From contig JASJCQ010000003.1 of assembly GCA_030065915.1 (NCBI GenBank), positions 248,001 through 312,000 on the forward strand: a stretch of DNA of 64,000 bases. Direction: 5' to 3'. Positions within the stretch are counted from its first letter, which is position 1. The number at the start of each line of letters is the position of its first letter. This document shows, one piece after another, positions 1 through 64,000 of the stretch. The DNA comes from Woeseiaceae bacterium (GTDB lineage Bacteria; Pseudomonadota; Gammaproteobacteria; Steroidobacterales; Woeseiaceae). The notes beneath the pieces were generated by a model. It was not told where the DNA came from. It ran no database searches and was given only the letters and a program-made list of their open reading frames with translations. The position numbers and the translations under genes were made by a program.

Positions 1-2
1 CC

Positions 3-461
3 GCCGACCTGATCGCCCAGATGGCCGACCGCTGTTACCTCGAGAAATGCCGCGATCGCCTGTATCGCGAGTTCGTCCTGGGCGGCGTCGCCGTTGAGAA
101 CACCAAGCCGGGTGAATACAAGGTCCGCTATACATCCGGTGAGGACCTGTTGAAAAAGACGCCGTTTTTCTACCAGCAGGTCAGCCGGGACCGATTGAAC
201 CTGAAATTCAATCGATCGTATCGATACATGGAGGTCGTATTTGACGGCCGGAATCCATACATCGACGCTATCCGCGCCAACATGACGCACCTGATCCGCA
301 TCATCCAGTCGGGCGACTGGTCACAGCTTCGACGCAAGCCACCCTTTTTCCTGGGCGTCATGGCGTCTGCGAAAGAGGTTGAACAACTCGTCAAGAGCCA
401 GCTGAGCACCTACAAGGGCCGCCTGATCGAGTCGCAGCACCCTCTGTTCATGCCGGTCTGA
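3..461 (+). CDS. C-terminal part of an unrecognised protein (partial at window edge)
   Basis: The reading frame is open from the first bases of the window to a TGA at 459-461. The first in-window ATG (position 21) is therefore probably internal and the true start lies upstream. The visible part is about 150 residues, soluble, and rich in Arg, Lys and aromatic residues, with no signal peptide or membrane segment. I do not recognise a family. Amphipathic helical stretches near the C-terminus (around DAIRANMTHLIRII and AKEVEQLVKSQLS) are visible. It converges on the minus-strand membrane protein that ends at 474. Coding status is likely because of the uninterrupted frame and the typical composition, but no function can be assigned. 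Confidence 0.6.
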   Translation, partial: ADLIAQMADRCYLEKCRDRLYREFVLGGVAVENTKPGEYKVRYTSGEDLLKKTPFFYQQVSRDRLNLKFNRSYRYMEVVFDGRNPYIDAIRANMTHLIRIIQSGDWSQLRRKPPFFLGVMASAKEVEQLVKSQLSTYKGRLIESQHPLFMPV

Positions 462-473
462 CCGGTTTCAGCC

Positions 474-1028
474 TCAATCCTTACTCTGGCGCCAGAGCCT
501 CAGCGCAAGGTACTGCCTTCGCGTCAGCCGCCGCATCGAGTAGAACGCAGCGATCGCAGAGGCAAACGCGGCGAAGATCGCATCGGCAGGCGTCAGCACC
601 TCGTCAAAAAACGTCGCCCAATCGAGCTGTGCGATATCAGCGAGTACGGTCAACGTACTGCTTTGCATCTCGCTGGCCGTGAATGCGGCCGCAACGATCA
701 GGTTGCCTACGATCGAGCCGACCAGCGCCATCGCCGCGGCAAGCACCGGAAACCTCCAGTCGAGGCCGAGTCCGGCGCGACGAACCGCCAGGCCTATGAA
801 CACGCCCATCAGCATCGTGAACCACGGGAAAAACTTGTTGATCAGCAGGGAGAACATCGCCCAAAGCACGCTGAAGACGACAACCGCCACGATGCTGGCG
901 ACGAAGGCAGCCGGCAGCGACTGGGCCTGTTCGAGACGGTTACCGATCTCGATGTCAGGCGGCGCTTCGGGATCAGGCTCGTGGCTCTTCCGGAGCCTCA
1001 AGACCTGGGGAACTTGTTCCGTTTTCAT
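474..1028 (-). CDS. Four-helix inner-membrane protein, unknown function
   Basis: 184 residues with an ATG start. A charged N-terminal tail of about 35 residues is followed by four hydrophobic stretches (about 38-62, 65-85, 92-115 and 145-165) and a basic C-terminus rich in Arg (MRRLTRRQYLALRLWRQ). That pattern suggests an inner-membrane protein with a positive cytoplasmic end. No catalytic motif is visible and I do not recognise a family. It is divergent from the quinone oxidoreductase gene at 1127, so the 98-bp gap should hold both promoters. No strong Shine-Dalgarno sequence precedes the ATG. Confidence 0.65.
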   Translation of the reverse strand: MKTEQVPQVLRLRKSHEPDPEAPPDIEIGNRLEQAQSLPAAFVASIVAVVVFSVLWAMFSLLINKFFPWFTMLMGVFIGLAVRRAGLGLDWRFPVLAAAMALVGSIVGNLIVAAAFTASEMQSSTLTVLADIAQLDWATFFDEVLTPADAIFAAFASAIAAFYSMRRLTRRQYLALRLWRQSKD

Positions 1029-1126
1029 GGGTTGTTACATGAGCCGCTGGTGATAGACTGGACTGCCGCGACGGGCGAAGGCAACGATACCGGAGCCTCG
1101 CCGCCAGCCGCAACCGGAGCTCATCG

Positions 1127-2110
1127 ATGCGCGCAGCCTGGTATGACGATTTCGGCCCAGCCGCCGAGGTTCTCGAAACAGGGAAATTGCCCGACCCTGT
1201 ACCGGGTGGAGGCGAAGTGCTGGTGCGGATACATGCTAGCGCGATCAATCCGTCGGATGTGAAGAAGCGCGCCGGCGCATTTCCCGAGTTGCTGGATGAC
1301 GGTTACATCATTCCGAACAGCGACGGCGCTGGCGTCATCGAGTCGGTGGGTGTCGGTGTAGACTCCTCGCGTGTCGGGCAGAAGGTGTGGGTCTACCAGG
1401 CACAACATCAACGTCGATTCGGTACCGCCGCCCAGTACGTTGCGATCGACAGCCAGCGGGCACCGAGGCTTGGCGATGACGTCGACTTCAAGATAGGCGC
1501 CGGCCTTGGCATCCCGGTCATGACGGCACACCGTTGCGTTTTCGCGGACGGAGACGTCAAGGACGAGACACTATTGATTACCGGCGGCGCCGGCAGGGTC
1601 GGTTACTACGCGATCCAGTGGGCCAGCCAGGCGGGCGCGACGGTCATCGCCACGGCCAGTAATGAGGATGATGCCGAGGCCTGCCTGGACGCCGGAGCAT
1701 CCCATGTCGTTAATCATCGTGAAGAAGATCTCGCGGCGCAGGTCATGGCGGCGAACAAGGGTGCGTGCGTGGACCGCGTCATCGACGTCGATTTCGGTGC
1801 GAACGTCAGGACGTCCGCCAAGGTGCTTCGGATCGGCGGCAAGATCTCAACGTATGCATCGATGCAGGAGCCTTACCCCCGCATTCCTTTCTACGAGATG
1901 ATGTACAAGGACATAACGATACGCACCGTTATCGTCTACGGGATGCCGGAGAGTGCGAAGGACCATGCCATCGCGGATATCGAGAGGGCCTTGTCAAAAG
2001 GGCGCCTCAAACATCGGACGGCCGCAACGATGCCGCTCAACGACATCGTGCGCGGGAATGAGCTTGTCGAGAGCGGCAAGGCGCGCGGCTCCGTAATCCT
2101 GACGATCTAG
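1127..2110 (+). CDS. NADPH:quinone reductase-like MDR oxidoreductase
   Basis: 327 residues, the usual length for zeta-crystallin/quinone oxidoreductases of the medium-chain dehydrogenase/reductase superfamily. The N-terminal GroES-like domain contains a segment like HASAINPSDVKKRAG. The Rossmann domain carries the AxxGxxG-type dinucleotide motif GGAGRVGYYAIQWA near residues 147-160. The zinc-binding cysteines of true alcohol dehydrogenases are missing, which fits the zinc-independent quinone reductase branch. The predicted reaction is NADPH-dependent reduction of quinones or activated alkenes in the cytoplasm; the substrate cannot be told from sequence. The ATG follows a GGAG eight bases upstream. 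It stands alone, convergent with the DUF3187-type gene. Confidence 0.85.
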   Translation: MRAAWYDDFGPAAEVLETGKLPDPVPGGGEVLVRIHASAINPSDVKKRAGAFPELLDDGYIIPNSDGAGVIESVGVGVDSSRVGQKVWVYQAQHQRRFGTAAQYVAIDSQRAPRLGDDVDFKIGAGLGIPVMTAHRCVFADGDVKDETLLITGGAGRVGYYAIQWASQAGATVIATASNEDDAEACLDAGASHVVNHREEDLAAQVMAANKGACVDRVIDVDFGANVRTSAKVLRIGGKISTYASMQEPYPRIPFYEMMYKDITIRTVIVYGMPESAKDHAIADIERALSKGRLKHRTAATMPLNDIVRGNELVESGKARGSVILTI

Positions 2111-2120
2111 AACGCCGTCG

Positions 2121-3092
2121 TCACGGCCGGTAGCGAAGGCCTACGTTAAACGTGACGTCGGGCGCCGAATTCACCTTGATGTCCTCCGTAACGCCCAGGC
2201 CGAGTGACAGCCGGTCGGTGAGTTTTATCGTGCCGCCAAACGTCAGCGTCAACGCGGGTTCGCCGAGCGTTTCGATTTCAGAGTCATAGAGCGACGTGCG
2301 CAGCGTCGATTGCGCATTGAGTGCAAAGCACGGATGCAGCGCATAGGCAAAACCGGCCGAGAACTGCCAGACCACGTCGTTGTAGATGTCGGCCAGGACG
2401 TCAGGCTCACCGAGGTAGGTCACGTTTGCCCGGTAGAAGACGGAGAAGTCCGGGTTGTCGCCCGCAGCGATAATGTCGCCGGAGACGCCAACGCTGACGT
2501 CTGTACCGCCGCTGCCGAGCAGATCTTCTGCTTCGCCGGTAGGGAGTTTGACGCTTAGCCTCAAGGCGCGCTTGTGCTTGTCGGAGGACGCGAGGTCCAG
2601 ACCCGCAAAAAGGCGCACATCTCCGAGGCCCTGCGTGCGCTCCGTGAACGCCACGACATCACCCTCTGCCGTGCTGTACGTGAAGTCGAGGACGTCCTGT
2701 GGGCGATCGTCCCGCGTGCCTTCCGGCAGGCTGAAGATGTCGTGCCAGGTATCGATCAGCGAATCGAGGTTGCCTGCCTGGTGCATCACGTATGGAAGCT
2801 CTATGCCAACCTCCAGGCCGGGTCTGACACCATAGCGAACGTCGACCAGTGTCCTGATGGTCTCTCCATCGATGATCAGGGACTCGTCGCCCTCCTCCTC
2901 GACAATCGCATGACTCGCCGTGATGATGGAGAAGCCGGTGTGAAATCTACCGGCGGCCGCAAGTGCGCCGCCTTCCTCAATTCCAGGCAAGCCGAAGCCG
3001 CCTGAGAAAGGACCGGTGCTGTCCTCCGGCAAGACGTCCGCTGTCGACGTCGTGCTGACCGACAACGCGGCCAGCAGGAAAAGGTCTCGCAT
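2121..3092 (-). CDS. DUF3187-type outer-membrane beta-barrel protein
   Basis: 323 residues from the chosen ATG at 3092. This start is preceded by a clean GAGGAG and begins a signal peptide (MRDLFLLAALSVSTTSTADV); an in-frame start 24 codons upstream has no such support. The mature protein alternates short amphipathic strands, ends in an aromatic/basic stretch (VGLRYRP) and contains the features I associate with DUF3187 proteins (FGLPG near the N-terminus, ARYG-like strand, LPTG segment). It is therefore expected in the outer membrane. No transport substrate or partner can be named. Its own promoter should lie in the gap before the divergent gene at 3226. Confidence 0.75.
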   Translation of the reverse strand: MRDLFLLAALSVSTTSTADVLPEDSTGPFSGGFGLPGIEEGGALAAAGRFHTGFSIITASHAIVEEEGDESLIIDGETIRTLVDVRYGVRPGLEVGIELPYVMHQAGNLDSLIDTWHDIFSLPEGTRDDRPQDVLDFTYSTAEGDVVAFTERTQGLGDVRLFAGLDLASSDKHKRALRLSVKLPTGEAEDLLGSGGTDVSVGVSGDIIAAGDNPDFSVFYRANVTYLGEPDVLADIYNDVVWQFSAGFAYALHPCFALNAQSTLRTSLYDSEIETLGEPALTLTFGGTIKLTDRLSLGLGVTEDIKVNSAPDVTFNVGLRYRP

Positions 3093-3225
3093 CCAGTCGG
3101 CTCCTCGGGATTGAACTGTGTGTTGCATGCTGGCGCCCGACAGGGGCGCGGAAGCGTGAACCATAGCGTCGACACGCGCGTTTTGCTATGCAAACCTCGC
3201 TAAACCTGGCTACGGAAGTCGTTCG

Positions 3226-3993
3226 ATGAAGAAGATACTTGTCCTTTTATTGGTGCTGTCCCCGGCGGCGTTCGCGAGTGAGCCGGACCGTGCGTCGCTG
3301 ATCGCAGCCTGGGAAGCGTATGTCCGAGGCATGCCGTCCACCGCGAAACTCGAGTCACTCGGCGGCGACAGGTACGAGTTTTCCGACACCGAGCTCGAGT
3401 TTGACGGCGAGCTCAGGATCAACGGCGTCCTGATCCGCGCACACGAGACCTACGGCGTAGATACGGAATTCTCCCACTTCGGCATGATCGAACTGGAGCT
3501 CGTGGACCTGCCGCCCGAGCAGCTCGGTACCTATCTCTACTCTTACTGGCTGGCGGACCGCCAGACGCTGCACTATTCGACGGAGCGCGAAGGCTGGGTC
3601 GATCCGAAAGCGTACCAGCAAAGCTTCACATCGCCTGGCAGTGTCAAAGGCACATGGAGCCTGCTGATGTTCATGCTGGACTACGGCATCTGGATCCTGC
3701 TGGTCGCGCTGATCATCTCCGTCTTCGTTTTCCTGAATCGGCAGCAACGAAAATCGAAGTCCCTGATGGACGATTCCGAAGACATCAACAAGATGGCGCG
3801 CGAGAATATCGAGCGTGCCAACCGCCTCCAGGAAGAGACGGCAGACATCAACAAGATGGCGCGCGAGAACCTCGAGCGCGCTGAACGCATGCAGGGCGAG
3901 GTGATCGACATCGCGCGCGGCTTGCACGAGATGCAGAAGCAGAGTAACGAGCTGCTCGAACGCATAGCGAAGGCCACGGAGAATCGCAGCTAG
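3226..3993 (+). CDS. Exported, membrane-anchored protein with repeated coiled-coil tail
   Basis: 255 residues. A signal peptide (MKKILVLLLVLSPAAFA, cleavage after AFA) precedes a globular periplasmic domain of about 125 residues. One transmembrane helix follows (about 150-170, MLDYGIWILLVALIISVFVF), then a charged cytoplasmic coiled coil. The tail holds a near-perfect 22-residue tandem duplication: DINKMARENIERANRLQEE followed by DINKMARENLERAERMQGE (nucleotides about 3781-3900). I do not recognise the periplasmic domain. The topology (outside domain, one helix, cytoplasmic coiled coil) resembles sensors or scaffold proteins, but that is inference. It is divergent from the DUF3187 gene. Confidence 0.7.
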   Translation: MKKILVLLLVLSPAAFASEPDRASLIAAWEAYVRGMPSTAKLESLGGDRYEFSDTELEFDGELRINGVLIRAHETYGVDTEFSHFGMIELELVDLPPEQLGTYLYSYWLADRQTLHYSTEREGWVDPKAYQQSFTSPGSVKGTWSLLMFMLDYGIWILLVALIISVFVFLNRQQRKSKSLMDDSEDINKMARENIERANRLQEETADINKMARENLERAERMQGEVIDIARGLHEMQKQSNELLERIAKATENRS

Positions 3994-4011
3994 CGTCTGT
4001 ATGTTACCGCC

Positions 4012-4392
4012 TCAAGCGACTGGCGGCCTGAATACGACTCGGCCGAACCAGGCAGCGAAAAGGACGTAAGGTAGCGCGATCGCGATCAGAACAGGATCGG
4101 GATTCGCAACAGTCAGCTTAGCCAGCGTTATGGCACCGATCATGAAGTGCACGAAGTTCCCGAACGACAACGGGCGCGCATAGATCCCGCCAATCAAGAC
4201 GCCACGAGCCATCCAGTTCATCGCTGCGAGTCCGAGGTAGAGTGCACCGGCGATCTGGATCGCGGTCACCGGCCCCGGCGTCACGGCAGCCCCCATCCAG
4301 GCAAGCGTTTCCTGCGGCAGGAAAGACGCGATCACTCCCGCCACCGCCATTGCCAGGCTGCTGGCAATCATCAATACACGGGTCTCACTCAC
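4012..4392 (-). CDS. Small four-helix membrane protein, unknown
   Basis: 126 residues starting with GTG, preceded by GGAGAG nine bases upstream. Four hydrophobic helices are evident: about 5-24, 38-62, 75-95 and 98-118. There are no conserved catalytic residues and few charged residues; it resembles the many small DUF-type inner-membrane proteins of proteobacteria. It is followed at 4426 (upstream on this strand) by yjjX, with a 33-bp gap between the end of yjjX and this start. Co-transcription with yjjX is likely, but no functional link is known. Confidence 0.65.
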   Translation of the reverse strand: MSETRVLMIASSLAMAVAGVIASFLPQETLAWMGAAVTPGPVTAIQIAGALYLGLAAMNWMARGVLIGGIYARPLSFGNFVHFMIGAITLAKLTVANPDPVLIAIALPYVLFAAWFGRVVFRPPVA

Positions 4393-4425
4393 CGGTGTTT
4401 CTCTCCGATTCGGACCTGGCGCGGA

Positions 4426-4965
4426 TTACACCGCGCTATGTGGGTAGAGTTCATTCGCAAACGGCATTAGCGCCAGCAGCACAGTCTGCGCATAAACGCT
4501 CTCGCGCGTCAGCCTGCCGCCCGTCAGCAAACCAAAAGCGCCGCCACCCTGTTTGCTGTTCAGTGTGGAGAACACCCGGTCATTCGCTTCGCCGAGCTCC
4601 AGCCCCTCATCGACGAGCGCCTTGACGCCGGGGGGTAGTGGCAGACTCGGCGTTCGCGCCTGGCTCGCAAAACCGTTCCGGCCGCAGACGTGCATCCAGG
4701 CGAACGCTGTCAGCTGATCGTCGATGACTTCGATACCGCCTTCCAGCCCGACCCAGAAATCCGCGTCCGGCAGCTCCGTTCGGGCATTGCCCGCCCGGTT
4801 TGCGGCGCCCTGCCGGGTTTCGGCATCCGACACGGGCTGGTCCGCGACGCCGGATGCGACGTTCAGCGCGATGATCTCGATGTCTTCTTCCGGAAACAAC
4901 GTGGTGAACGCGTCTCGAGTCGCTGCCACCTTGACCGGGTTTTCAGAGGCAACGATGACTCTCAT
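4426..4965 (-). CDS. yjjX: Inosine/xanthosine triphosphatase (YjjX family)
   Basis: 179 residues from the ATG at 4965, which has AGAGGG at the right distance and begins with the family N-terminus MRVIVASENPVKVAATRDAF. An in-frame start nine codons upstream lacks this support. Conserved blocks include the NPVK nucleotide-binding segment, SDAETRQGAANRA, the DFWVGLEGG motif and the C-terminal GRLTRESVYAQ block. The family hydrolyses non-canonical purine nucleotides (ITP, XTP) to the diphosphates and cleans the nucleotide pool in the cytoplasm. Length and motifs match the family well. It lies in a run of minus-strand genes and is probably co-transcribed with the small membrane protein downstream. 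Confidence 0.9.
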   Translation of the reverse strand: MRVIVASENPVKVAATRDAFTTLFPEEDIEIIALNVASGVADQPVSDAETRQGAANRAGNARTELPDADFWVGLEGGIEVIDDQLTAFAWMHVCGRNGFASQARTPSLPLPPGVKALVDEGLELGEANDRVFSTLNSKQGGGAFGLLTGGRLTRESVYAQTVLLALMPFANELYPHSAV

Positions 4966-5001
4966 AACTCGCCCTCTTGTTCGGGGCGACAAGTCTACCG
5001 T

Positions 5002-5649
5002 CTACCAGGCCTGGCTGTGTATATAGCTGATCTTGTCCGAGATCGGTAAACGATAGAACTGTCGCAGTTCCGCCATCGCCTGCTCGTCGCTGTCGAGCAG
5101 CGATGACTGGAGGTGGTGGCAGAAACGCGCGGCGTAGTCGTTGGCGGCGCGGTAGCGATCGAGCGCTTGCGCATCGAGTTCATCGTGAAAGCGCACATTA
5201 TCGAACAGCCAGCTGTGCAGGTGCTTGGGCAGGTCGGTTTCCGATTGTTCCAGCGCGAGTCGCATGCTGCTGACGAACTTGTCGACCTCGCCCTGCAACT
5301 CCAGCTCCAGAAGGCTGAGCTTGCGATCCTGCCCGGCCTTGAATGCGACGCAGCTGAAGTGACTGATGCCCTCGAGGACCTTCCAAAGATCATCGAGACA
5401 CCCGGGCTTCAGCTCGTTGAGCGGGTCGGCGACGTTCAGCCGGTCGAGCATCTCGCTGTCGAGAAACAGGGACAACGCAAGACCGTCTTCGTCTTCGGCG
5501 ATGAACAAGGTTTCGTCGCTGCCTGCCAGCAACGCGTCCTGGCCGATCAGCTTTGCAAGCCCCGGGTCGGTAATGACGTAGTCCTGCACGTCATGGGAGT
5601 GATCCAGCTGATACGTCTCGCTCAGCCGCTGCTGAAGCTCGGACAGCAT
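5002..5649 (-). CDS. Conserved-looking cytoplasmic protein, unknown
   Basis: 215 residues, acidic, Leu-rich, with no signal peptide or membrane helix. It contains an N-terminal helical segment (MLSELQQRLSETYQLDH) and several HF/HLH stretches, but no motif I can assign. Its ATG overlaps the stop of the gene upstream (TGATG arrangement at 5647-5651), so translation of the two is almost certainly coupled. They probably act together; the function is unknown. Confidence 0.7.
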   Translation of the reverse strand: MLSELQQRLSETYQLDHSHDVQDYVITDPGLAKLIGQDALLAGSDETLFIAEDEDGLALSLFLDSEMLDRLNVADPLNELKPGCLDDLWKVLEGISHFSCVAFKAGQDRKLSLLELELQGEVDKFVSSMRLALEQSETDLPKHLHSWLFDNVRFHDELDAQALDRYRAANDYAARFCHHLQSSLLDSDEQAMAELRQFYRLPISDKISYIHSQAW

Positions 5650-6275
5650 CAGTGTCGTATCGGCCCGAGCGTATCGGCGATGGGTACGATCCCGTTCTCG
5701 CGCAGTTGTGCCTCGGCGCGCCGGCTACCGGTCTTCAGCCAGACTTCGTAGGTTCGGAGGATATCTACCGGCGAATCCTTGCCGCCGTCACGAACCTCGT
5801 TCAGCACATCAACGAGCACCTGGAACTTTCTCGCGAGCTCTCGATAGACGTCTGCGAAAGCGCTGCCACGCACGGTGCCCCGGACCTCTTCCGACAGTGA
5901 ACCGTAGGCGTTCTCGCCCATGTGAATGTAGTAGTCGACGTCGACGGCCTTTCGCGCGAGGCTGTCGATAAAGAAACCGCTGATAAACAGCGCGATATCA
6001 CCGATACGCTGCAACGCGTAGTTGCGTTCGTTGGGACAGCTTGTTTCTGCGGCATCGGCCAGCATCAATGCCAGCGGTCGAAGACCGTACACTTCGCCGT
6101 CGTCTTCGTAGAGATCTTCCGATCGGGCAAACAGTGTCAGCAAATTGACGACGTAGTGTGTCGCCTGGGGGTCTAAGGAAACGCGCTGCTTCGCGACGAC
6201 GTCATCAATCGAAGTCCGAAAGAAGTCCTTGAGGTTGTGCACTGGCACTACCCTGGTCTGCCCAAGTCCCTTCAT
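5649..6275 (-). CDS. Unrecognised cytoplasmic protein coupled to the next gene
   Basis: 208 residues from the ATG at 6275. GAGGAG lies six bases upstream; the alternative TTG two codons earlier falls between that Shine-Dalgarno sequence and the ATG, so the ATG is preferred. The protein is mixed alpha-helical with an acidic patch (SEDLYEDDGEVYG) and Cys-poor. I do not recognise a family. It forms a two-gene operon with the gene starting at 5649. The region upstream (6276-6778) must contain the promoter. Confidence 0.7.
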   Translation of the reverse strand: MKGLGQTRVVPVHNLKDFFRTSIDDVVAKQRVSLDPQATHYVVNLLTLFARSEDLYEDDGEVYGLRPLALMLADAAETSCPNERNYALQRIGDIALFISGFFIDSLARKAVDVDYYIHMGENAYGSLSEEVRGTVRGSAFADVYRELARKFQVLVDVLNEVRDGGKDSPVDILRTYEVWLKTGSRRAEAQLRENGIVPIADTLGPIRH

Positions 6276-6778
6276 CCTCAACTCCTCGCTGTTTGTCGTC
6301 TGTGCTGGTTTCCTTTGTCCGGGTCGAGTCCCGGCGGTAGTCGCTGTGACCGCTTATGCGGTCGGCGGTTGTAGTGTCGCAGATTATGTTTTATCGCAGT
6401 TCAACCATCGAACCTGTGACGAGGTTCACGATCGGCCTCGAAACAGCGAGTTTGCCGACACGAGACCGTAGTGTTCGCATCCGGGGGGTGATGCAATCGG
6501 GGTCGGTCCCGTGCCGGCGGGGGGGTTCAATGACTCGCCTGCTCTCTATGTAGCAAGTAGTGTGCCAAGATTTTGATGTACGCCAGCTGAACGCCAATCT
6601 CAATAAAAACAGTGATTTATGAAGAAATTGGAACAGGGGGCCTGGGCACCGCTGCGCCCGGCTGGTGCAGGCAGCGGCAGGAGCGCACCAAATAGAGACA
6701 CTCGGGCGGCCGGTAGTTGCCGGATTGGCCTTGTGCTAACGTCGAGCCACACGATCCAAGCAGCCGGGGAATTCAACA
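6276..6778. other. 503-bp intergenic region without a supported gene
   Basis: This stretch separates divergent genes at 6275 (minus) and 6779 (plus). The short open frames in it have no Shine-Dalgarno sequence, signal peptide or recognisable protein. One perfect hairpin is visible: GACCGC, loop TTAT, GCGGTC at 6348-6363. It has no T-run after it, so it is not a terminator and may be an operator or leader hairpin. The promoter positions are not clear to me. Confidence 0.4.
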
Positions 6779-7234
6779 ATGCCTGCAATGATAAAAACGC
6801 TCGTCGTGACCGCTCTCGCCACCGGATTGGCCCTCTCACCGGCCGTTTTCGCCGCAGAACACGGGCATGAAGAAGCTATCGAAGAAGCGGTCCAGAACTA
6901 TGTCAGCGCCATCTATGACGTGAAGCCCGAGCTCATCGACGAGAGCGTCAGCCCGAAGCTGCAAAAGCTCGGCTACATGCCGGCACAGGACGGTTCCGGT
7001 CTCGTCGAGGACTGGATGAATTTCGACCAGCTCAAGGAGCTGGCGGCGAACATCAACAAGGAAGGCATGTTCGACCCCGCCACGTCGGCGCGTGACGTCA
7101 CGATCCTGCACCACACGGACATGATCGCGAACGTAAGGCTGGATGCGGCCTGGGGCATGGACTACATCCACCTGACTCGCGAAAGCGGCAAATGGATGAT
7201 CATCAACGTGATCTGGGAGATGCCGTCCAGCTGA
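6779..7234 (+). CDS. Exported lumazine-binding-like (NTF2-fold) protein
   Basis: 151 residues. GGGGAA eight bases upstream supports the ATG. An N-terminal signal peptide ends near VFAAEHGHEE. The mature part, EAIEEAVQNYVSAIYDVKPE through GKWMIINVIWEMPSS, matches the putative lumazine-binding protein family, an NTF2-like fold with cone-shaped pocket. The ending xxWKIxxVxW is typical. The natural ligand is not known for most members, so the lumazine name should not be taken as function. It is a single gene followed by a gap of 137 bp with no clear terminator. Confidence 0.75.
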   Translation: MPAMIKTLVVTALATGLALSPAVFAAEHGHEEAIEEAVQNYVSAIYDVKPELIDESVSPKLQKLGYMPAQDGSGLVEDWMNFDQLKELAANINKEGMFDPATSARDVTILHHTDMIANVRLDAAWGMDYIHLTRESGKWMIINVIWEMPSS

Positions 7235-7371
7235 CGGTTTGAGGCGCCTGCCGGCACGGTAGCACCGGGCAGCGTCCGGAAGTCGCGTTCGCTCAGACCT
7301 GCTTCAGGCTCTCTAACGGTGACTGCCTGACGCCTGTCGAATGCTCGTTCATCTGGCGATGCGACGACACG

Positions 7372-7575
7372 TCAGTCAAGCAGGGCCAATGTCTGCTCGA
7401 TCAGTTCGCCTGACGGCGTCAGCTTGAAGCGCTCCAGGTCGAAACCAACGTAGAAGCTCCCGGTCTCGCTGGGGTCTTCCGTGACGACAATCTGCTCAGG
7501 GTTCACACGGCTCTTCGTGTGCTCGCTGAGAAGGTTGGCGATGCTGTCTTTCTCTGCGGCGTATACGATTTCCAT
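7372..7575 (-). CDS. Small acidic protein, unknown
   Basis: 67 residues from the ATG at 7575, which has a perfect AAGGAG eight bases upstream; in-frame codons further upstream lack this. The sequence begins MEIVYAAEKDSIANLLSEH and has a beta-alpha-beta flavour with an FYVGFDLERF strand. There is no signal peptide and no recognised domain. The strong ribosome-binding site and balanced composition are the main reasons for calling it real. Confidence 0.6.
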   Translation of the reverse strand: MEIVYAAEKDSIANLLSEHTKSRVNPEQIVVTEDPSETGSFYVGFDLERFKLTPSGELIEQTLALLD

Positions 7576-7780
7576 TCCGATCTCCTTGTGCCTTTGGCTG
7601 TCGATTCCCTCGACCACGCCTGCAGTCTGCGGGATTCGCCATTAACCAAAGCTGACCGGCATCTGAATGCTGCCTGAACGCCCGTTCGGGCCGAAATGGA
7701 GTATGGGCCAGGAACCACAACCGCCCCGTCCTCGCCGCATAGCCACGGCACCAAGGCCCGGCCGCCCGACGGCTCCGGGT

Positions 7781-9100
7781 CTATTGCTCGGGGATCTTCG
7801 TCGCCTGCCAGGCGATGGCCTGCCAGGCCCCCTGGCGCTTCAGGAAGGTCCCGGTGTTGAAGTAGTACATCGTTGGCTCATCCGAATCCGCCGCCGGAGT
7901 GCCTACCAGCTTGAAGGTGACGACTGCGGTGTCGCCATGAATGCGGACACTCATGTCTTCAGCGGAATAGGTGGGCCAATCCGCGGCCACGCCGGGCTCC
8001 TCATCGAAGCCCGACAGGATCTCGCGCTTGCCGAAGCGTGTGCCGTTCGACGACGTATAAACGAGATCGTTTGCCCAGAAAGCCGCGTGAGTTTCTCGTT
8101 CATTCGTATTGGCGAGGAATTCGTTGACGAGCTTTTCGAGGACGCCGGTCTCCAGGCTGCGCGTGCTCAGCGCATCATCGATGAAGCCGACCAGCTCGTC
8201 GCGAGAGTACCGGTAAGGGTGCCACTGGTTGTACTCGGCGAACTCCGTTGCCGCCTTGCGCATGACCCAGCTCGCCTCACCCTCGTTGGGCACGACCGTG
8301 TAGCGACGCAGTGGCAGGTCGGAACTCATCGCGTGCAGTATGGCTTCAGCGACTTCGTCCGGCTCCTTGAATCGATCCCTGGACTCACGGATGTACTCCA
8401 TGATTCCTCTCACCTGGTCGGCATACAGCGCGCCCTCTTTCGCAAACGGCTTGTCTTTCATTCGCTCCCATGCCGTGTCGCCAATCTTCGAATTGTAGTT
8501 GCCGGGCTCGACGACGCTGACCGTGACGCCGAAAGGCGCAACCTCGGCGGCAAGTGCGTCGGACATGGCTTCGACCGCGTGCTTGGTCGCCGCGTACTGG
8601 CCAGCCATCGGCGCAGACAGGATTCCCGAGATCGAGCTGATGTTCGTGATGTTGCCCTTGGAAGCAATGATCATCGGGGCGAATGCAGCCGTCACCCGAT
8701 AGACCCCGATGACGTTAATGTCCATCATCCACTCGAAGTCCTCGGTTGCGAGCGCTGTCTGCGGGCCGCCGACAAACACACCGGCATTGTTGACAAGCCC
8801 GTACAGTCCGCGTCCTTCCGCCTCGACCAGGGCAACCGCTGCATCGATCTCGTCCTGCTTCGTCACGTCGAGTCGAACGGCCATGATGTTGTCGATGGCG
8901 TTCAGCGCATCGATGTCTTTCTGTTTTCTCGCGCCGGCATAAACGAAGAAACCTTCGCTCGCGAGCAGTTCGGCCGTGACTCGACCGATGCCCGTACTGG
9001 CACCGGTAATCAGAACGGCGCGCTGCTCTTTGTCTGCCGCCACTCCCGGCTGAACGCCAATGGCACATAGCGCCACAACGATAACGATGAGTCTTGTCAT
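7781..9100 (-). CDS. Exported short-chain dehydrogenase fused to an NTF2/SnoaL-like domain
   Basis: 439 residues; GGGAG eight bases upstream of the ATG. Order of parts: signal peptide (residues 1-22, ending GVAADKEQ); a complete classical SDR domain with TGASTGIG (32-39), NNAG (104-107), catalytic Ser near 155 and YxxxK at Tyr169/Lys173; then a DUF4440/SnoaL-like domain (about 318-436) ending in WQAIAWQATKIPEQ. SDRs need NAD(P)(H) and are normally cytoplasmic, so the cleavable-looking N-terminus is odd. It could be a membrane anchor facing the cytoplasm, or a periplasmic enzyme. The substrate is unknown. It is transcribed alone, divergent from otsB. Confidence 0.8.
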   Translation of the reverse strand: MTRLIVIVVALCAIGVQPGVAADKEQRAVLITGASTGIGRVTAELLASEGFFVYAGARKQKDIDALNAIDNIMAVRLDVTKQDEIDAAVALVEAEGRGLYGLVNNAGVFVGGPQTALATEDFEWMMDINVIGVYRVTAAFAPMIIASKGNITNISSISGILSAPMAGQYAATKHAVEAMSDALAAEVAPFGVTVSVVEPGNYNSKIGDTAWERMKDKPFAKEGALYADQVRGIMEYIRESRDRFKEPDEVAEAILHAMSSDLPLRRYTVVPNEGEASWVMRKAATEFAEYNQWHPYRYSRDELVGFIDDALSTRSLETGVLEKLVNEFLANTNERETHAAFWANDLVYTSSNGTRFGKREILSGFDEEPGVAADWPTYSAEDMSVRIHGDTAVVTFKLVGTPAADSDEPTMYYFNTGTFLKRQGAWQAIAWQATKIPEQ

Positions 9101-9241
9101 TGAATTCTCCCTGATCGATCTTCACAGGGTGGCAGGGATCGAATGGATTCTCAATTGCGCTGCACCAGCCGTGTGCAAGGCCGTCACAATAAAGCATGGC
9201 GGCACGTTTCAAGGCTGTTGAGTGTTTGCTAGTGTACTCAC

Positions 9242-9985
9242 GTGTTAAGAACGCCGGCCAAACCAGACGCTGAAACTTCGGCATTGTTTCTCGACGTCGA
9301 CGGAACGTTGCTCGACTTCCGCGAGCATCCGGGAGACGTCATTGCCGACCACTCACTGATCGACATGCTCGGGCACAGCTCCAAGGCCATGTCGGGCGCG
9401 CTTTGCCTGATCAGCGGTCGATCGCTAGAAGACGTCGATCGAGTTTTCACACCCGCCATCTTCCCAACCGCCGGCGCCCACGGCGCGGAGATTCGTTTAC
9501 CGGACGGTCGCAGGGCGGACCCACCCGAGGTCCCGTTCCCGGAGTCGGCCTTCGAGAAGCTGGTCGCTTTTGTCGATGCACATCCGGGGCTGGTCCTCGA
9601 AAAGAAACACGGCGGCGCCTCCCTGCACTATCGGCGTGCGCCGCAGCTCGCGGATGCCTGTCGACAGCGGATGCATGAGATGCTTTCGGAGGTCGGTGAC
9701 CGGTTTCGCCTGATCGCCGGCAAGCTGGTATTCGAGATCACGCCGAACACCCATGACAAGGGCAAGGCGATCGCGACATTTATGACCTATGAGCCGTTCG
9801 AAGGACGCCGGCCCGTCTTTATCGGCGACGACATCACGGACGAAGACGGCTTCAGGATCGTGAACGAACACGGCGGTGTGTCGGTGCTGGTCGGCGAACG
9901 CCGGGAGACCGAGGCGCGATTCTACCTGCCGAATGTTGCAGCGGTACGCACGTGGCTGCGATCATCGTTCATTGCCCAGGTATAG
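9242..9985 (+). CDS. otsB: Trehalose-6-phosphate phosphatase
   Basis: 247 residues, GTG start. HAD-superfamily signatures are clear: DVDGTLLDF (nucleophile Asp and second Asp near residues 18-26), a Ser/Thr region around LISGRSLEDVD, and the acidic motif GDDITDEDGF near residue 200. The enzyme removes phosphate from trehalose-6-phosphate to give trehalose, the second step of the OtsAB pathway. It is the first gene of a three-gene operon: 17 bp before the GH15 gene, which in turn overlaps otsA. The product is a compatible solute for osmotic or desiccation stress (family knowledge). Confidence 0.93.
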   Translation: MLRTPAKPDAETSALFLDVDGTLLDFREHPGDVIADHSLIDMLGHSSKAMSGALCLISGRSLEDVDRVFTPAIFPTAGAHGAEIRLPDGRRADPPEVPFPESAFEKLVAFVDAHPGLVLEKKHGGASLHYRRAPQLADACRQRMHEMLSEVGDRFRLIAGKLVFEITPNTHDKGKAIATFMTYEPFEGRRPVFIGDDITDEDGFRIVNEHGGVSVLVGERRETEARFYLPNVAAVRTWLRSSFIAQV

Positions 9986-10002
9986 CGATCTAAGGAGAAG
10001 GC

Positions 10003-11811
10003 TTGAGTAATCTCGATCTCGGACTGATTGGAAACTGCCAGATATCGGCGCTAGTCGACCAACAAGCGACGATTGTCTGGAGCTGCATGCCGCAGCTCGA
10101 TTCGGACCCCGTCTTCTGCAAGTTGTTGCGGTCCTGCGATGACACGGGCATGCCGGGCGAGTTCGGCGTGGAGATGCAGGACTTCTCGCACAGCGAACAG
10201 CACTACCTGCCCAACACGGCCATCCTGTCGACGACGTTGTACGACACGCATGGCGGCGCGGTGATGGTGACCGACGTCATTCCGCGCTACAAGTACGTCG
10301 GCCGCATGTTCGCGCCAATGATGATCACGCGCCGCATCAGGCCCCTGTCGGGCAGCCCGCGTATACGAATCTTGCTGCGGCCGGCAAGGGAGTACGGCGC
10401 ACAATCGTGCGAGTTCACGCGCGGCAGTAATCACATCGAATACGAGTGCTCGGACGTGACGCTGCGCCTGACGACCAATGCGTCGTTGACGCATATCGTC
10501 GACGAGAACGCGTTTATCCTGGACCGCGAGGTTCATCTGATCATCGGCCCGAACGAGACTATCCGGGAAGCCTGCGACGACTGCTTCTACCACCACTACC
10601 GGTCGACGCGCTCCTACTGGCAGGAGTTCTCGCGCAAGCTGTCTATTCCTTTTGAGTGGCAGGAAGCCGTTATCCGCGCGGCAATTACGCTAAAGCTCTG
10701 TACATTCGAAGACACCGGGGCCGTCGTCGCCGCGTTGACAACCTCGGTTCCGGAGGCCGCCGACAGCGGTCGAAACTGGGACTACCGGTTCTGCTGGTTA
10801 CGCGACAGTTACTTCGTCGTGCAGGCATTGAACCGTCTCGGCGCGACGGAAACGATGGAGAGCTACCTCGATTACATCATGAACATCGTCGCCGACGCGG
10901 CCGGACAACCACTGAAACCTCTGTACGGCATCAGCGGGCGCTCGCTGACCGACGAGTTGATCGTCGACTCGCTGTCCGGCTACCGCGGCATGGGCCCCGT
11001 GCGCCGGGGTAACCAGGCCTACGAGCAGGTGCAGCATGATGTCTACGGCGCCGTCGTGCTATCGGCGACACAGTTCTTCTTCGATAAGCGCCTGATCAAG
11101 CCGGGCACGGTCGCGGAGTTCGAGCGCCTCGAGGTCCTTGGCGAACATGCACGCCGCAGCTACAACCAGCCGGACGCCGGCCTGTGGGAATACCGGGGCC
11201 GCCAGCGTGTGCATTCATTCTCGAGCATCATGTGCTGGGCCGCCTGCGACAGGCTGTCAAAGATCGCCGCCAAGCTGGGCATCGAGGATCGGGCGGCCTA
11301 CTGGCGCAAGAGCGCTGACGACATTCGAAAGGTCATTCTCGAGCGGGCCTGGGACGATAAGCAGAAATCCTTCACCGAGGCTTTCGACCGCCCGGAAATG
11401 GACGCGAGCCTGTTGACGATCCACGACCTCGGTTTCATGGCAGCGCACGACAAGCGTTTTCATTCCACGGTAGACTGCATTGGCAAGGCGTTGATGCGGG
11501 GCAAGCACCTGTTCCGCTATGACGCACCGGACGACTTCGGCGCCCCGGAGAACGCGTTCAACATCTGCACGTTCTGGTATATCGACGCACTGGCCAGCAT
11601 CGGCAGGATGGAAGAGGCTAGGGACATGTTCGAGAATATGTTGTCGCTGAGAAACTCACTGGGCTTGCTCTCTGAAGACATCGAGCCCAACACCGGCGAG
11701 TTGTGGGGCAACTTTCCGCAAACCTACAGCATGGCCGGCATCATTAATGCCGCCGTCAGGCTCAGTGTGCCCTGGGAAGAAGGCCTGCTGGGCCCGGAGG
11801 TCGATCCGTGA
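10003..11811 (+). CDS. Glycoside hydrolase family 15 enzyme (glucoamylase/trehalase-like)
   Basis: 602 residues, starting with TTG preceded by AAGGAG at 9992-9997. The N-terminal beta-sandwich segment (GLIGNCQISALVDQQATIVW, SDPVFCKLL) and the (alpha/alpha)6 barrel of GH15 are both present. Typical blocks are NWDYRFCWLRDS, SLSGYRGMGPVRRGNQ, QHDVYGAVVL and LLSEDIEPNTGELWGNFPQ; the Glu in the last block corresponds to a catalytic position in the family. GH15 members hydrolyse terminal alpha-glucosides, and some bacterial ones act on trehalose. Placement between otsB and otsA suggests trehalose or a related disaccharide as substrate, for turnover of the product. No signal peptide, so it is cytoplasmic. 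Confidence 0.88.
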   Translation: MSNLDLGLIGNCQISALVDQQATIVWSCMPQLDSDPVFCKLLRSCDDTGMPGEFGVEMQDFSHSEQHYLPNTAILSTTLYDTHGGAVMVTDVIPRYKYVGRMFAPMMITRRIRPLSGSPRIRILLRPAREYGAQSCEFTRGSNHIEYECSDVTLRLTTNASLTHIVDENAFILDREVHLIIGPNETIREACDDCFYHHYRSTRSYWQEFSRKLSIPFEWQEAVIRAAITLKLCTFEDTGAVVAALTTSVPEAADSGRNWDYRFCWLRDSYFVVQALNRLGATETMESYLDYIMNIVADAAGQPLKPLYGISGRSLTDELIVDSLSGYRGMGPVRRGNQAYEQVQHDVYGAVVLSATQFFFDKRLIKPGTVAEFERLEVLGEHARRSYNQPDAGLWEYRGRQRVHSFSSIMCWAACDRLSKIAAKLGIEDRAAYWRKSADDIRKVILERAWDDKQKSFTEAFDRPEMDASLLTIHDLGFMAAHDKRFHSTVDCIGKALMRGKHLFRYDAPDDFGAPENAFNICTFWYIDALASIGRMEEARDMFENMLSLRNSLGLLSEDIEPNTGELWGNFPQTYSMAGIINAAVRLSVPWEEGLLGPEVDP

Positions 11812-13196
11812 GCGAAGGCGGCCGCCTCGTCATCGTCTCCAACCGGGTCGCGGTACCCAGGAAAAACTCGCCGGCGGCCGGCGGCCTCGCAGTCGGGGTC
11901 CTGGGTGCCCTGAGAGAACACGGCGGCGTCTGGTTCGGCTGGAGCGGTGAGCTCACCGAGCGCGATGGCGGTGCCCCGGACATCAAGACGCGGGGCAACA
12001 TCGACTACGCGACGATCCCGCTAAACGAAAATGACTTCGAAAAGTACTACAACGGCTACAGCAACCGCGTGCTGTGGCCCGTCTGCCATTACCTGCTCGG
12101 CTTTATCCAGTACAACGACGCCGAATTCGAAGGCTACAAACGGGTCAACGCTCATTTCGCACGCAAGCTGGCCTCGCTGCTGAAGCCTGACGACCTGATC
12201 TGGGTGCACGACTACCACCTGATACCGCTGGCGAGCGAACTCCGCCAGGCCGGCATCAACAACCGAATCGGCTTCTTCCTGCACGTTCCGTTTCCGGCCT
12301 ACCAGGCGTTTCGCGCGGCGCCGGGACACGAGCACCTGCTGCGCTGCCTGTGCGCCTACGATGTGCTCGGCTTCCACACGCCGGGGGACCTGGCCGCATT
12401 CGAATCCTGCATCCGGGAGCCCATCATCGGCGGCGAACTGCTGCCGGACAATCGCGTCAAGGTACCTGGCGGTGAACTGGTTGCGGACGTGTTTCCGATC
12501 GGCGTCGACGTCGACGAACTCCGGCAAACCGCGGCTATCGCCGTTCATTCGAGGCAGGTCCGGCGAACGGCGGAAAGCCTGAAGAATAAACACCTGATCA
12601 TCGGCGTCGATCGTCTCGACTACAGCAAGGGCCTGATGCAGCGCATGCTGGCGTACGAACGCCTGCTCGAGAAGTACCCGAATTCACAGCGGCTCGTCAC
12701 GCTGATGCAGATTGCGCCACCGACTCGCACCGGTGTGCGCGCCTATGACGAGATCCGCAGGGGCCTGGAACAAGCCTCCGGCCACATCAACGGTCGATTC
12801 GCCGAAAGCGACTGGGTACCGATCCGTTACCTGAATAAGGGCATTGCGCACGACCCGCTGATGGGGATTTTCCGCTTCGCGGCGATCGGGCTGGTGACAC
12901 CGGTTCGGGACGGCATGAATCTCGTCGCCAAGGAGTTCGTGGCCGCGCAGGACCCTGACGACCCCGGCGTTCTCGTACTGTCCAGTCTCGCGGGGGCTGC
13001 CACCGAACTGACCGACGCGATCATCGTCAACCCTCACGACCGCGATGACGTTGCCGATGGCCTCGCGACCGCAATCAACATGCCGCTCAAGGAACGCCAG
13101 GAGCGACACCGCGCGATGATCGCCATACTGAAGCGCAACGACATCACCGCTTGGCGCAGCCGCTTCGTTGCGGCGTTAAAAGGCCACCATCACTGA
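11808..13196 (+). CDS. otsA: Alpha,alpha-trehalose-phosphate synthase (UDP-forming)
   Basis: 462 residues, the usual OtsA length. The GTG start overlaps the GH15 stop (GTGA), so translation is coupled. Glycosyltransferase family 20 motifs are intact: [13 protein letters not shown] at the N-terminus, [27 protein letters not shown]-like [11 protein letters not shown] (near 265-275) and [14 protein letters not shown] for nucleotide-sugar binding. It joins glucose from UDP-glucose to glucose-6-phosphate, giving trehalose-6-phosphate, the substrate of OtsB encoded upstream. The following 69-bp gap to the convergent barrel gene has no obvious terminator. Confidence 0.95.
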
Positions 13197-13265
13197 TCGG
13201 CAAGCAGGAATTGTCACGGGAGAGCGTCTCGCCCTACATCCCTTCAGCATCAGGCACTCGGCGAC

Positions 13266-13802
13266 TTAAAACCGCAGCGTGAAGCCAAGCGAAATCACAT
13301 CGCTTTCCGTATCCCGCAGCTCGTATCGCGTCCAGTCGCCGACGAGGCTGAGTTGCTCGGTGATGGCAACCTCGGCGCCGCCGCCGAGATAGAAGTTGCT
13401 GTCGTCTGGCGTTGCGCGCGTGACCGTATTGATCACAGAATCGCCGTCCCAGAAGAACGCTCCGGCTCTTGCGAACAACCTGAAATCGTTGCTCATCGGT
13501 ACGCCAAGGTTGCCGCCGACGAACATGCCGTCTGCGTCCAGTTCGAAGCGGAAGTTGCGATCTTCCTCGAAGGTGCCGAAACGGTGATAGCCGGCCTCCA
13601 GTCCGAACATGTCGCTGAACTGGTAGCCGAACACGAGGCGGTAGGCGGTGCTGTCGTCATCGACATCGAAGCCATCGAAATCGTCGGTCAGCGTTGCAGA
13701 GCCCACACTGCCGCCGATAAAAAACCCTTCGTCAGCGACCGCGGCCATTGGCAACAACCCGGCGCAGATAATGGCGAGGCCTGTCTTTCTCAGAGTATTC
13801 AT
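13266..13802 (-). CDS. OmpA-like outer-membrane beta-barrel protein
   Basis: 178 residues from the ATG at 13802, with GGGAG seven bases upstream; an in-frame TTG two codons earlier would sit too close to it. A signal peptide (MNTLRKTGLAIICAGLLPMAAVADE) is followed by an eight-stranded barrel pattern: GGSVGSATL, YRLVFGYQFSDMFGLEAGYHRF, FVGGNLGVPM, FARAGAFFW, FYLGGGAEVAI, and a C-terminal SLGFTLRF ending in Phe, the usual outer-membrane insertion signal. There is no OmpA peptidoglycan-binding domain. The likely role is structural or adhesive; no ligand can be inferred. Confidence 0.82.
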   Translation of the reverse strand: MNTLRKTGLAIICAGLLPMAAVADEGFFIGGSVGSATLTDDFDGFDVDDDSTAYRLVFGYQFSDMFGLEAGYHRFGTFEEDRNFRFELDADGMFVGGNLGVPMSNDFRLFARAGAFFWDGDSVINTVTRATPDDSNFYLGGGAEVAITEQLSLVGDWTRYELRDTESDVISLGFTLRF

Positions 13803-13902
13803 AGTCAATCTCCCACAGAAATCCGGCGCGTCGCCCGAAAGGGGCGACGCAGGATGACAGTGTTGGAGATTGCAGCTGAAGCTTCGCTGAACGGGTTCTG
13901 CT

Positions 13903-14865
13903 TCAGGCCCCGGTGATGCGATCGATCTCCGCCATCAGGTCGGGGGTGAACTTGTCGACAAACTGCAGCGCCTTCATGTTTTCGTGTACCTGCTCAACGC
14001 GACTGGCGCCAGTCAGCACGCTGCTGACAGACTTGTTCTGCAGGCACCATGCGAGCGCGAACTGGGCGAGCGTTGCACCCATGTCCTTAGCCAGCGGCAG
14101 CAACGCCCGGACCCGCTCATTGGCGGCCTCGTCGATCAACTCGTCTTTCAGCCAGGCCATCGAAGGCAGCGCCGCGCGACTCTGTTCGGGAACGCCGTCG
14201 ATGTACTTACCCGTCAGCAGGCCCGAGGCGAGCGGACTCCAGGTCGTTGAGCCGTAGCCCTTGCCCTTGTAAACGGCGTGGTAGTTGCCGGCGAAGCGAT
14301 GTCGCTGGAACAGGTTGTAGACGGGCTGCTCGACGACGGGCTTGTGCAGGTTACGGCGGTCCGCGATGTCGATGGCTTCCAGTATCTGGTCCGCCTCCCA
14401 TTCGGATGTGCCCCAGTACAACGCCTGGCCGCGCTCGATGATGTTGTGCATCGCCCAGACGGTCTCTTCGATAGGCGTGTCGGAGTCAGCGCGGTGACAG
14501 TACAGCAGGTCGACATAGTCGAGGTTCATACGTTGAAGGGAGCCGGCAATCCCCTCGAGCAGGTACTTACGATTCAGCGTGTTGTTTTCCAGCGGCGTGT
14601 CGTGCAGTCCCCAGTAGAGTTTGGTCGACACGAGGTAGGAGCCGCGACGCCAGCCCAGCCGCTTGATCGCTTCTCCCATGATCTCCTCGGACTTGCCGAG
14701 CGCGTAGGCTTCGGCATTGTCAAAGAAGTTGACGCCGGCATCGAAGGCCGCCTTCATCATGTCGTACGTCTTGTCGACGTCCGCCTGGTTGTGAAAAGTG
14801 ATCCACGAGCCGAACGAGAGCTCGCTGATCTTGAGTCCGGTGTTGCCTAGCTTTCGATACTGCAT
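13903..14865 (-). CDS. Aldo/keto reductase, voltage-gated K+ channel beta-subunit type
   Basis: 320 residues, full length for the family. It begins [19 protein letters not shown]. The catalytic tetrad is recognisable: Asp in [15 protein letters not shown], Tyr in the same block, Lys in [10 protein letters not shown] and His in DLLYCHRAD. Pyridine-nucleotide binding is marked by GTSEW and [15 protein letters not shown] near the C-terminus. The protein is expected to be an NADPH-dependent carbonyl reductase in the cytoplasm. The Kv-beta-like branch (AKR6) is suggested by YNLFQRHR and [16 protein letters not shown]. It lies 109 bp downstream of the MscS gene on the same strand; linkage in one operon is uncertain. 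Confidence 0.9.
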
Positions 14866-14974
14866 GACGTTTCCTGGTCTTTGCCTGTTTCAGATATGCG
14901 GCGATCGGCATGGGGCCCTGTCATTGAGCCCCCAAACACGGGCAGGCGCAATCCTGGCAATTCAGATTTCCGCT

Positions 14975-16021
14975 CTACTCTTTCTCAGAATGCCGCTTTT
15001 CCGCGTCCACGAGAATCGCTGCCAGCCGGGCGCGCTTAGCCTCGAGACGCTCCAGCTCGGCGGCGGTTCGACCGCCACCCTCTGCATCTGGCTTCTCGAT
15101 TTCTGCGGTCAGGACCTCGATACTCTTTCTGAGTTCCTCGATCGACGCGGCTTCCTCGGCCTTGTCGAAGGCGAGGGACTCTGCTTTCACGGCGTCCTCG
15201 TGACCCGGCGTCGCCTTGACTACCGGGATGATCGCTTCACCGGCGGCGAGTGCCCGTGTGTTCATGAACGTCGGAGAGACGATCTCGATGCCGGCTGCGT
15301 GCAGTGTATCCAGCATCGATGCGCGCAGCTTTGCCCTCGCCGAAATGAGGCTCTGGACGTCGACGAGCAGACCGGCGGCCCGGTAGGTGACGGAAAAATC
15401 GCCCAACACCCGGACGTGCGCGAACGGGTCGGAGAGCCCCGCATCCTCGGCTGCCTTGCAGAGCAACTTTCGAATATCGGATTGAGGGTGTTCGTAGCCC
15501 AGGGACACTTCAGCCGTCACGATCGTCCCCGAGGCGCGGACAACTTCAAGGGGCTTGGTCACCATCACCAGGTTGGGCACCGTCACGAGATTGCGGAACT
15601 CCGTCTGCACCTCGGTATGCAGCAGGTCCATCTCGGTGATTCGGCCGGTCAGGTCTCCGATCGTGATGAAGTCACCCGGCCGTGCGCTGCGGATAACCTT
15701 TAGCATGATGCCGGCCAGTATGTTGCCGATGAACGTCGTCGACGACAGCGCGATGGCGGCGCTGAGCAAAACGCCGATCAGGCTCAGCAACTGGTTTCTC
15801 AATGCATCGCTGACGGGCAGGGCGACGACAACGGCGAGCACCCCGATCAGCGTGGTCAGCAGCATGATCAGCTGGAACCGGAACTGCGCTTCCGGTTTGT
15901 CTCGCCAGCGCTTTCTCAGGCTGCGGTTGAGAATGGAAGTAACAAGAATGACGACAAGTACCGTCGACAGGAATGGAATGAATTCCCGGCTGGCGGCAAC
16001 TGCCTCAGTCACAAACGTCAT
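14975..16021 (-). CDS. Mechanosensitive ion channel, MscS family
   Basis: 348 residues. Three transmembrane helices lie in the N-terminal 110 residues; the third, ALSSTTFIGNILAGIMLKVI, is the pore-lining type. The MscS beta domain follows with RSARPGDFITIGDLTGRITEMDLLHTEV-like sequence (RPGDFITI; GRITEMDLL), then the alpha/beta C-terminal vestibule and a long charged coiled coil (about 270-348). The channel would open on membrane tension to release solutes during hypo-osmotic shock. This fits the nearby trehalose operon, though the link is only by proximity. The extended coiled-coil tail is longer than in E. coli MscS. Confidence 0.88.
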   Translation of the reverse strand: MTFVTEAVAASREFIPFLSTVLVVILVTSILNRSLRKRWRDKPEAQFRFQLIMLLTTLIGVLAVVVALPVSDALRNQLLSLIGVLLSAAIALSSTTFIGNILAGIMLKVIRSARPGDFITIGDLTGRITEMDLLHTEVQTEFRNLVTVPNLVMVTKPLEVVRASGTIVTAEVSLGYEHPQSDIRKLLCKAAEDAGLSDPFAHVRVLGDFSVTYRAAGLLVDVQSLISARAKLRASMLDTLHAAGIEIVSPTFMNTRALAAGEAIIPVVKATPGHEDAVKAESLAFDKAEEAASIEELRKSIEVLTAEIEKPDAEGGGRTAAELERLEAKRARLAAILVDAEKRHSEKE

Positions 16022-16066
16022 CTGGCGTACTCCCTCATTCCTGCGTAAGGCTCAGCTCGTCTCGAA

Positions 16067-16462
16067 TCACAACAACGCAACGACGAACGCCACCTGGCAA
16101 CCGAACCCAGCGACGAAGGCCAGCGTCCGTACCCACGGGATGGCGAAAGTGTACGACGCGAAATGAACGACTCTTGCCCAGAAGTAGATATTCGCCGCGG
16201 CAACGGTCAGCCCGGTGCTAACGCCTGCGGCATCTGCGATCAGGACGAGCGTCGCGAAGATGACGAGATTCTCGATCGCATTGTAGTGAGCCGCCTTCAT
16301 TTTCTGAGCCCATGGAGATAACGGCGCCGGATCTTCCGGGTAGCCGACGGCATCCAGCAGCCCACGTTTAACGATGAGATTCAGGACGTATGGAATCCAC
16401 ATGACGGCAGTCAGCGCCGTCACCCACAATAAACTGGTCAGCTCGCTAGTCAGGTCTGACAT
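16067..16462 (-). CDS. MAPEG family membrane protein
   Basis: 131 residues with four transmembrane helices, the MAPEG fold length. Helices are at about 8-28, 55-80, 82-98 and 110-130. Characteristic features are RAQKAHYNAIEN-like sequence (here MKAAHYNAIENLVIFA) and the ARVVHFASYTFAIPWVRTLAF stretch. The GGGGGTAACA before the ATG is a good ribosome-binding site. Family members are glutathione-dependent transferases or peroxidases in eukaryotes; bacterial ones are mostly uncharacterised. It precedes the MscS gene by 45 bp on the same strand. Confidence 0.85.
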   Translation of the reverse strand: MSDLTSELTSLLWVTALTAVMWIPYVLNLIVKRGLLDAVGYPEDPAPLSPWAQKMKAAHYNAIENLVIFATLVLIADAAGVSTGLTVAAANIYFWARVVHFASYTFAIPWVRTLAFVAGFGCQVAFVVALL

Positions 16463-16674
16463 TGTTACCCCCTATGGCCGCTCTGAGGCGACCGTTCTTA
16501 TTGGAAGACTGACTGCCGTTTAATACTAGCGCGTCTCGACCGTGTGCGTCACAGCAGCCGGCCTGTCTTGATCTTTGTGAGCGGGTCGACAGCCTCGAGC
16601 CGTTCGTTACGGCCGGACCCGCAACTAGGCGCTCTCAGCCTTCCTTCCGGGCGTCGATAGCATTGCGAAGGCAT

Positions 16675-17439
16675 TCAACCTGCGCTGGCGACCACCAGCA
16701 ACGGCCCCTCGGAGACGACGACGCCACCCGGCTGTTCACGGGTAATGGCGAAGGCAACGGGGCGTGAAACGGGCAGCTTGGCGTCGATTGGCACAACCAC
16801 CTCGCTTGCACCCGGCGGGATGTCGAATACACCGCCGTCCACCGGATTGGCGTCCCGATCCGGGTCCACGATCCACAGCTGGTACTGTGATGTCGCAGGA
16901 TCGTTGACCGGCATATTCGTCAACAACATGTAGCCTTCCTGGCGATCATCGTTCCAGACGACGTTACCGTCGACCCGCGCGTACGCCGGATCCTCCGGTA
17001 CCGCCCATGGGATGACTTCGGTGCCATCTACGTTTGCCAGCAGCGACTCCCTGGCCTCGCCCGGACTCATCGGGCCTTCCGGCCCTGTGTCGTAGGTAAA
17101 CAGCAGCGCAATGGCCAGCGTCGCCGCGGCCGCCCAACCGAGGTAGTTCGCAACCGGCCTGCCTGGAGAACGGACAACGTTGCTCTCTGTCCGGCCGAAG
17201 TAGGCGTCTGCATCGCTGGTCAGTCGTTTTCGCAGGTGCTCGGGCGCCTCAGACGGCTCCCGAGTGTCCTGTAGCGCAAATGCGTTGGCGGCCGCCGCTG
17301 CTGCGAGGTCCAGCTCGAGGGTATCCTCGAGTCCATGCTCCCGCAGCAGCGCATCGAGCTCTGCCTGTTGTTCGTCGCTTATCCCCTCCGTGGCTCTCTG
17401 AACCAGCAGATCGACGATGTCTGGATGTATGTCGTTCAT
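16675..17439 (-). CDS. RskA-type anti-sigma factor
   Basis: 254 residues. The N-terminal cytoplasmic zinc-less anti-sigma domain (about 1-85) is followed by one transmembrane helix (about 98-115, NYLGWAAAATLAIALLF) and a periplasmic RskA domain with YMLLTNMPVNDPATSQYQLWIVD and VVPIDAKLPVSRPVAFAITREQPGG. It should hold the ECF sigma factor encoded upstream inactive at the membrane and release it after a periplasmic signal through regulated proteolysis (known for the family). The ATG overlaps the sigma-factor stop by four bases (ATGA), so the pair is co-translated. The likely target is the fasciclin gene upstream in the same cluster. Confidence 0.88.
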   Translation of the reverse strand: MNDIHPDIVDLLVQRATEGISDEQQAELDALLREHGLEDTLELDLAAAAAANAFALQDTREPSEAPEHLRKRLTSDADAYFGRTESNVVRSPGRPVANYLGWAAAATLAIALLFTYDTGPEGPMSPGEARESLLANVDGTEVIPWAVPEDPAYARVDGNVVWNDDRQEGYMLLTNMPVNDPATSQYQLWIVDPDRDANPVDGGVFDIPPGASEVVVPIDAKLPVSRPVAFAITREQPGGVVVSEGPLLVVASAG

Positions 17440-17993
17440 CGTGTTGCCTTGTCCGCCGAGGACCCGGTCTCACCGAGTGCCTCGCGAATCGTGTGTAATC
17501 CCCGTTTCATGTAACTCTTTACCGTTCCGAGCGGTATCCCGGTCTCGCGCGCGATCGCTCCGTGACTCATGCCGAGCCAGGACGACAGACGAATGACTTC
17601 CTGTTGCTCGGGCTTCAGCGTCCGGATCACGTCGATGACACGCTGCGTCTCTGCGGACGCTTCGAGTACCTTCTCTCCGTCTTCGGACAATGCTTGCTGT
17701 ACTTCGTCGATCGGCTGGCTTGCGGGCTCTCTGTCCAGCTTTCGGCGCCGATCGATCAGCCGGCGGCGTGCGATCATCGAGATAAACGTTGCCTCGCCGG
17801 CGACGGCTGCGTCGAAGCGCTTCGCCGTCGACCATATCTCCATGAAGATCTCCTGGACCGCCTCCTCAGCATCGGCATCATTCGCGAGAAAACGCCTGGC
17901 CAGAGACCAGACGAGTCCGCTGTAAGTGTCGATGCAGGCGGAAACCGCTGTTCGGTCACCGCCTGCTATGCGTTCGAGAAGAGTTTGAGACAC
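17436..17993 (-). CDS. ECF-type RNA polymerase sigma factor
   Basis: 185 residues, GTG start. Region 2 is visible as TYSGLVWSLARRFLANDADAEEAVQEIF (DADAEEAVQE being the -10 recognition segment) and region 4 as LKPEQQEVIRLSSWLGMSHGAIARETGIPLGTVKSYMKRGLHTIRE. The helix-turn-helix of region 4.2 (GAIARETGIPLGTVKSYMKR) recognises the -35 element. The pairing with an RskA anti-sigma factor immediately downstream and a secreted fasciclin protein upstream is a recurrent arrangement. It likely controls a small envelope or oxidative-stress regulon; the target promoter is not determined here. Confidence 0.93.
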   Translation of the reverse strand: MSQTLLERIAGGDRTAVSACIDTYSGLVWSLARRFLANDADAEEAVQEIFMEIWSTAKRFDAAVAGEATFISMIARRRLIDRRRKLDREPASQPIDEVQQALSEDGEKVLEASAETQRVIDVIRTLKPEQQEVIRLSSWLGMSHGAIARETGIPLGTVKSYMKRGLHTIREALGETGSSADKATR

Positions 17994-18013
17994 GTTGTTC
18001 GCTCGAAAAGGTT

Positions 18014-18031
18014 CGGGCCGTCACCGGCCCG
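18014..18031 (-). promoter_or_regulatory. Hairpin in the leader of the ECF sigma gene
   Basis: A perfect 7-bp stem CGGGCCG / CGGCCCG with a four-base loop lies 21 bp upstream of the GTG of the sigma gene. It is too close to the start to be an efficient terminator of the upstream fasciclin transcript, and no T-run follows. It may limit read-through or translation. This is seen in sequence; the function is inferred. Confidence 0.4.
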
Positions 18032-18124
18032 GTGCATTCTAGCCTGAACATCTCGCCGATTCGTGGGTAAAGTCGGTCAGACCATTGTCCGCAAATCGGT
18101 GAGATAGTCGGGCAAGCGTATCGC

Positions 18125-18916
18125 TTAGCGACTCATGCTCGTACGGACCATCATGCGTCCGTTGTTGTGCAGTGACGCATTCACGTCGTCGAGTGCATAG
18201 CGCAGCTGCCAGGCACTGGCACGTGCATTGCGCGCGTCGGCCGCTTCGACCAGACCCATCTCGAGGCGTGCACGCTCTTCGCCATTCAGGCCGCCTGAGC
18301 GGATCAGCTGCTCCGATACGGACTTGTAGATGGCCGCCGTGCCAGCAGCGTTGCCGTGATTGAACATCGGCACACCGCGGTCGATCGCGAGCTCGATCAC
18401 TTTGGCGGAATCGGTCCGTGACATCTGCTTAGGCGGCAGGATTACACGGTCGATGACGTGTACGACACCATTGCTCGCGTCGATGTCGGTCGCAACGATG
18501 CGCGCGTTCTCGATGTTGAAACCGCCCTCTGTCTTGCTGATGACCGCATCGATGCCGGCCAGCGTGTCGAGACGGGCGCCATCGGCCAGAACTTCCGAGC
18601 CGAGGTTACCGGCGACGACGTGATACTTCAGGATCGTTGCCAGCTGATCCTTGTTCTCGGGCTTCAACAGCGTCTCGATCGTTCCTGCAGGCAGCGCGCT
18701 GAACGCATCGTCAGTCGGCGCGAAGACGGTCAGCGGTCCATCGCCCTTCAATGCGCCCGCAAGGCCGGCCGCTTTTGCTGCGGCGATCAGCGTGTTGAAC
18801 GTGCCGGCGTCCGCTGCCGTGTCGACGATGTCCTTGTCGCTTCCGTGTCCGGCCAGTGCCGGTGCTGACAGGCTGATCGCGGCAAGCGCCAGCCAGATGT
18901 TCTTCAGAGTCTTCAT
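18125..18916 (-). CDS. Secreted fasciclin (FAS1) domain protein
   Basis: 263 residues. The ATG is preceded by GAAGGA eight bases upstream. A signal peptide (to about residue 22, ALAGHGSDKDIV) precedes one FAS1 domain (about 28-160) with the conserved blocks FAPTDDAFSALPAGTIETLL, YHVVAGNL and ASNGVVHVIDRVILPP. The C-terminal 95 residues are helical and not part of FAS1. FAS1 proteins are extracellular adhesion or surface proteins. The gene lies directly upstream of the ECF sigma/anti-sigma pair on the same strand, suggesting it is part of their regulon. Confidence 0.9.
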   Translation of the reverse strand: MKTLKNIWLALAAISLSAPALAGHGSDKDIVDTAADAGTFNTLIAAAKAAGLAGALKGDGPLTVFAPTDDAFSALPAGTIETLLKPENKDQLATILKYHVVAGNLGSEVLADGARLDTLAGIDAVISKTEGGFNIENARIVATDIDASNGVVHVIDRVILPPKQMSRTDSAKVIELAIDRGVPMFNHGNAAGTAAIYKSVSEQLIRSGGLNGEERARLEMGLVEAADARNARASAWQLRYALDDVNASLHNNGRMMVRTSMSR

Positions 18917-19190
18917 TTTCTACGTCCTTCAGTGGGGATTATCAGGGCCGCAATAGGCGGGCTTGTACCTGTATTCGCCATTGAAGGGTGATTGGATGCA
19001 GCGAAGGTGAAGTTTTTTGCGATGCCGCAGTAGTACGACTTCTGCAGCGGGGTCAATGGTGGTGTCTCTTTAGTTCAACAAGACCCGGTTAGTTGCGTCG
19101 ATCTCCACAAGGCGTCGGCGTGGGGTACGTCGTAGCCTTGGCTTGCAATCCACGATCGTTTGCTTCGCAGTTTCGACTCCGAACGTTTAC

Positions 19191-21035
19191 TTACTCGAGT
19201 ACGAGCCCATACAAAGCCGGTGAGACCGACTGACCGAACTCCCGCATCTCGAAGTGCAGGTGCGGTCCGGTGCTTGCGCCACTGTTGCCGACGCTTCCCA
19301 GGACTTCACCGGTCCCGATAGCGTCACCGGCTTTCACCGATACCTCGCTAAGGTGGTAGTAGTGGGATTCGACACCGTAGAGGTGCGCAACCGTTACGAA
19401 CTTTCCGCGTTTGTCGTCGACGCCGACCGATCTCACTCGACCGGCGACCGGCGCGACAACCGGCGCGCCCATAGGCGCGGCAATGTCCACACCTCCGTGA
19501 TTGCCTTTGTCGCCGAATCGTGACGTTACGCGTCCTTCGACGGGCGCCATCATTTCGGGCAGGCGGTCGCGGAGTTCGGCCTTACGCCCTTCGAGTACAA
19601 GTGATCGATCCTTGCCCGCTTCCGACAGCATTGACAGCAGCATGTTCCTGTAGCCAACGGTCTCTCGGGGGAGCGGCCTGTCGCCGGAAACGTACGCAGA
19701 GACCTGGCCCGGTCCCGCGTTGTAAGCGGAGATTGCGAGTTCCTGGGCACGCTCCGGATGGTCCGAAAAACGCTCCATCATTTGTGCCAGGTACCACGCA
19801 CCAAAGTCGATATTGGTCTGCGGATCGAACAGCTGTGCCATATCGAAACCTGCTATCCCTCGCTCCACCGCAATGGCCTGTCCCGTCTTCGGCATGACCT
19901 GCATCAATCCGCGCGCGCCACCGGAACTCGTTGCCAGCGCCTCGCCGTGCGACTCGACCAGCAGCATCAGGGCAAGCACATCTGCGGAGACGTCGTGACG
20001 TTCAGCCGCCGCTTCGATCATGCTTTGCCACTGCGTCACCGATGGCGGAAGCCAGGCGATGCTCAAGTCGTGCTGGTCAACGCCCTCCAGGCTGTCTGAT
20101 CGAGAATCGTTGCCGAAACTCAATGAGTACATCAGCAGCGCGATGCATACGAACGCCAACATGCCGGAGAAGTGCGGCCGCGCATGGCGGTGTTTGATGT
20201 CGCCACCCAGTATCCGTTCGACTCGGTTCATAAAATCACCTCCGTTCATCATCAAAGCCGGGGCAGGTGCGTCGCCGGCAGATTCCTCGATTGAGAGCAG
20301 CGCTCTCGCATAGTCATATCGGTCGCCCAGGTGGCGAACGGAGTCGTCGTCGCATCGATACTCTCGTGCACGCCGCGATTCCGCTGACAGCCAGTGGACG
20401 GCCGGGTGATAGAAGAGCAGGGTTTCGCCCAGCGCCTGTATGAAGACGGCGATGTGGTCGAGACGCCGTATGTGCAGCAACTCGTGGACGAACACCGCGG
20501 TCAGTACGTTCGATGGTGTGCCGGTCAGCATCGAGATGGGCAGCACAACGATCGGCCTGATGATGCCGGTGGCCATAGGCGATGCGATCGAAGCGGACGC
20601 ACGCAGGCCGATTCGACAGGAGACGCCGACGAGCTGCCGGGTCTCGGCGAAGAGCCTCTGCACTGACTCTGGTACGGCGGTGGATTGCCGAACGATCACA
20701 AGCCGCAGCCAGGTCCATCCGAGAAAGTAACGGCCTCCAACGAAAGCCACGCCGACACACCATGCGATCGCGAAGACGTTCGCCAGCGATGGGCTGGCCG
20801 GTTCAGCAGAGGGTAAGACGACGGTCGCAACCTGGGACAATGCGTGCACAAAGGTTGCGATGAAAGCGATGGGCGCCAGTAGAAACAAGGTCATCCCCAG
20901 CAAATAACGCGATTGCGCGGACCCCATTCGCCGCGACATAACGGCGAAGACCAGCGCCAGGGCGCAGCCTTGCCAGATACTGTGCAGGATCGCATCGAAG
21001 AGGGCCGCGCTGAGCGCCGGGACGCCCTCAGTCAT
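19191..21035 (-). CDS. M56 sensor peptidase fused to lytic transglycosylase and M23 endopeptidase
   Basis: 614 residues with three modules. Residues about 1-290: BlaR1/MecR1-like M56 membrane metallopeptidase with several helices and the zinc motif HELLHIRRLDH (His184, Glu185, His188), plus AREYRCDDDSV. After a further helix (about 287-305), residues about 325-470: SLT-type lytic transglycosylase with the catalytic Glu in LLVESHGEA, GGARGLMQVMP and ISAYNAGPGQV. Residues about 490-605: M23/LytM zinc endopeptidase with NHGGVDIAAP (H-x3-D) and GPHLHFEMRE. In BlaR1 the extracellular part is a penicillin-binding sensor; here it is replaced by two peptidoglycan-cleaving domains. It overlaps the BlaI-type repressor gene by 8 bp. 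Expected role: wall-damage sensing or remodelling with repressor cleavage (inference). Confidence 0.88.
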   Translation of the reverse strand: MTEGVPALSAALFDAILHSIWQGCALALVFAVMSRRMGSAQSRYLLGMTLFLLAPIAFIATFVHALSQVATVVLPSAEPASPSLANVFAIAWCVGVAFVGGRYFLGWTWLRLVIVRQSTAVPESVQRLFAETRQLVGVSCRIGLRASASIASPMATGIIRPIVVLPISMLTGTPSNVLTAVFVHELLHIRRLDHIAVFIQALGETLLFYHPAVHWLSAESRRAREYRCDDDSVRHLGDRYDYARALLSIEESAGDAPAPALMMNGGDFMNRVERILGGDIKHRHARPHFSGMLAFVCIALLMYSLSFGNDSRSDSLEGVDQHDLSIAWLPPSVTQWQSMIEAAAERHDVSADVLALMLLVESHGEALATSSGGARGLMQVMPKTGQAIAVERGIAGFDMAQLFDPQTNIDFGAWYLAQMMERFSDHPERAQELAISAYNAGPGQVSAYVSGDRPLPRETVGYRNMLLSMLSEAGKDRSLVLEGRKAELRDRLPEMMAPVEGRVTSRFGDKGNHGGVDIAAPMGAPVVAPVAGRVRSVGVDDKRGKFVTVAHLYGVESHYYHLSEVSVKAGDAIGTGEVLGSVGNSGASTGPHLHFEMREFGQSVSPALYGLVLE

Positions 21036-21411
21036 TTTCCTGCGCCTTCTCGTCGATCAACTTGCGGATCGTGTCGACTTCCTCTTTTGAGAGCTTCTTT
21101 GAAGACAGCGCACGAACGACGAGATCGGACGCGGATCCTGCGAATGCGCTATCTACGAGGTGTCTTACGAGTCCCCGCTGCGTCTGCTCAGCCGGGCGCG
21201 CGGACCGGTACACATGGCTTCGCTGTTGCTCGTTGCGCTTCACGAGCCCTTTCTTGTGCATGACCTGCAGCATCTTAAGGACGCTCGTATATCCCATGCT
21301 TTCGCTGGTGGAGAGATGTTTGTGAACATCGCGCACGGTCAAAGGGCCGAACGTCCAGAGGACCTGGAGGATCGCCAGCTCGGTCGCCGTGGGGATCGTC
21401 TGCTTCACCAT
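21028..21411 (-). CDS. BlaI/MecI/CopY-family repressor
   Basis: 127 residues from the ATG at 21411; translation from an in-frame start 12 codons upstream would run through the operator-like palindrome and is not favoured. The winged-helix domain begins IPTATELAILQVLWTFGP and has the recognition helix near SMGYTSVLKMLQVMHKKGLV. The C-terminal helices (VDSAFAGSASDLVVRAL, LSKEEVDTIRKLIDEKA) form the dimer interface. BlaI-type repressors bind palindromes as dimers and are cut when the partner M56 protease is activated. The partner is encoded immediately downstream with an 8-bp overlap. A perfect palindrome lies just upstream of this gene. Confidence 0.92.
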   Translation of the reverse strand: MVKQTIPTATELAILQVLWTFGPLTVRDVHKHLSTSESMGYTSVLKMLQVMHKKGLVKRNEQQRSHVYRSARPAEQTQRGLVRHLVDSAFAGSASDLVVRALSSKKLSKEEVDTIRKLIDEKAQEND

Positions 21412-21421
21412 GGCGCATAAA

Positions 21422-21439
21422 GTACGAAGCTTTTCGTAC
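21422..21439. promoter_or_regulatory. Palindromic operator candidate for the BlaI-type repressor
   Basis: GTACGAA, spacer GCTT, TTCGTAC: two perfect 7-bp inverted arms, ending 11 bases before the repressor ATG on the minus strand. A -35-like TTGACT (complement of 21442-21447) lies immediately upstream and a weak -10-like TACTTT (complement of 21419-21424) at 17-bp spacing, so the palindrome would sit between and over the promoter elements. This is the expected position for autoregulation. The half-site differs from the classical TACA/TGTA of BlaI and MecI. Confidence 0.6.
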
Positions 21440-21488
21440 GAAGTCAACTCTAGACTTTATCGAAGGGCGGCGGATCCATCGATAAAGG

Positions 21489-21511
21489 AACCCGCGGTCT
21501 GGCCGCGGGTT
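21489..21511 (-). terminator. Hairpin terminator candidate after the octaheme cytochrome gene
   Basis: A perfect 9-bp stem AACCCGCGG / CCGCGGGTT with a 5-base loop lies 30 bp beyond the stop of the cytochrome gene. On the minus strand it is followed by CCTTTAT, a weak T-rich tail. It separates the cytochrome transcript from the repressor gene downstream. Confidence 0.6.
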
Positions 21512-21540
21512 CTTCGCTCTCGGACCAGGGTGAACAGGGG

Positions 21541-23190
21541 CTAGGGGCGCTCACCTCCGAGTATCAGGGGATCTCCGGTCCAGCCGAGGGCTGCCCAGTC
21601 GATCTGGCCGTCGAGATGGCAGTCGGCGCAAGCGCCGTCCTTGCCATAGGCCTGCTCTTTCGGGGCAACCTCGTGGTTGACGGTCAGGAACATCTCCGTG
21701 TCGACAAACTCATATTCGCCGGAGTAGGTCTGGCCCGTGTCTGCCGCGCCGTCGCGAATCGCGAGATCCCAATCGAACTTACCCCAATAGGGATTCGGTC
21801 CGCCCTTCATGCCAAACAGGTGCGGGACGAGCATCGTCTTGTTGTTCTTGTCCGCGACCTGGTTGCCGATCATTTTCTTGAACGGATAGATCATGGCGCC
21901 CGGCGTCGTGTAGTCGGCGGACGGTTTGGCGAGGTTGACCGGGGGCGTGCCGACATACTGGTCGTTGGTGCCAATCATCAGCCGATCCCATTTGCCGTCG
22001 AAGTACAACAGCGTCGGACGGACATTGTTCTCCCAAACGAACGTGCCCTTCTTCTTGTCGTAGGTCGGGCGGCCCGTGGCGGGATCGATCGGAATCGGGT
22101 CGACGTTCTGGCCCGCATCGGACCAGTACCACTCGGTCTTCGTCGACGTATTACGAGCGAAAGTCGGGATATGGCATACCTGGCAGGCCAGCGTCGGGTG
22201 CGTCGTAGTGATCGGCTCGACCGCGTTACCAACGTGGATATTGGCGGCGTCGCCGTGGCAGTCGACACATGACTTCATGACGCCCTCATCGGTCGAGTGG
22301 TAGGCCATTCCGCCCATGCCATGATCGATCAGATCGCCATCCGCGTCCTTCTTCGCCTGGTGGCAGGCGACGCAATTGAAATTGGCCCCGTCGCTACCCA
22401 TGTGCACATCAAACTCGCGCGTGGTATCCAGCAGCGCCATGGCAAGGTCTCCATGCTTGACGTTGTCGCCGCCGCCCGCGTTGGCATGGCAGACTATGCA
22501 ATTCTTCACCTGCGGCACGCCGTCATTCACGGCGACACTCCTGGCAACCGCGTCCAGATCCACATCCGGGTTCGGCAGGCCGGCGGTCGTCTTGCCTTTC
22601 ACATAGGTGTCGGTCTGGTCATGGCAGATCAGGCAATCGACCGTCTTCGGATCGTTGAACGCGTAGCTGCTGCTGTCGTAGCCGTAGCCGGCGTGGCACT
22701 GCGAGCAGCGGCCTTCGTTGGTCGGCACGGCGATGCAGAAATTGTTGATCAGGTCGTTCTTGCCGTGGATCTCACCCTCATAGCCGGTGATATTCGACGC
22801 GATGCCTTCCCACGTATAGTGGGCTTTCATCAGCATGTCGGCGCCGTCCAGGCCGTGGCAATCGAGGCAAGACTGTGTGCCTTCATAGGTATTTTCGGAG
22901 AAGTAGCCGGAATGCAGCTTCTCGACCGTGTAATTGCCGCCGGCGACCGCGTTGCAGTCCAGTACGTCGACGGTGCCGTCTCCGTTGAGGTCCTCTTCAG
23001 GATCACCCACGCCGTTCTGGTTCAGGTCCCAGCAGGCGACGCCGGCGATGCCGTCGGTGCCATCCTGTCCGTCAGCGCCGTCTGTACCATCGGCTCCGTC
23101 GTCACCTGAACATGCGCCCAGGAACAAGCCGCTCATCAACAACAGCAGGGTTCTCGGGAGCAGGTTCATCGCAATTGCCATTCTTTTCAT
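21541..23190 (-). CDS. Octaheme c-type cytochrome lipoprotein, tetrathionate reductase family
   Basis: 549 residues from the ATG at 23190, supported by GGGAGG nine bases upstream. A lipobox (FLGAC) ends the signal peptide. Next comes a short collagen-like Gly-Asp repeat (GADGTDGADGQDGTDG), then an EF-hand-like acidic segment (DLNQNGVGDPEEDLNGDG). Eight CXXCH haem sites follow: CLDCH, CSQCH, CLICH, CIVCH, CVACH, CVDCH, CQVCH and CADCH, from about residue 107 to 521. Number, spacing and length fit the tetrathionate-reductase-family octaheme cytochromes (Otr), which reduce nitrite, hydroxylamine or tetrathionate in vitro. It is probably anchored to the outer membrane or periplasmic face. Haem delivery by a Ccm system is assumed; none is in the window. 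Confidence 0.87.
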   Translation of the reverse strand: MKRMAIAMNLLPRTLLLLMSGLFLGACSGDDGADGTDGADGQDGTDGIAGVACWDLNQNGVGDPEEDLNGDGTVDVLDCNAVAGGNYTVEKLHSGYFSENTYEGTQSCLDCHGLDGADMLMKAHYTWEGIASNITGYEGEIHGKNDLINNFCIAVPTNEGRCSQCHAGYGYDSSSYAFNDPKTVDCLICHDQTDTYVKGKTTAGLPNPDVDLDAVARSVAVNDGVPQVKNCIVCHANAGGGDNVKHGDLAMALLDTTREFDVHMGSDGANFNCVACHQAKKDADGDLIDHGMGGMAYHSTDEGVMKSCVDCHGDAANIHVGNAVEPITTTHPTLACQVCHIPTFARNTSTKTEWYWSDAGQNVDPIPIDPATGRPTYDKKKGTFVWENNVRPTLLYFDGKWDRLMIGTNDQYVGTPPVNLAKPSADYTTPGAMIYPFKKMIGNQVADKNNKTMLVPHLFGMKGGPNPYWGKFDWDLAIRDGAADTGQTYSGEYEFVDTEMFLTVNHEVAPKEQAYGKDGACADCHLDGQIDWAALGWTGDPLILGGERP

Positions 23191-23732
23191 CGTCTCTAGC
23201 CTCCCTTCTTGCAATGTCGTCTTCCGATCAGACCAGCCTGCGCTTCATTCTTTTTCGAAACGGACTGGGCCGATGCTGAGCTTGCCAGACCTGTTGACCG
23301 ATGAGAGTCGTGTCTTTCCTACGTCGAGTACGTGCGGCTACGTACTCTTGTGCGCAGCCTGTTTTCATCTCCATGAATGCTCTTGTTGACGTGGATATCG
23401 ACCCCCAGCACGACGAATGTCGGGATCTGGCGGAGAAAAGCGTGAGCCGCCGGTAGACATCCGTCCGTCCGCCCAACGCGATCCGGCGACAACAGAGACT
23501 CCCGCCCATCACAGCAGGATCGTGCTGAACCGCCGACCGAGGCGTCGGTGCAGTTTGTCGTCGACTGGACGGCGACCCGCCCCGGAAGCAGACCCGCTGT
23601 CGCGCCTTCGGCATTAGGCGCGTGTAAGTTATTGTTTTGTAGACGTTTGAGGTCCCGTATCGAATTCAAATCCGGGCCCAACAGGCGTACACTGTTGGGT
23701 TACCTCAAACAAAAAGATCGGGGGATAAGAAC
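23191..23732. other. 542-bp divergent intergenic region
   Basis: It lies between the octaheme cytochrome (minus) and the TPR lipoprotein (plus) and must carry both promoters. Short open frames here have no ribosome-binding site or protein signature. The only clear element is the hairpin at 23677-23699. No tRNA or small RNA can be supported. Confidence 0.4.
23677..23699 (+). promoter_or_regulatory. Inverted repeat upstream of the TPR lipoprotein gene
   Basis: CCCAACAG, 7-base spacer, CTGTTGGG: a perfect 8-bp dyad ending 33 bases before the ATG at 23733. It could be an operator or a leader hairpin. A T-run does not follow, so it is not a terminator. Confidence 0.45.
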
Positions 23733-25247
23733 ATGAGATACGTTCTTTCACTACGAGGACTCCTGATCGCCAGCATCTTGATGCTCACTGCCTGTGGCCA
23801 GAGCACCGAACAGGCCAGACAAGCTGAGCACGCCGGCGACCCGGCGGCAAAGGACAGCCAACACACGACCATCACGATTACGACGGCCTCGGAAAAGGCT
23901 CGCTCGCATTACAAAGCGGGGCAGAAGCTGCTCGATGGTCTTCACTTCACCGACGCAAACGCAGAGTTCAAGGCCGCTGTCGAAGCGGACCCTGAGTTTG
24001 CGATGGGTCACCTGATGGTAGCTTCTACGGCGCTGTCGAACAGTGAGTTCTTCGCCGCGCTTCGACGAGCCGAGCAGACCATAGACAGTGCCACCGAAGG
24101 GGAACAGCTCTGGATCAGGTCTGCTCTTGCGCAGGCAGCGAACGACCCGGGGCTTCAGGAAGACATACTCGAGGAGCTGGTCGAGAAGTTTCCCAACGAC
24201 CCGCGCTCGCTGTTCCGTTACGGCAATTTCCTGAACGGTCAGCAGGACTTTGAATCGGCCATCGAACTATACAATCGAGCCGTTACCGCGGACCCGAAGT
24301 TCGCACCCGCATATAACGCGATGGGATACGCGTTCCGGTCGATCGAAAACCTGGAGGCGGCTGCTGGCGCATTCGAGAGCTACGTCGAGGCGTCGCCGAA
24401 TGAGGCGAACCCGTTGGACTCTTACGCGGAACTGCTGCTCGAGCAGGGCGATCTTGACAGCGCGATCAAGAACTACCGCAAGGCGATCGCTATCGAACCG
24501 AACTTCCCTTCGGCCTACACGGGCATCCTTATTGCCCAGTCTCTGCAGGGCAATAGCGATGCCGCGATGGCGACCGCAAACCAGATGTTATCGGTCGCCA
24601 GGAACTTCGCTGAACGTCAGGGCGCGTTATTCCGCACAGCAACCGTGAACATTATGGCCGGCGACAACGAAGCCGCCGTCAAGAACTGCGAGACGATGGC
24701 CGCGAACGCGACCGAGGAAGGTAACCACGCGGCGCTCGGTAATATTCATGAGTACATGGGCGATATACACCTGCACGCGAATGACGCGCAGCGAGCTGCC
24801 GAGCATTTCGACCTCGCGCTGGACCATCGATACCGGTCAGACAGCAACGATGCGGCCAAAGCCGCGGCGGAAAGAGCACACGTTTACAAGATGGCACTCG
24901 TCGCCATGGTCGCCGACGAAATCGACACAGCGGCTAACCTGACCGCCGAGTACACCGCGGCCGCCGAGGCGCGCGGCAACGCGTTCGAGAAGCGGCGCAT
25001 CCATGCGTTGAAGGGCTTTCTTGCAATGGTTCAGGACGACATGGAGCTGGGCGCGAAGCACCTGTCCAGAGCGAACCAGTTCAATCCGGCCGTCGTCTAC
25101 TGGCGCGGTGTCGCGGAAGCAGAGCTCGGGAACACCGACAAAGCCGTTGACCTGATCACGCGGACAGCGACTCGCAACGTTCTGCATCCACAGTTTCCAA
25201 TGATGCAGGATGAAGCATTGACCATGCTCGAGAAGCTGGCGACCTGA
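23733..25247 (+). CDS. TPR-repeat lipoprotein
   Basis: 504 residues. GGGGGATAAGAAC precedes the ATG. The signal peptide ends in a lipobox (LMLTAC, Cys near residue 22). Repeated tetratricopeptide motifs follow: GQKLLDGLHFTDANAEFKAA, NGQQDFESAIELYNRAVTAD, AYNAMGYAFRSIENLEAAAG, and LEQGDLDSAIKNYRKAIAIE, plus further degenerate units to the C-terminus. The domain would be a superhelical protein-binding scaffold in the periplasm, tethered to a membrane. No enzymatic part is visible. It is followed by a strong terminator, so it is probably monocistronic. Confidence 0.85.
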   Translation: MRYVLSLRGLLIASILMLTACGQSTEQARQAEHAGDPAAKDSQHTTITITTASEKARSHYKAGQKLLDGLHFTDANAEFKAAVEADPEFAMGHLMVASTALSNSEFFAALRRAEQTIDSATEGEQLWIRSALAQAANDPGLQEDILEELVEKFPNDPRSLFRYGNFLNGQQDFESAIELYNRAVTADPKFAPAYNAMGYAFRSIENLEAAAGAFESYVEASPNEANPLDSYAELLLEQGDLDSAIKNYRKAIAIEPNFPSAYTGILIAQSLQGNSDAAMATANQMLSVARNFAERQGALFRTATVNIMAGDNEAAVKNCETMAANATEEGNHAALGNIHEYMGDIHLHANDAQRAAEHFDLALDHRYRSDSNDAAKAAAERAHVYKMALVAMVADEIDTAANLTAEYTAAAEARGNAFEKRRIHALKGFLAMVQDDMELGAKHLSRANQFNPAVVYWRGVAEAELGNTDKAVDLITRTATRNVLHPQFPMMQDEALTMLEKLAT

Positions 25248-25270
25248 GATCCTTGAGAGCTTGACGAAAA

Positions 25271-25296
25271 AGCCCGCCATGCCTGGCGGGCTTTTT
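25271..25296 (+). terminator. Rho-independent terminator of the TPR lipoprotein gene
   Basis: AGCCCGCCA, loop TGCC, TGGCGGGCT, followed by TTTTC: a perfect 9-bp GC-rich stem and a T-run 23 bp after the TGA. It has A residues on the opposite side, so it could work in both directions. Confidence 0.92.
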
Positions 25297-25369
25297 CTTG
25301 CCTGATCGAAACCAATTGGCCTGCAATCGCTCAAAGAAAGCGAGGGTGCATAAAATCAGGGGGAAAGAC

Positions 25370-25909
25370 ATGAAACGAATCATGCTGCTGGCCGTAGCTT
25401 TGCTCGTATCGGCCGGTATTTCGGCGGGACCGGAACACAATCACGACAGTCCGTGTATGAACGGCCCGGTTTCACAGTTCGGTCGCTACGTTGGCGACTG
25501 GAAGATCGAGGACGAACAGCTCGCCCAGGACGGCAGCGGCTGGAGCGACGGCAACGGCGCGCGCTGGACCTTTGAGTGCATCGGCGACGGCACGGCCGTG
25601 CAGGATCACTGGCGACCGAATGTCGGCGGCTACGGGACTAACCTTCGAACCTATAATGCGGATGACGACAAGTGGGAAATCGTATGGGCCGCCAGTGGCC
25701 AGCAGGGGCTGATGCACATCACGGCACGGCATAATGACGAAGGCAATGTCGTCATGGATATCGTTAGTCCGAAGCCGCCACAGCCTCGCCGCATAATCTT
25801 CTACAAGCCTGACGCAGACGGCTGGAACTGGGCCATGCAGTGGTCGCAGGACGAAGGCAAAACCTGGTTCGACGTTTACCGGATCAGGGCGACGCCCTGG
25901 AGGGACTGA
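25370..25909 (+). CDS. Exported DUF1579-like (lipocalin-like) protein
   Basis: 179 residues from the ATG at 25370, which has AGGGGGAAA just upstream and starts a signal peptide (MKRIMLLAVALLVSAGISAG); codons further upstream run back into the terminator. The mature part is a beta-rich domain: FGRYVGDWKIEDEQL, WTFECIGDGTAVQDHW, YNADDDKWEIVWAASGQQGLMHITARHND and RIIFYKPDADGWNWAMQWSQDEGKTW. This is like DUF1579 proteins, which resemble lipocalin or calycin barrels. The ligand is unknown. It runs tail-to-tail into the YceI-like gene, the two coding ends overlapping by 26 bp. Confidence 0.72.
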   Translation: MKRIMLLAVALLVSAGISAGPEHNHDSPCMNGPVSQFGRYVGDWKIEDEQLAQDGSGWSDGNGARWTFECIGDGTAVQDHWRPNVGGYGTNLRTYNADDDKWEIVWAASGQQGLMHITARHNDEGNVVMDIVSPKPPQPRRIIFYKPDADGWNWAMQWSQDEGKTWFDVYRIRATPWRD

Positions 25910-26576
25910 TTCGCTCGGCCGTGATATCGAAGCGAATGCCGAGTTCATCAGACACCCGGAGTAAGCCTCCGACCGCGCTGAACGGCGACAGGCCGAAGTC
26001 TGTGTGACGGATCGTCGCTGAGCCGCGCACGGTGGCTCGCTGACCGTCACTGTCGATCGTCGCCGGCACGAGGTAATTGACGGTGCGCTCTGACAAGGTA
26101 ACGGCGACGGCTAGTGTGCCCGGCTCGGCGATCGTAGCATTGATCGTGATCCAGGGATTCACGTCCGGCGGGATTACCTTCAGCATATTCGTGTAAGTGC
26201 CGGCGATGTCCGATTCGCTGGGCGTCGTATCAAGCTGGAGCTGATCCCGGTATTCCGGTTTATCGACGATCAGTTCGCGGATCGGGAAGGCGATGTCCGC
26301 GCGTGAACGATCCGGGTCGTCGTTTACTTCGACCCATCCGGCGACGCTTTCACTGGCGATCGCGTGGTCATGACCCAGCCGCGCGGCAGGGCCCTCTCGA
26401 CCGGTCCGAACGATGATGACGGAGCGCTGCGGATCGATACGATAGACGCGGCTGTTGTCAGCCACACGCAGATAGCTGTCTTCCGGGAGAGGCGCGACCG
26501 TCGCCTCGTCGGTCCTGACCGTGCTCTCGGTGCATCCCGCGAGCAGGACGACGATACAGAGCCAGGCGAACCTCAT
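25884..26576 (-). CDS. YceI-like lipoprotein
   Basis: 230 residues. The signal peptide ends in a lipobox (VVLLAGC). The rest is a YceI-type beta-barrel: VYRIDPQRSVIIVRTGREGPAARLGHDHAI, ADIAFPIRELIVD, VNPWITINATIAEPGTLAV and SATIRHTDFGLSPFSAVGG. YceI proteins bind polyisoprenoid-like lipids in a lipocalin-like barrel. Its start overlaps the stop of the second YceI gene (ATGA at 26573-26576). It is the last gene of a cytochrome b561-YceI-YceI operon. The convergent overlap with the DUF1579-like gene means its terminator must lie in that gene or beyond. Confidence 0.85.
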   Translation of the reverse strand: MRFAWLCIVVLLAGCTESTVRTDEATVAPLPEDSYLRVADNSRVYRIDPQRSVIIVRTGREGPAARLGHDHAIASESVAGWVEVNDDPDRSRADIAFPIRELIVDKPEYRDQLQLDTTPSESDIAGTYTNMLKVIPPDVNPWITINATIAEPGTLAVAVTLSERTVNYLVPATIDSDGQRATVRGSATIRHTDFGLSPFSAVGGLLRVSDELGIRFDITAERISPSRASP

Positions 26577-27094
26577 GGTGATCGCTTGAGGTTGATGTCG
26601 AAATTCAGCTTGACGTCCACGCCAATGGAGTCTCCGCTAGCCCACTCGCCACTGCCGACGTCGAAGGCCGTTCGATCCAGCGACAACTCGCCCTGCATCG
26701 TCGCGGAGTCGCCGTCCTCCGCCCACGCGAACGGTACCTCTACGGGCTGCTTTGCGCCTTTGAGTTCGAGCTCGCCGTTCGCCCGGCATTCACCATTCTC
26801 GCCGCAGCTCACGTCGGTCGCGCTGAAGACCGCCGAAGCGAATTGTCCGACTGCGAGCCAGGTCGGGTCGTGCAGAATGGCGTTCATCTCGCCATCGCCC
26901 ATGTCCGAGCCCGCCAGGTCGACCGTTACCGTCAGCGCCTCATCCGACCAGGACACGGAAAAGGCCTTGAACTCCCCGGGCAGTGGGTCGCCTTCGAAGG
27001 TCGCCTCGAAACCAAAGCTGCCGTCGCTGTCGCTGGTCCATGCTTCAGCAAGCGACGCCATCGGTATCAGCAGTAAAAAAGCCAGGAGTTTCAT
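26573..27094 (-). CDS. YceI family periplasmic protein
   Basis: 173 residues from the ATG at 27094, which overlaps the cytochrome b561 stop (ATGA). A GTG two codons earlier with AAGAGGA upstream is an alternative start. A signal peptide ends at SLAEAW. Strands such as GSFGFEATFEGDPLPGEFKAFSVSW, MNAILHDPTWLAVGQFASAVFSAT and ANGELELKGAKQPVEVPFAW identify YceI. It is expected to bind an isoprenoid quinone or similar lipid in the periplasm. The pairing with cytochrome b561 mirrors the E. coli yceJ-yceI operon. Confidence 0.88.
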   Translation of the reverse strand: MKLLAFLLLIPMASLAEAWTSDSDGSFGFEATFEGDPLPGEFKAFSVSWSDEALTVTVDLAGSDMGDGEMNAILHDPTWLAVGQFASAVFSATDVSCGENGECRANGELELKGAKQPVEVPFAWAEDGDSATMQGELSLDRTAFDVGSGEWASGDSIGVDVKLNFDINLKRSP

Positions 27095-27624
27095 TGCCAC
27101 GGCAGCATCCTCTTTAGCGTGTCGTTTTTTAGCAGGAAATGGTGTCGCAGTGCGGCAGCGGCGTGAATGACGACCAGAACGACCAGCGCCTGAATCAGGA
27201 ACTCATGGACATCGGCCGCCAGTTCACTGCTCGCCTTGTCGGCGTCCATCAGGTCGGGCACAGGTAATTCACCGAACAGCTTGAACGGGATACGCGACGT
27301 ATCGCTGATCCACCACCCGGTTACCGGGACTGCGACAAGCAGGGCGTACAGCAGCCGATGACCCCAGTCCGCCAGACCCCGTTCCAGGCGACTGGCGTTG
27401 GCGTCATGTGGCGGTCGTGGCTTGACGCCACGCCAGGCTAGCCGCAGGAACACAAGCAACAGCAGCATGAGCCCGATCGACTTGTGTGTAATGAACAGGT
27501 CAATCTTCTGCGGCGAGAACGGCAGCTCCTCAGCCCGCCAACCAAGCCACAGCTGGTAGGCAATCAGCGCCGCCATGCCCCAGTGAAAGAGCTTTGCGAT
27601 CGGGTGCCAGGTGCCAGCTGCCAT
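27091..27624 (-). CDS. Cytochrome b561
   Basis: 177 residues from the ATG at 27624, which gives the normal cytochrome b561 N-terminus (WHPIAKLFHWGMAALIAYQLWLGW). The frame is open further upstream but that part does not look like the family and runs into the divergent gene. Four helices carry His residues typical of di-haem b561: HP near residue 7, LFHW at 14, ITHKSIG in helix 2, and VHEF and VVIHAAAALRHHF in the last helix. It would pass electrons between quinol and periplasmic partners. No strong Shine-Dalgarno sequence is visible, so the start is moderately certain. It leads the YceI operon. Confidence 0.85.
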   Translation of the reverse strand: MAAGTWHPIAKLFHWGMAALIAYQLWLGWRAEELPFSPQKIDLFITHKSIGLMLLLLVFLRLAWRGVKPRPPHDANASRLERGLADWGHRLLYALLVAVPVTGWWISDTSRIPFKLFGELPVPDLMDADKASSELAADVHEFLIQALVVLVVIHAAAALRHHFLLKNDTLKRMLPWQ

Positions 27625-27750
27625 ATCGCTATCGTAAAGAAGATCGACCGTCCATCGTAGGGGGCATTCGTACCGCTTTGTAACGATAGCGTCGGCCGGC
27701 TGCGGTGTCGGGGTAGCATGGTGGCGCGAATAAACGCTAAGGACGAGACC

Positions 27751-28260
27751 ATGTGGGAGCACACGGGCCGGCGCCGCCCGGATTTCGCCGCAAAACCCGG
27801 GCCCGGGCAGGAGTCGGTCTGGGACTACCCGCGCCCGCCAGCGCTCGTTGCCGACTCACGGCGTATCGTTGTCAGTCGTGATGACATCATTGTTGCGGAC
27901 ACTCGCAGGAGCCTCCGGCTGTGTGAGACCGCCAGTCCTCCAACGTTCTATCTGCCGCCCGATGACGTTCAGCTGCACTCTCTGGTGCCGGCCGACGGTG
28001 CGTCCATCTGCGAATGGAAAGGCGCAGCTATTTACCTGGCGCTCAAAACTGATCCGGAAACGGCCGTCGCCTGGTCATACCCGAGGCCTCGCGCACGCTA
28101 CGATCGCCTGAAAAACTACATCGCATTCTATCCGGCGCTGGTGAAATGCCTGGTCGATGGTGAACAGGTGCGGCCACAGCCGGGCCGGTTCTACGGCGGG
28201 TGGGTGACGTCTGACATCGTCGGTCCGTTCAAAGGGGAGCCTGGCACCGGGCACTGGTAG
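27751..28260 (+). CDS. DUF427 family protein
   Basis: 169 residues from the ATG at 27751, with AAGGA seven bases upstream; an earlier in-frame start adds 11 non-conserved residues. DUF427 blocks are present twice over: SVWDYPRPP and AWSYPRPRARYDRLKNYIAFYP, RIVVSRDDIIVADTRRSLRLCETASPPTFYLPPDDV, and CEWKGAAIYLAL. The C-terminus FYGGWVTSDIVGPFKGEPGTGHW is typical. The fold is a beta-tent of unknown function. It is divergent from cytochrome b561. Confidence 0.88.
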   Translation: MWEHTGRRRPDFAAKPGPGQESVWDYPRPPALVADSRRIVVSRDDIIVADTRRSLRLCETASPPTFYLPPDDVQLHSLVPADGASICEWKGAAIYLALKTDPETAVAWSYPRPRARYDRLKNYIAFYPALVKCLVDGEQVRPQPGRFYGGWVTSDIVGPFKGEPGTGHW

Positions 28261-28322
28261 CTGTCTTTTTGACATAACTGGACCAAATCTGCGCTTGACG
28301 TGCAGCATTGTGATTTTCTGCC

Positions 28323-28474
28323 TATACTTGGTACGTCGCCGGTTTATGACAAGAAATCAATATGACCGAGAGTCATAAGGACCGAGCACTCGCCCGGTAA
28401 GCCGACGGCAGTCTTTTGCGTCTACCAAAAAACAAGAGCGCCCTTATGAGGCGTTTGCTTACCAGGGAGTATCA
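28323..28474 (+). promoter_or_regulatory. Long structured leader of the metalloprotease operon
   Basis: A -10-like TATACT (28323-28328) with TG two bases upstream, but no convincing -35, would start a leader of about 140 nt. Within it, TTATGAC (28344-28350) and TATGAC (28361-28366) are both complementary to GTCATAA (28372-28378). Two mutually exclusive hairpins can therefore form, or the three elements may be half-sites for a regulator. A short CGCC/GGCG hairpin follows near 28439-28455. I found no match to the conserved cores of the common riboswitches I know. Confidence 0.4.
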
Positions 28475-29059
28475 ATGAAGATACGAAAACTGCAGGTGGG
28501 AATCGCCGCTTTGCTGTGCCTGATGGCTATGCCTGCCATCGTCACGGCAACCGTGGTGCGACACATGAACCTCGACGCGCTCATGGAAAATGCGGGCACG
28601 ATCTTTCGAGGCACGGTAATCGGCATTGAAGTCGGCACGGTCGAGGCTGGCGGTGCTGAGCTGCCGACAACGACCTACGCGTTCCGCGTTCTGGAAATGT
28701 TCAAAGGTGAAGCCACCGCCATCAAAGGCGACGAGGTGTTCATGACGATCACGATGATTGGCAGCCCGAAGGGTGTCCAGAATGGAGCGGACTTCGTCCG
28801 GTTCAACGTGCTTCGGGACATGCCCAAACTCGAGCAAGGTGCCGAGTATCTTTTGTTCACAACGCCGGAAAGTGACATTGGGCTTTCGGTCACCGTGGGC
28901 GTAGGACAAGGGCTGTTCGACCTCGAAGGCGGTATGGCAATTAATCAGTCGCACAACGCCAGGTTGCTCGAAGGCACATCCATGGGCGGACCGGCCGTGG
29001 GTCCGATCGACTACCGCGAGATGGCCGATTACATCCGCTCGAAAGTCGGCACACCGTAA
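28475..29059 (+). CDS. Exported protein of unknown function, partner of the metalloprotease
   Basis: 194 residues. CAGGGAG lies nine bases upstream. A signal peptide (MKIRKLQVGIAALLCLMAMPAIVTA) precedes a beta-rich domain: NAGTIFRGTVIGIEVGTV, TTYAFRVLEMFKGEA, DEVFMTITMIGSPKGVQ and AEYLLFTTPESDIGLSVTVGVGQGLFDL. I do not recognise the family with certainty. The gene ends 14 bp before the large metalloprotease-like gene, so the two form an operon and are likely to work together outside the cytoplasm. Confidence 0.72.
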   Translation: MKIRKLQVGIAALLCLMAMPAIVTATVVRHMNLDALMENAGTIFRGTVIGIEVGTVEAGGAELPTTTYAFRVLEMFKGEATAIKGDEVFMTITMIGSPKGVQNGADFVRFNVLRDMPKLEQGAEYLLFTTPESDIGLSVTVGVGQGLFDLEGGMAINQSHNARLLEGTSMGGPAVGPIDYREMADYIRSKVGTP

Positions 29060-29073
29060 GGGAGAGACGAAGC

Positions 29074-31893
29074 ATGAAGAATGAATTGAAAACACTCATC
29101 GCCGGCGTCTCACTACTCGGTGCATCGGCAGCCATGGCCGGTGGGCCGCTGGCCAACTGCGGAGACGGCGTGCCGTTCAGATGGAGCACCGAGAGCCCCG
29201 TCATATTCAACCCGGACCAGGGTGATCTCGGCCCCCTGAACAATATTGACGCCACGCAACAGGTCGATGACGCATTCCAGCAGTGGGAGAACGTCGGGAC
29301 AGCAACGATCAGCTACGAACCGGGAGCCCCGTTACCGGTCGACGTCGACATCACGAACTTCGGACAATACCTTGATAATGCGGTGCCGGACGGCCTCTCC
29401 GCGATTGTCTATGACGACACGGGCGAGATCTTCGAACTCATCTACGGTCCGGGTTCCGGCATCCTCGGCTTTGCCGGTCCGGAATTCGGTATAACGGCGA
29501 CGTGTACGATTACCGAAGGACTGGCGTTCCTCAACGGCCCTGCATTCGGCGACGCGCAAGCGTCTTTCGACGTCATGGTGCATGAGTTCGGGCATTTCTC
29601 GAATCTCGCCCACGTTCAGGTCAACGGCAATATCGTGAACGGTGACAACAACGGCCCAGGCGCTGACGTTTATCCGCCCGCAAGTCCGGCCGACCTGTTC
29701 TTCGGCGATGTTATTGAGACGATGTACCCGTTTTACTTCGGGCCCACCGGTATCCCGGGAATGGGCACGGCGTCGCTGGAAAAAGACGACGAGATCTCGC
29801 TGTCTAGCCTGTATCCGTCGGAAGACTTCGCCAGTGGTTCGGTCACGATCGAGGGTTCGGTCTTCCTGCCTAACGGCGAAACGCCGCTGTCTGGCGTCAA
29901 CGTCATTGCCAGGAACGTCGATAACCCCTACGAGGACGCCACAGGTATCCTGACCGGCGCGCTGACCGACGAAACAAGCGCGTCTTTCAGTGATGTGGTT
30001 GGTCGTTTCTCCATTACCGGTCTGACACCCGGCGCCACCTACGAGGTGTTTATCGACGAAATCGGCCCGGGCGGATTCTCGACACCCCCGGTGCTCTTCT
30101 CTCCCTCTCCTGAAGAGTTTTACAGCGGCGCGCTCGAGTCCAATAGCGATGATCCTCTGCTCTCGGAGAGCATTTCCGGCAATGCCGGTGATGTCATCTC
30201 GAACGTCGACATCATCCTGAACCAGCTGCAGCCGGGCGACCCGATCAACACCGGCTTATTCGGTGACGACGGCGCGGAGATCGCGACACCGTTCCCGATC
30301 TACTTCTGCGGTGAGGAATACAACACCGTCTGGATCAACGGTAACGGCAATATCTCGTTCGGGGCGCAGAATATCGACTTCTCCGAATCGGACGGGGATC
30401 ACCTGTTCGGCCCGCCGCGTATCGCCGGCCACTGGCGTGACCTCAGCTCCTTCTTTGGAGGAATCGTCACTTTTGACACCGACGGTTCCACGTACTTCGA
30501 GGCTATCTGGGAAGATGTGCCGGAGCTCGGTTTTGACTTCCTGCAGGGGTTCTTTCCGATAGGCTCTAACAGCTTCTCGATTCGAATCTCGAAGCCGAGC
30601 GGAAACAGCGGGCCCAAGCGCGGCAACAAGTTCGAGATTCGCCGCGGCGACATCTCGGCGACGGCCGGTCTTTCCGGGTTCAGCTGCGGCGGGACGCTCA
30701 CGAGTGGCCTTGAAGAAGAAACCGACCTGAGCAGGAAACGCGGACGCATTGGCCAGGATACGGCCGTCTTCGAGCAGTTCCTGGGCACGGAAGGCGAAGA
30801 GACCGATGTGTCCGGCAAGAAGAACCGCTTCCGCGGCGTTGGTGAACTCGAGGATCGTTTCGAGATGGCCTATCGCGGCGAAGACGATGACGACGACGAT
30901 GATGACGATGACAATGGCAGTCGCACCAGCGACAACAACTCGGTTGCCGACGCAACCCGGATCAAGGCTCCGTTTGCCAATGTCGACCGCCTCGCGAAGC
31001 TGGAAGCAGGCGACATCGACTTCTACAAGTTCAAGGTCAAAGCCGACGACATCGTTGCGATAGAGGTCGTTCGCGGCCCGATCGATTCGCTGATCGGCCT
31101 GTTCGACGCCGACACCGGCGACCTGATCTTTGCTGACGATGACGGAGGCAATGGACTGCTGTCGCGGATCTTGCTGCAGTTCAACGTCGACCTGAATCTC
31201 GCCGTCGCTGTGACGAGCTTCCCGGACTTCGGGTTTACCGGTAATGGCTTCTCGACGGGCGCCTACGTGCTGTCGGTCAACACCTACCAGGGCGACGTGC
31301 TCTTTTTGGGTGACGACGACAGCCAGGTCGTCGAATTGCCAAACGGTTTCAGGTTCCAGGGTGAGAAGTATGACAGCGTCAACCTGAACTCGAACGGCAA
31401 CCTGACCTTCCTTGCCGGCGATCCGTTCGGCTTCGTCGAAAGCGCCGACGAGCTCGTCAACGGTCCGCCGCGGATCGCGACGCTCTGGGATGACCTGAAC
31501 CCTGCTGGCGGTGGCTTCTTCGGCAGTAGCGGTCTCTACATTGTCGACAATGACAAGGAGTCGACGACGATCCACGGCGTCAGCATCGCCGAGTTCTTCT
31601 CATCGAGTCCGAACTACTTCTCGGTTGAACTCGAGGAAGAAGGCGAGATCGAGCTAAGTTACGGCGTAACGGCGCGCAGCGATGCGCTGGTCGGAATCTC
31701 CGAGGGCGGCGGCGCCGCAGACCCTGGAGAAACCAACCTGTCCCGTCTCGACGACGAGGAGGCTGGCGGCACGATCTATGAGACGTTCACCGTCGGAGCC
31801 ACAACGACGTCATTCTCGGACTTTGACCTGATCGACGACGAGGTCGAGTTCGAAGAGGGTGATGACGATGACGACGACGATGATGACGATTAA
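29074..31893 (+). CDS. Large secreted matrixin-like metalloprotease with repeated beta domains and poly-Asp tracts
   Basis: 939 residues with a signal peptide (GASAAMAGG). Residues about 30-250 form a metalloprotease domain with the metzincin-type zinc motif HEFGHFSNLAH (170-180). A carboxypeptidase-regulatory-like beta domain follows (about 255-350). Two related beta domains (about 390-520 and 740-880) each carry a GNGN or NSNGN turn and GPPRIA. Between them are a run of ten Asp (about 604-613) and a bacterial pre-peptidase C-terminal (PPC) domain (about 633-720). The C-terminus ends in another run of ten Asp, suggesting calcium binding. It is strongly acidic, as expected of a secreted marine enzyme. 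A terminator follows. Confidence 0.8.
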   Translation: MKNELKTLIAGVSLLGASAAMAGGPLANCGDGVPFRWSTESPVIFNPDQGDLGPLNNIDATQQVDDAFQQWENVGTATISYEPGAPLPVDVDITNFGQYLDNAVPDGLSAIVYDDTGEIFELIYGPGSGILGFAGPEFGITATCTITEGLAFLNGPAFGDAQASFDVMVHEFGHFSNLAHVQVNGNIVNGDNNGPGADVYPPASPADLFFGDVIETMYPFYFGPTGIPGMGTASLEKDDEISLSSLYPSEDFASGSVTIEGSVFLPNGETPLSGVNVIARNVDNPYEDATGILTGALTDETSASFSDVVGRFSITGLTPGATYEVFIDEIGPGGFSTPPVLFSPSPEEFYSGALESNSDDPLLSESISGNAGDVISNVDIILNQLQPGDPINTGLFGDDGAEIATPFPIYFCGEEYNTVWINGNGNISFGAQNIDFSESDGDHLFGPPRIAGHWRDLSSFFGGIVTFDTDGSTYFEAIWEDVPELGFDFLQGFFPIGSNSFSIRISKPSGNSGPKRGNKFEIRRGDISATAGLSGFSCGGTLTSGLEEETDLSRKRGRIGQDTAVFEQFLGTEGEETDVSGKKNRFRGVGELEDRFEMAYRGEDDDDDDDDDDNGSRTSDNNSVADATRIKAPFANVDRLAKLEAGDIDFYKFKVKADDIVAIEVVRGPIDSLIGLFDADTGDLIFADDDGGNGLLSRILLQFNVDLNLAVAVTSFPDFGFTGNGFSTGAYVLSVNTYQGDVLFLGDDDSQVVELPNGFRFQGEKYDSVNLNSNGNLTFLAGDPFGFVESADELVNGPPRIATLWDDLNPAGGGFFGSSGLYIVDNDKESTTIHGVSIAEFFSSSPNYFSVELEEEGEIELSYGVTARSDALVGISEGGGAADPGETNLSRLDDEEAGGTIYETFTVGATTTSFSDFDLIDDEVEFEEGDDDDDDDDDD

Positions 31894-31920
31894 TCGTTAA
31901 CCAGGTCGTTCAATGAAACG

Positions 31921-31950
31921 AAAGGGCCTCCGACTGGAGGCCCTTTTTTT
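31921..31950 (+). terminator. Rho-independent terminator of the metalloprotease operon
   Basis: AAAGGGCCTCC, loop GACT, GGAGGCCCTTT, then TTTT: a perfect 11-bp stem plus T-run 28 bp after the stop codon. It may also serve the convergent nuclease gene. Confidence 0.95.
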
Positions 31951-31992
31951 AGGCCGGCACCTGGCCGGCTGGTTGCATGGGGTGCGGCGCAA

Positions 31993-34900
31993 CTAGTGAA
32001 CCGCGTCCCGCTCGACGAGGAAGGTCCAGAAGCGCATCAGGCCGCGGCTGCATCCGTACTTCCTCGACCATTTGCCGAGACCGAAACGATCGGCGATCTG
32101 GCCGCAGGAGCAGCCGCCGGTGTCTTCCGTCGTAAAGACCGGCGGCCTGGCAAAGCCCGGTGCCCGCGTGTCGAAGACAAAGTCATCGTCCAAGAGCGCA
32201 TAGCGGAACGGCAGCAACCGCCGCTCCAGCGTCTCGGGGATGACCGTGGCCGGGCACAGGTCGGCGTCGTCGTTGACGCCGTCATTGTCGACGTCCTTGC
32301 TGATGAACAGGACCAGGCCGTCATGATCCGATGACGCCAGTGGCGTGTTCGGATCGTCGAGCAGGATCTCAGCACCGTCGGCATTGCCTCGACCGAATGC
32401 CAGGCCTCGGGTCGACTGATCCAGCGCCATGCTCGTCAGCGCATGATCCAGCACCTGAGCGTTGCCATTGAAGATGAAGCTGTAGCGCTCCTCAGGCGGC
32501 ACCGACAGCACCTGGTTGATCAGGTTCGGATCGACGAGATCTTCGCCGGTATTGATCTGTGCCGTCGGATCCACCTCGCCGACAATCTGGCCCAACACGT
32601 CCGCGTAGCCGTCGCTGAACTCGAAGCCGTTGAAGTCGCCCGTGACAATCAGGCGAATGTCCGGGTTTGCCGTTTGCAGCGCCTGGATCTCGGCAGCCAG
32701 GAACTGCGCCTGCTCCAGGCGTTTGATCTGCGTGCGTTCCGACTGGATGTTGTTCAGCGAGCGACTGTGCACGACGATAACCGCAAACGGATAGTCGGCG
32801 CCGTCGCCTACGGTGCGGCCCTCGAGCAACAGCGGCGGACGATCGTTCAACAAAGAACCGTCAAAGGTCAGAAGCGTATCCTTGCCGAGCTGCGTCACGG
32901 CATCCACGGCGACACTGTCCCTGACAAGGAAGCCCACGTCGATCGTACCGACGTCATTACCTTCTTCGAGGTAAGCCGTGTAGCCGATGCCGTAGCCCAC
33001 GTCGATGTCGGCGGCCAGGTCCTCCAGCACCTTCAGGCTCTCGACTTCCTGCACGCCCAGCACGTCCGGTGCATCCAGCGTGTTGACGATGTAGCTCGCG
33101 AACTTCGCACGGCGGGTTGCGTACTCCTCCGCGGAGATATTGCGAACGTCGTCACGCGTGATGCCCTGGCTCGTCATATCGGACGGGTCGTCGATATCGT
33201 CGAAGAGCCGGAACAGGTTCAGGCTGCCGACGGTAAACTCGGCCCGTTCACGCGGTCGAACCGGCTCAGGCGGAACCGCCTCATTCAATACCAGCTCTGT
33301 CGGCCAGAGTTCGTAGTCGCCGAATTCAAAACCGAGAATACCGGTCGCAGAAAAAGTCGTGCCGACGTCGATGATGCCGAACGTCAGGCCGAGTCTGTCG
33401 GCATCGAGCTCGAACACCTCGGGGTTACCGTCCCAGACCGGAATGCCTGCAACCCCCGGGAACTCGATGCCCGGCTCCCTGAATGCCCGCTCATCGCCTG
33501 CGCTGATGAAGACTTCGGCTACAGGGTCGCTACCGAACGACTGGTTCGGTCCGCCGACGTTGCCCACGGGCATCGAGATCAGCATGTTCTCGTAGCACTC
33601 GTATTCGATTGCGCAACTTGGCGATGCCGGATCGCGGGATGGGACGCTTGCGTCAAAGACCACCGGCTCCGGCAATACGTTGCCGCCGGAATGCACGGTG
33701 AGCACCGACGGCTCGCGCAGCTGTGTAAGCCCGAAGAATTCATCGGCCTCGGCGACCACGCTGACCTCATCGCCAACCGCGACTTCCGGGGTGGAGTCCG
33801 TGAAAACGAAGATGCCATTCGACGTATCGACGTCCATGTCGTCCCGCATGCCCATCGGCGTTTGCATGAAGAAACCGTTGTCGGCGACGGCCGTCACGAT
33901 GTTGGACGGTACGTCGACGATCTCGCCATCGAATGGCGTGAACTCGCCGCTCCCCTGGACCTCCCAGATCTCGAGCACCGGCGGCGGCGGTGGTGGCTCC
34001 TCGCCCTCGACACCGGCGTCGATAACGATGTTCTGGAACGCGACGGCTTCGTCACCGCCGTTGAAGTTAGCGGTCAGGCTCAGGACGAGTATCGAACCTG
34101 CCGTGTCTGCCGGCAGCGCCTGTGTGAATGTCGCGAGGTCATTCGTCAGTGTCTCGCCGTCGACGGTCATCGGATCGTTCAGTGTGAAGCTGTCGCCGTC
34201 ATCGAGTGTGTAGGTGAACGCGCCGGCCTCATCGGCTATGCCCTCGAAGAGCACCGCCGGGGCGCCGCCGTCAATACTGTAGCTCCACGTGAACGAGTCG
34301 CTGGATTCGAAGTCGCCCATCGCGCCCATATCGATGGAAACGCCGAGCTGCTCGCCTCCGGTGATATCGAATTCCCAGCTGGCCGTAACCGGACCGCTGG
34401 TGTCGCTATTGACGGTGTCCACGATACCGAAGAACTCGTCGGTGTTGGCCTCGCCGATGATGCCCAGGTTGTCGCCGGTAAAGATGCTCAGGCTGTCATC
34501 CAGCACAGCGAACGGAATGCTGCCCGATACGCCACGCTGATAAATCTGGAAGCCGTCGCCGGCAGACGAGAAGGCATCGGTAGACGGGTTCGTATAGCTG
34601 ACGAGGTTCTTGGAGCTGCTGTTTCTGAGGGTAAACGCGAGCGGCTCTGCCACATTCAGCTCGATGTTCTGGAAAACGAAGGCTTCACCGGCGCCGTTGG
34701 TGTCCAGGTCCAGCGTCAGCGCCAGCTCACTGCCGGTTCCTGTTACTGGCACCGTGAATGTCTGCAGATCGTTACTGAGCAACACGCCATTGACCAGCGT
34801 CGGATCGTTCTCGGTAACGACCTTTCCGCTCTCGAGCGTGTAAGCGAGTGAGGCCGCCTCGTCCACGGAGTTCTCGAAGGCAACCACCGACGCACCGCCG

Positions 34901-35370
34901 TCGATGCTGTAGCTCCACGTAAACGTGTCCGACGACTCGAAGTCACCCATCGCACCCATGTCGATGGACAACGACAACGGGCCACTGCCCGAGATGTCGA
35001 AGACCCATGTCGCTGTCGATGCTCCGCCCGGGTTCTCGGCGTTGTCCGTATCGGCCGCTCCGAAGAACGGCGCGGTGTTGCCCGTCTTCACGATGCCGAG
35101 ACTGTCATTCTCGAATGTCAACGTGTCATCCAGCACCGCGAACGGGATCGTTGCGCTAACCCCGCGCTGATAGATCTCGAAGCCGTCTGCAGGAGATCCG
35201 AATGCACCAGGTGCGGGCACCTGGCTGAAACTCGTGAGGTTGAGGGGCCCTGCTTCGCGCAGGTCGCCTGCCACCGTCTGCGCCGATACAGGCGATACGC
35301 AGACGAGCAAAAAGGACATCGATAAGCCACGGAACCGCGCGGCTCCGGTCTTGCGGTCAATAGTCGGCAA
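31993..35370 (-). CDS. ExeM/NucH-type extracellular endonuclease
   Basis: 1125 residues, TTG start preceded by GGAG eight bases upstream. A signal peptide with Arg/Lys n-region ends at VSAQT. Residues about 40-230 and 250-440 are a tandem duplication of a beta domain (shared blocks: GFEIYQRGVS/GFQIYQRGVS, DMGAMGDFESSD, FTWSYSIDGG). A Pro-rich linker leads to an OB-like domain (about 455-600) found in secreted nucleases. The exonuclease/endonuclease/phosphatase domain occupies about 720-1020: SLNLFRLFDD, GVQEVES, VIVVHSRS, VTGDFNGFEF (near 909) and SSDHDGLVLF (near 1012). A calcium-type DVDNDGVNDDADLCP repeat follows. It likely degrades extracellular DNA for phosphate or biofilm release. Confidence 0.88.
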   Translation of the reverse strand: MPTIDRKTGAARFRGLSMSFLLVCVSPVSAQTVAGDLREAGPLNLTSFSQVPAPGAFGSPADGFEIYQRGVSATIPFAVLDDTLTFENDSLGIVKTGNTAPFFGAADTDNAENPGGASTATWVFDISGSGPLSLSIDMGAMGDFESSDTFTWSYSIDGGASVVAFENSVDEAASLAYTLESGKVVTENDPTLVNGVLLSNDLQTFTVPVTGTGSELALTLDLDTNGAGEAFVFQNIELNVAEPLAFTLRNSSSKNLVSYTNPSTDAFSSAGDGFQIYQRGVSGSIPFAVLDDSLSIFTGDNLGIIGEANTDEFFGIVDTVNSDTSGPVTASWEFDITGGEQLGVSIDMGAMGDFESSDSFTWSYSIDGGAPAVLFEGIADEAGAFTYTLDDGDSFTLNDPMTVDGETLTNDLATFTQALPADTAGSILVLSLTANFNGGDEAVAFQNIVIDAGVEGEEPPPPPPVLEIWEVQGSGEFTPFDGEIVDVPSNIVTAVADNGFFMQTPMGMRDDMDVDTSNGIFVFTDSTPEVAVGDEVSVVAEADEFFGLTQLREPSVLTVHSGGNVLPEPVVFDASVPSRDPASPSCAIEYECYENMLISMPVGNVGGPNQSFGSDPVAEVFISAGDERAFREPGIEFPGVAGIPVWDGNPEVFELDADRLGLTFGIIDVGTTFSATGILGFEFGDYELWPTELVLNEAVPPEPVRPRERAEFTVGSLNLFRLFDDIDDPSDMTSQGITRDDVRNISAEEYATRRAKFASYIVNTLDAPDVLGVQEVESLKVLEDLAADIDVGYGIGYTAYLEEGNDVGTIDVGFLVRDSVAVDAVTQLGKDTLLTFDGSLLNDRPPLLLEGRTVGDGADYPFAVIVVHSRSLNNIQSERTQIKRLEQAQFLAAEIQALQTANPDIRLIVTGDFNGFEFSDGYADVLGQIVGEVDPTAQINTGEDLVDPNLINQVLSVPPEERYSFIFNGNAQVLDHALTSMALDQSTRGLAFGRGNADGAEILLDDPNTPLASSDHDGLVLFISKDVDNDGVNDDADLCPATVIPETLERRLLPFRYALLDDDFVFDTRAPGFARPPVFTTEDTGGCSCGQIADRFGLGKWSRKYGCSRGLMRFWTFLVERDAVH

Positions 35371-35561
35371 AGGAATTCTCCGGTGTGTTTTTGGTGCTTC
35401 TTCTTGAATTTGGCGCTTGAGATTAAGCGCCGCTTATTACACGCGGATTAAGTTTAACGGGGAAACACCGATGGCTGTTGTTCTTAACATAATGAAGTCG
35501 AGGGGTGCCTGCAGCGATCCTCTCCGCAGTGTCAAAGATCCGGATAGCTCTCAGTGTCTGT

Positions 35562-37355
35562 CTATTTGGCGCTTGATTCCGGCTCACCCGGAACGTCGTC
35601 CTCGGCCATCAGCTTGACCGCCTCGACCCAGCCGGAAATGCGTTGCTCGAGCATCGGCAGAGTGATGGCCCCATTCTCAAGCACGCGGTCATGAAAATCG
35701 CGGATGTCGAACCCGTCCCCGAGCTCATCCTCCGCCAACTGTCGGAGACGATCGATCTCGAGTTTGCCCAACATGTAGCTGTTCGCCTGACCCGGCCAGG
35801 AAATGTACCGGTTCACGTCATTCTGTATGTCGGTCTCGGCCCAACCCGTGTTCGCCAGCATGTAGTCGACAGCCTGTTCGCGGGACCAGTTCCGGGTGTG
35901 CAGGCCTGTATCGACGACGAGCCTCGCCGCCCGCGCGCCCTGGTCCGACAGCAGGCCCAGCATGTCGACCGGATCGTCATACAGCCCCAGCTCCCCGGCG
36001 ACCCGTTCCGAGTACAGCGCCCAGCCTTCGGAAAAACCGGCGCTGCCGAAGTAACGCGCCACCGGATGCACGCTGTCACCCAGCTCCAGCGCGATGCTGC
36101 CCTGCAAGTGATGACCGGGGTAGGTCTCGTGATACAGCGTGGACTTCTGCGTCGCTCTCGTACGGGTTTGTGGTTCAACAACGGCGATCCAGAAGATGCC
36201 TGGTCGCGAACCGTCTTCGGCCGGTGCGAGGTAACCGCCAACACCGCTGTCCGCGAAGTCGGGATAGGGCTTGATGATTACTTCGGCCTTGGGCAGACGG
36301 CCAAACGCCCTCGGCATCGCCGCCTTCGCCTCATCCAGCGCCCGGGCCGAATAGTCGATCACGGCCTGCTCGCTGTCGAATGTGTACGACGGGTCGGAGT
36401 TGATTGTCCGCAGCAGCTCGGGCGTCGAGAGGCCGTCAAAGTGCTCATCGATGACCTCCCGGAACTGCTGCTGGATAAGCGCCATCTGCTTCAGCCCCAG
36501 CTCGTGAATCTCGTCGGCATCCATGCTGACCGACGTGAACGACCGAACGAGTGCGGTGTAGCAACGATCCCCGTTCGGGTTTGCCGCCAACGACACTTCA
36601 GTACGGGCGGCCGGGAGATACTCATCTTCGATAAAGCTTGCATAGCGCTCGATCGCCGGCGCGACGATAGTGTCGTAAACGTAGACGGCCGTGTCCGAAA
36701 ACTCTTTATCGCCAACGCGGGCGGCCATGCCCAAAAACGGGTTCTTCTCCTCCAGCAGCGAGCGAACCTGTGCGGGGACTTTTTCGACAGTCACACGCGG
36801 GGCGCTGTATCCGCGACGCAACCCTTCTCTCAGGTTGGCGATGTCCTGATCGATGAACGGACCAAGCGCCGTCAGTCGATCCAACGCGTCCTGGCGATTT
36901 TCGGCCGTGGTCAGCGGCTGGTAGTCAAACAGGAAAGGTATAGTTGTGTGCCACGCGGTCGCCGTGCTGGCCGCCCAGAGATGAGACTGACAGCGACGCG
37001 TCTCCGCGGCGTTCGTCAGTTCCTCATGCAGTACGCCATACGTCACCCAATCCCGGCTGCCGATCTCCTCCGGACGACCGTTAGCTTCCAACAGCGTAAG
37101 GACCGCGTCCTGCGTCCGCCGCCACTCGTTGATCGCGCTTTCCGACATATCGGTGAGGCGATTGTGCCGAAATCCGGACAAACCATAGTAGGTCGCCATC
37201 TCCGGAAAGCGTTCGAGATATGCGTTGATGTAGTTGTCGGCAATGTCCTCGATACTCGGCAAAGTATCGATCGTTGTATCAACGGCTGCGGGGTCCGGCG
37301 CCTTTTCGGAACAGGCAGTGAGCGCCAGCGCGGCCAACAGAACGGAGCGTTTCAT
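35562..37355 (-). CDS. DUF885 family metallopeptidase-like lipoprotein
   Basis: 597 residues from the ATG at 37355, giving a signal peptide with lipobox (LALTACS). A GTG six codons earlier, one base after the stop of the RND gene, is an alternative start. The DUF885 hallmark YHETYPGHHLQGS, a zinc-site-like HExxPGHH motif, is near residue 400. FSEGWALYSERVAGELGLY follows, another family block. DUF885 proteins are thought to be metallopeptidases; few are tested. It is the fourth gene of the efflux operon, translationally coupled to the pump. That position is unusual and may mean processing of a secreted peptide substrate (inference). Confidence 0.87.
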   Translation of the reverse strand: MKRSVLLAALALTACSEKAPDPAAVDTTIDTLPSIEDIADNYINAYLERFPEMATYYGLSGFRHNRLTDMSESAINEWRRTQDAVLTLLEANGRPEEIGSRDWVTYGVLHEELTNAAETRRCQSHLWAASTATAWHTTIPFLFDYQPLTTAENRQDALDRLTALGPFIDQDIANLREGLRRGYSAPRVTVEKVPAQVRSLLEEKNPFLGMAARVGDKEFSDTAVYVYDTIVAPAIERYASFIEDEYLPAARTEVSLAANPNGDRCYTALVRSFTSVSMDADEIHELGLKQMALIQQQFREVIDEHFDGLSTPELLRTINSDPSYTFDSEQAVIDYSARALDEAKAAMPRAFGRLPKAEVIIKPYPDFADSGVGGYLAPAEDGSRPGIFWIAVVEPQTRTRATQKSTLYHETYPGHHLQGSIALELGDSVHPVARYFGSAGFSEGWALYSERVAGELGLYDDPVDMLGLLSDQGARAARLVVDTGLHTRNWSREQAVDYMLANTGWAETDIQNDVNRYISWPGQANSYMLGKLEIDRLRQLAEDELGDGFDIRDFHDRVLENGAITLPMLEQRISGWVEAVKLMAEDDVPGEPESSAK

Positions 37356-37374
37356 TGAACCAGCGCTGGCCACG

Positions 37375-40300
37375 CTAGCGGAACGAGACCCTGAAAAACA
37401 GCGAGTACAGCACCGGCACCACCAGCAGCGTCAGCATCGTCGCGAACGCGAGGCCAAAGATGATCGTGATCGCCATCGGGACGAACATTGTCGTTCCTCC
37501 CCACAACAGCGGCGTCATGCCGAGCACCGTTGTCGCCGTCGTCAACAGGATCGGCCGCAAGCGCTGCTGGCAAGCGTGAATCACGGCGTCCTGTTGATTG
37601 CGACCGTACTTCTCGAGCTCGATAGCAATACGGTCCAGCAATACGATCGCGTTGTTGATGATGATGCCCGACAGAGAAATCAGGCCGAGAATCGTGAAGA
37701 AACCGAAAGACGAGTTTGCGACTAACAGGCCGAAGGTGACGCCGATCAGGCCGAGCGGGATCGTCGACAGGATGATCGCGGGCTTTCGCAATGAATTGAA
37801 CTGGCCGACGAGCAGCAGAAGGATCAGCATGCCTGCCGTCGGCAGCTCCGCCGCGATGGACGCATTCGCGTCGCCGGACTCTTCGAGCTCACCACCGATC
37901 TCGAACGTATGGCCCGGCGGCCATGACGGCGCCTGTTCCTCCAGCCATGGCACCAGCTGTGTCGCAGCCTCGGCTGCCGTGCTGTCCGGCTGTAGCTGCA
38001 CCTTCAGTGACAGTGTCCTGTCCCTGTCGCGCCGCTCGATGATGCCCGGTTCGAAGGTCAGCTCGACGTTCGCGACCTGTTTTAGCGGGATCGTGTCGTT
38101 CGTGCTCGGCGAATAGACGGTCAGACCGTCAAGCTTGCTGAAGTCCTGACGATCGGCAGCGATCGTGCGCAGCGTAACCGGAATCAGCTGGTCGCCCTCG
38201 CGATACTGCGTCAGGTCGATACCGGTCAGGCCGGCCTGCAGCGAGTAGGCGACGTCTTCGCTGGTCACACCCGAGCGACGGGCCAGGTCCTGGTCGACGT
38301 CTACGAGCAGTTTCTTGGTCTGCAGACCCCAGGAGTTCGTGACGTCGAAAATATCAGGCTGTTCGTACAGGAAGCCGGTAACCTGGTCGGCTATGGAGTA
38401 GAGCGAGTCGATGTCCGGACCCGAAATTCGGACGATGATCGGATAGTCGACCGGTGGGCCGTTTTCCATGCGCTTGATCTGCCCGGAGAGGTCCGGGTGT
38501 GCCTTGCGAATATAGTCCTCGAGGCCGGCTATGACGTCATCCACCTGTTCGCCGAAGTGCGTGTTGACGATGACGAAACTGTTCGCCGGGTTGGGGCTCG
38601 GCGGGTTCAACGTCAGGCTGAATCGAGGTCCGCCTTCCCCGATAAACGTCAGCCAGCTCTCGACCGGTCCCTCTTCCGGCGTTTCGCCGTAGAAATTGTC
38701 GCGAATGAACGCATCGACGTCGGCGATGACCTCCTGGCTGTTTTCGATCGACGTGCCCAGTGGCATCTCGAGTTTCGCCGTAAACACCGGGTCCTCGGAC
38801 GGCGCGATGAACTCCTGCCGGACGAGGCCGAGTCCGTTGATGGCCAGGAAGAATACGACGCCGACGCCCACCATGAAGACGCCGCGGTGCCTTAGCGCCG
38901 CCGTCAGCGTATTCGTATACAGCGTGTACCAGCGTCCGTCGTACAGCTCCTCCTTCGCCGCTTTCTTAATCTTCAACGTATTGGTCGTCACCATCGGCAC
39001 GAAGGTCATCGCGAGAACCCACGACGACAACAGTGCGATCGAAACGACATAGAAGATATCCGCCGTGTACTCACCGACAGCAGACTTCGCCATCGCAATA
39101 GGCATGAAGGCCGCCGCCGTGGTCAGCGACGAGATCAGCAGCGGCGTCTTGAGCTCGGCACCCGCCCCAATGGCGGCCTGGACCGGGTTCTCGCCACGCT
39201 CGCGCTTCACGATGATGGACTCGACCATGACGATTGCGTTGTCGACGAGCAGGCCGAGCGCGATGATCAACGCCGTCAGCGATATCTGGTTGATCGTGAT
39301 GTCGAAGATCTGCATGGCGAAGAACGACACCAGCATCGTCGCCGGAATCAACGAGCCGACGACCAGGCCGGTGCGAATACCGAGGAATCCGACCATAACG
39401 ACGATGACAATCAGGATGGCCTGTAGCAGGCTGGACGTGAAGGAATCCACGACGTCCTCGACGAGGTCCGCCTGGAACCAGACCTGTTCCATCGAGATGC
39501 CCCACGGGTATTTCGCGATCAGCTCGGGCATCAGCACGGTCAGGCGCTCGCCGAGCTTCAGGATATCGCCACCCTCGCGCATCGATATCGCGATCGCGAG
39601 CGTCGGTTCGCCGTTCGAGCGGCTGATGTCTTGTGGAGGGTCCTTGTAACCTCGGTAGACGTTAACGATATCCTCGAGATAGACAAGCGCTCCGCCGGGT
39701 AGCTGCAGCACCGTCCGCTGCAGGTCGTCGACCGACTCGAAGTTGCCCGTGGGCTCGAGCGTGATGCGCTCGCGCCCGCTCAGGATGTCGCCTCCGGAAG
39801 AGACGATGTTGACACTCGCCAGTGATGCCGACAGCTGCTGCGGAGAAAGCCCGAGCTCGGCGAGGCGTGCGTTGCTGTACTCGAGGAAGATGACTTCCTG
39901 CTGCTCGCCGTGGATCGTTACCTTCGCGATGTCCGGTTCCTTGAGCAACTCGTCGCGCAGCTCGTCGGCGACGGTCTTGAGCTCGGCGTAGGAGTAGCCG
40001 TCCCCGTACAGCGTGTAGACGCTGCCGAACACATCGCCGAACTCATCGTTTACCTGGGGAATCCTGGCACCCTGCGGCAGGTCCTCGACGACCGTGTCCA
40101 CCTTGCGGCGCAGATCGTCGAAGATCGGCCGCATGATTTTGTAGGACTCTTTGAAGTTGGCGTAGATAACGGAGATGCCGGTGCGGGACTCGGAGGTGAT
40201 CGAATCGATTTCCGGCATCTCCTGGATCTTCTTCTCGATCTTGTCGGTGACCAGCAGCTCGACGCGCTCCGGGCTCGCGCCGGGGAAGCGTGTCGTGATG

Positions 40301-40437
40301 ACGGCGGTGCGGACGACGAAGCCCGGATCCTGCGCCTTGGGCAGGCTCTGGAACGCGAAAATTCCCGCGAGAATCGCGAGCCCGACGACCGTGATCGTCA
40401 CGCGATTCAGACGGATCGAGAGTTCTGTCAGGTTCAT
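37375..40437 (-). CDS. RND-family efflux pump inner-membrane subunit
   Basis: 1020 residues, full length. It has the 12-helix RND layout with two large periplasmic loops. Helix 4 holds ALGLLVDNAIVMVESI: the first Asp of the AcrB Asp-Asp proton relay is kept but the second is Asn. Other conserved blocks are PGASPERVELLVTDKIEKKI, GRNQQDAVIHACQQRLRPILLTTATTVLGMTPLL and FGLLVANSSFGFFTILGLISLSGIIINNAIVLLDRI. It should use proton motive force to export substrates through the adaptor and the TolC-type protein. The start overlaps the adaptor stop (ATGA). The substrate is unknown. Confidence 0.93.
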   Translation of the reverse strand: MNLTELSIRLNRVTITVVGLAILAGIFAFQSLPKAQDPGFVVRTAVITTRFPGASPERVELLVTDKIEKKIQEMPEIDSITSESRTGISVIYANFKESYKIMRPIFDDLRRKVDTVVEDLPQGARIPQVNDEFGDVFGSVYTLYGDGYSYAELKTVADELRDELLKEPDIAKVTIHGEQQEVIFLEYSNARLAELGLSPQQLSASLASVNIVSSGGDILSGRERITLEPTGNFESVDDLQRTVLQLPGGALVYLEDIVNVYRGYKDPPQDISRSNGEPTLAIAISMREGGDILKLGERLTVLMPELIAKYPWGISMEQVWFQADLVEDVVDSFTSSLLQAILIVIVVMVGFLGIRTGLVVGSLIPATMLVSFFAMQIFDITINQISLTALIIALGLLVDNAIVMVESIIVKRERGENPVQAAIGAGAELKTPLLISSLTTAAAFMPIAMAKSAVGEYTADIFYVVSIALLSSWVLAMTFVPMVTTNTLKIKKAAKEELYDGRWYTLYTNTLTAALRHRGVFMVGVGVVFFLAINGLGLVRQEFIAPSEDPVFTAKLEMPLGTSIENSQEVIADVDAFIRDNFYGETPEEGPVESWLTFIGEGGPRFSLTLNPPSPNPANSFVIVNTHFGEQVDDVIAGLEDYIRKAHPDLSGQIKRMENGPPVDYPIIVRISGPDIDSLYSIADQVTGFLYEQPDIFDVTNSWGLQTKKLLVDVDQDLARRSGVTSEDVAYSLQAGLTGIDLTQYREGDQLIPVTLRTIAADRQDFSKLDGLTVYSPSTNDTIPLKQVANVELTFEPGIIERRDRDRTLSLKVQLQPDSTAAEAATQLVPWLEEQAPSWPPGHTFEIGGELEESGDANASIAAELPTAGMLILLLLVGQFNSLRKPAIILSTIPLGLIGVTFGLLVANSSFGFFTILGLISLSGIIINNAIVLLDRIAIELEKYGRNQQDAVIHACQQRLRPILLTTATTVLGMTPLLWGGTTMFVPMAITIIFGLAFATMLTLLVVPVLYSLFFRVSFR

Positions 40438-41537
40438 AGATCGATCGGCGGCGTCAGCACGCGCTGGCCGTCACGCACCACCGAGATACCCGCGGTGATG
40501 ACACGATCCCCCGTGCTCAGCCCGTCCGTGATCTCGATGCCGGACTGCGTCAGCTCGCCCAGCGTCACGAGTCGCCGCCGAACGACGGCCTCTTCGCCGT
40601 CGCCCTCGGGTTCGGCGACGAAGACGAAGGTACCGTCCGGGTCTCGAATGACCGCCGCAACCGGCAGCACGACGCGCCCGTCGGGACCGTCACTGCTGTC
40701 GAACTGGAAGGTGACATCCGCCGCCAGTCCCGAGCGTAGCTCGGGATGGTCGCCGATGATCCGGATTACGACCGGAAACGCCGCGGAGCCGGCCGCGGAC
40801 GCGACGGCGACTTCCGTCACCTCGCCGACGAAGACCTCGTCGGGGATGGCCGAGAACTGGATGCTGACCGGCGTCCACTGATCGACGTTGCCGATCAGGC
40901 TCTCAGGAAGGTTCAGCGTGACCTCGTAGGTGTCGCCGCAGCTGACGACGGCAACCTGCTGGCCTGCCTGGACATTCTCATTGATCTCGACGTCCAGGGA
41001 TGCGATGGAGCATTCGGCCTCGGAGGCAAGCCTCGTGTAGGACACGTTGAGCTCCGCGATCTCCAGCGCCTTGTTGGCCGATGCGACGACGGCGCTCGCA
41101 GACTCCGCCTGCGCCCTGGCGGCCTCCAGGTCGTTCAGCGAGGCATTGTCGTTGGTGTAGAGGCCCTTCGTCCTGTCGTAGTTGGCGCTGGCGCGGCGGT
41201 CGTTTGCCTGCGCCTCGATCAACGATGCCTGCGCCTGTTGTTGCTGCAACACATAGCTTGCCGGATCGAGCGCGGCGATCAGCTCGCCTGCATCGAGACG
41301 CTGACCGATCTGAACGGGCAGCTGGATAACGGTGCCGGACACTTTGAAGCTAAGCCGTGATTCGAGGCTGGATTTCGAGGCGCCGGTGAAGCTGCGATCT
41401 CTGAAAACGTTTCGATCATCGACTTCGACGTAACGGACCGGGCGCAGTCGTTCCTCGGCCTCCATCGTCTGCTCGCTGCACCCCGTGAGAACGAGCGCAC
41501 AGGCGACAGTAGTTATTGTTAGGGCTTCTTTTCTCAT
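40434..41537 (-). CDS. RND pump periplasmic adaptor (membrane fusion) lipoprotein
   Basis: 367 residues. The signal peptide carries a lipobox (LVLTGCSE). Barrel-sandwich and hairpin parts are clear: SLESRLSFKVSGTVIQLPVQIGQRLDAGELIAALDP, followed by a coiled-coil region about 90-165 and the returning lipoyl half ECSIASLDVEINENVQAGQQVAVV. The beta-barrel and membrane-proximal domains follow. It bridges the inner-membrane pump and the outer-membrane channel. Both ends overlap neighbouring genes by four bases (ATGA type), showing a tightly coupled operon. Confidence 0.93.
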   Translation of the reverse strand: MRKEALTITTVACALVLTGCSEQTMEAEERLRPVRYVEVDDRNVFRDRSFTGASKSSLESRLSFKVSGTVIQLPVQIGQRLDAGELIAALDPASYVLQQQQAQASLIEAQANDRRASANYDRTKGLYTNDNASLNDLEAARAQAESASAVVASANKALEIAELNVSYTRLASEAECSIASLDVEINENVQAGQQVAVVSCGDTYEVTLNLPESLIGNVDQWTPVSIQFSAIPDEVFVGEVTEVAVASAAGSAAFPVVIRIIGDHPELRSGLAADVTFQFDSSDGPDGRVVLPVAAVIRDPDGTFVFVAEPEGDGEEAVVRRRLVTLGELTQSGIEITDGLSTGDRVITAGISVVRDGQRVLTPPIDL

Positions 41538-43870
41538 CGGTTGGGTCCAAGTGTCTGTCTGAAGCGCTCCGCCACCGCCTCGCGCTGTTCGGCCGGGAGC
41601 AGAAAATCATGGGCGCCGATCGCGCGCTGCAGCGCCATGATCGTGATCAGGAAGTCGTACAGGGAAGCGGTGGCAGCCGCCGTAGCGTTGAAACTGGCCT
41701 CCTGTGCGTCCAGCAGTTCGATGACGTTTACGGTACCGCTTGCGTAGGCTTCGCTGACGAGGTCGAAGTTTTTCTTCGATGCGTCGGCCGCTTCAGCCGC
41801 CAGTTCGATATTGACGTACTTCGCCTGTGCGTCGAGCAGCTGGATACGGACTTCTTCCTCGACGCGCTCGGCCGTCGACGTTCTCAGTGCTTGCAACTGC
41901 CGAAGCTCATAGCCCGCTCGCGAGACACGCGCCCTGCGCTCGCCGCCCGAAAACAACGGCAGTGTTGCGCGGATGCCGACGTTCCAGTCCGACAGCCCCT
42001 CGCCAGTCGTAACACCCGCACCGGACTGGTTCAAATTCTCGGTGAGTTGAGCACCCACCGAGAACGTCGGCAGCCAGAAGGAACGTTGCTCGCTTTTGAG
42101 CTCACGACGCTTCGCGGCGATCTGGGCATCCAGCTGCTCGAGCTCCGGAGCCTGCCCCAATGCCTGCTGAATATAGAAGGTCGAGAATGCCGAGTAGTCC
42201 GCCTGGCTTCGGATCAGGCTGTCGAACTCTTCTTTGGTGAGGACGAAAGGCTCATTGAAGCTGGCCTCGCGGAGCGCGAGGCGCGATCCCTGCGGGCGAT
42301 GCAGTATCCGATTGAGCGTTTCCCACGACTGGTTGAGCGCCGCTCGTGCGTTCAAGACGCCGATCCGGGCCTGTGCGACTTCGGCCTGCCATCGATACAG
42401 GTCAGCCGCCGTCGACATGCCGAGCCTCACGCGATCCTGGGCGAGCTCGAGGTTAGCGCGGGTTATGTTCAGGTTATTGTCCTGAACACGAAGCTGAGAC
42501 CGGGCGTTGAGTACGGTGTAGTAGGCGGTCGTAGCCGCCTGAACGACGTCGAGCCGGAACTCCTCGAGACTGGCCATGCGCGTCTTCTGCAGTTCCTTCT
42601 GGATCTTCAGATTAGCCGCTGCGGCGTCGGAATAAATCAGCTGATCGACACTGAGCGCCGCGTCGTTGCTGCGCTCGGGAAACAGGCCGGCGCTTACCGA
42701 CGGCGATACCTTGCGGGTCGTGTTGGCGACAGACGCGTTCAACTGCGGTAACAGGTTCGCTCGCGCGCGGGCTATTTCCTCGAGCCCTGCCTGAACACCG
42801 AAGGACTCTGCGACGAGATCCTGGTTCTGCGCCATCGCCATGCGGGCAATCTCGACGAGCCCGATCTGATCCCCGACGAGCTCGGCATCCTGGTTCAGCA
42901 GCACGGCATCGCGAAGGACCTCGAAGCTCGGCGACAGACCAATCTTCCGTGCCGTAGCCATGTTGATGGTCAGCTGATCCTTGATCGGGAAGTCGACAGG
43001 CTGGTCTTCGGCCCGCCCGCCGATCATGACCGCCTGCATGTTGAGCGCATTGAGCCTTGCCTGCCGCGCAACGTCGCGCGGTTCGGTGTTGGTGACCAGC
43101 AAGCCTTGTTCGACGTCGCTGACGCCGGCAAAGCTGTAGCTTGGCAAGCCCGCGTCGTTGATCGCATCCACCAGCGCGGCGAAGTCCTCTTCTGACATCC
43201 TGGCGAGACCGGCGACGAAGATCGCATCTGTTTCTGGCGGGATGCGCTCCACCAGGTCGTGGTTGACCCCGTCATGCGCCACCTCGTAGAGGTTGACCCC
43301 CATGGCCTCGCTGGCAGCGAGAGCGCGCTGCCTGAGGCCCGGTATCGATGAGGACAGCACTTCGTCGACGAACAGCACGACATCTTCGTAGGGCGTAATC
43401 GTGGCCAGCGTTTCGAGATCGGTCGTGAAGTCCGCGTAGGTGCTCAGGTAGTTCAGGTTGGCGATCCCGGACTTTCCGTCTTCAGGTGGCGTGATGAACA
43501 AACCGGTGTCGATGATGATCGGTAGAAAAGTCGGCTTTGAAAAAGCCGCGCGCGTTGCGAGGATCTGGTTGGCGACAAACCCGGTAACGAGGAGCATGTC
43601 GATCTCGTCGTCCATGTAGGCGCGGTTTGCCGCTGCCTCGATCGACGGTCGTGTCCAGTCGCCGGTGAATTTCCGGAGTTCCACATCGAACTCTCGCTCG
43701 GTCAGCGTCAAAAGTTCCTGCTGGATCGTCTCGCTTTGCCACGTCAATCGGTCGCGAGGACCGTCATCGATGACGGCAATGACAAAGCGCTGCTGTGCCT
43801 GGCCGGTAACGGCCAGAAGCAGCAGGAAGGAAAGAGCCAGGACAGATTGCAAACGACGTAGCAAGAACAA
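41534..43870 (-). CDS. Fusion of an ABC-type substrate-binding domain with a TolC-family outer-membrane channel
   Basis: 778 residues. The start is a TTG at 43870 with AAGGAG nine bases upstream; it begins a signal peptide (LRRLQSVLALSFLLLLAVTGQAQQ), while an ATG 82 codons earlier gives a tail with no signal. Residues about 28-315 form a two-lobed periplasmic binding domain of the PF04392 type (FVIAVIDDGPRD, MLLVTGFVANQILATRAAF, TDAIFVAGLARMSEEDFAALVDAINDAGLPSYSF). Residues about 335-775 form a TolC-type outer-membrane efflux domain with two repeats (ARANLLPQLNASVANT; VGIRATLPLFSGGERRARV). It is the first gene of the efflux operon. The covalent ligand-binding domain on an exit duct is the odd part. 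Confidence 0.88.
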   Translation of the reverse strand: MFLLRRLQSVLALSFLLLLAVTGQAQQRFVIAVIDDGPRDRLTWQSETIQQELLTLTEREFDVELRKFTGDWTRPSIEAAANRAYMDDEIDMLLVTGFVANQILATRAAFSKPTFLPIIIDTGLFITPPEDGKSGIANLNYLSTYADFTTDLETLATITPYEDVVLFVDEVLSSSIPGLRQRALAASEAMGVNLYEVAHDGVNHDLVERIPPETDAIFVAGLARMSEEDFAALVDAINDAGLPSYSFAGVSDVEQGLLVTNTEPRDVARQARLNALNMQAVMIGGRAEDQPVDFPIKDQLTINMATARKIGLSPSFEVLRDAVLLNQDAELVGDQIGLVEIARMAMAQNQDLVAESFGVQAGLEEIARARANLLPQLNASVANTTRKVSPSVSAGLFPERSNDAALSVDQLIYSDAAAANLKIQKELQKTRMASLEEFRLDVVQAATTAYYTVLNARSQLRVQDNNLNITRANLELAQDRVRLGMSTAADLYRWQAEVAQARIGVLNARAALNQSWETLNRILHRPQGSRLALREASFNEPFVLTKEEFDSLIRSQADYSAFSTFYIQQALGQAPELEQLDAQIAAKRRELKSEQRSFWLPTFSVGAQLTENLNQSGAGVTTGEGLSDWNVGIRATLPLFSGGERRARVSRAGYELRQLQALRTSTAERVEEEVRIQLLDAQAKYVNIELAAEAADASKKNFDLVSEAYASGTVNVIELLDAQEASFNATAAATASLYDFLITIMALQRAIGAHDFLLPAEQREAVAERFRQTLGPNR

Positions 43871-44130
43871 GCGTTGGTGCTCCTTGAGATCACGCTGTGA
43901 GAGGGTCGGACGAGTCGTCGAGTCATTGTAACCATGTAACGGCGATTTTGTTCCTTCCGTGGAAATTTTGTGGCGATCGCTCAAGACAGCCCTGCGTAGG
44001 TCTTGCCCCGATTCAGTGCAGCCGCTTTCGCACAGTCGCGGCTGTGGCATGGCTTCAGGCAATGCAGGCGCCACGCCGAAGCAGTTCGACAAGCTGGCGT
44101 ATACTCCGCGTCTCACTCCCGGGGCGTTGC

Positions 44131-45324
44131 ATGGAGCAAACCTCAGCTCTCAACAACAGGAATTTCCTGATCTACCTGGCGGGCAGCACCGTGTCGCTGC
44201 ACGGCTTGTGGATCTACCGCGTCGCGCTTGCCTGGTATGTCTGGCAGCTCACCGGCTCGGAAGCCTGGGTCGGCATCATCGCATTCACTTTTTTTGCGCC
44301 TGCGATGATCTTCGGACCGCTGTTCGGCGTCCTCGCTGACCGCTTCGAGCGCCGCAAAGTCTCGATGCTCGTCAACTCGGGCAGCTGCCTGAACATGCTC
44401 GTACTCACGTTGCTCGCGGTCACAGACAACCTCGGCATCGTCGCAATTACGTTGTCGTCGCTGGCACAGGGCACGCTGGACGGCGCCCATACACCGGTTC
44501 GCATGGCGCTGGTACCCAGCATCGTCAATCGGTCGCAGCTGTCGAGCGCCATCGCATCCAACTCGATCGCGTTCAACCTGTCACGCGTCATCGGGCCGGC
44601 GATCAGCGGCTTTATCATCACGGCCTACGGCGTTGCGACGGCGTTTGCGATCAACATGGTCACTTATGTCGCTATCGTTGCAGCGGTCGGCGTCATTTCG
44701 ATCAATCCGCGCCCGGAGCGTGGCAGCGGACCGACACGCATCCTCGCAGAGATCCTCGAGAGTGTTGAGTATGTCCGCGGGCACTTCATCATCCAGACCC
44801 TAATGGTCGCGATCACGATCAATACGGTCTTCGGCCGCGGCGTGCTGGAGATGATGCCCGCCGTTGCTGACGAGATGCTCAATAGTGACAGTACCGGGTT
44901 TGCGATCATGACGGCGGCCGTTGGTGCAGGCGCCGTACTGATCGGCATCGTCCTTACCCGCGGTACGAGCTGGTTGGGCTTGCACACATTGAAGTACTCG
45001 CTGATCGTAACGAGTGTGCTCGCGTTCTTTTACGCGCTCAGCACCGACCTGTATGTAACGACAGCGATTGTCTGTGCGATGGGTGCGATGCTGTCACTGT
45101 GCGGCATCGGCTCGCAGATACTCATCCAGACGAATGTCGACGACGAAGTACGCGGCCGGGTCAGCAGCATCTGGGGCATGATCGCGTTTGGCGGAACAGC
45201 GCTCGGCAGCCTCCTGATCGGCATCGCAGCCGACCTGTTTGGCCTGCAGCAGACGCTGACCGCGACGGCGGCGGGCTGCCTTATTGCGACGCTGTTGCTT
45301 CGGGTGCGACCAAAGGCAGCCTGA
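44131..45324 (+). CDS. MFS transporter (MFS_3/enterobactin-exporter-like)
   Basis: 397 residues from the ATG at 44131, which gives the normal cytoplasmic N-terminus (MEQTSALNNRNFLIYLAGST). Longer in-frame starts would add 78 residues with no family character and overlap the divergent gene. Twelve helices are visible. The MFS loop motif is GVLADRFERRKVSMLVN. Other blocks are GTLDGAHTPVRMALVPSIV and DEVRGRVSSIWGMIAFGGTALG, typical of MFS_3. The likely role is export of a small molecule. It stops 17 bp before the end of the convergent metallo-hydrolase gene, with no clear terminator. Confidence 0.88.
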   Translation: MEQTSALNNRNFLIYLAGSTVSLHGLWIYRVALAWYVWQLTGSEAWVGIIAFTFFAPAMIFGPLFGVLADRFERRKVSMLVNSGSCLNMLVLTLLAVTDNLGIVAITLSSLAQGTLDGAHTPVRMALVPSIVNRSQLSSAIASNSIAFNLSRVIGPAISGFIITAYGVATAFAINMVTYVAIVAAVGVISINPRPERGSGPTRILAEILESVEYVRGHFIIQTLMVAITINTVFGRGVLEMMPAVADEMLNSDSTGFAIMTAAVGAGAVLIGIVLTRGTSWLGLHTLKYSLIVTSVLAFFYALSTDLYVTTAIVCAMGAMLSLCGIGSQILIQTNVDDEVRGRVSSIWGMIAFGGTALGSLLIGIAADLFGLQQTLTATAAGCLIATLLLRVRPKAA

Positions 45325-45341
45325 ACGCTTTGTAAATCCGG

Positions 45342-46298
45342 CTACAACGGCAGCCGCATGCCCTCGTAGGCTATTCGGTATCCACGCTCGATGACTTCGC
45401 GGTATTCATCACTGTCCCGATCCAGTATCGGGTTCGTGTGGTTGATGTGAATGAAGATAACGCGCGACCGCTCTTCCTCCGTCAGCGAATCGAACAGCGC
45501 CATCGATTCAACGACGAACGGGTGAGGAATCTCGCTCATCGCACGTCCGGGAATCTCGCCGTCCGCAAAGAACGTGGCGTCGAGTAATGCGTAATCGACG
45601 TCGCGCACCAGCGCTACGATGTCCTCGTTCCAAACATGCCACTTGTCGATGTCGGGAATGAAGATCGCGCTTCGCTCGGGACCTTCGATGCGGTAGCCGA
45701 CCGTTTCCGAGAACTCGTCGCGATGCGGTACGGGGAACGGCGTGACGGAGACCGCTCCACTCAGGTTAACGGCGTCGCCATCGGACAATGGCTCGAGCGC
45801 TATGTTGTTCAGTGACACGAGCTGGCTCCAGGGTCCGTTCTCTTCGAGGAAGGCTTTCATCCTCGGCATCGTGAAGACCGGTACCGACTGCGCGCCCATG
45901 ACTTCCCTGCCGAAATGCATAAGACCGGTGTAGTGCCCAATATGCGCGTGCGTCAGGAAGAAGCCGGCGAGGCGGTATCGACCAGCGGGCGCTTCCTGTT
46001 CGAGACGGTACAGCTGGTCCGGGAGATGCGGGGTCGCATCGAAGACATGCCGCGTGCCGGCGCCCGGATTAATCAGCGCAATGGAACTCGCTGTCAGTCT
46101 GCGGTCTTTCTCTTTCCAGCCGGGCATGCAATGGGGACGGAAGCAGCCCGCCTGCGGATATCCGGCGTCCTGCGTTACGCCCAAGACGTACAGATACGGG
46201 TCGCCAGGCTCAGAAAGTGCGCTATCGGAAACTCCACTGCCGACCACCAGCAGGAACAGCCATGCGACGATGAAACGGAAGCGGGTAGCGTGCAGCAT
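45342..46298 (-). CDS. PqqB-like metallo-beta-lactamase-fold hydrolase, exported
   Basis: 318 residues from the ATG at 46298, with AGGA ten bases upstream, which begins a signal peptide (MLHATRFRFIVAWLFLLVVGSG). Further upstream starts do not give one. The N-terminal YLYVLGVTQDAGYPQAGCFRPHC has the PqqB pattern GxPQxxCxxxxC. The metal motif is LTHAHIGHYTGLMHFG, with HxHxGH instead of HxHxDH. Later blocks are FIPDIDKWHVWNED, DYALLDATFFADGE and FIHINHTNPILDRDS. PqqB hydroxylates a PQQ intermediate, but no other pqq gene is here and this protein is exported, so it is probably a paralogue with another hydrolase role. Confidence 0.82.
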   Translation of the reverse strand: MLHATRFRFIVAWLFLLVVGSGVSDSALSEPGDPYLYVLGVTQDAGYPQAGCFRPHCMPGWKEKDRRLTASSIALINPGAGTRHVFDATPHLPDQLYRLEQEAPAGRYRLAGFFLTHAHIGHYTGLMHFGREVMGAQSVPVFTMPRMKAFLEENGPWSQLVSLNNIALEPLSDGDAVNLSGAVSVTPFPVPHRDEFSETVGYRIEGPERSAIFIPDIDKWHVWNEDIVALVRDVDYALLDATFFADGEIPGRAMSEIPHPFVVESMALFDSLTEEERSRVIFIHINHTNPILDRDSDEYREVIERGYRIAYEGMRLPL

Positions 46299-46630
46299 GA
46301 ATCGGTTTTCCTGCGTGTTAGACTGCGGCGCGTCTGCAGCGCTTGGCCAAGAATAACAAACCATGACCGCGAAGAACCTGCTGGACTCGAATCGGGGTCG
46401 CTTCCTGACGTTCGGTCTCATGTACATGTCGCAAGCATCCCCTACGGCTTCACGTCCTCCGCGATGGTTGCGTCCATGCATGTCGAGGGGTTGTCGTTGG
46501 CCATCATTCCGTTTCTCAGGAATCGAGAGGCAACGTATAAGCCGGTGCCCGTTCCCGCAACGTGACGCGCTTCTCGTTCAACCCTGCGAAGCACTCGTTG
46601 GAAGCGTCCTGCCGGTTTCGCTAAGCTCGG
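46299..46630. other. 332-bp intergenic region without a supported gene
   Basis: It separates the metallo-hydrolase (minus) and the small membrane protein (plus). A minus-strand frame stays open from about 46650 to a TAG at 46442 but lacks a convincing start and ribosome-binding site. No hairpin terminator or RNA gene is visible. Confidence 0.35.
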
Positions 46631-47137
46631 GTGAATTTCACAAGGATCGGGGACGTGGGGGCTAACAGGAAGAAACCTTTCCGAGGCAGTGCACCGAAGG
46701 TCATGGTCGAGCCGCCCCTGTTCATCCGCCTGTGCCAGTCATTCGTCGACAACCTCGGCATCATCCTGAAGACGGCCTTTGTGTTCGGCTGCATATTCCT
46801 CGTACAGGACCTGCTCACGGGGCTCGCCGAGACCCGGCAAGCGCCGCCGCGGTCGACGCAGATTCTCGAACCCGACCGGCTGCCAGACCCGGTTATCGAC
46901 GAAGAGCCGGCTGAGGAGGAGCTGCCGAAGGAGTCCTTCCTGTCAGACGGCGTTCAGCACGCATTGAACTGCACCTTCACCGACTACCGAAACGCCCACT
47001 ATGACGAGTGCGTCGATGAGCCCTCCGACGTCTATCGTCTCCCACCGGCGGACCCGAACGACCGGGGCTACCTCGAACGCAATGCGGCCATCCTCTTCGC
47101 GAGCGCCGTCATCGCTGAACAGCCGAGAGACCTCTAG
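46631..47137 (+). CDS. Single-pass membrane protein, unknown
   Basis: 168 residues from a GTG at 46631; a second GTG at 46655, with AAGGAT just upstream, is at least as good a start (160 residues). One transmembrane helix is at about 42-60 (LGIILKTAFVFGCIFLVQDLL). A Pro/Glu-rich periplasmic linker (PVIDEEPAEEELPKES) and a short domain with CTFTDYRNAHYDECVDEP follow. No family is recognised. It ends 11 bp before the gamma-glutamylcyclotransferase gene, so the two may be co-transcribed. Confidence 0.55.
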   Translation: MNFTRIGDVGANRKKPFRGSAPKVMVEPPLFIRLCQSFVDNLGIILKTAFVFGCIFLVQDLLTGLAETRQAPPRSTQILEPDRLPDPVIDEEPAEEELPKESFLSDGVQHALNCTFTDYRNAHYDECVDEPSDVYRLPPADPNDRGYLERNAAILFASAVIAEQPRDL

Positions 47138-47148
47138 AACAGGCGGGC

Positions 47149-47676
47149 ATGCTGATGGAGGTCACGGAACCAACCTGGGTGTTCGGCTACGGGTCCCTGA
47201 TCTGGAAACAGGACTTTCCTTTCCTTGAGTCCCGTGCGGGCTTTATCGAAGGCTGGTCGCGACGGTTCTGGCAGGGCTCGCACGATCATCGCGGCACCGA
47301 GACCAGCCCCGGTCGGGTGCTGACGCTGATCGAGACGCCCGGGCAACGCTGTTGCGGCCGCGCGTTTCTCGTCGAGCCGGACGTATTCGATCACCTGGAT
47401 CACCGGGAGAAAAACGGCTATGAACGCGTCGCCGTCGACATCCACTTCGAGAACAGCCGGAGCCCCGGTGTCGTTTATCGAGCTACGCCCGACAATCACG
47501 CGTTCCTTGGCGATGCGCCCCTCGACGAGATCGCAGAGCACATCGTTGGCAGTGAGGGGCCGAGCGGGCTGAACAGCGAGTACCTGATCGAACTCGCCTC
47601 TGCGTTGCGCGCCATGGGCGAGGCGGACGGCCACGTTTTCTCATTGGAATCGCGCGTTCTCGCGCTTTTGAAGTAG
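47149..47676 (+). CDS. ChaC-like gamma-glutamylcyclotransferase
   Basis: 175 residues. The N-terminal VFGYGSLIWKQDFPFLESRAGFIEGW is the ChaC signature (GYGSLIW). WQGSHDHRGTETSPGRVLTLI follows. The catalytic Glu lies in LDHREKNGYERV. The family breaks gamma-glutamyl peptides, in ChaC specifically glutathione, to 5-oxoproline and Cys-Gly. It is cytoplasmic. Length matches the short ChaC2-like form. The first of two in-frame ATGs is used; the second is two codons later. Confidence 0.88.
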   Translation: MLMEVTEPTWVFGYGSLIWKQDFPFLESRAGFIEGWSRRFWQGSHDHRGTETSPGRVLTLIETPGQRCCGRAFLVEPDVFDHLDHREKNGYERVAVDIHFENSRSPGVVYRATPDNHAFLGDAPLDEIAEHIVGSEGPSGLNSEYLIELASALRAMGEADGHVFSLESRVLALLK

Positions 47677-47712
47677 CGCCTGAGCCGGCGCCGGGCTGAA
47701 AACGCGAGCCGG

Positions 47713-48144
47713 TCAGTCGCCACCTCCACTCGTCTTGAATGCGGCGGCCAGTCCGCGAGCGCTCTCGAGCAGACCGTCCGGATCGTAGAGGGTTCTCAGT
47801 CCGTCGTTGATAACGCCGGCCGTCCCGGCATCCATTGGCGCCTCGGCCCATGCCTGGTCGGTTACACCGAGCTCGACTTCTGTCTCGCCGTAGAACACAC
47901 GGATGGACTGCACCAGGTTGTAGTCTTCAACCGGCTCCGCGATGCGAGCGCCGCTGCCGAGACGATAAATCCAGGATGGATCTTCAAGCAATGACCGGGG
48001 TCGCGGCGTCAGGACGCAGATGTCGATATCGGAATCAGGCGCCTGATCGCCGCGCGCATAGGAGCCGAGCAACCCTAAAGCGACGACGCGCTGATCGTTT
48101 CTTGACCAGCAGAGAACGTTGGCGATCAGGCTTTCCGGGTCCAT
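47713..48144 (-). CDS. Nucleotidyltransferase-domain protein (MNT-like)
   Basis: 143 residues. The nucleotidyltransferase signature GSYARGDQAPDSDIDICVL (G-S-x-R-G-D and S-D-x-D) is near residues 27-45. A third acidic residue is in TEVELGVTD. Proteins of this size act on small molecules such as aminoglycosides, or as the MNT antitoxin of HEPN-MNT pairs. No HEPN gene adjoins it, so the role is open. It lies 48 bp downstream of the malic enzyme on the same strand. Confidence 0.75.
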   Translation of the reverse strand: MDPESLIANVLCWSRNDQRVVALGLLGSYARGDQAPDSDIDICVLTPRPRSLLEDPSWIYRLGSGARIAEPVEDYNLVQSIRVFYGETEVELGVTDQAWAEAPMDAGTAGVINDGLRTLYDPDGLLESARGLAAAFKTSGGGD

Positions 48145-48192
48145 AGTCTGCGGCCGTGTGTGGCGGTTCCGTCGGCCATGGTGCCAGAGTCG

Positions 48193-49845
48193 CTAGGCAT
48201 AGTGCGGATAGATGGGTCGAAACATGTAGTCGCGGATATCTTCGAGGATATTCTCCGGTCTTTCCCTGTCCGTCAGGCCACGATCGTAGGCAATGCCGGC
48301 GACTTCCAGCGCGATGTGCGCCGACACCTCTCGAATGCGTGACAGCGACGGAAACAGCCGGCCGCGTTCGAGGTCAGCGTCGGAGACCTGCGCCGCGAGG
48401 GTTCGCGCCGAAGCGAGGAACATCTCATCGGTAACGCTACGCGCATGACTGGCGACGACGCCGAGGCCGACACCTGGGAAGATATAGGCGTTGTTGCACT
48501 GGCCCGGTACGAACGTGCGGTTACCGAACTTGACGGGGTCGAACGGACTGCCGCTGGCGAAGATCGCACGGCCCTCGCTCCAGGTGTAGGCCTGCTCGGC
48601 CGTGCACTCGGCTTTCACGGTCGGATTCGACAGGGCGAAGATAATGGGCCGATCGTTGATGCTAGCCATCGTCTCTACGACTTGCTGCGTGAAGAGTCCG
48701 GGCTGGCCGCTCAGGCCAATGATCGCCGTCGGTCGTAACGTCTCGATCACTTGATGAAAATCATCACTGGCCGGATGGTCGTGCGCATAAGGCAATTTGT
48801 GCGCTGCAAGGTCCGGCCGGCTGGCCACCACCAGGCCCTTTGTGTCGAACAGGAACGAACGCTGTCTCGCCTCTTCCAGGGGCATGCCGGCCTGGACAAG
48901 CGCTTCGGAAAAGATATCGGCCGTGCCGACCGCCGCCTCTCCCGCGCCGAGAAACAGCAGTTTTTGTGCAGACAGATCGCCACCGGTCAAACCCATCGCG
49001 CTGATGATGCCGGCGACCGTGACCGCACCGGTACCCTGGATATCGTCGTCGAACAGGCACGTCCGGTCGCGATACTCGGCAAGCAACCGGAACGCATTAA
49101 CGTTGCCGAAGTCTTCGAGCTGGATGACAACGCCGGGAAACACGTCGTTGGCTGCCTCGATGAACTCGGCGAACAGCGCATCGTACTCTTCACCGCGAAC
49201 GCGTTTTCGCTCGACGCCGTTGTAAAGCGGGTCATCGAGCAGCGCGTTGTTGTTGGTGCCGACGTCGAACATGATCGGGATGCAGTGGGTCGGGTGAATG
49301 CCTGCACATGCGGTGTACAGCGCCAGCTTGCCAATAGCGATGCCCATACCATCGGCACCGAGGTCGCCGAGGCCCAGGATGCGTTCACCATCGGTCACGA
49401 CGATCATGCGGGCGTCCTTGTGCGGCCAATTCTGCATCAGCTCGCGAATCCGCCCACGATCCTGGATAGACAGGTACAGCCCTCGTGACCGCCTGAAGAT
49501 GTGCTGGAACTCCTGGCACGCCTTGCCGACCGTTGGTGTATAGATCAGCGGCATGATCTCTTCGATATTGTTCAGGACCACGCGGTAGAACAGCGTCTCG
49601 TTTCGATCCTGCAGCGAGACGAGATACAGGTAGCGTTCGAGATCCGTCGGCTTCTCGCGGATGTTGCTCAGGGCCTTGAGCTCCTGCTCGGCCAGCGTGT
49701 GGACCCTCGGCGGCAGCAGGCCTTTCAGGCCCAGCTGATCGCGTTCGGCCTCCGTGAAAGCCGTGCCCTTGTTCCGAACCGGGTCATGCAGAATCTTGAC
49801 GCCGCGATGAAGCGCACTGGTGTTATTGTCGGCCACTGAATTCAC
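48193..49845 (-). CDS. maeA: NAD-dependent malic enzyme (oxaloacetate-decarboxylating)
   Basis: 550 residues, the length of the long NAD-type malic enzymes. Signatures: FYRVVLNNIEEIMPLIYTPTVGKACQEF (catalytic Tyr in YTPTVG), VVTDGERILGLGDLGADGMGIAIGKLALYTACAGI, QLEDFGNVNAF (metal site), FDDDIQGTGAVTVAGI and LFLGAGEAAVGTA (NAD binding). The C-terminus is FRPIYPHYA. The enzyme converts malate to pyruvate and CO2 with NAD in the cytoplasm, linking the TCA cycle to gluconeogenesis or acetate use. It lies at the boundary with the A/T-rich accessory region. Confidence 0.94.
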   Translation of the reverse strand: MNSVADNNTSALHRGVKILHDPVRNKGTAFTEAERDQLGLKGLLPPRVHTLAEQELKALSNIREKPTDLERYLYLVSLQDRNETLFYRVVLNNIEEIMPLIYTPTVGKACQEFQHIFRRSRGLYLSIQDRGRIRELMQNWPHKDARMIVVTDGERILGLGDLGADGMGIAIGKLALYTACAGIHPTHCIPIMFDVGTNNNALLDDPLYNGVERKRVRGEEYDALFAEFIEAANDVFPGVVIQLEDFGNVNAFRLLAEYRDRTCLFDDDIQGTGAVTVAGIISAMGLTGGDLSAQKLLFLGAGEAAVGTADIFSEALVQAGMPLEEARQRSFLFDTKGLVVASRPDLAAHKLPYAHDHPASDDFHQVIETLRPTAIIGLSGQPGLFTQQVVETMASINDRPIIFALSNPTVKAECTAEQAYTWSEGRAIFASGSPFDPVKFGNRTFVPGQCNNAYIFPGVGLGVVASHARSVTDEMFLASARTLAAQVSDADLERGRLFPSLSRIREVSAHIALEVAGIAYDRGLTDRERPENILEDIRDYMFRPIYPHYA

Positions 49846-49989
49846 CCCCGTCAGTTACCTTCTATGACCTTAATCCCGGGGTGGCCGGCCTATGAATGCC
49901 GGATTCTACCTAGGCCCTTGTTGACGCAAACCGACCTGGAGTCGTCTGTGCGCCTGAGGCAGAGACAAAGAGATCAAGACGCAAGGCTC

Positions 49990-50193
49990 CTAGCTGGATC
50001 GTTTCGCTGAAACCCATTCTCCGATATCGATCGAAACCTCGGGCATTGATGTCTCGAAAAAGGTCAGCATGTCTGTTATGAGTTCCGGGTTGCCCAGATT
50101 GAACTCAATGACCTTCCGGTCCTCAAGCTCTATGGCCACCCAATACTGTGTGGCAGAAGACGGTCCGAGCTTTGTCAGACAACCAAGATGACA
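49990..50193 (-). pseudogene. Gene fragment with a protein-like C-terminus
   Basis: A minus-strand frame runs from a TAA at 50194-50196 to a TAG at 49990-49992. It reads like a real protein C-terminus (VAIELEDRKVIEFNLG, NPELITDMLTFFETSMPEVS, then IDIGEWVSAKRSS) but has no ATG. The only alternative start is a GTG at 50139 without a ribosome-binding site. The N-terminal half appears lost. It is probably the decayed first unit of the accessory region. Between it and 50342, and between it and the malic enzyme (49846-49989), I see no other gene. Confidence 0.45.
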
Positions 50194-50342
50194 TTATCGA
50201 ATCTCGATATCTAATGTTTGAACAGCCCCTTAACATCCTGCGAGCATCCGGTTTGGGTCTCAAGCGTAAATACTACCTCAGAATTGACGGCCAGCTTCTT
50301 ACAGCCATTAGCGGCGGTCACATCTACACATTTGGAGCGCGT

Positions 50343-50774
50343 CTAGTCATCGCCTGCGGGCCAATCAAATCCTTCGACAATCAGCTCAATTCCGATTCGC
50401 CCTGACACACCGTACATCTCCTCTAGCATCGACTGGCACATCTTCGCCGAGCGCCCATCCTCGATTCGAAGGTACGAAACGTTGTTCATTTCAAGCTCAC
50501 GATAAGGAATGCGTTTCGTGTTTAGAAGCTCGACAAATTTACCCTTGTCACGAATATTGACCGGCGAAATAAGAACCCAATCCAGTCCAATGGAGCCATT
50601 CTCGATAGAAAACTGAATGTTCAGGGCGTCCTCATCAGGCTCCAGTTTTGGTGGCATGAATACTGCGAACGATCCATCTTGACCGGTCGTTTTCAATGCC
50701 TCGTAGACCCTCGGAATATCATCCAGAGAAACAGTGTCCGTCTGCGCAACGAATCCGCCTTGCCGAAAGTACAT
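50343..50774 (-). CDS. Membrane-anchored hypothetical protein with missing or non-standard start
   Basis: 143 residues from the first ATG. However, the frame is open for 18 more codons upstream and those encode a clear transmembrane helix (WVVVGIAVVGVIAIMYF) immediately before and across that ATG. None of these codons is ATG, GTG or TTG; an in-frame TGA precedes them at 50829-50831. AGGTGA lies a few bases before the ATC and ATT codons, so a rare ATT/ATC start or loss of the start codon is possible. The soluble part (SLDDIPRVYEALKTTGQDG through EELIVEGFDWPAGDD-like end) is not recognised. Confidence 0.5.
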   Translation of the reverse strand: MYFRQGGFVAQTDTVSLDDIPRVYEALKTTGQDGSFAVFMPPKLEPDEDALNIQFSIENGSIGLDWVLISPVNIRDKGKFVELLNTKRIPYRELEMNNVSYLRIEDGRSAKMCQSMLEEMYGVSGRIGIELIVEGFDWPAGDD

Positions 50775-50883
50775 GATGGCGATAACGCCGACGACGGCAA
50801 TTCCTACAACGACCCAAATATCGATAGTTCACCTAGTTTGTCAGTGATGCTATGGCAATAAACACGAATTGCTCGCGCTACGT

Positions 50884-50966
50884 CGAATGACCGCAATGGG
50901 TCAGTAGGAGTCATCCTATCTCAAATTCTCTGATTGGCGGCTAACGGCCAATAGCTGCCGGTCATC
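50884..50966 (+). repeat. Double-hairpin repeat, copy A
   Basis: Left hairpin: ATGACCGC, loop with TGGGTCAG, GGAGTCAT (imperfect). Linker CCTATCTCAAATTCTC. Right hairpin: GGCGGCT, loop AACGGCCAAT, AGCTGCC (7 pairs, one G-T). The TCA at 50962-50964 at the right edge is the stop codon of the minus-strand gene to the right. Confidence 0.75.
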
Positions 50967-51333
50967 TGATTCGAATTTCGTCAATTGGTGGCCATGTTTC
51001 GACGTCTCCGCCATCCACCGACCAAGCTTCAAGCTCGGTGGGCATTCCATCTTTCATAAAGAGCCCGATGCCGACTAACGTGCCGTTTTCGGCTCGGCCC
51101 GAACAATTCATGAGCGGCTGAGAATCGCGGCTTGTTATTGGTTCATCTTCTATTGATCTGCCGAACAACACTGTCGGGCATCTGCCACAACCACATCGAG
51201 CCACAATCTTCAGGCCACTGCCGTCGACAGCCAAATCGTCAACCTGCTTCAGTAGATAACTCAACAACGAAAGCTCAGCCTCTGTCTGGTCGCGCTTATC
51301 AGGAATGCAGTACGGAAAGCCGTATTCTTTCAT
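50962..51333 (-). CDS. Hypothetical cytoplasmic protein with CGCGRC motif
   Basis: 123 residues from the ATG at 51333 (an in-frame TTG three codons earlier is possible). The protein starts MKEYGFPYCIPDKRDQTE and has a Cys-rich turn (ARCGCGRCPTVLFG) that could bind metal or form disulphides. The C-terminus is WPPIDEIRIR. It resembles the small unassigned proteins common in cassette arrays, but I do not recognise a family. Its TGA is within the right edge of repeat A, and repeat B begins 27 bp upstream of its start. Confidence 0.62.
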   Translation of the reverse strand: MKEYGFPYCIPDKRDQTEAELSLLSYLLKQVDDLAVDGSGLKIVARCGCGRCPTVLFGRSIEDEPITSRDSQPLMNCSGRAENGTLVGIGLFMKDGMPTELEAWSVDGGDVETWPPIDEIRIR

Positions 51334-51359
51334 ATTCGACAAATTAAGCGCGGCGAAGA

Positions 51360-51439
51360 ACGACTGGCTGCTTTGGGTCAGGAGCCGTCAGTCTACCTCA
51401 TAACGCTTGGGAGGCAGCTCACGGCCAACAGCAGACGCT
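51360..51439 (+). repeat. Double-hairpin repeat, copy B
   Basis: The left hairpin is the best of the family: ACTGGCTGCTT, loop TGGGTCA, GGAGCCGTCAGT (ten pairs including wobbles, one mismatch). Linker CTACCTCATAACGCTTGGG. The right half contains CTCACGGCCAACAGC. The following TCA (51439-51441) is the stop codon of the next minus-strand gene. Confidence 0.8.
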
Positions 51440-51954
51440 CAGAAAGAACATAAAGCGCGATTGGGGCAGACCATAAGGACAACGTTGTGCGGTCCGTCCG
51501 CAGCGCTCTCTATGCCTTCAAAGACCCGCACTAGGCCGCTTTGTCCAGAGTAAAAGTCTATTACTCTGCCATCACCGGTGAATGACGTTGATCTATCGTG
51601 CGCTTTGCCGAACAACTGAGTCGCCACGTCAATCACGAAATCGGCAAGTTGCTCTGTCTTTTCCGGGTCGTTATACCCAATTACATAGTCGATATTGACG
51701 AACTGGTCGCTGTTAGTGCACGTCAGATACGCGACCGCAGTGTGTTCGAAAATTGTGGTTGTCAGCTTTGTCTGAGTCTTGGGTGTTCCGTACTGATCGT
51801 ATTCGTAGGTGTCTTCAATTGAAGCCCCGAGCGCAACTTCAGCCTCAAGAACTTCGTCGCAGGAAGATGTGTCGCCAAAACCTCGAAACTGGAAAGTTGA
51901 TTCTGCGTGAGCAACCCCGAACACGAAGAAAATTGCGATTATTGTTGCTCTCAT
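51439..51954 (-). CDS. Exported hypothetical protein
   Basis: 171 residues. A signal peptide (MRATIIAIFFVFGVAHAES, cleavage after AHA) precedes a small domain with several Cys (SSCDEVLEAE, LTCTNSDQF, VLMVCPNRALC) that may form disulphides. Not recognised. Codon use is more A/T-rich than in the flanking chromosome. Its stop touches repeat B and repeat C begins about 12 bp upstream of its ATG, leaving no room for a promoter outside the repeat. Confidence 0.65.
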   Translation of the reverse strand: MRATIIAIFFVFGVAHAESTFQFRGFGDTSSCDEVLEAEVALGASIEDTYEYDQYGTPKTQTKLTTTIFEHTAVAYLTCTNSDQFVNIDYVIGYNDPEKTEQLADFVIDVATQLFGKAHDRSTSFTGDGRVIDFYSGQSGLVRVFEGIESAADGPHNVVLMVCPNRALCSF

Positions 51955-51966
51955 TTCAAATTCGCG

Positions 51967-52046
51967 AGCGTCCGATTTGGGTCAGGAGCCGTCATTCTAA
52001 TCCAAAATGCCTAGCCGGCTGGTTCCGGCCAGTACCAGCCGCTCAA
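51967..52046 (+). repeat. Double-hairpin repeat, copy C
   Basis: Left part GTCCGATTTGGGTCAGGAGC then CGTCATTCTAATCC. Right hairpin perfect: CGGCTGGT (52016-52023), loop TCCGGCCAGT, ACCAGCCG (52034-52041). The edge GCTCA follows. The neighbouring gene to the right is on the plus strand, unlike the other copies. Confidence 0.8.
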
Positions 52047-52140
52047 GAGATATTTCCTATCACCTCAATGCGTCGGTTAAGTATTATTCAAATGTTCATA
52101 AGCGACCGTTCAATGATAGTCGAATGTACAGGCTGATAAA

Positions 52141-52851
52141 GTGAAAATCGGAACTAGCAGATCTCTAGCTATTTTGGTTTTGCTATTGCTTCTCACTAGC
52201 TGCAATCCGAATTCGGAATGTGCCAGATTTGTGGGTTGCGAGCTGGAAATCGTAGCTACGGAAAACTCAGTTGTTGTCGGCGATGATGTTTCTCTCAACT
52301 TCAGCCTCTCCGGATTTAACTATTATGATCATGATCCAGTTGAATCGCTGATTGTTGATCTCTTCGAAGACCCGTTGTGTAATCTTTCGATCTCAGTCAC
52401 GCCTGAACCAGCAAACTCTATACCGGCGTCGAGAGCCTGCGTTACAAGTCGATTCAAGTTGCCAAGCGAAGAGGAAATTGCTCTCGTAAATGCGCGTGGC
52501 AGAAACCTGACCTATAAGGTCTCTCCAGACAAGCGGGTCTCAATTCGACTGGACGATGAATACACGTATAGCTTGCAAGCCAAGACCCTCGAGCAAGAGG
52601 ACGGCTCGATCAAAGTGATGTTCGCAGATGATGTCTACTTCTCCTTTTGTGGAAAGGCTTACGTCACCTTCTTCGGCAGGCCTAGTTACAATACCTTCAT
52701 GTCGTCCCAGGAAGGTGGTTTCATGGATATCCTGATTTTTGAACAGGTAAGCCCGACATCGGACACCTCGCCTGGAATACGTATCTCATCACCTGGCGAG
52801 GATTCGCAGGAGGACTACCTGGCTCTCTTCAATACAGAGCCACAATGCTGA
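52141..52851 (+). CDS. Lipoprotein of unknown function
   Basis: 236 residues, GTG start. The signal peptide ends in a lipobox (LLLLTSCNP). The mature part is beta-rich (VVVGDDVSLNFSLSGFNYYD, KVSPDKRVSIRLDDEYTYSL, DDVYFSFCGKAYVTFFG) and could be an immunoglobulin-like fold; no family is recognised. It is the only plus-strand gene in the repeat-rich segment. The A/T-rich composition matches its neighbours there. No clear Shine-Dalgarno sequence. Confidence 0.65.
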   Translation: MKIGTSRSLAILVLLLLLTSCNPNSECARFVGCELEIVATENSVVVGDDVSLNFSLSGFNYYDHDPVESLIVDLFEDPLCNLSISVTPEPANSIPASRACVTSRFKLPSEEEIALVNARGRNLTYKVSPDKRVSIRLDDEYTYSLQAKTLEQEDGSIKVMFADDVYFSFCGKAYVTFFGRPSYNTFMSSQEGGFMDILIFEQVSPTSDTSPGIRISSPGEDSQEDYLALFNTEPQC

Positions 52852-52921
52852 GTTGCTGTTGAAAGTAGAATTGCGAACTTCTGCAGTCGGACTAAAGGCG
52901 AGATCGGAAAGAAGCTTTGGC

Positions 52922-52956
52922 GACCTTCGCCTTACGGCCAGAACCAGCCGTTGAAC
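52922..52956 (+). repeat. Double-hairpin repeat, partial copy D (right half)
   Basis: CTTACGGCCAGAACCAGCCG followed by TTGA matches the right half of the family. The left half is not recognisable. It sits 26 bp from the end of the DUF805 gene. Confidence 0.6.
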
Positions 52957-52982
52957 ACCAAGAAATTCAGAGGCCAGAATCC

Positions 52983-53345
52983 CTAAGTGACAGCATAGGA
53001 CGCTGGGTCCGGTCCGTACTTGTTGTCGCCCCGATTGCCGGGGACAAGACCTACACCAACCCAGACCAATATTCCAAAATAAGGAACGACGGAAAGCAGG
53101 CACAACCACCAAGGAAGTCCAATGTCGTGCCATCGCTTTGACTGAACGACTAGTGAGGGTGGCCACAATACGACGGACATGATGAATATCATTTTTATCA
53201 CTTGATTTGGATGAAGTCCGGTAACTGCGGCCCAACCCCCCGCGAATGCCCCGATGACCGCAAAAGGGACTACGCCGAAGAGCCAATAGAACTTACGACT
53301 ACAACGGCCTTCGATCGAAAAATAGACACGTATAAGGAAGTTCAT
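52983..53345 (-). CDS. DUF805 family membrane protein
   Basis: 120 residues. It matches DUF805: an N-terminal YFSIEGRCSRKFYWLFGVVPF (the family's GRxxRxxFW motif), three to four hydrophobic helices, and SKRWHDIGLPWWLCLLSVVPY (family xxRRLHDxG motif, here KRWHDIG) before a GNRGDNKYGPDP tail. DUF805 proteins are small inner-membrane proteins of unknown function, often found in mobile or integron-associated regions. A frame-shifted minus-strand frame covering 52789-53286 is only its shadow. Partial repeats lie on both sides. Confidence 0.88.
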   Translation of the reverse strand: MNFLIRVYFSIEGRCSRKFYWLFGVVPFAVIGAFAGGWAAVTGLHPNQVIKMIFIMSVVLWPPSLVVQSKRWHDIGLPWWLCLLSVVPYFGILVWVGVGLVPGNRGDNKYGPDPASYAVT

Positions 53346-53404
53346 CCAGATTGCATTCAGGCGGGCGGCCTAGGTCACGGGCGGAAATAATACATCGATC
53401 AGCC

Positions 53405-53441
53405 TAGTCGACTCCTTACGGCAAGTAGCGGCCGCTGGCTT
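53405..53441 (+). repeat. Double-hairpin repeat, partial copy E (right half)
   Basis: CTTACGGCAAGTAGCGGCCG resembles the right half. No gene lies between it and copy F, so one unit may have lost its gene here. Confidence 0.5.
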
Positions 53442-53512
53442 TTACAGCAATTACCAACTGTCCGAGAAGTGCCTGTCCAAGAATTCGCCGCTGTGCTCCG
53501 AGCCGGGTAGAT

Positions 53513-53598
53513 TGCGATCGTCCCCTTTGGGTCAGAAGCCGTCAGTCTATCTCAAAAGGCTTGTGTGACTGGTCTCGGCCAGAGCCGGTCGTTCACAG
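53513..53598 (+). repeat. Double-hairpin repeat, copy F
   Basis: Left half CCTTTGGGTCAGAAGCCGTC, then AGTCTATCTCAAAAGGCTTG. Right hairpin GACTGGT, loop CTCGGCCAGA, GCCGGTC (seven pairs, two G-T), then GTTCA. The TCA at 53593-53595 is the stop codon of the HIT gene. Confidence 0.8.
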
Positions 53599-54069
53599 GT
53601 GTCGGCAAATCTCCGCGACAGTCTGCTTTTTTTCGTCTGTGACGATCAGATGATCCTGATGCTTCAATCGGCCTTCTCGCTCCAATCTTTCTAGATGTGG
53701 AGGACCGAAGCCCCAATCGCTGGCTGGTTGTCGCGGAACAACATGGAGATGGAAGTGCGGTACTTCCTGGCCACTGCCGACACCATTGTTCTGATAGAGC
53801 AGGACACCACCTGGGGAGTAGGCACGAACCAACGCCCGCGACAAACGTTTGGCGGCAGCCATCACCGCTGCTTCTTCGGCTTCTTCCAGATCTAGTAAAG
53901 ACGGCGCATGGCGGCGCGGGATAACAACACATTGGCCGACCTCGAACTGGCGGCCATTTAGCAGAGTCATCGTCAATACGTCTCCTTCGATGATCTGCCA
54001 TTGATGAGTGTTGCCGGTGACAATCTCGCAAAAAAAACAAGGGTCACCCTCCGGCATTGGAAAATACAT
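53593..54069 (-). CDS. HIT (histidine triad) family hydrolase
   Basis: 158 residues. The histidine triad is HFHLHVVPR (His105, His107, His109). An N-terminal CFFC pair (Cys11, Cys14) and FCEIVTGN are usual in HIT proteins and may bind zinc. VIPRRHAPSLLDL and NNGVGSGQEVPH are other family blocks. HIT enzymes hydrolyse nucleoside phosphoramidates or dinucleoside polyphosphates. It is the most recognisable enzyme in the repeat-rich segment, and its TGA lies in the edge of repeat F. Confidence 0.88.
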   Translation of the reverse strand: MYFPMPEGDPCFFCEIVTGNTHQWQIIEGDVLTMTLLNGRQFEVGQCVVIPRRHAPSLLDLEEAEEAAVMAAAKRLSRALVRAYSPGGVLLYQNNGVGSGQEVPHFHLHVVPRQPASDWGFGPPHLERLEREGRLKHQDHLIVTDEKKQTVAEICRHL

Positions 54070-54100
54070 GTCGATACCTAGGTCAGAATTGGCAGTCCGC

Positions 54101-54180
54101 GAACAGTTGCTTCGGGTCAGTAGAAGTCGTCCTACCTTAAGACACCTGTACGGCGACTCTCGGCCAGAAGCGGTTGTTAG
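54101..54180 (+). repeat. Double-hairpin repeat, copy G
   Basis: Left half AACAGTTGCTTCGGGTCAGT, then AGAAGTCGTCCTACC. Right half CGGCGACTCTCGGCCAGAAG followed by CGGTTGTTAG. The arms pair with several wobbles. It begins 31 bp upstream of the HIT start. Confidence 0.75.
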
Positions 54181-54189
54181 ATTCGATCA

Positions 54190-54456
54190 CTATTGCCCTA
54201 GTGCGGCCCCAAAGAGCCGGATCGCTGCGTATGCAAACGCGCAAGCCAGCAGAAGGTAAGCCGCGAGCAACACATAAATCTCATTGCCTTCCCACAAGAT
54301 GTTGAGAACCCTAATACTGGTTTCAACGTTCAGGGTACCCGTCCGTACTGCAGGCAATACCTCTGACCGTGCAATGTAAAAGGCGAAATATCCGAACGAC
54401 ACACATAGGGAAAAGAGCACAATACCGACAGTACCGTACATAAGCTTCTTCAACAC
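54190..54456 (-). CDS. Small two-helix membrane protein
   Basis: 88 residues from a GTG at 54456 (or 83 from the ATG at 54441). Two strong hydrophobic helices: GTVGIVLFSLCVSFGYFAFY and YVLLAAYLLLACAFAYAAI. The frame is open far upstream, but that part translates repeat H and the next gene's end, so it is not used. No family recognised. The start of repeat H is only a few bases upstream of the GTG. Confidence 0.6.
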   Translation of the reverse strand: MLKKLMYGTVGIVLFSLCVSFGYFAFYIARSEVLPAVRTGTLNVETSIRVLNILWEGNEIYVLLAAYLLLACAFAYAAIRLFGAALGQ

Positions 54457-54461
54457 TGAAT

Positions 54462-54540
54462 GTCCGCTAAGCGTCACTAAGAGGTATCCTACCTCAAAAC
54501 GCCTGGGTGGCTGGCCTTGGCCAGAATCGGTGGGTGAGCA
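54462..54540 (+). repeat. Double-hairpin repeat, copy H
   Basis: Left half GAATGTCCGCTAAGCGTCAC, linker TATCCTACCTCAAAACGC. Right half CTGGCCTTGGCCAG is a perfect local palindrome within GGTGGCTGGCCTTGGCCAGA. It sits between the small membrane protein and the MepA-like gene. Confidence 0.75.
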
Positions 54541-54548
54541 GCCGCAGA

Positions 54549-55229
54549 CTACAGGGGTTTGCAGGGCACATCGAAGTCGACGTGATAGTGGTCGTCGTGC
54601 CGGACCCACGAACGGCGAGTCGAGAATTCCACGTTCTCCTTTAGATATGGCCATCTGGGCGAGCTGTGAAGAAAGGGTTGGAGTTTTGGATCTAAGATAA
54701 CTCGCCAGATACCGATGCCATGCCGCTTAGCCGATACATCAAGCTGGTAGATATGCTCGGCTACCGCTTCAAAATCTATGGTCAATTCGTCTAGTTTACC
54801 TTTGGAGTCAAACTCCAGGTCGTAACCCCACTTGTTCAGAATACTACTCGGCAGTTCAACGGATTCACCGTCTTTGTTGAGTACCGGAACCATAAAATCG
54901 ACAGATAGACCGTTCCGATGCGTTTTGTGTGGCTTGAACTGTCCGCCGTCCTTCCAGCCCGTTTCGCCATACACAAAAACCTTTTCCGGAAGGACTTTCT
55001 CAAGTTGCGCATAGGCATCGATTACAACAGAATGAACAGTGCTATGGACGTAACTTCGCCCAGCGATTCTTCCTACGGCCCAGTGCGCCGAGTAGTTTGA
55101 CCCTGATGCGGGCAGCTTCCAGCCATTCTCAAGCCTGCCATTCGACGTCGTCCCATAGCAGACACTAGGCTCCTGCCCATAGGCTTGAACAACCAAGAAC
55201 ATTGAAATCAGAAACGAAATTCGAAGCAA
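54549..55229 (-). CDS. MepA-like (M74) murein endopeptidase
   Basis: 226 residues from a TTG at 55229, which has AGGA nine bases upstream and starts a signal peptide (LRISFLISMFLVVQAYGQ); the ATG at 55202 is an alternative. The LAS-type zinc site is present: His104 and Asp111 in HKTHRNGLSVD, and HDDHYHVDF (His214, His216). The Ser/Tyr-rich N-terminal segment (YVHSTVHSVVIDAY) also fits penicillin-insensitive murein endopeptidase, which cuts D-Ala-meso-DAP cross-links in peptidoglycan in the periplasm. It is shorter than E. coli MepA. Finding it in a repeat-bounded unit is notable. Confidence 0.8.
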   Translation of the reverse strand: MLRISFLISMFLVVQAYGQEPSVCYGTTSNGRLENGWKLPASGSNYSAHWAVGRIAGRSYVHSTVHSVVIDAYAQLEKVLPEKVFVYGETGWKDGGQFKPHKTHRNGLSVDFMVPVLNKDGESVELPSSILNKWGYDLEFDSKGKLDELTIDFEAVAEHIYQLDVSAKRHGIGIWRVILDPKLQPFLHSSPRWPYLKENVEFSTRRSWVRHDDHYHVDFDVPCKPL

Positions 55230-55253
55230 AATCCGTTTTCCTACGAAGATTGG

Positions 55254-55334
55254 TGACCACCTGGAATGGGTCAGAAGCCGTCGATTCACCTCAGAACTTT
55301 TGAGCTGCGGCTGACTGCCAGAACCAGCTATTAC
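55254..55334 (+). repeat. Double-hairpin repeat, copy I
   Basis: Left half GGAATGGGTCAGAAGCCGTC, linker GATTCACCTCAGAAC. Right half GCGGCTGACTGCCAGAACCA followed by GCTATTAC. The TAG of the next minus-strand gene (55334-55336) abuts it. Confidence 0.78.
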
Positions 55335-55894
55335 TATCCATTCTGAAATGACTGCCGGATAGCAGCGGCCAAGCCCTTCATGTCTCCCTTCATCATGAGC
55401 TTCCATTTGCCTTCAATCAATCTCATAGAGATCACATCCATCATCTCGACTGAGTTTTCCCCCCACCCGAGTCTCTGGCGAATAACCACGTGTGCTTTTT
55501 CGTCACCTTCGGGTACAGATCCGATCACCTCGATACCGTCGAAGGAAAAAGAACCAGATGCCTGCAGTTGTTGAAAGATCAACTGCAAGAACGTCGAGAA
55601 GAACTCCGAATCTGACATTGCATTGAGTTTCTCGACCGTAATGTCAGGCCCGAACAGGGCTTCGATCTGCTGCGGATCGGAGACATTCGGGTTCTCGTAA
55701 ACGATGCGCAACAAGTCTCGAAACTCGCCGAGCTCCTTAGGATCGAACATAGAAGCCGCTCGAACGTAGTCGCCTGATCTGACAATCTCATAAAACATTA
55801 CTGCAGTTGCCGACGGCTCTGCATCAGCTGCGGCGGACAACTGCGTGCCTACGGACATAGCAAGTAGGCAGACGATAATCTTCACAATCCGCAT
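55334..55894 (-). CDS. Exported hypothetical protein
   Basis: 186 residues; AAGGAT lies upstream of the ATG. A signal peptide (MRIVKIIVCLLAMSVGTQLSAAADA) precedes a mixed alpha/beta domain beginning EPSATAVMFYEIVRSGDYVRAASMFDPKEL and ending in strands VIRQRLGWGENSVEMMDVISMRLIEGKWKLMM. This is reminiscent of DUF4878/NTF2-like exported domains, but I am not sure. It is the last minus-strand gene of the repeat-rich segment. Confidence 0.62.
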   Translation of the reverse strand: MRIVKIIVCLLAMSVGTQLSAAADAEPSATAVMFYEIVRSGDYVRAASMFDPKELGEFRDLLRIVYENPNVSDPQQIEALFGPDITVEKLNAMSDSEFFSTFLQLIFQQLQASGSFSFDGIEVIGSVPEGDEKAHVVIRQRLGWGENSVEMMDVISMRLIEGKWKLMMKGDMKGLAAAIRQSFQNG

Positions 55895-55919
55895 GTCTTG
55901 GATCCTTCTTATGCAGTAC

Positions 55920-55985
55920 GAGACCGATGACCGTTATGGGTCATTTCCAGACCTCCATCATACCCCGAGATCAGCCGCTCGAACG
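55920..55985 (+). repeat. Double-hairpin repeat, partial copy J (left half)
   Basis: ATGACCGTTATGGGTCATTT matches the left half; the right half has decayed (only AGCCGCTC remains). It marks the right end of the array. The rest of the 303-bp gap 55895-56197 holds no supported gene. Confidence 0.6.
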
Positions 55986-56197
55986 ACCGCTCTCCGGCGT
56001 ATAGCAGACCTCGTCATTCGCCAAAAGTCTGCCTGTACTTACCTTCCCTACGCTATTAATTGCAATCCAACGCTCTTGGTTACCAGAAACCACAGCCTGG
56101 TATTTGGGGTCGGCCTGTACGAATAGTGCGGCGTGTGTAGTATTACCGTTGCTCGACGAAAACGAATGCGAATCAGTCACTGTTTGAGGAGGCAAGC

Positions 56198-57349
56198 ATG
56201 GTTTCTAGACGCGCCCTGCTAACGACCGGAGCGGCATCTGTCGTTATTGCCGGTCTGGGAGGCACCTGGTGGGCAACGACGGGGCCGGCGACATCGGCTC
56301 GTGCGCCGTGGCGCAGCGCCTCGGCCGGCCTCGGCGACCCTCGCCTCAATGCCCTGGCGTACGCCATCCTCGCGCCTAACCCGCACAACATGCAGCCGTG
56401 GCGGATCCAGCTGGAGGAGGGCCTCAGGTTCACCGTCTTCGCCGACCTGGCGCGTTTGTTGCCGGAGACCGACCCACCGGACCGGCAGATTACGATCGGC
56501 TTTGGCTGTTTCCTCGAGCTTTGTCGCCAGGCGGCGAATGAGTCGGGATACCGGGCAGACATCGCGTATTTCCCGGAAGGCGAGCCGCAGCCGCGGCTCG
56601 ACCAGCGACCGATCGCGACTGTCGAACTTGTCGAAGATCGATCCGTCCAGACTGACCCGCTATTCGCGACGGCACTCGGTCGGCGAACCAGCCGGTTCGA
56701 ATACGACCTGTCACGACCCGTAGAAGCCAGCGTGCTTCGGCAACTCGAGGCTGCGTCCGTAGACGGTGTTCGTGTTGCAACGACAGCAGAGGCCGGCCTG
56801 GTCCATGAGCTCAAGACACTCTGTTCGGATGCGTGGCAGGTCGAATGGTCCAACAAAGCTACTCGCCAGGAGAGCATTGAAGTCATGCACGTCGGCCGCG
56901 CTGCGGTTGAAGACAGGCCATACGGGATCGCACTCGATGACCGAATCAACTCAACGCTTGGCAAAGCAGGGATGGTGAGTCCGGAGGCGCTCGACGATCC
57001 TGAGTCCATGGCCTACCAGGAATCGTTCAAGTTCTACGACAAGGCCTGCCGTTCCGCCTCTGCGTTTGTCTGGTCAACGACGGAGACGAACTCGCGAAGC
57101 GCCCAACTCGATGCCGGACGGGCGTGGGTTCGAGTCCAGCTCGCAGCGAATGCCGCCGGGTTGTCGTTTCACCCGCTGAGCCAGGCGTTGCAGGAGTTTC
57201 CGGAAATGGCGGAACCGTATCGCAGGGCGCATGAGCTCTTAGCGAACGAAGACGGACAGACCGTGCAGATGCTGGCCAGGCTGGGTTACGGTCCCGCCGT
57301 TGGCGCGTCGCCGCGGGAGCGTCTCGAATCCAAACTCGTAGAGGTTTGA
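56198..57349 (+). CDS. Tat-exported nitroreductase-like (Acg family) protein
   Basis: 383 residues; an excellent GAGGAGG lies seven bases before the ATG. The N-terminus MVSRRALLTTGAASVVIAGL is a twin-arginine signal. The rest matches Acg-like nitroreductase-fold proteins: YAILAPNPHNMQPWRI (FMN-binding start), GFGCFLELCRQAANESGY, FATALGRRTSRFEYD, and GRAWVRVQLAANAAGLSFHPLSQALQ near the C-terminus. Tat export suits a protein that binds its flavin before translocation. Members are flavin-storing or flavin-binding proteins of uncertain substrate. It is followed by the serine hydrolase after 7 bp. Confidence 0.85.
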   Translation: MVSRRALLTTGAASVVIAGLGGTWWATTGPATSARAPWRSASAGLGDPRLNALAYAILAPNPHNMQPWRIQLEEGLRFTVFADLARLLPETDPPDRQITIGFGCFLELCRQAANESGYRADIAYFPEGEPQPRLDQRPIATVELVEDRSVQTDPLFATALGRRTSRFEYDLSRPVEASVLRQLEAASVDGVRVATTAEAGLVHELKTLCSDAWQVEWSNKATRQESIEVMHVGRAAVEDRPYGIALDDRINSTLGKAGMVSPEALDDPESMAYQESFKFYDKACRSASAFVWSTTETNSRSAQLDAGRAWVRVQLAANAAGLSFHPLSQALQEFPEMAEPYRRAHELLANEDGQTVQMLARLGYGPAVGASPRERLESKLVEV

Positions 57350-57356
57350 CAGGCTC

Positions 57357-58445
57357 ATGAAACGAATTGCCTGCAGCATCCTGATTTCCGCTTTTCTCGT
57401 CGCCTTCGGCGAGAGGGGGTGGGCCGAAGGTGTCTCGGCGGATACCGCAGAGAAGAACCTGCCGGCGCTCGTTGCTGAGCTGGTTCGAGAATACAGGATG
57501 TCCGGCGTTGTTCTCGTAACGGCGAACGGCGAGTCCGTTTTTGAGCAGGCCTTTAACCTCGACGCGTTACAGTCGGACTTCCGGATTAAGGTCGATAGCG
57601 CGTTTACGATCGCGTCGATCACCAAGAGCTTCACTGCAACCCTGGTGCTGCGCCATGTCAGTTCGGGGAAGATCGACCTGGACAAGGCAGTCCGTGCCTA
57701 TCTTCCGGAGTTCGAAGCGCCCTACGCTGAAGACGTCACCGTGCGACAGCTTCTTCAGAACCGATCCGGCATCCCTCACTACGTCGACATTCCAGGCTGG
57801 TTCGATCCGGAGCTCAAGAGCGGCTTCACGCCCGAGTCGTTCCTGGCCCGGATCGCGGCACTAGAGTTGCGTTTTCCGCCAGGTGAGGACTATCACTACT
57901 CCAACGCAAACTATTACCTGCTTGGCCTCATTCTCGAATCGGTGACAGGAGACGCTTACGAAACGCTTCTCCAGGAGCAGATCCTAAATCCGCTTGGACT
58001 CGAGAACACCGGGCAGATCTATTCACCGGGCTCACAGGCTATTGCACCAACCTACCTCCGTGACGGTGATACGTACGAAAACACTGTGGTAAGCAACCCG
58101 ATCCTGTTTAGGGCCACAGCATCGCAGTATTCGTCAGCGCAAGACCTGAGCACATTTGGTCGGGCGCTGATGCAGGGGGCTGTTCTTGATTCAGCGATGC
58201 GCGACGTGCTTTTGGACAGTGACGCACCGATGGGCTTCATCGTGACATCGGCACCCCTGTCGAATCGGGAAACTAGCATCGTTACCTATAATGGTGAGCT
58301 TGTGGGGGCGACCAGTATGCTGACGATTTTTCCCGATCAGGACGGCACGATTGTCATCCTCTCGAACAGCAACACGCCATACTCTGCGCTGGCCCAAATG
58401 ACGCTGTCTATTGCAGAGCTTGTCTTCGCAGAACCCTCCGGCTGA
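57357..58445 (+). CDS. Class C beta-lactamase-family serine hydrolase
   Basis: 362 residues with a signal peptide (MKRIACSILISAFLVAFGERGWAEG). The catalytic SxxK is S87-I-T-K90 in FTIASITKSFTATL. The second motif is YSN in YHYSNANYYLLGLILESVTG. The third (KTG-like) element is not clear in the C-terminal part. Proteins of this size are usually D-aminopeptidases, esterases or carboxypeptidases, not true beta-lactamases. It lies 7 bp after the nitroreductase-like gene, so they share an operon. Confidence 0.86.
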   Translation: MKRIACSILISAFLVAFGERGWAEGVSADTAEKNLPALVAELVREYRMSGVVLVTANGESVFEQAFNLDALQSDFRIKVDSAFTIASITKSFTATLVLRHVSSGKIDLDKAVRAYLPEFEAPYAEDVTVRQLLQNRSGIPHYVDIPGWFDPELKSGFTPESFLARIAALELRFPPGEDYHYSNANYYLLGLILESVTGDAYETLLQEQILNPLGLENTGQIYSPGSQAIAPTYLRDGDTYENTVVSNPILFRATASQYSSAQDLSTFGRALMQGAVLDSAMRDVLLDSDAPMGFIVTSAPLSNRETSIVTYNGELVGATSMLTIFPDQDGTIVILSNSNTPYSALAQMTLSIAELVFAEPSG

Positions 58446-58524
58446 CCTCTGGCCGCTGCAGGAATGGAGTTATGCCGCCACCCCTTGCTACGGATTAAGC
58501 GGCCTTGGCCGCAGCTTTCGATTC

Positions 58525-59025
58525 ATGGATGAGAGCGTCATTCTGAGGGGTGTGCTGTTGTTCGTCGTTCTCCTTCCAGCAGGCTGCGAGCTTCGGGTTC
58601 ATGAGAACCTCTTCATCATCCCAAATGGATACACTGGCCCGGTTGAGCTTATTCTCATTGACGGGGCGGACGCCGCCTATAGCGTGATCGACAATCGCAA
58701 CGTATACGTTATCCCCGCCTCCGGCGTTCTTTGTGTTGCGTCCTTCAAGAACTTCACCTCCGGATGGGGCATAACCCATGCCAGGTACGAAGACAGCAGT
58801 GAGATTCCACTTGCACCGGACGATCAGTTTGACGACGTTCGCTTTGGGCCCTTGCTGCAGAGATGGTCAGCCACGCTAAGTCATGCAGGCAGGCGCACAG
58901 AAGTTCTCTCCGACCCGGAGCTTCTCTTCTATATCGGCAATTCGATTGAGATGTCTGAGGCCAGGGAATCCTGGTCGAAGCTGGAGCCGGTTTTTCGTCG
59001 CGAGTTTTGCGCTGAGGCTCCATAG
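58525..59025 (+). CDS. Lipoprotein, unknown function
   Basis: 166 residues from the ATG at 58525, giving a signal peptide with lipobox (LLPAGC). Codons upstream do not. The mature part starts ELRVHENLFIIPNGYTGPVELIL, resembling the IPxGYxGPV pattern of small exported DUF6843-like domains, an uncertain match. It is about 80 bp after the serine hydrolase. Confidence 0.62.
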   Translation: MDESVILRGVLLFVVLLPAGCELRVHENLFIIPNGYTGPVELILIDGADAAYSVIDNRNVYVIPASGVLCVASFKNFTSGWGITHARYEDSSEIPLAPDDQFDDVRFGPLLQRWSATLSHAGRRTEVLSDPELLFYIGNSIEMSEARESWSKLEPVFRREFCAEAP

Positions 59026-59141
59026 GTACTTCGGCGACGGATTGTCTGTGATGCAACGCAGGATGCTCAGTTCCCGGGCTAACGACCCAGGAATGGTCTG
59101 CTAAGGTCTCGACCTGGAACCTCTATCGGAGAGCGCGATCG

Positions 59142-59549
59142 TTGACGATCTTTAGTCACATCACACTAGGCGTGAACAACCTGGATGCGTCGATTGCTTT
59201 TTATGACGGTGTAATGGGAGTGCTCGGATACGAGCGCCATTCAACTGGCGACTCGTTCGCCGGCTACGGGCCGCGGGACGGCTCGCAGTTCGGGACGAAC
59301 TCTTTGTGGATACTGACACCGTCGGATGGCGAACCGGCGTCCGGTGCCAATGGCACCAATATCGCCCTGCATGCGCCGGACAGACAGGCTGTAAGAGACT
59401 TCCATCGGGTGGCCGTTGAGTTGGGTGGAAGAGACGATGGCGAACCAGGCGTCCGTGCAGACGTCCACCCGAATTTTTACGCCGGATATATCTACGACTT
59501 AGACGGCAACAAGCTAGTGATCGTTTGTCACTACGGCGAGGATGCCTGA
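59142..59549 (+). CDS. VOC-family (glyoxalase-like) protein
   Basis: 135 residues, TTG start with GGAGA about ten bases upstream. Two beta-alpha-beta-beta-beta modules: IFSHITLGVNNLDASIAFYDGVMGVLGYE and NIALHAPDRQAVRDFHRVAVELGGRDDG, ending HPNFYAGYIYDLDGNKLVIVCH. The metal ligands include His6 and a Glu/His in the second half. Such proteins are lyases, dioxygenases or resistance proteins. The substrate cannot be told. Confidence 0.86.
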   Translation: MTIFSHITLGVNNLDASIAFYDGVMGVLGYERHSTGDSFAGYGPRDGSQFGTNSLWILTPSDGEPASGANGTNIALHAPDRQAVRDFHRVAVELGGRDDGEPGVRADVHPNFYAGYIYDLDGNKLVIVCHYGEDA

Positions 59550-59667
59550 GGGCTACGCATCGCGATCGAACCGCTTGGTGACTGCAGTCGGTGCTTCGTC
59601 TTCGACCTCGAGAGAACGTCTCACCACATACCGGGATAAGCGAATAGTCACCCTGCCGATCCGAGCG

Positions 59668-61044
59668 TCAGGCTTGCAGCGCTGCCTCGACCGCCTTGAC
59701 GGTACGATCGATGTCCTCAGTCGTCGTGCGGAAGTTGCTCAGCGAGATTCGCATCACGCGCATTCCGTTCCACGTCGTAGGCCCGAACCAGGCTTCACCG
59801 TCTTCATTGATGCGTTCGATGACCGCGTCGGTTCGTGCGTCGTGATCGCCATTCGGGTCCAGGAACCGTACCAGGCCCTGGTTGATGATGGGTTCCGAGA
59901 GAACTTCGACGTTGTCCAGGCCGCCAAGCCTCGTGACGAGATCGCGAGTCAGATCGCAGCAGCGTTCGATGATCTCGGCGACGCCATTGCGGCCCAGCGT
60001 CCGTAGTGCCGCATACAGCGGAATTCCCCGCGCGCGTCGTGACCACTCGGGCCCCCATTCGATCTGGTCACGCGTATTCTCGACTTCGATCTTGTACGCG
60101 GCCGGTATCGTCATGGCCGTCTTGTGAGCCTCCGGATGCGCGACGAACGCCATGCCGCTGTCGTAGGGAACGTTCAGCCACTTGTGCGCGTCGGTTGCCC
60201 AGGAATCGGCTTTCTCGATGCCCTTCACCAGGTGGCGGTAGCGCGGACTGGCAGCCGCCCACAGGCCGAACGCACCGTCAATGTGGACCCACGCATTGTG
60301 GGCGTGGGACACGTCGCAGATAGCGTCGATCGGGTCGAATGCACCGCGGTTCAGGTCGCCGGCCGCGAGCGAGACGATCGTTGGCATATCCGGGTTCTTT
60401 TTGAGCTCTGCCTCCAGCGCCTCGACATTCATCGTTCCATCGTCATGCATCGCGACGTCGACCACTGCATCCGTGCCGATGCCGAGATGCCGCAACGCGC
60501 GCAACAAGGTCTCATGGTGCTCACCGACCAGTACGCGAATCGGCGGGCTGCCGGCCAGGCCCTGTGTTTCGGCCGACCAGCCCTGGTCGGCCAGTACTTT
60601 GTGGCGCGCCGCGGCCAACGCGGTGAAGTGCGCCATCTGGCAACCAGTGACGAAAGCGTAAGACGCGTGTTGCGGCAAACCAAGAATGTCCTTCAGCCAC
60701 TCGGCGATCACATCTTCGATAACAGCCGCTGTCGGCGAACAGGCATAGGCGGCGGCGTTCTGGTCCCAGGCGGAGGTCAGCCAGTCGGCTGCGACGGACA
60801 CCGGGACGCCGCCACCGATGACCCAGCCATAGAACCGACCGCTCGCAGAGTTCAGAAGTCCATCTCGAGCGTCGTCGGCCAGCTCTTCAATCACCTGCAA
60901 TGGCGGAAGACCGTCGTCGGTCAACTCCTTATGAAGCTTCGCCCGAATGAGCTCTGGGTCAGGTTCCGCCCTGACCTTCTGTTGGTCAAGCGAGTCAAGA
61001 TACTCAGCGGCAATCTCTGCCGCGCGGTCGAGTTCCGGGTTCAC
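59668..61044 (-). CDS. Group II pyridoxal-phosphate-dependent amino-acid decarboxylase
   Basis: 458 residues. The PLP lysine lies in SWATDAHKWLNVPYD (near Lys288). WVHIDGAFGLWAAASPRYRHL carries the PLP-binding Asp. The N-terminal substrate region is GRFYGWVIGGGVPVSVAADWLTSAWDQNAA. Members decarboxylate aromatic amino acids, glutamate or aspartate; the substrate here is uncertain, and some relatives are non-decarboxylating lyases. It is cytoplasmic, transcribed alone, and convergent with the VOC gene. Confidence 0.9.
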   Translation of the reverse strand: MNPELDRAAEIAAEYLDSLDQQKVRAEPDPELIRAKLHKELTDDGLPPLQVIEELADDARDGLLNSASGRFYGWVIGGGVPVSVAADWLTSAWDQNAAAYACSPTAAVIEDVIAEWLKDILGLPQHASYAFVTGCQMAHFTALAAARHKVLADQGWSAETQGLAGSPPIRVLVGEHHETLLRALRHLGIGTDAVVDVAMHDDGTMNVEALEAELKKNPDMPTIVSLAAGDLNRGAFDPIDAICDVSHAHNAWVHIDGAFGLWAAASPRYRHLVKGIEKADSWATDAHKWLNVPYDSGMAFVAHPEAHKTAMTIPAAYKIEVENTRDQIEWGPEWSRRARGIPLYAALRTLGRNGVAEIIERCCDLTRDLVTRLGGLDNVEVLSEPIINQGLVRFLDPNGDHDARTDAVIERINEDGEAWFGPTTWNGMRVMRISLSNFRTTTEDIDRTVKAVEAALQA

Positions 61045-61278
61045 TGGCTATCCCCCATTGCGTGAAGCCTGATTCTCATCCAACAAGAAGTTAAAGACCA
61101 CTCCTTGTTGAGCTCGCCTGCCCAACCTGCGTCGAACGGCCGTACCGCTCTTGAACAGCCTCCGATCCGGTGGCCGACCGCGGATTCACGCAACTGTCGG
61201 GCAGATGTCGTGCGGTTTACGTAACCGACATTGGTAGAATTCCCGGACACTTGCGGTTCTCAAGCACTGGACGCGACT

Positions 61279-61743
61279 ATGATTCTGAAACAACTGCGAA
61301 TTAGCCGCCATCTGTCGCAAGAGCAGCTGGCTCAAATGTCCGGCCTGAATGTCAGGACAATCCAGAGAATCGAGAGCGGTCACAACGCTAGTCTGGAATC
61401 GTTGAAATGCCTCGCGTCGGCGCTTGAAGTTGATATCGAAACTTTGAACCAAGAGGCCTACACGATGGACAAGAACACCGCTGGTTGGCAAGAACTCCCT
61501 TTCTGGCTTAAATGTTGGTTTTTCCTGAACTTCCTTAGCATCCGTACAAGGCGGATGGTCGCGAAACGAATCCAGATCGTTTCTCACGTCTTCGGATTTC
61601 TTTTCTGCGTGCTTGGCTTTGTCAATGAAGCGGCACTGGCCGGTGGGCTTATCCTGCTGGCCAACGGGTATCTCTTTGCGCTGCTCACGTGGCAGGGAGA
61701 CAAGCACGGTATCTGGTTCGACCCGGTGGAAGAAACGAGCTGA
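61279..61743 (+). CDS. XRE-type regulator with C-terminal membrane helices
   Basis: 154 residues from the ATG at 61279. The first 57 residues are an XRE helix-turn-helix (LKQLRISRHLSQEQLAQMSGLNVRTIQRIESGHNASLESLKCLASAL). A linker precedes two transmembrane helices (about 95-115 VSHVFGFLFCVLGFVNEAAL and 117-135 GGLILLANGYLFALL). This is the helix-turn-helix plus 2TM layout seen in many gammaproteobacteria. It would be a membrane-tethered regulator responding to an envelope signal. Targets are unknown. Confidence 0.82.
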   Translation: MILKQLRISRHLSQEQLAQMSGLNVRTIQRIESGHNASLESLKCLASALEVDIETLNQEAYTMDKNTAGWQELPFWLKCWFFLNFLSIRTRRMVAKRIQIVSHVFGFLFCVLGFVNEAALAGGLILLANGYLFALLTWQGDKHGIWFDPVEETS

Positions 61744-61857
61744 GCACGGCGACAGCCAATGCCTTGTGGCCGGCTTCTGATCGATAGCGCGTGCCCGCGA
61801 TAAGCCCCCGCGACATTGCTGCCACACGAACAGAAGATTGGATGTACTATCGATCGG

Positions 61858-62436
61858 ATGAAAGCCGGCCTCGTCTCAATGTTGCTGTTTGTTGGTTGCT
61901 GGCCCAGCACTGCAGTAAGTAGTGAACCCGCCGACCGGTATTCCACCGTCCTGGAAGCGTTCTATCCCGGCTTTGAGGTGGTCGGTCCTTTTCTGGACAC
62001 TCACGACGAGAACCGCTCGTATAGAAGGTCTCCCGAGAACTTTGTCGGTGAGATACTGGTTGGTGACTTTAACTTTGACGGTGTCGAGGACTTCGCGGCT
62101 GCGTTGATCGAGCAGGGCGGCGTAGCGATGGCCAAGGGCGGGCAAGAACCGGTTGGGCTTACCGTTGTTTGCAGCGGCTCATCAGACAATGACTTTCGGT
62201 GCACCACTTTGATCGATCCGAAACCCTTCGGCTTTCACTCGCACCTCGATCTTATCGATTGGACGCCGTGGCTGGATCTGTTGGAGCCTGCTGCAAACGA
62301 AGAGTGTGCAGTCCAACTGGAAACCCGCACTAATAAGAAGTTCCTGACCATCGTTGAGCCTTACGGGCACTGCGACACCCTCTACTACCAGGAACCGGAC
62401 GGCTCATACGAAGGCTGCCAGTATTGCGCCGACTAG
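61858..62436 (+). CDS. Exported protein, unknown (FG-GAP-like segment)
   Basis: 192 residues from the ATG at 61858, giving a signal peptide (MKAGLVSMLLFVGCWPSTAVSS). The mature part has a segment like EILVGDFNFDGVEDFAAALIEQGG, an FG-GAP-like calcium turn (DFNFDGVEDF), and several Cys pairs near the C-terminus (CQYCAD). It is probably secreted. I cannot assign a function. Confidence 0.65.
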   Translation: MKAGLVSMLLFVGCWPSTAVSSEPADRYSTVLEAFYPGFEVVGPFLDTHDENRSYRRSPENFVGEILVGDFNFDGVEDFAAALIEQGGVAMAKGGQEPVGLTVVCSGSSDNDFRCTTLIDPKPFGFHSHLDLIDWTPWLDLLEPAANEECAVQLETRTNKKFLTIVEPYGHCDTLYYQEPDGSYEGCQYCAD

Positions 62437-62571
62437 GCAGCGGTAGCGTCTGTCTGACTTTGCTACTCACGGACTTTCCGGTTGATTCAATGAACGGCTT
62501 TGCCCGCCTGGGTGGTATGATTTTCGGATTGATCTCGCTGCTTTTGGGGGAGGCGAAGTTGCCGCAACAGA

Positions 62572-63813
62572 ATGGATGACACATCGCTCGACAACCTGAT
62601 CGACGCCTACGATGCGGCGCCGTCTCCGGCGTTGGCAAAAGTCATACTGTTACAACTTGCCAAACGCCAGGATGCCAATCGATCTATTGCGTACCTGGAT
62701 GCAGCGTCGAGTGAGCTTGACCAGGATGAGGCTGGTTTCGTCGTGCGCTTCCTCGTCGATAGCGACCAGCTCAAAGCCGCCAGTGCGCTGTATCTGTCCG
62801 TCATAGAATCGAATCCCGGCTTCCAGGATGACGAGCTCAATGCTCTTTTCGATCATCACTCCGCCGATAATGCGGAAAGTAATCGCAAACGCCTGCGTGT
62901 CGTCGAAAAGCCGGATCTGGCAGACGTCGTCAATCTCGACCGGGTCCGCGCCGAAACAACGGATTTCTCGGCAGTAGTCGGCCTGGACAAGATCAAGAAA
63001 CAAATCGACAAGAAGATAATCCTCCCGTTTCAAAAGCCCTCGTTGTTCTCAAGGTTTCGAAAGAAGATCGGTGGCGGCGTGCTGTTGTTCGGCCCTCCGG
63101 GCTGCGGAAAGACCCTGCTTGCCCGTGCAACCGCCGGCGAAGTGAACGCGTCGTTCTTCAATATCGAGATTTCCGATGTGCTGGACATGTACATCGGCGA
63201 GTCGGAACGAAAACTACGCGCAATTTTCGACAAAGCGCGGGAGGAGACACCCAGCGTCTTGTTCTTCGACGAAATAGAAGCGCTGGCCGGCAAACGTGAG
63301 TACGCGCGAAACTCCTCGACCAGCAATGTCATCAGCCAGTTGCTCGCAGAGCTGGATGGATTTGCGCAAAACAACGCCGGCGTCCTGATACTCGCATCGA
63401 CCAATGTTCCCTGGGCCGTCGACCCGGCCTTTCTGCGACCCGGGCGGTTCGACCGGATGTTCTTTGTGCCGCCGCCGGACAAGGTCGCACGCCAGGGCAT
63501 CCTGGAGCATCACATGAAGGGGCGTCCGTCGACGCCCGACATCGATTTTGCTCTATTGGCGAAGAAGACCTCGGGGTATTCTGGTGCAGACCTCGCGAAC
63601 CTCGTCGAGATGGCAGCCGACGAGGCAATCGACGCATCGATTGAAGGTGGCGAGGAAGTGCCGATTTCGTTCGACCACTTCAAGGACGCGCTCGGCGAGA
63701 GCCGCTCCACGACGATCGAATGGCTGACGACAGCGAGAAACTACGCGCGTTATTCGAACGACGGCGGACGTTACGACGACGTCCTCGATTTCCTTAAGAA
63801 GCACGGGAGGTAG
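62572..63813 (+). CDS. AAA+ ATPase (CDC48/FtsH-like module) with helical N-domain
   Basis: 413 residues. An N-terminal helical, TPR-like region (about 1-115: NLIDAYDAAPSPALAKVILLQLAKRQDANRSIAYLDAASSEL) precedes a AAA+ module. Walker A is GPPGCGKTLLARATAG (near 173-180), Walker B VLFFDEIEALAGKR (near 228), sensor 1 LILASTNVPWAVDPAFLRPGRFDR includes the arginine-finger region, and ADLANLVEMAADEA is the C-terminal sensor 2 area. It is a single-ring unfoldase-type ATPase. It is immediately upstream of a membrane-protein gene (1 bp apart) and probably acts with it. Confidence 0.87.
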   Translation: MDDTSLDNLIDAYDAAPSPALAKVILLQLAKRQDANRSIAYLDAASSELDQDEAGFVVRFLVDSDQLKAASALYLSVIESNPGFQDDELNALFDHHSADNAESNRKRLRVVEKPDLADVVNLDRVRAETTDFSAVVGLDKIKKQIDKKIILPFQKPSLFSRFRKKIGGGVLLFGPPGCGKTLLARATAGEVNASFFNIEISDVLDMYIGESERKLRAIFDKAREETPSVLFFDEIEALAGKREYARNSSTSNVISQLLAELDGFAQNNAGVLILASTNVPWAVDPAFLRPGRFDRMFFVPPPDKVARQGILEHHMKGRPSTPDIDFALLAKKTSGYSGADLANLVEMAADEAIDASIEGGEEVPISFDHFKDALGESRSTTIEWLTTARNYARYSNDGGRYDDVLDFLKKHGR

Positions 63814-63814
63814 G

Positions 63815-64000
63815 ATGGAGCGATACAGGATCATTGATGAGCCTCGGTCGAAACCCTGGGGTGAGAAGTTGATAGTCGATCCGACCATCATCCTTCTCGC
63901 CGCCATATTGGTACCGCTGTTCTGGAATCCACCCTATTTTGGGCGCTTCTGGCTGCCGGCGCTTTGGTTGATTATCAATGGTTATGCGCTCGGCAGTTCG
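63815..64000 (+). CDS. N-terminal part of a membrane protein (truncated by window end)
   Basis: 62 codons from the ATG at 63815 to the window edge, one base after the AAA+ stop, with GGGAGG just upstream. It begins MERYRIIDEPRSKPWGEKLI, then two hydrophobic segments (PTIILLAAILVPLFW and FWLPALWLIINGYALG). It is probably coupled to the AAA+ ATPase. The family is unknown. Confidence 0.65.
   Translation, partial: MERYRIIDEPRSKPWGEKLIVDPTIILLAAILVPLFWNPPYFGRFWLPALWLIINGYALGSS

Follow-up and report, generated by a model that had tools for sequence, protein, structure and literature searches.

Integrons are the textbook example of how single-gene cassettes are captured. Does the row of small genes found in the 64,000-nucleotide stretch of Woeseiaceae DNA analysed here (the window) belong to them, or to another system? 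The first-pass annotation described small unrelated genes separated by a repeat of roughly 80 bp, and it offered three readings: a divergent or decayed integron, a distinct gene-capture system, or a REP-like system. A literature search (titles and abstract openings, with subscription journals and preprints outside its range) found no description of the element, which is 81 nt long.

The element in the window

The repeat family is real, but the counts first given for it, about six near-complete and four partial copies, become eight near-complete copies and two partial or degenerate ones. The eight are copy 0, which is divergent (50241..50321, profile match E 1e-10), copy 1 (50884..50964, E 2e-17), with core A, a linker containing TAGGAT and core B, copy 2 (51361..51441, E 3e-21), copy 3 (51965..52045, E 7e-20), copy 4 (53515..53595, E 7e-20), copy 5 (54100..54180, E 5e-14), copy 6 (54457..54537, E 2e-14) and copy 7 (55254..55334, E 4e-12). 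The other two are a half element with core A only (52931..52953, model positions 2-24, a weak match at E 0.13) and a degenerate element (53373..53436, model positions 3-66, E 6e-5). All of these model matches lie on the minus strand, in line with the single orientation noted at first. The extent proposed for the array, 50884-55985, was wrong at its left edge, as the array begins about 640 nt earlier. A weak half-copy is also visible by eye near 55.93 kb.

A sequence model built from the window copies only gave 94 matches at E<=0.01 in 20 stretches of the genome, 83 of them outside the window array, with a lowest E in the genome of 4e-21. The pattern GGCNNNTNNCGGCCAG with one mismatch matched the window 14 times, against 2.1 (sd 1.3) in shuffles, and none of 100 shuffles reached 14; only 5 of the 14 matches are in the array's cores. 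TGGGTCAGNAGNNGTC at three mismatches was not in excess in the window (17 versus 18.9 in shuffles), and its five exact matches are all inside the window array. The genome-wide model search is stronger evidence for the repeat than the counts of patterns against shuffles.

Anatomy and fold of the element

The element has sharp edges, with information of at most 0.15 bits on either side in 75 copies. It contains two palindrome-like cores 47 nt apart, A (GTCCGCTT-CTGGCCGA-AACCAGCC) and B (GACGGCTT-CTGACCCA-AAGCGGAC). A core consists of inverted arms of about 8-13 bp (G-N-C-N-GCTT ... AAGC-N-G-N-C) that flank a conserved, asymmetric centre of 8 bp, CTGRCCSA. The joint of two genes often has two cores in direct orientation at this distance, and the spacing of neighbouring cores is 47 nt in 164 of 201 cases, a count that is not independent because the scan matrix was derived from copies picked by the 81-nt model. 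Single-core clusters number 269, compared with 31 in block-shuffled sequence. A form of about 125 nt with a hairpin between the cores was seen by eye. A -10-like TANNNT is located at a fixed place between cores A and B in 164 of 198 full copies, a set from which copies with E>1e-3 or incomplete ends were left out. A full sigma-70 promoter is not supported as a reading of this box, which is strongly conserved yet has no TTGACA-like -35 at 16-18 nt from it, as judged by eye. The malic enzyme-like gene at the flank also has a GGTAGAAT box upstream.

It had been suggested that the repeat is a double hairpin. The two "hairpins" correspond to the two cores, which are palindrome-like in consensus, but their arms do not covary. 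RNAalifold on 64 copies found no conserved pairs, mutual information among the copies revealed no long-range pairs, and the folds of single copies vary from copy to copy. The outer arms are inverted and complementary at 11 of 14 aligned positions of the consensus; their pairing is hardly above that of shuffles, and the best z for arms of the same copy is 2.5. No Rfam family matched the 64-kb window at gathering scores. With Rfam, RNAalifold, mutual information and arm pairing all against it, a structured RNA or folded single-stranded DNA was rejected as a reading. The element is conserved by sequence and not by structure as a double hairpin.

The arrays and their genes

The genome of the window (G000) has at least 77 copies of the element (77 scored) in about 15 arrays, and within an array the copies almost always point the same way. 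The copies are found at gene boundaries and are clustered in arrays; the even spread through the genome that the first-pass annotation had named as fatal to the cassette idea is not what is observed. Across 14 genomes, adjacent copies have the same orientation in 194 of 197 pairs (pairs more than 1600 nt apart left out), and 169 of 190 intervals (those of 150 to 1600 nt) fully contain an ORF of at least 70 aa, 159 of these ORFs being on the strand of the element and 10 on the opposite strand.

The window follows this plan, with one gene per interval and nearly all genes on the minus strand, as first described; the exception is a lipoprotein-like ORF (named by eye) of 236 aa on the plus strand (52141..52851), which has no Pfam match. 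The minus-strand genes that also lack a Pfam match encode 143 aa (50343..50774), 126 aa (50962..51342, with its stop codon inside copy 1), 171 aa (51439..51954, stop codon inside copy 2), 83 aa (54190..54441) and 186 aa (55334..55894, ending at copy 7). A Pfam scan confirmed the three domain names given earlier: DUF805 (PF05656, 52983..53345), HIT (PF01230, 53593..54069, stop codon inside copy 4) and a MepA-like peptidase M74 (PF03411, 54549..55406), all on the minus strand. The true start of the MepA-like ORF is probably near 55246. Stop codons are often at the element's edge. About 20 of the 57 array proteins of G000 scanned against Pfam, a subset, had a match. When the ORFs of the array loci were clustered together with those of the flanking genes (1036 in all), they fell into 937 families, 868 of which are confined to one genome. 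No recombinase common to the arrays was apparent among the 45 largest ORF families listed, in a comparison of ORFs with ORFs only.

Reshuffling between relatives

The nearest relative found, G088, is 74-91% identical in DNA at matching loci. Its matching locus lacks the segment 49914..59667, which comprises the array and further plus-strand ORFs; at this empty site the flanks 47170-49913 and 59668-61090 are only 24 bp apart, and the malic enzyme-like flanking gene (48193..49845, minus strand, named by eye) is kept beside it. At four flank-matched loci and the empty site in G088, no array match of at least 120 bp was in place. There are 17 cassette-sized matches (430-1433 bp) between array loci of the two genomes, 15 of them in five G088 loci (L104, L108, L109, L111 and L116). 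Each of these five matches several G000 loci, and thus the 15 matches cannot all be in place. One contig, L108, has seven pieces drawn from six G000 loci. Shorter matches, of 120-212 bp, mostly align one element with another and do not enter the cassette count. Depending on the comparison, alignments below 120, 150, 130 or 250 bp were dropped. Reshuffling was judged mainly from these two assemblies; the genomes look like MAGs, and many contigs stop inside arrays.

Individual cassettes of the window recur elsewhere. The cassette of the 83-aa gene has an 85.5% identical DNA duplicate in array L068 of the same genome, the HIT cassette has a homologue at 76% in array L133 of G030, and the MepA-like cassette has one at 91% in G088 array L116. 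Two tests named in the first-pass annotation bear on this: the matching loci of G088 are without the array's gene order, and shared units mostly start and end at elements. One cassette is 89-94% identical in DNA among G000, G002 and G012, while the malic enzymes of G002 and G012 are 70% and 73% identical in amino acids to that of G000. To judge by these identities, the cassette shows what appears to be transfer between species.

Boundaries of the moving unit

Intergenic DNA diverges fast, so homology would tend to stop near gene ends anyway, and the argument for a defined boundary therefore needs a sharp step inside a core. Base-level boundaries come mainly from one cassette family, trmH, present in 12 of 73 genomes of the genus. 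In seven contexts its homology sets in with the right arm of core B, with an identity of 0.90-1.00 from AGCGGAC on, 0.74 in the 6 nt just outside and 0.26-0.63 beyond. Downstream, homology runs as far as the centre of core A in four of five contexts, where identity is 0.9-1.0 through TTGGCC and then 0.33 and 0.23; the fifth copy, L188, breaks some nucleotides earlier and was left out of the second downstream profile. A further six trmH copies differ at the left end, which again comes after TGACC, and two have no element upstream. In L180 the sequence to the left does not form a clear core B. L189, L191 and L193 are pieces at contig ends that show 61-173 bp of the cassette.

All other matches that are at least 250 bp long and have an element where they end were examined in the same way, except for ends lying within 40 nt of the edge of a locus. 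Upstream, 9 of 15 ends are at element positions 55-76 and 4 at 82-88; downstream, 17 of 20 are between -20 and 29. The off-pattern ends are at 8 (L064/L133, the HIT cassette) and 42 (L078/L104) upstream and at 49 (L064/L068), 52 (L067/L111) and 68 (L101/L119) downstream, and some of them may reflect the family resemblance of two elements. Position-wise excess identity starts at about 70 upstream (N=7) and ends at about 24 downstream (N=4), in sets preselected at 25-125 and -40 to 75, respectively. Taken together, these comparisons show a moving unit made up of the right half of core B, the gene and the left half of core A, exchanged across arrays and species.

A model of cassette exchange

The reading that we favour, with a probability of roughly two in three, is that the arrays consist of mobile cassettes, each with one gene, which short double-stranded recombination cores join together. 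A site-specific recombinase, which we infer, would cut at the core centres and release either the gene unit or a linker/promoter unit. The excised unit would probably be circular, with a palindromic A.left|B.right core at its closure, and it would reinsert at another core, with the constant centre setting the orientation of insertion. The linker may supply a promoter to each incoming gene. The enzyme could act in trans, belong outside PF00589 and PF00239, have been lost from G000 or, less likely, be XerCD; in the sequences of G000 and the relatives searched, no circle, excision product or enzyme was seen. RAYT, serine recombinases, integron integrases and extra tyrosine integrases were considered as linked enzymes and rejected, since in the genomes searched none of them goes along with the arrays.

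Of the three initial readings, the one supported, by array-bound copies, unshared gene order and element-bounded units, is a distinct gene-capture system that follows the cassette plan of integrons. We give somewhat less than an even chance to a fuller version, in which capture would be independent of integrons, any stretch between CTGRCCSA cores (a gene or the 47-nt promoter linker) would be separately movable, the recombinase would be in trans or of an unrecognised family, and the system would be widespread in the genus and present in other families of the order. If the model is true, integrons would have a counterpart that uses sites of its own, with about 15 arrays per chromosome, a promoter-like box at most joints and no visible integrase, and the cassette plan would have arisen more than once. 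It would also explain a share of the accessory genes found in the genus and point to an undiscovered recombinase. The model is directly testable because the core sequence and the predicted circle junction are known.

Comparison with known systems

Could the arrays be far-diverged integrons? The element would then be attC-like, with outer and inner inverted arms and unpaired spacers, and the arrays would be of CALIN type with IntI lost or supplied in trans by relatives. We consider this unlikely. The arrays do resemble integrons and CALINs in their tandem single-gene units with small, diverse genes, one repeat orientation, short gene-to-site distance, exchange of single units among arrays and species, and a bipartite site with inverted arms and spacers whose upstream breakpoint, at the border of spacer and outer arm, is analogous to the attC cut. 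An intI gene scores over the cut-off in 11 of 60 genomes and, within the genus, in 1 of 36 relatives, with two partial genes besides. However, attC sites have R boxes, RYYYAAC and GTTRRRY, one at each end, and both motifs occur in only 1 of the 198 full copies and either in 8, in agreement with the earlier remark that no attC core sites stand at a conserved position. G000 has no IntI (TIGR02249) match over the cut-off, the two proteins below it being XerD and XerC; an integron requires IntI, a CALIN does not. G044, of the same order, has an intI locus with canonical-looking attC repeats, the one such locus inspected, and these differ from the 81-nt element. The parts of the source consulted describe attC sites as conserved in secondary structure and variable in sequence (PMC9024848); the element is the reverse, with barely covarying arms and conserved sequence. 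Recombination is likewise described, in part of another source, as confined to the L'-R' half of attC (PMC2727003), and the upstream breaks at core B would agree with this, whereas downstream breaks are at or before core A in 17 of 20 cases, with 3 beyond, so that both cores of a joint seem to be boundaries. Further departures from integrons and CALINs are the number of arrays, roughly 15 per genome, and the presence of a -10-like box at most joints with two cores. A divergent or decayed integron is thus not supported by the features examined, given the missing IntI match, R boxes and fold and the different repeats of G044.

It is rather improbable that XerC and XerD recombine the cores, in modules akin to Acinetobacter dif modules, in which genes also move between short recombination sites. 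The PF00589 proteins of G000 are limited to XerC and XerD, both encoded outside the window, as expected from the earlier statement that it contains no integrase; G002, G029, G030, G083 and G088 likewise have just two PF00589 matches each and may have XerC/D as their only such recombinases. The 1.46 Mb of array-centred DNA fetched contains two dif sites, one adjoining a core in G030 (L131) and one about 0.9 kb from a trmH cassette in G083 (L183). These sites are canonical and AT-rich (exact in G030, one mismatch to the pattern in G083), unlike the GC-rich cores, which also differ in sequence and length and have a centre of 8 bp versus the 6-bp central region of dif. Acinetobacter pdif sites alternate in orientation, whereas the cores here nearly always have one. 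The elements are on chromosome-sized contigs; one copy used as query against 72,556 plasmid records gave one chance-level match of 26 bp (E 0.6). Serine recombinases (PF00239) gave no match in G000 at E<=0.001 and matches in 1 of 23 same-genus relatives searched.

The REP-like reading is weakly placed and, in our estimate, very improbable. On this reading a RAYT (Y1) transposase would have spread a REP/BIME-like element, and the gene order would have been mixed up either through ordinary rearrangement or through template switching at palindromes. The elements are short, intergenic, palindrome-like and numerous, Y1_Tnp matches occur in 18 of 37 genomes (one match in G000), and in G039 a RAYT and elements share a contig. 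Against this, G010 and G012, with 51 and 36 element matches, have no Y1_Tnp match, and ten Y1/RAYT loci (six of 4-7 kb, four with flanks of about 1.5 kb) contain no copy at E<=1; the positional link is thus confined to 1 of 11 loci, with no distributional link to RAYT genes. The copies are moreover concentrated in arrays, where they delimit single genes, and REPs are not known to delimit transferable single-gene units.

Least credible of all is a shared terminator/promoter spacer in which breaks fall only because the genes are the conserved part: it would fit the fixed-place TANNNT, the stop codons at the element's edge and the GGTAGAAT box beside the malic enzyme-like gene, but it explains neither one-by-one reshuffling between arrays, nor near-identical cassettes in distant relatives, nor an abrupt step inside a core when 60 nt on the cassette side are 90-100% identical.

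Mobile insertion cassettes, which are passenger genes between IS ends, share with the proposed recombination-core cassettes gene units with inverted ends (AAGCGGAC ... GTCCGCTT) and an 8-bp direct repeat, here CTGRCCSA, flanking each gene unit. In contrast to them, the centre consensus is the same at every joint and not a variable target duplication, and the units stand head to tail in arrays.

Distribution

Two exact patterns had no match in viral contigs, and one element copy used as query had no phage match. In the GTDB contig set one core pattern was found in three stretches; two are arrays (L097 and L099), and the third, from Vreelandella, is seemingly coding sequence as judged by eye.

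Cassette anatomy

In gene orientation, which is the minus strand of the window, the element has the 81-nt consensus TGAACGTCCGCTTCTGGCCGAAACCAGCCGCCCAGGCGTTTTGAGGTAGACTGACGGCTTCTGACCCAAAGCGGACATTCG, derived from base frequencies in 75 copies. Information is high at most of the 81 positions in these copies and is at most 0.15 bits on either side of the element. Core A (GTCCGCTT-CTGGCCGA-AACCAGCC) and core B (GACGGCTT-CTGACCCA-AAGCGGAC) form an imperfect direct repeat with a spacing of 47 nt, and the outer arms of the element are mutually inverted with 11 of 14 consensus positions complementary. The first-pass annotation had counted about six near-complete and four partial copies of a repeat with two hairpins, all in the same orientation. 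The repeat family and the common orientation stand, but eight near-complete and two partial copies were found, at 50241-55334 of the window. The two hairpins survive as palindrome-like parts, cores A and B, but not as a conserved fold. A conserved fold is rejected because RNAalifold predicted no pair in 64 copies, mutual information detected no long-range pairing in the element, and arm complementarity was at most slightly higher than in shuffles (z of 2.5 within one copy and 1.5 between opposite ends of the same cassette). The conserved property of the element is its double-stranded sequence. In a matrix scan, neighbouring cores were 47 nt apart in 164 of 201 cases, a count that is partly built in since the copies used for the matrix had been detected with the 81-nt model. 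The same scan gave 269 single-core clusters versus 31 in shuffled sequence, thus cores occur singly as well as paired.

In G000, the genome holding the window, an ORF of at least 70 aa lies wholly within 54 of 65 intervals between elements (50 on the element's strand, 4 opposite), and ORFs cover a median of 91% of the interval. Over 14 genomes, such ORFs were found by mechanical calling in 169 of 190 intervals (159 same strand, 10 opposite), in stretches selected around strong matches, and 194 of 197 adjacent element copies share their orientation. The proposal of one gene per interval is borne out by a single main ORF in 160 of the 190. ORFs often start 10-40 nt past the element; stop codons, in many cases, are no more than 40 nt away from an element or fall within its first bases. 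About 20 of 57 array proteins had Pfam matches, including GNAT, HIT, DUF805, glyoxalase, methyltransferase, GST, HAD, DJ-1, SpoU and peptidase M74. Two small adjacent minus-strand ORFs beside a trmH-like cassette (L183:2606-3249) resemble, by eye, a CcdB/CcdA toxin-antitoxin pair; such pairs are also common among integron cassettes.

Distribution of the arrays

The G000 assembly is 3.96 Mb and 99.98% complete. A model built from the window copies alone gave 108 matches in it at E<=1. The copies are not spread evenly but form about 15 arrays, and an array nearly always has its copies in a single orientation. At E<=0.01 there were 94 matches over 20 fetched stretches, a few of them opposite-strand echoes of the palindromes, and 83 lay outside the window's array. 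A stricter model found at least 77 copies in G000, 77 being as many as were scored. It also matched 33 of 36 same-genus relatives, with 1 to 51 matches each, and 5 of 23 genomes from other families of the order. It found none in G004 and G011 (each 1.5 Mb) or G017, and copy number differs strongly among genus members. The same layout is seen in L225 of G039, a genome of another family.

Reshuffling and transfer

The closest relative found, G088, has a malic enzyme-like protein 93% identical to that of G000. At the window's locus it lacks window 49914-59667, with both flanks 24 bp apart. The plus-strand ORFs at window 56198-59549, which separate the array from the right flank, are likewise absent there; by eye, two of them resemble nitroreductase-like and beta-lactamase-family proteins. 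Array gene order is not kept between the two genomes: in four more places where the flanks match (L103/L076, L104/L073, L109/L072 and L113/L075) no in-place array match of 120 bp or more was found. Array loci of the two genomes share 17 cassette-sized matches of 430-1433 bp and 74-91% identity. Fifteen are in L104, L108, L109, L111 and L116. As each of these five has matches to several G000 loci, not all fifteen pieces can be in place; the remaining pair (L102, L107) may or may not be displaced. Contig L108 has seven pieces in line drawn from six G000 loci. Within G000, the cassette at window 54190-54441 has an 85.5% duplicate in another array, L068.

Judged from sequence identity, cassettes cross species. 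The trmH-like cassette at L067:9060-9900 is 91% identical in DNA to the G002 copy and 89% to the G012 copy, and between the G002 and G012 copies identity is 94%; the malic enzymes of G002 and G012 are 70% and 73% identical to that of G000 in amino acids. The cassette occurs in 12 of 73 genus genomes, counting G000, with 85-92% identity in matches above 400 bp, and G077 has three copies.

Where homology breaks

In seven trmH copies (L179, L180, L189, L190, L191, L193 and L194, of which L189, L191 and L193 are contig-end fragments) upstream homology starts with the right arm of core B, at A(A)GCGGAC. From there inward identity is 0.90-1.00; it is 0.74 over the nearest 6 nt outside, a stretch in which the core is itself conserved, and 0.26-0.63 farther out. 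The left part of core B precedes the break in six of the seven, L180 having no clear one. Six other copies (L178, L181, L182, L183, L186 and L192) have a different left end, likewise right after TGACC, and no recognised element lies upstream of L184 and L187. Downstream, identity in four copies (L179, L180, L185 and L190) stays at 0.9-1.0 up to the end of GGCTGCTTTTGGCC, which comprises the left arm and centre of core A, and past it falls to 0.33 and 0.23. In a fifth copy, L188, the break comes a few bases sooner. In L179 the right arm follows again directly past the break (TTAGCGGACGTTC), an arrangement that resembles a joint between two cassettes with a single hybrid core.

These base-level positions come mostly from one cassette family. 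Where other matches of at least 250 bp are bordered by an element, 9 of their 15 upstream ends fall at element position 55-76 and four at 82-88, with exceptions at 8 (L064/L133) and 42 (L078/L104). Of their 20 downstream ends, 17 fall between -20 and 29; the exceptions are at 49 (L064/L068), 52 (L067/L111) and 68 (L101/L119). When preselected pairs were compared position by position, identity was in excess from about 70 on the upstream side (N=7) and as far as about 24 on the downstream side (N=4).

Mechanism and relation to known systems

For the anatomy, distribution, reshuffling, transfer and break positions observed here, site-specific recombination at the CTGRCCSA centres would be the most economical mechanism, and the movable parts would be gene units and linker units. 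We infer a cut at the core centre and a circular intermediate, and the linker, with its -10-like TANNNT box, may act as a promoter. No enzyme was found, which is a weak point of this reading, as are the draft, probably metagenome-assembled genomes and the base-level breaks, which come largely from a single cassette family and have exceptions among the other matches.

The arrays behave like integron cassette arrays, yet by the features tested they are not integrons, and a far-diverged integron is an improbable source. No IntI in G000 exceeded the cut-off. Of 60 genomes, 11 did have an IntI above it, all but one from other families, and ten fetched intI loci (eight short) had no element copy at E<0.2. 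An IntI-bearing locus of the same order, L177 (G044), has three GCNGCCTAACAA repeats of the ordinary GCCTAACAA type and looks like a canonical integron.

The arrays also behave like dif-module arrays, yet are not dif modules by the features tested. The two PF00589 proteins of G000 are XerD and XerC (NCBIfam); G002, G029, G030, G083 and G088 have two PF00589 matches apiece and no more. In 1.46 Mb of fetched, array-centred DNA the only dif sites are L131:10906 (G030) and L183:3253 (G083). Both are canonical, which makes Xer activity at the cores unlikely. Their positions should still be borne in mind: the G030 site adjoins an array core and the G083 site is about 0.9 kb from the trmH cassette. 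The dif region may be a favoured place for arrays. PF00239 had no match in G000, and no RAYT genes were found in two array-rich genomes. Each of the known families tested failed on a defining feature.

Other repeats near the arrays

By eye, some relatives have an element form of about 125 nt in which the two cores are separated by an extra strong hairpin similar to GGCTGCTTCRCNTCGCATAGCAGCC (L136, L138-L140, L145-L149 and L153); in several species, its copies share 70-92% identity both inside a species and from one to another. Another dispersed palindrome, GTAGGAGCGGC...GCCGCTCCTAC, which we take to be REP-like, lies in or beside several arrays (L073:3593 and L062:3373; by eye also L108, L116, L104 and L076), and exact GTAGGAGCGGC was absent from eight RAYT loci. 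Tandem repeats lie beside two arrays, at L063:6228-6644 and L111:7163-7691, with offsets of 126 and 94 bp.
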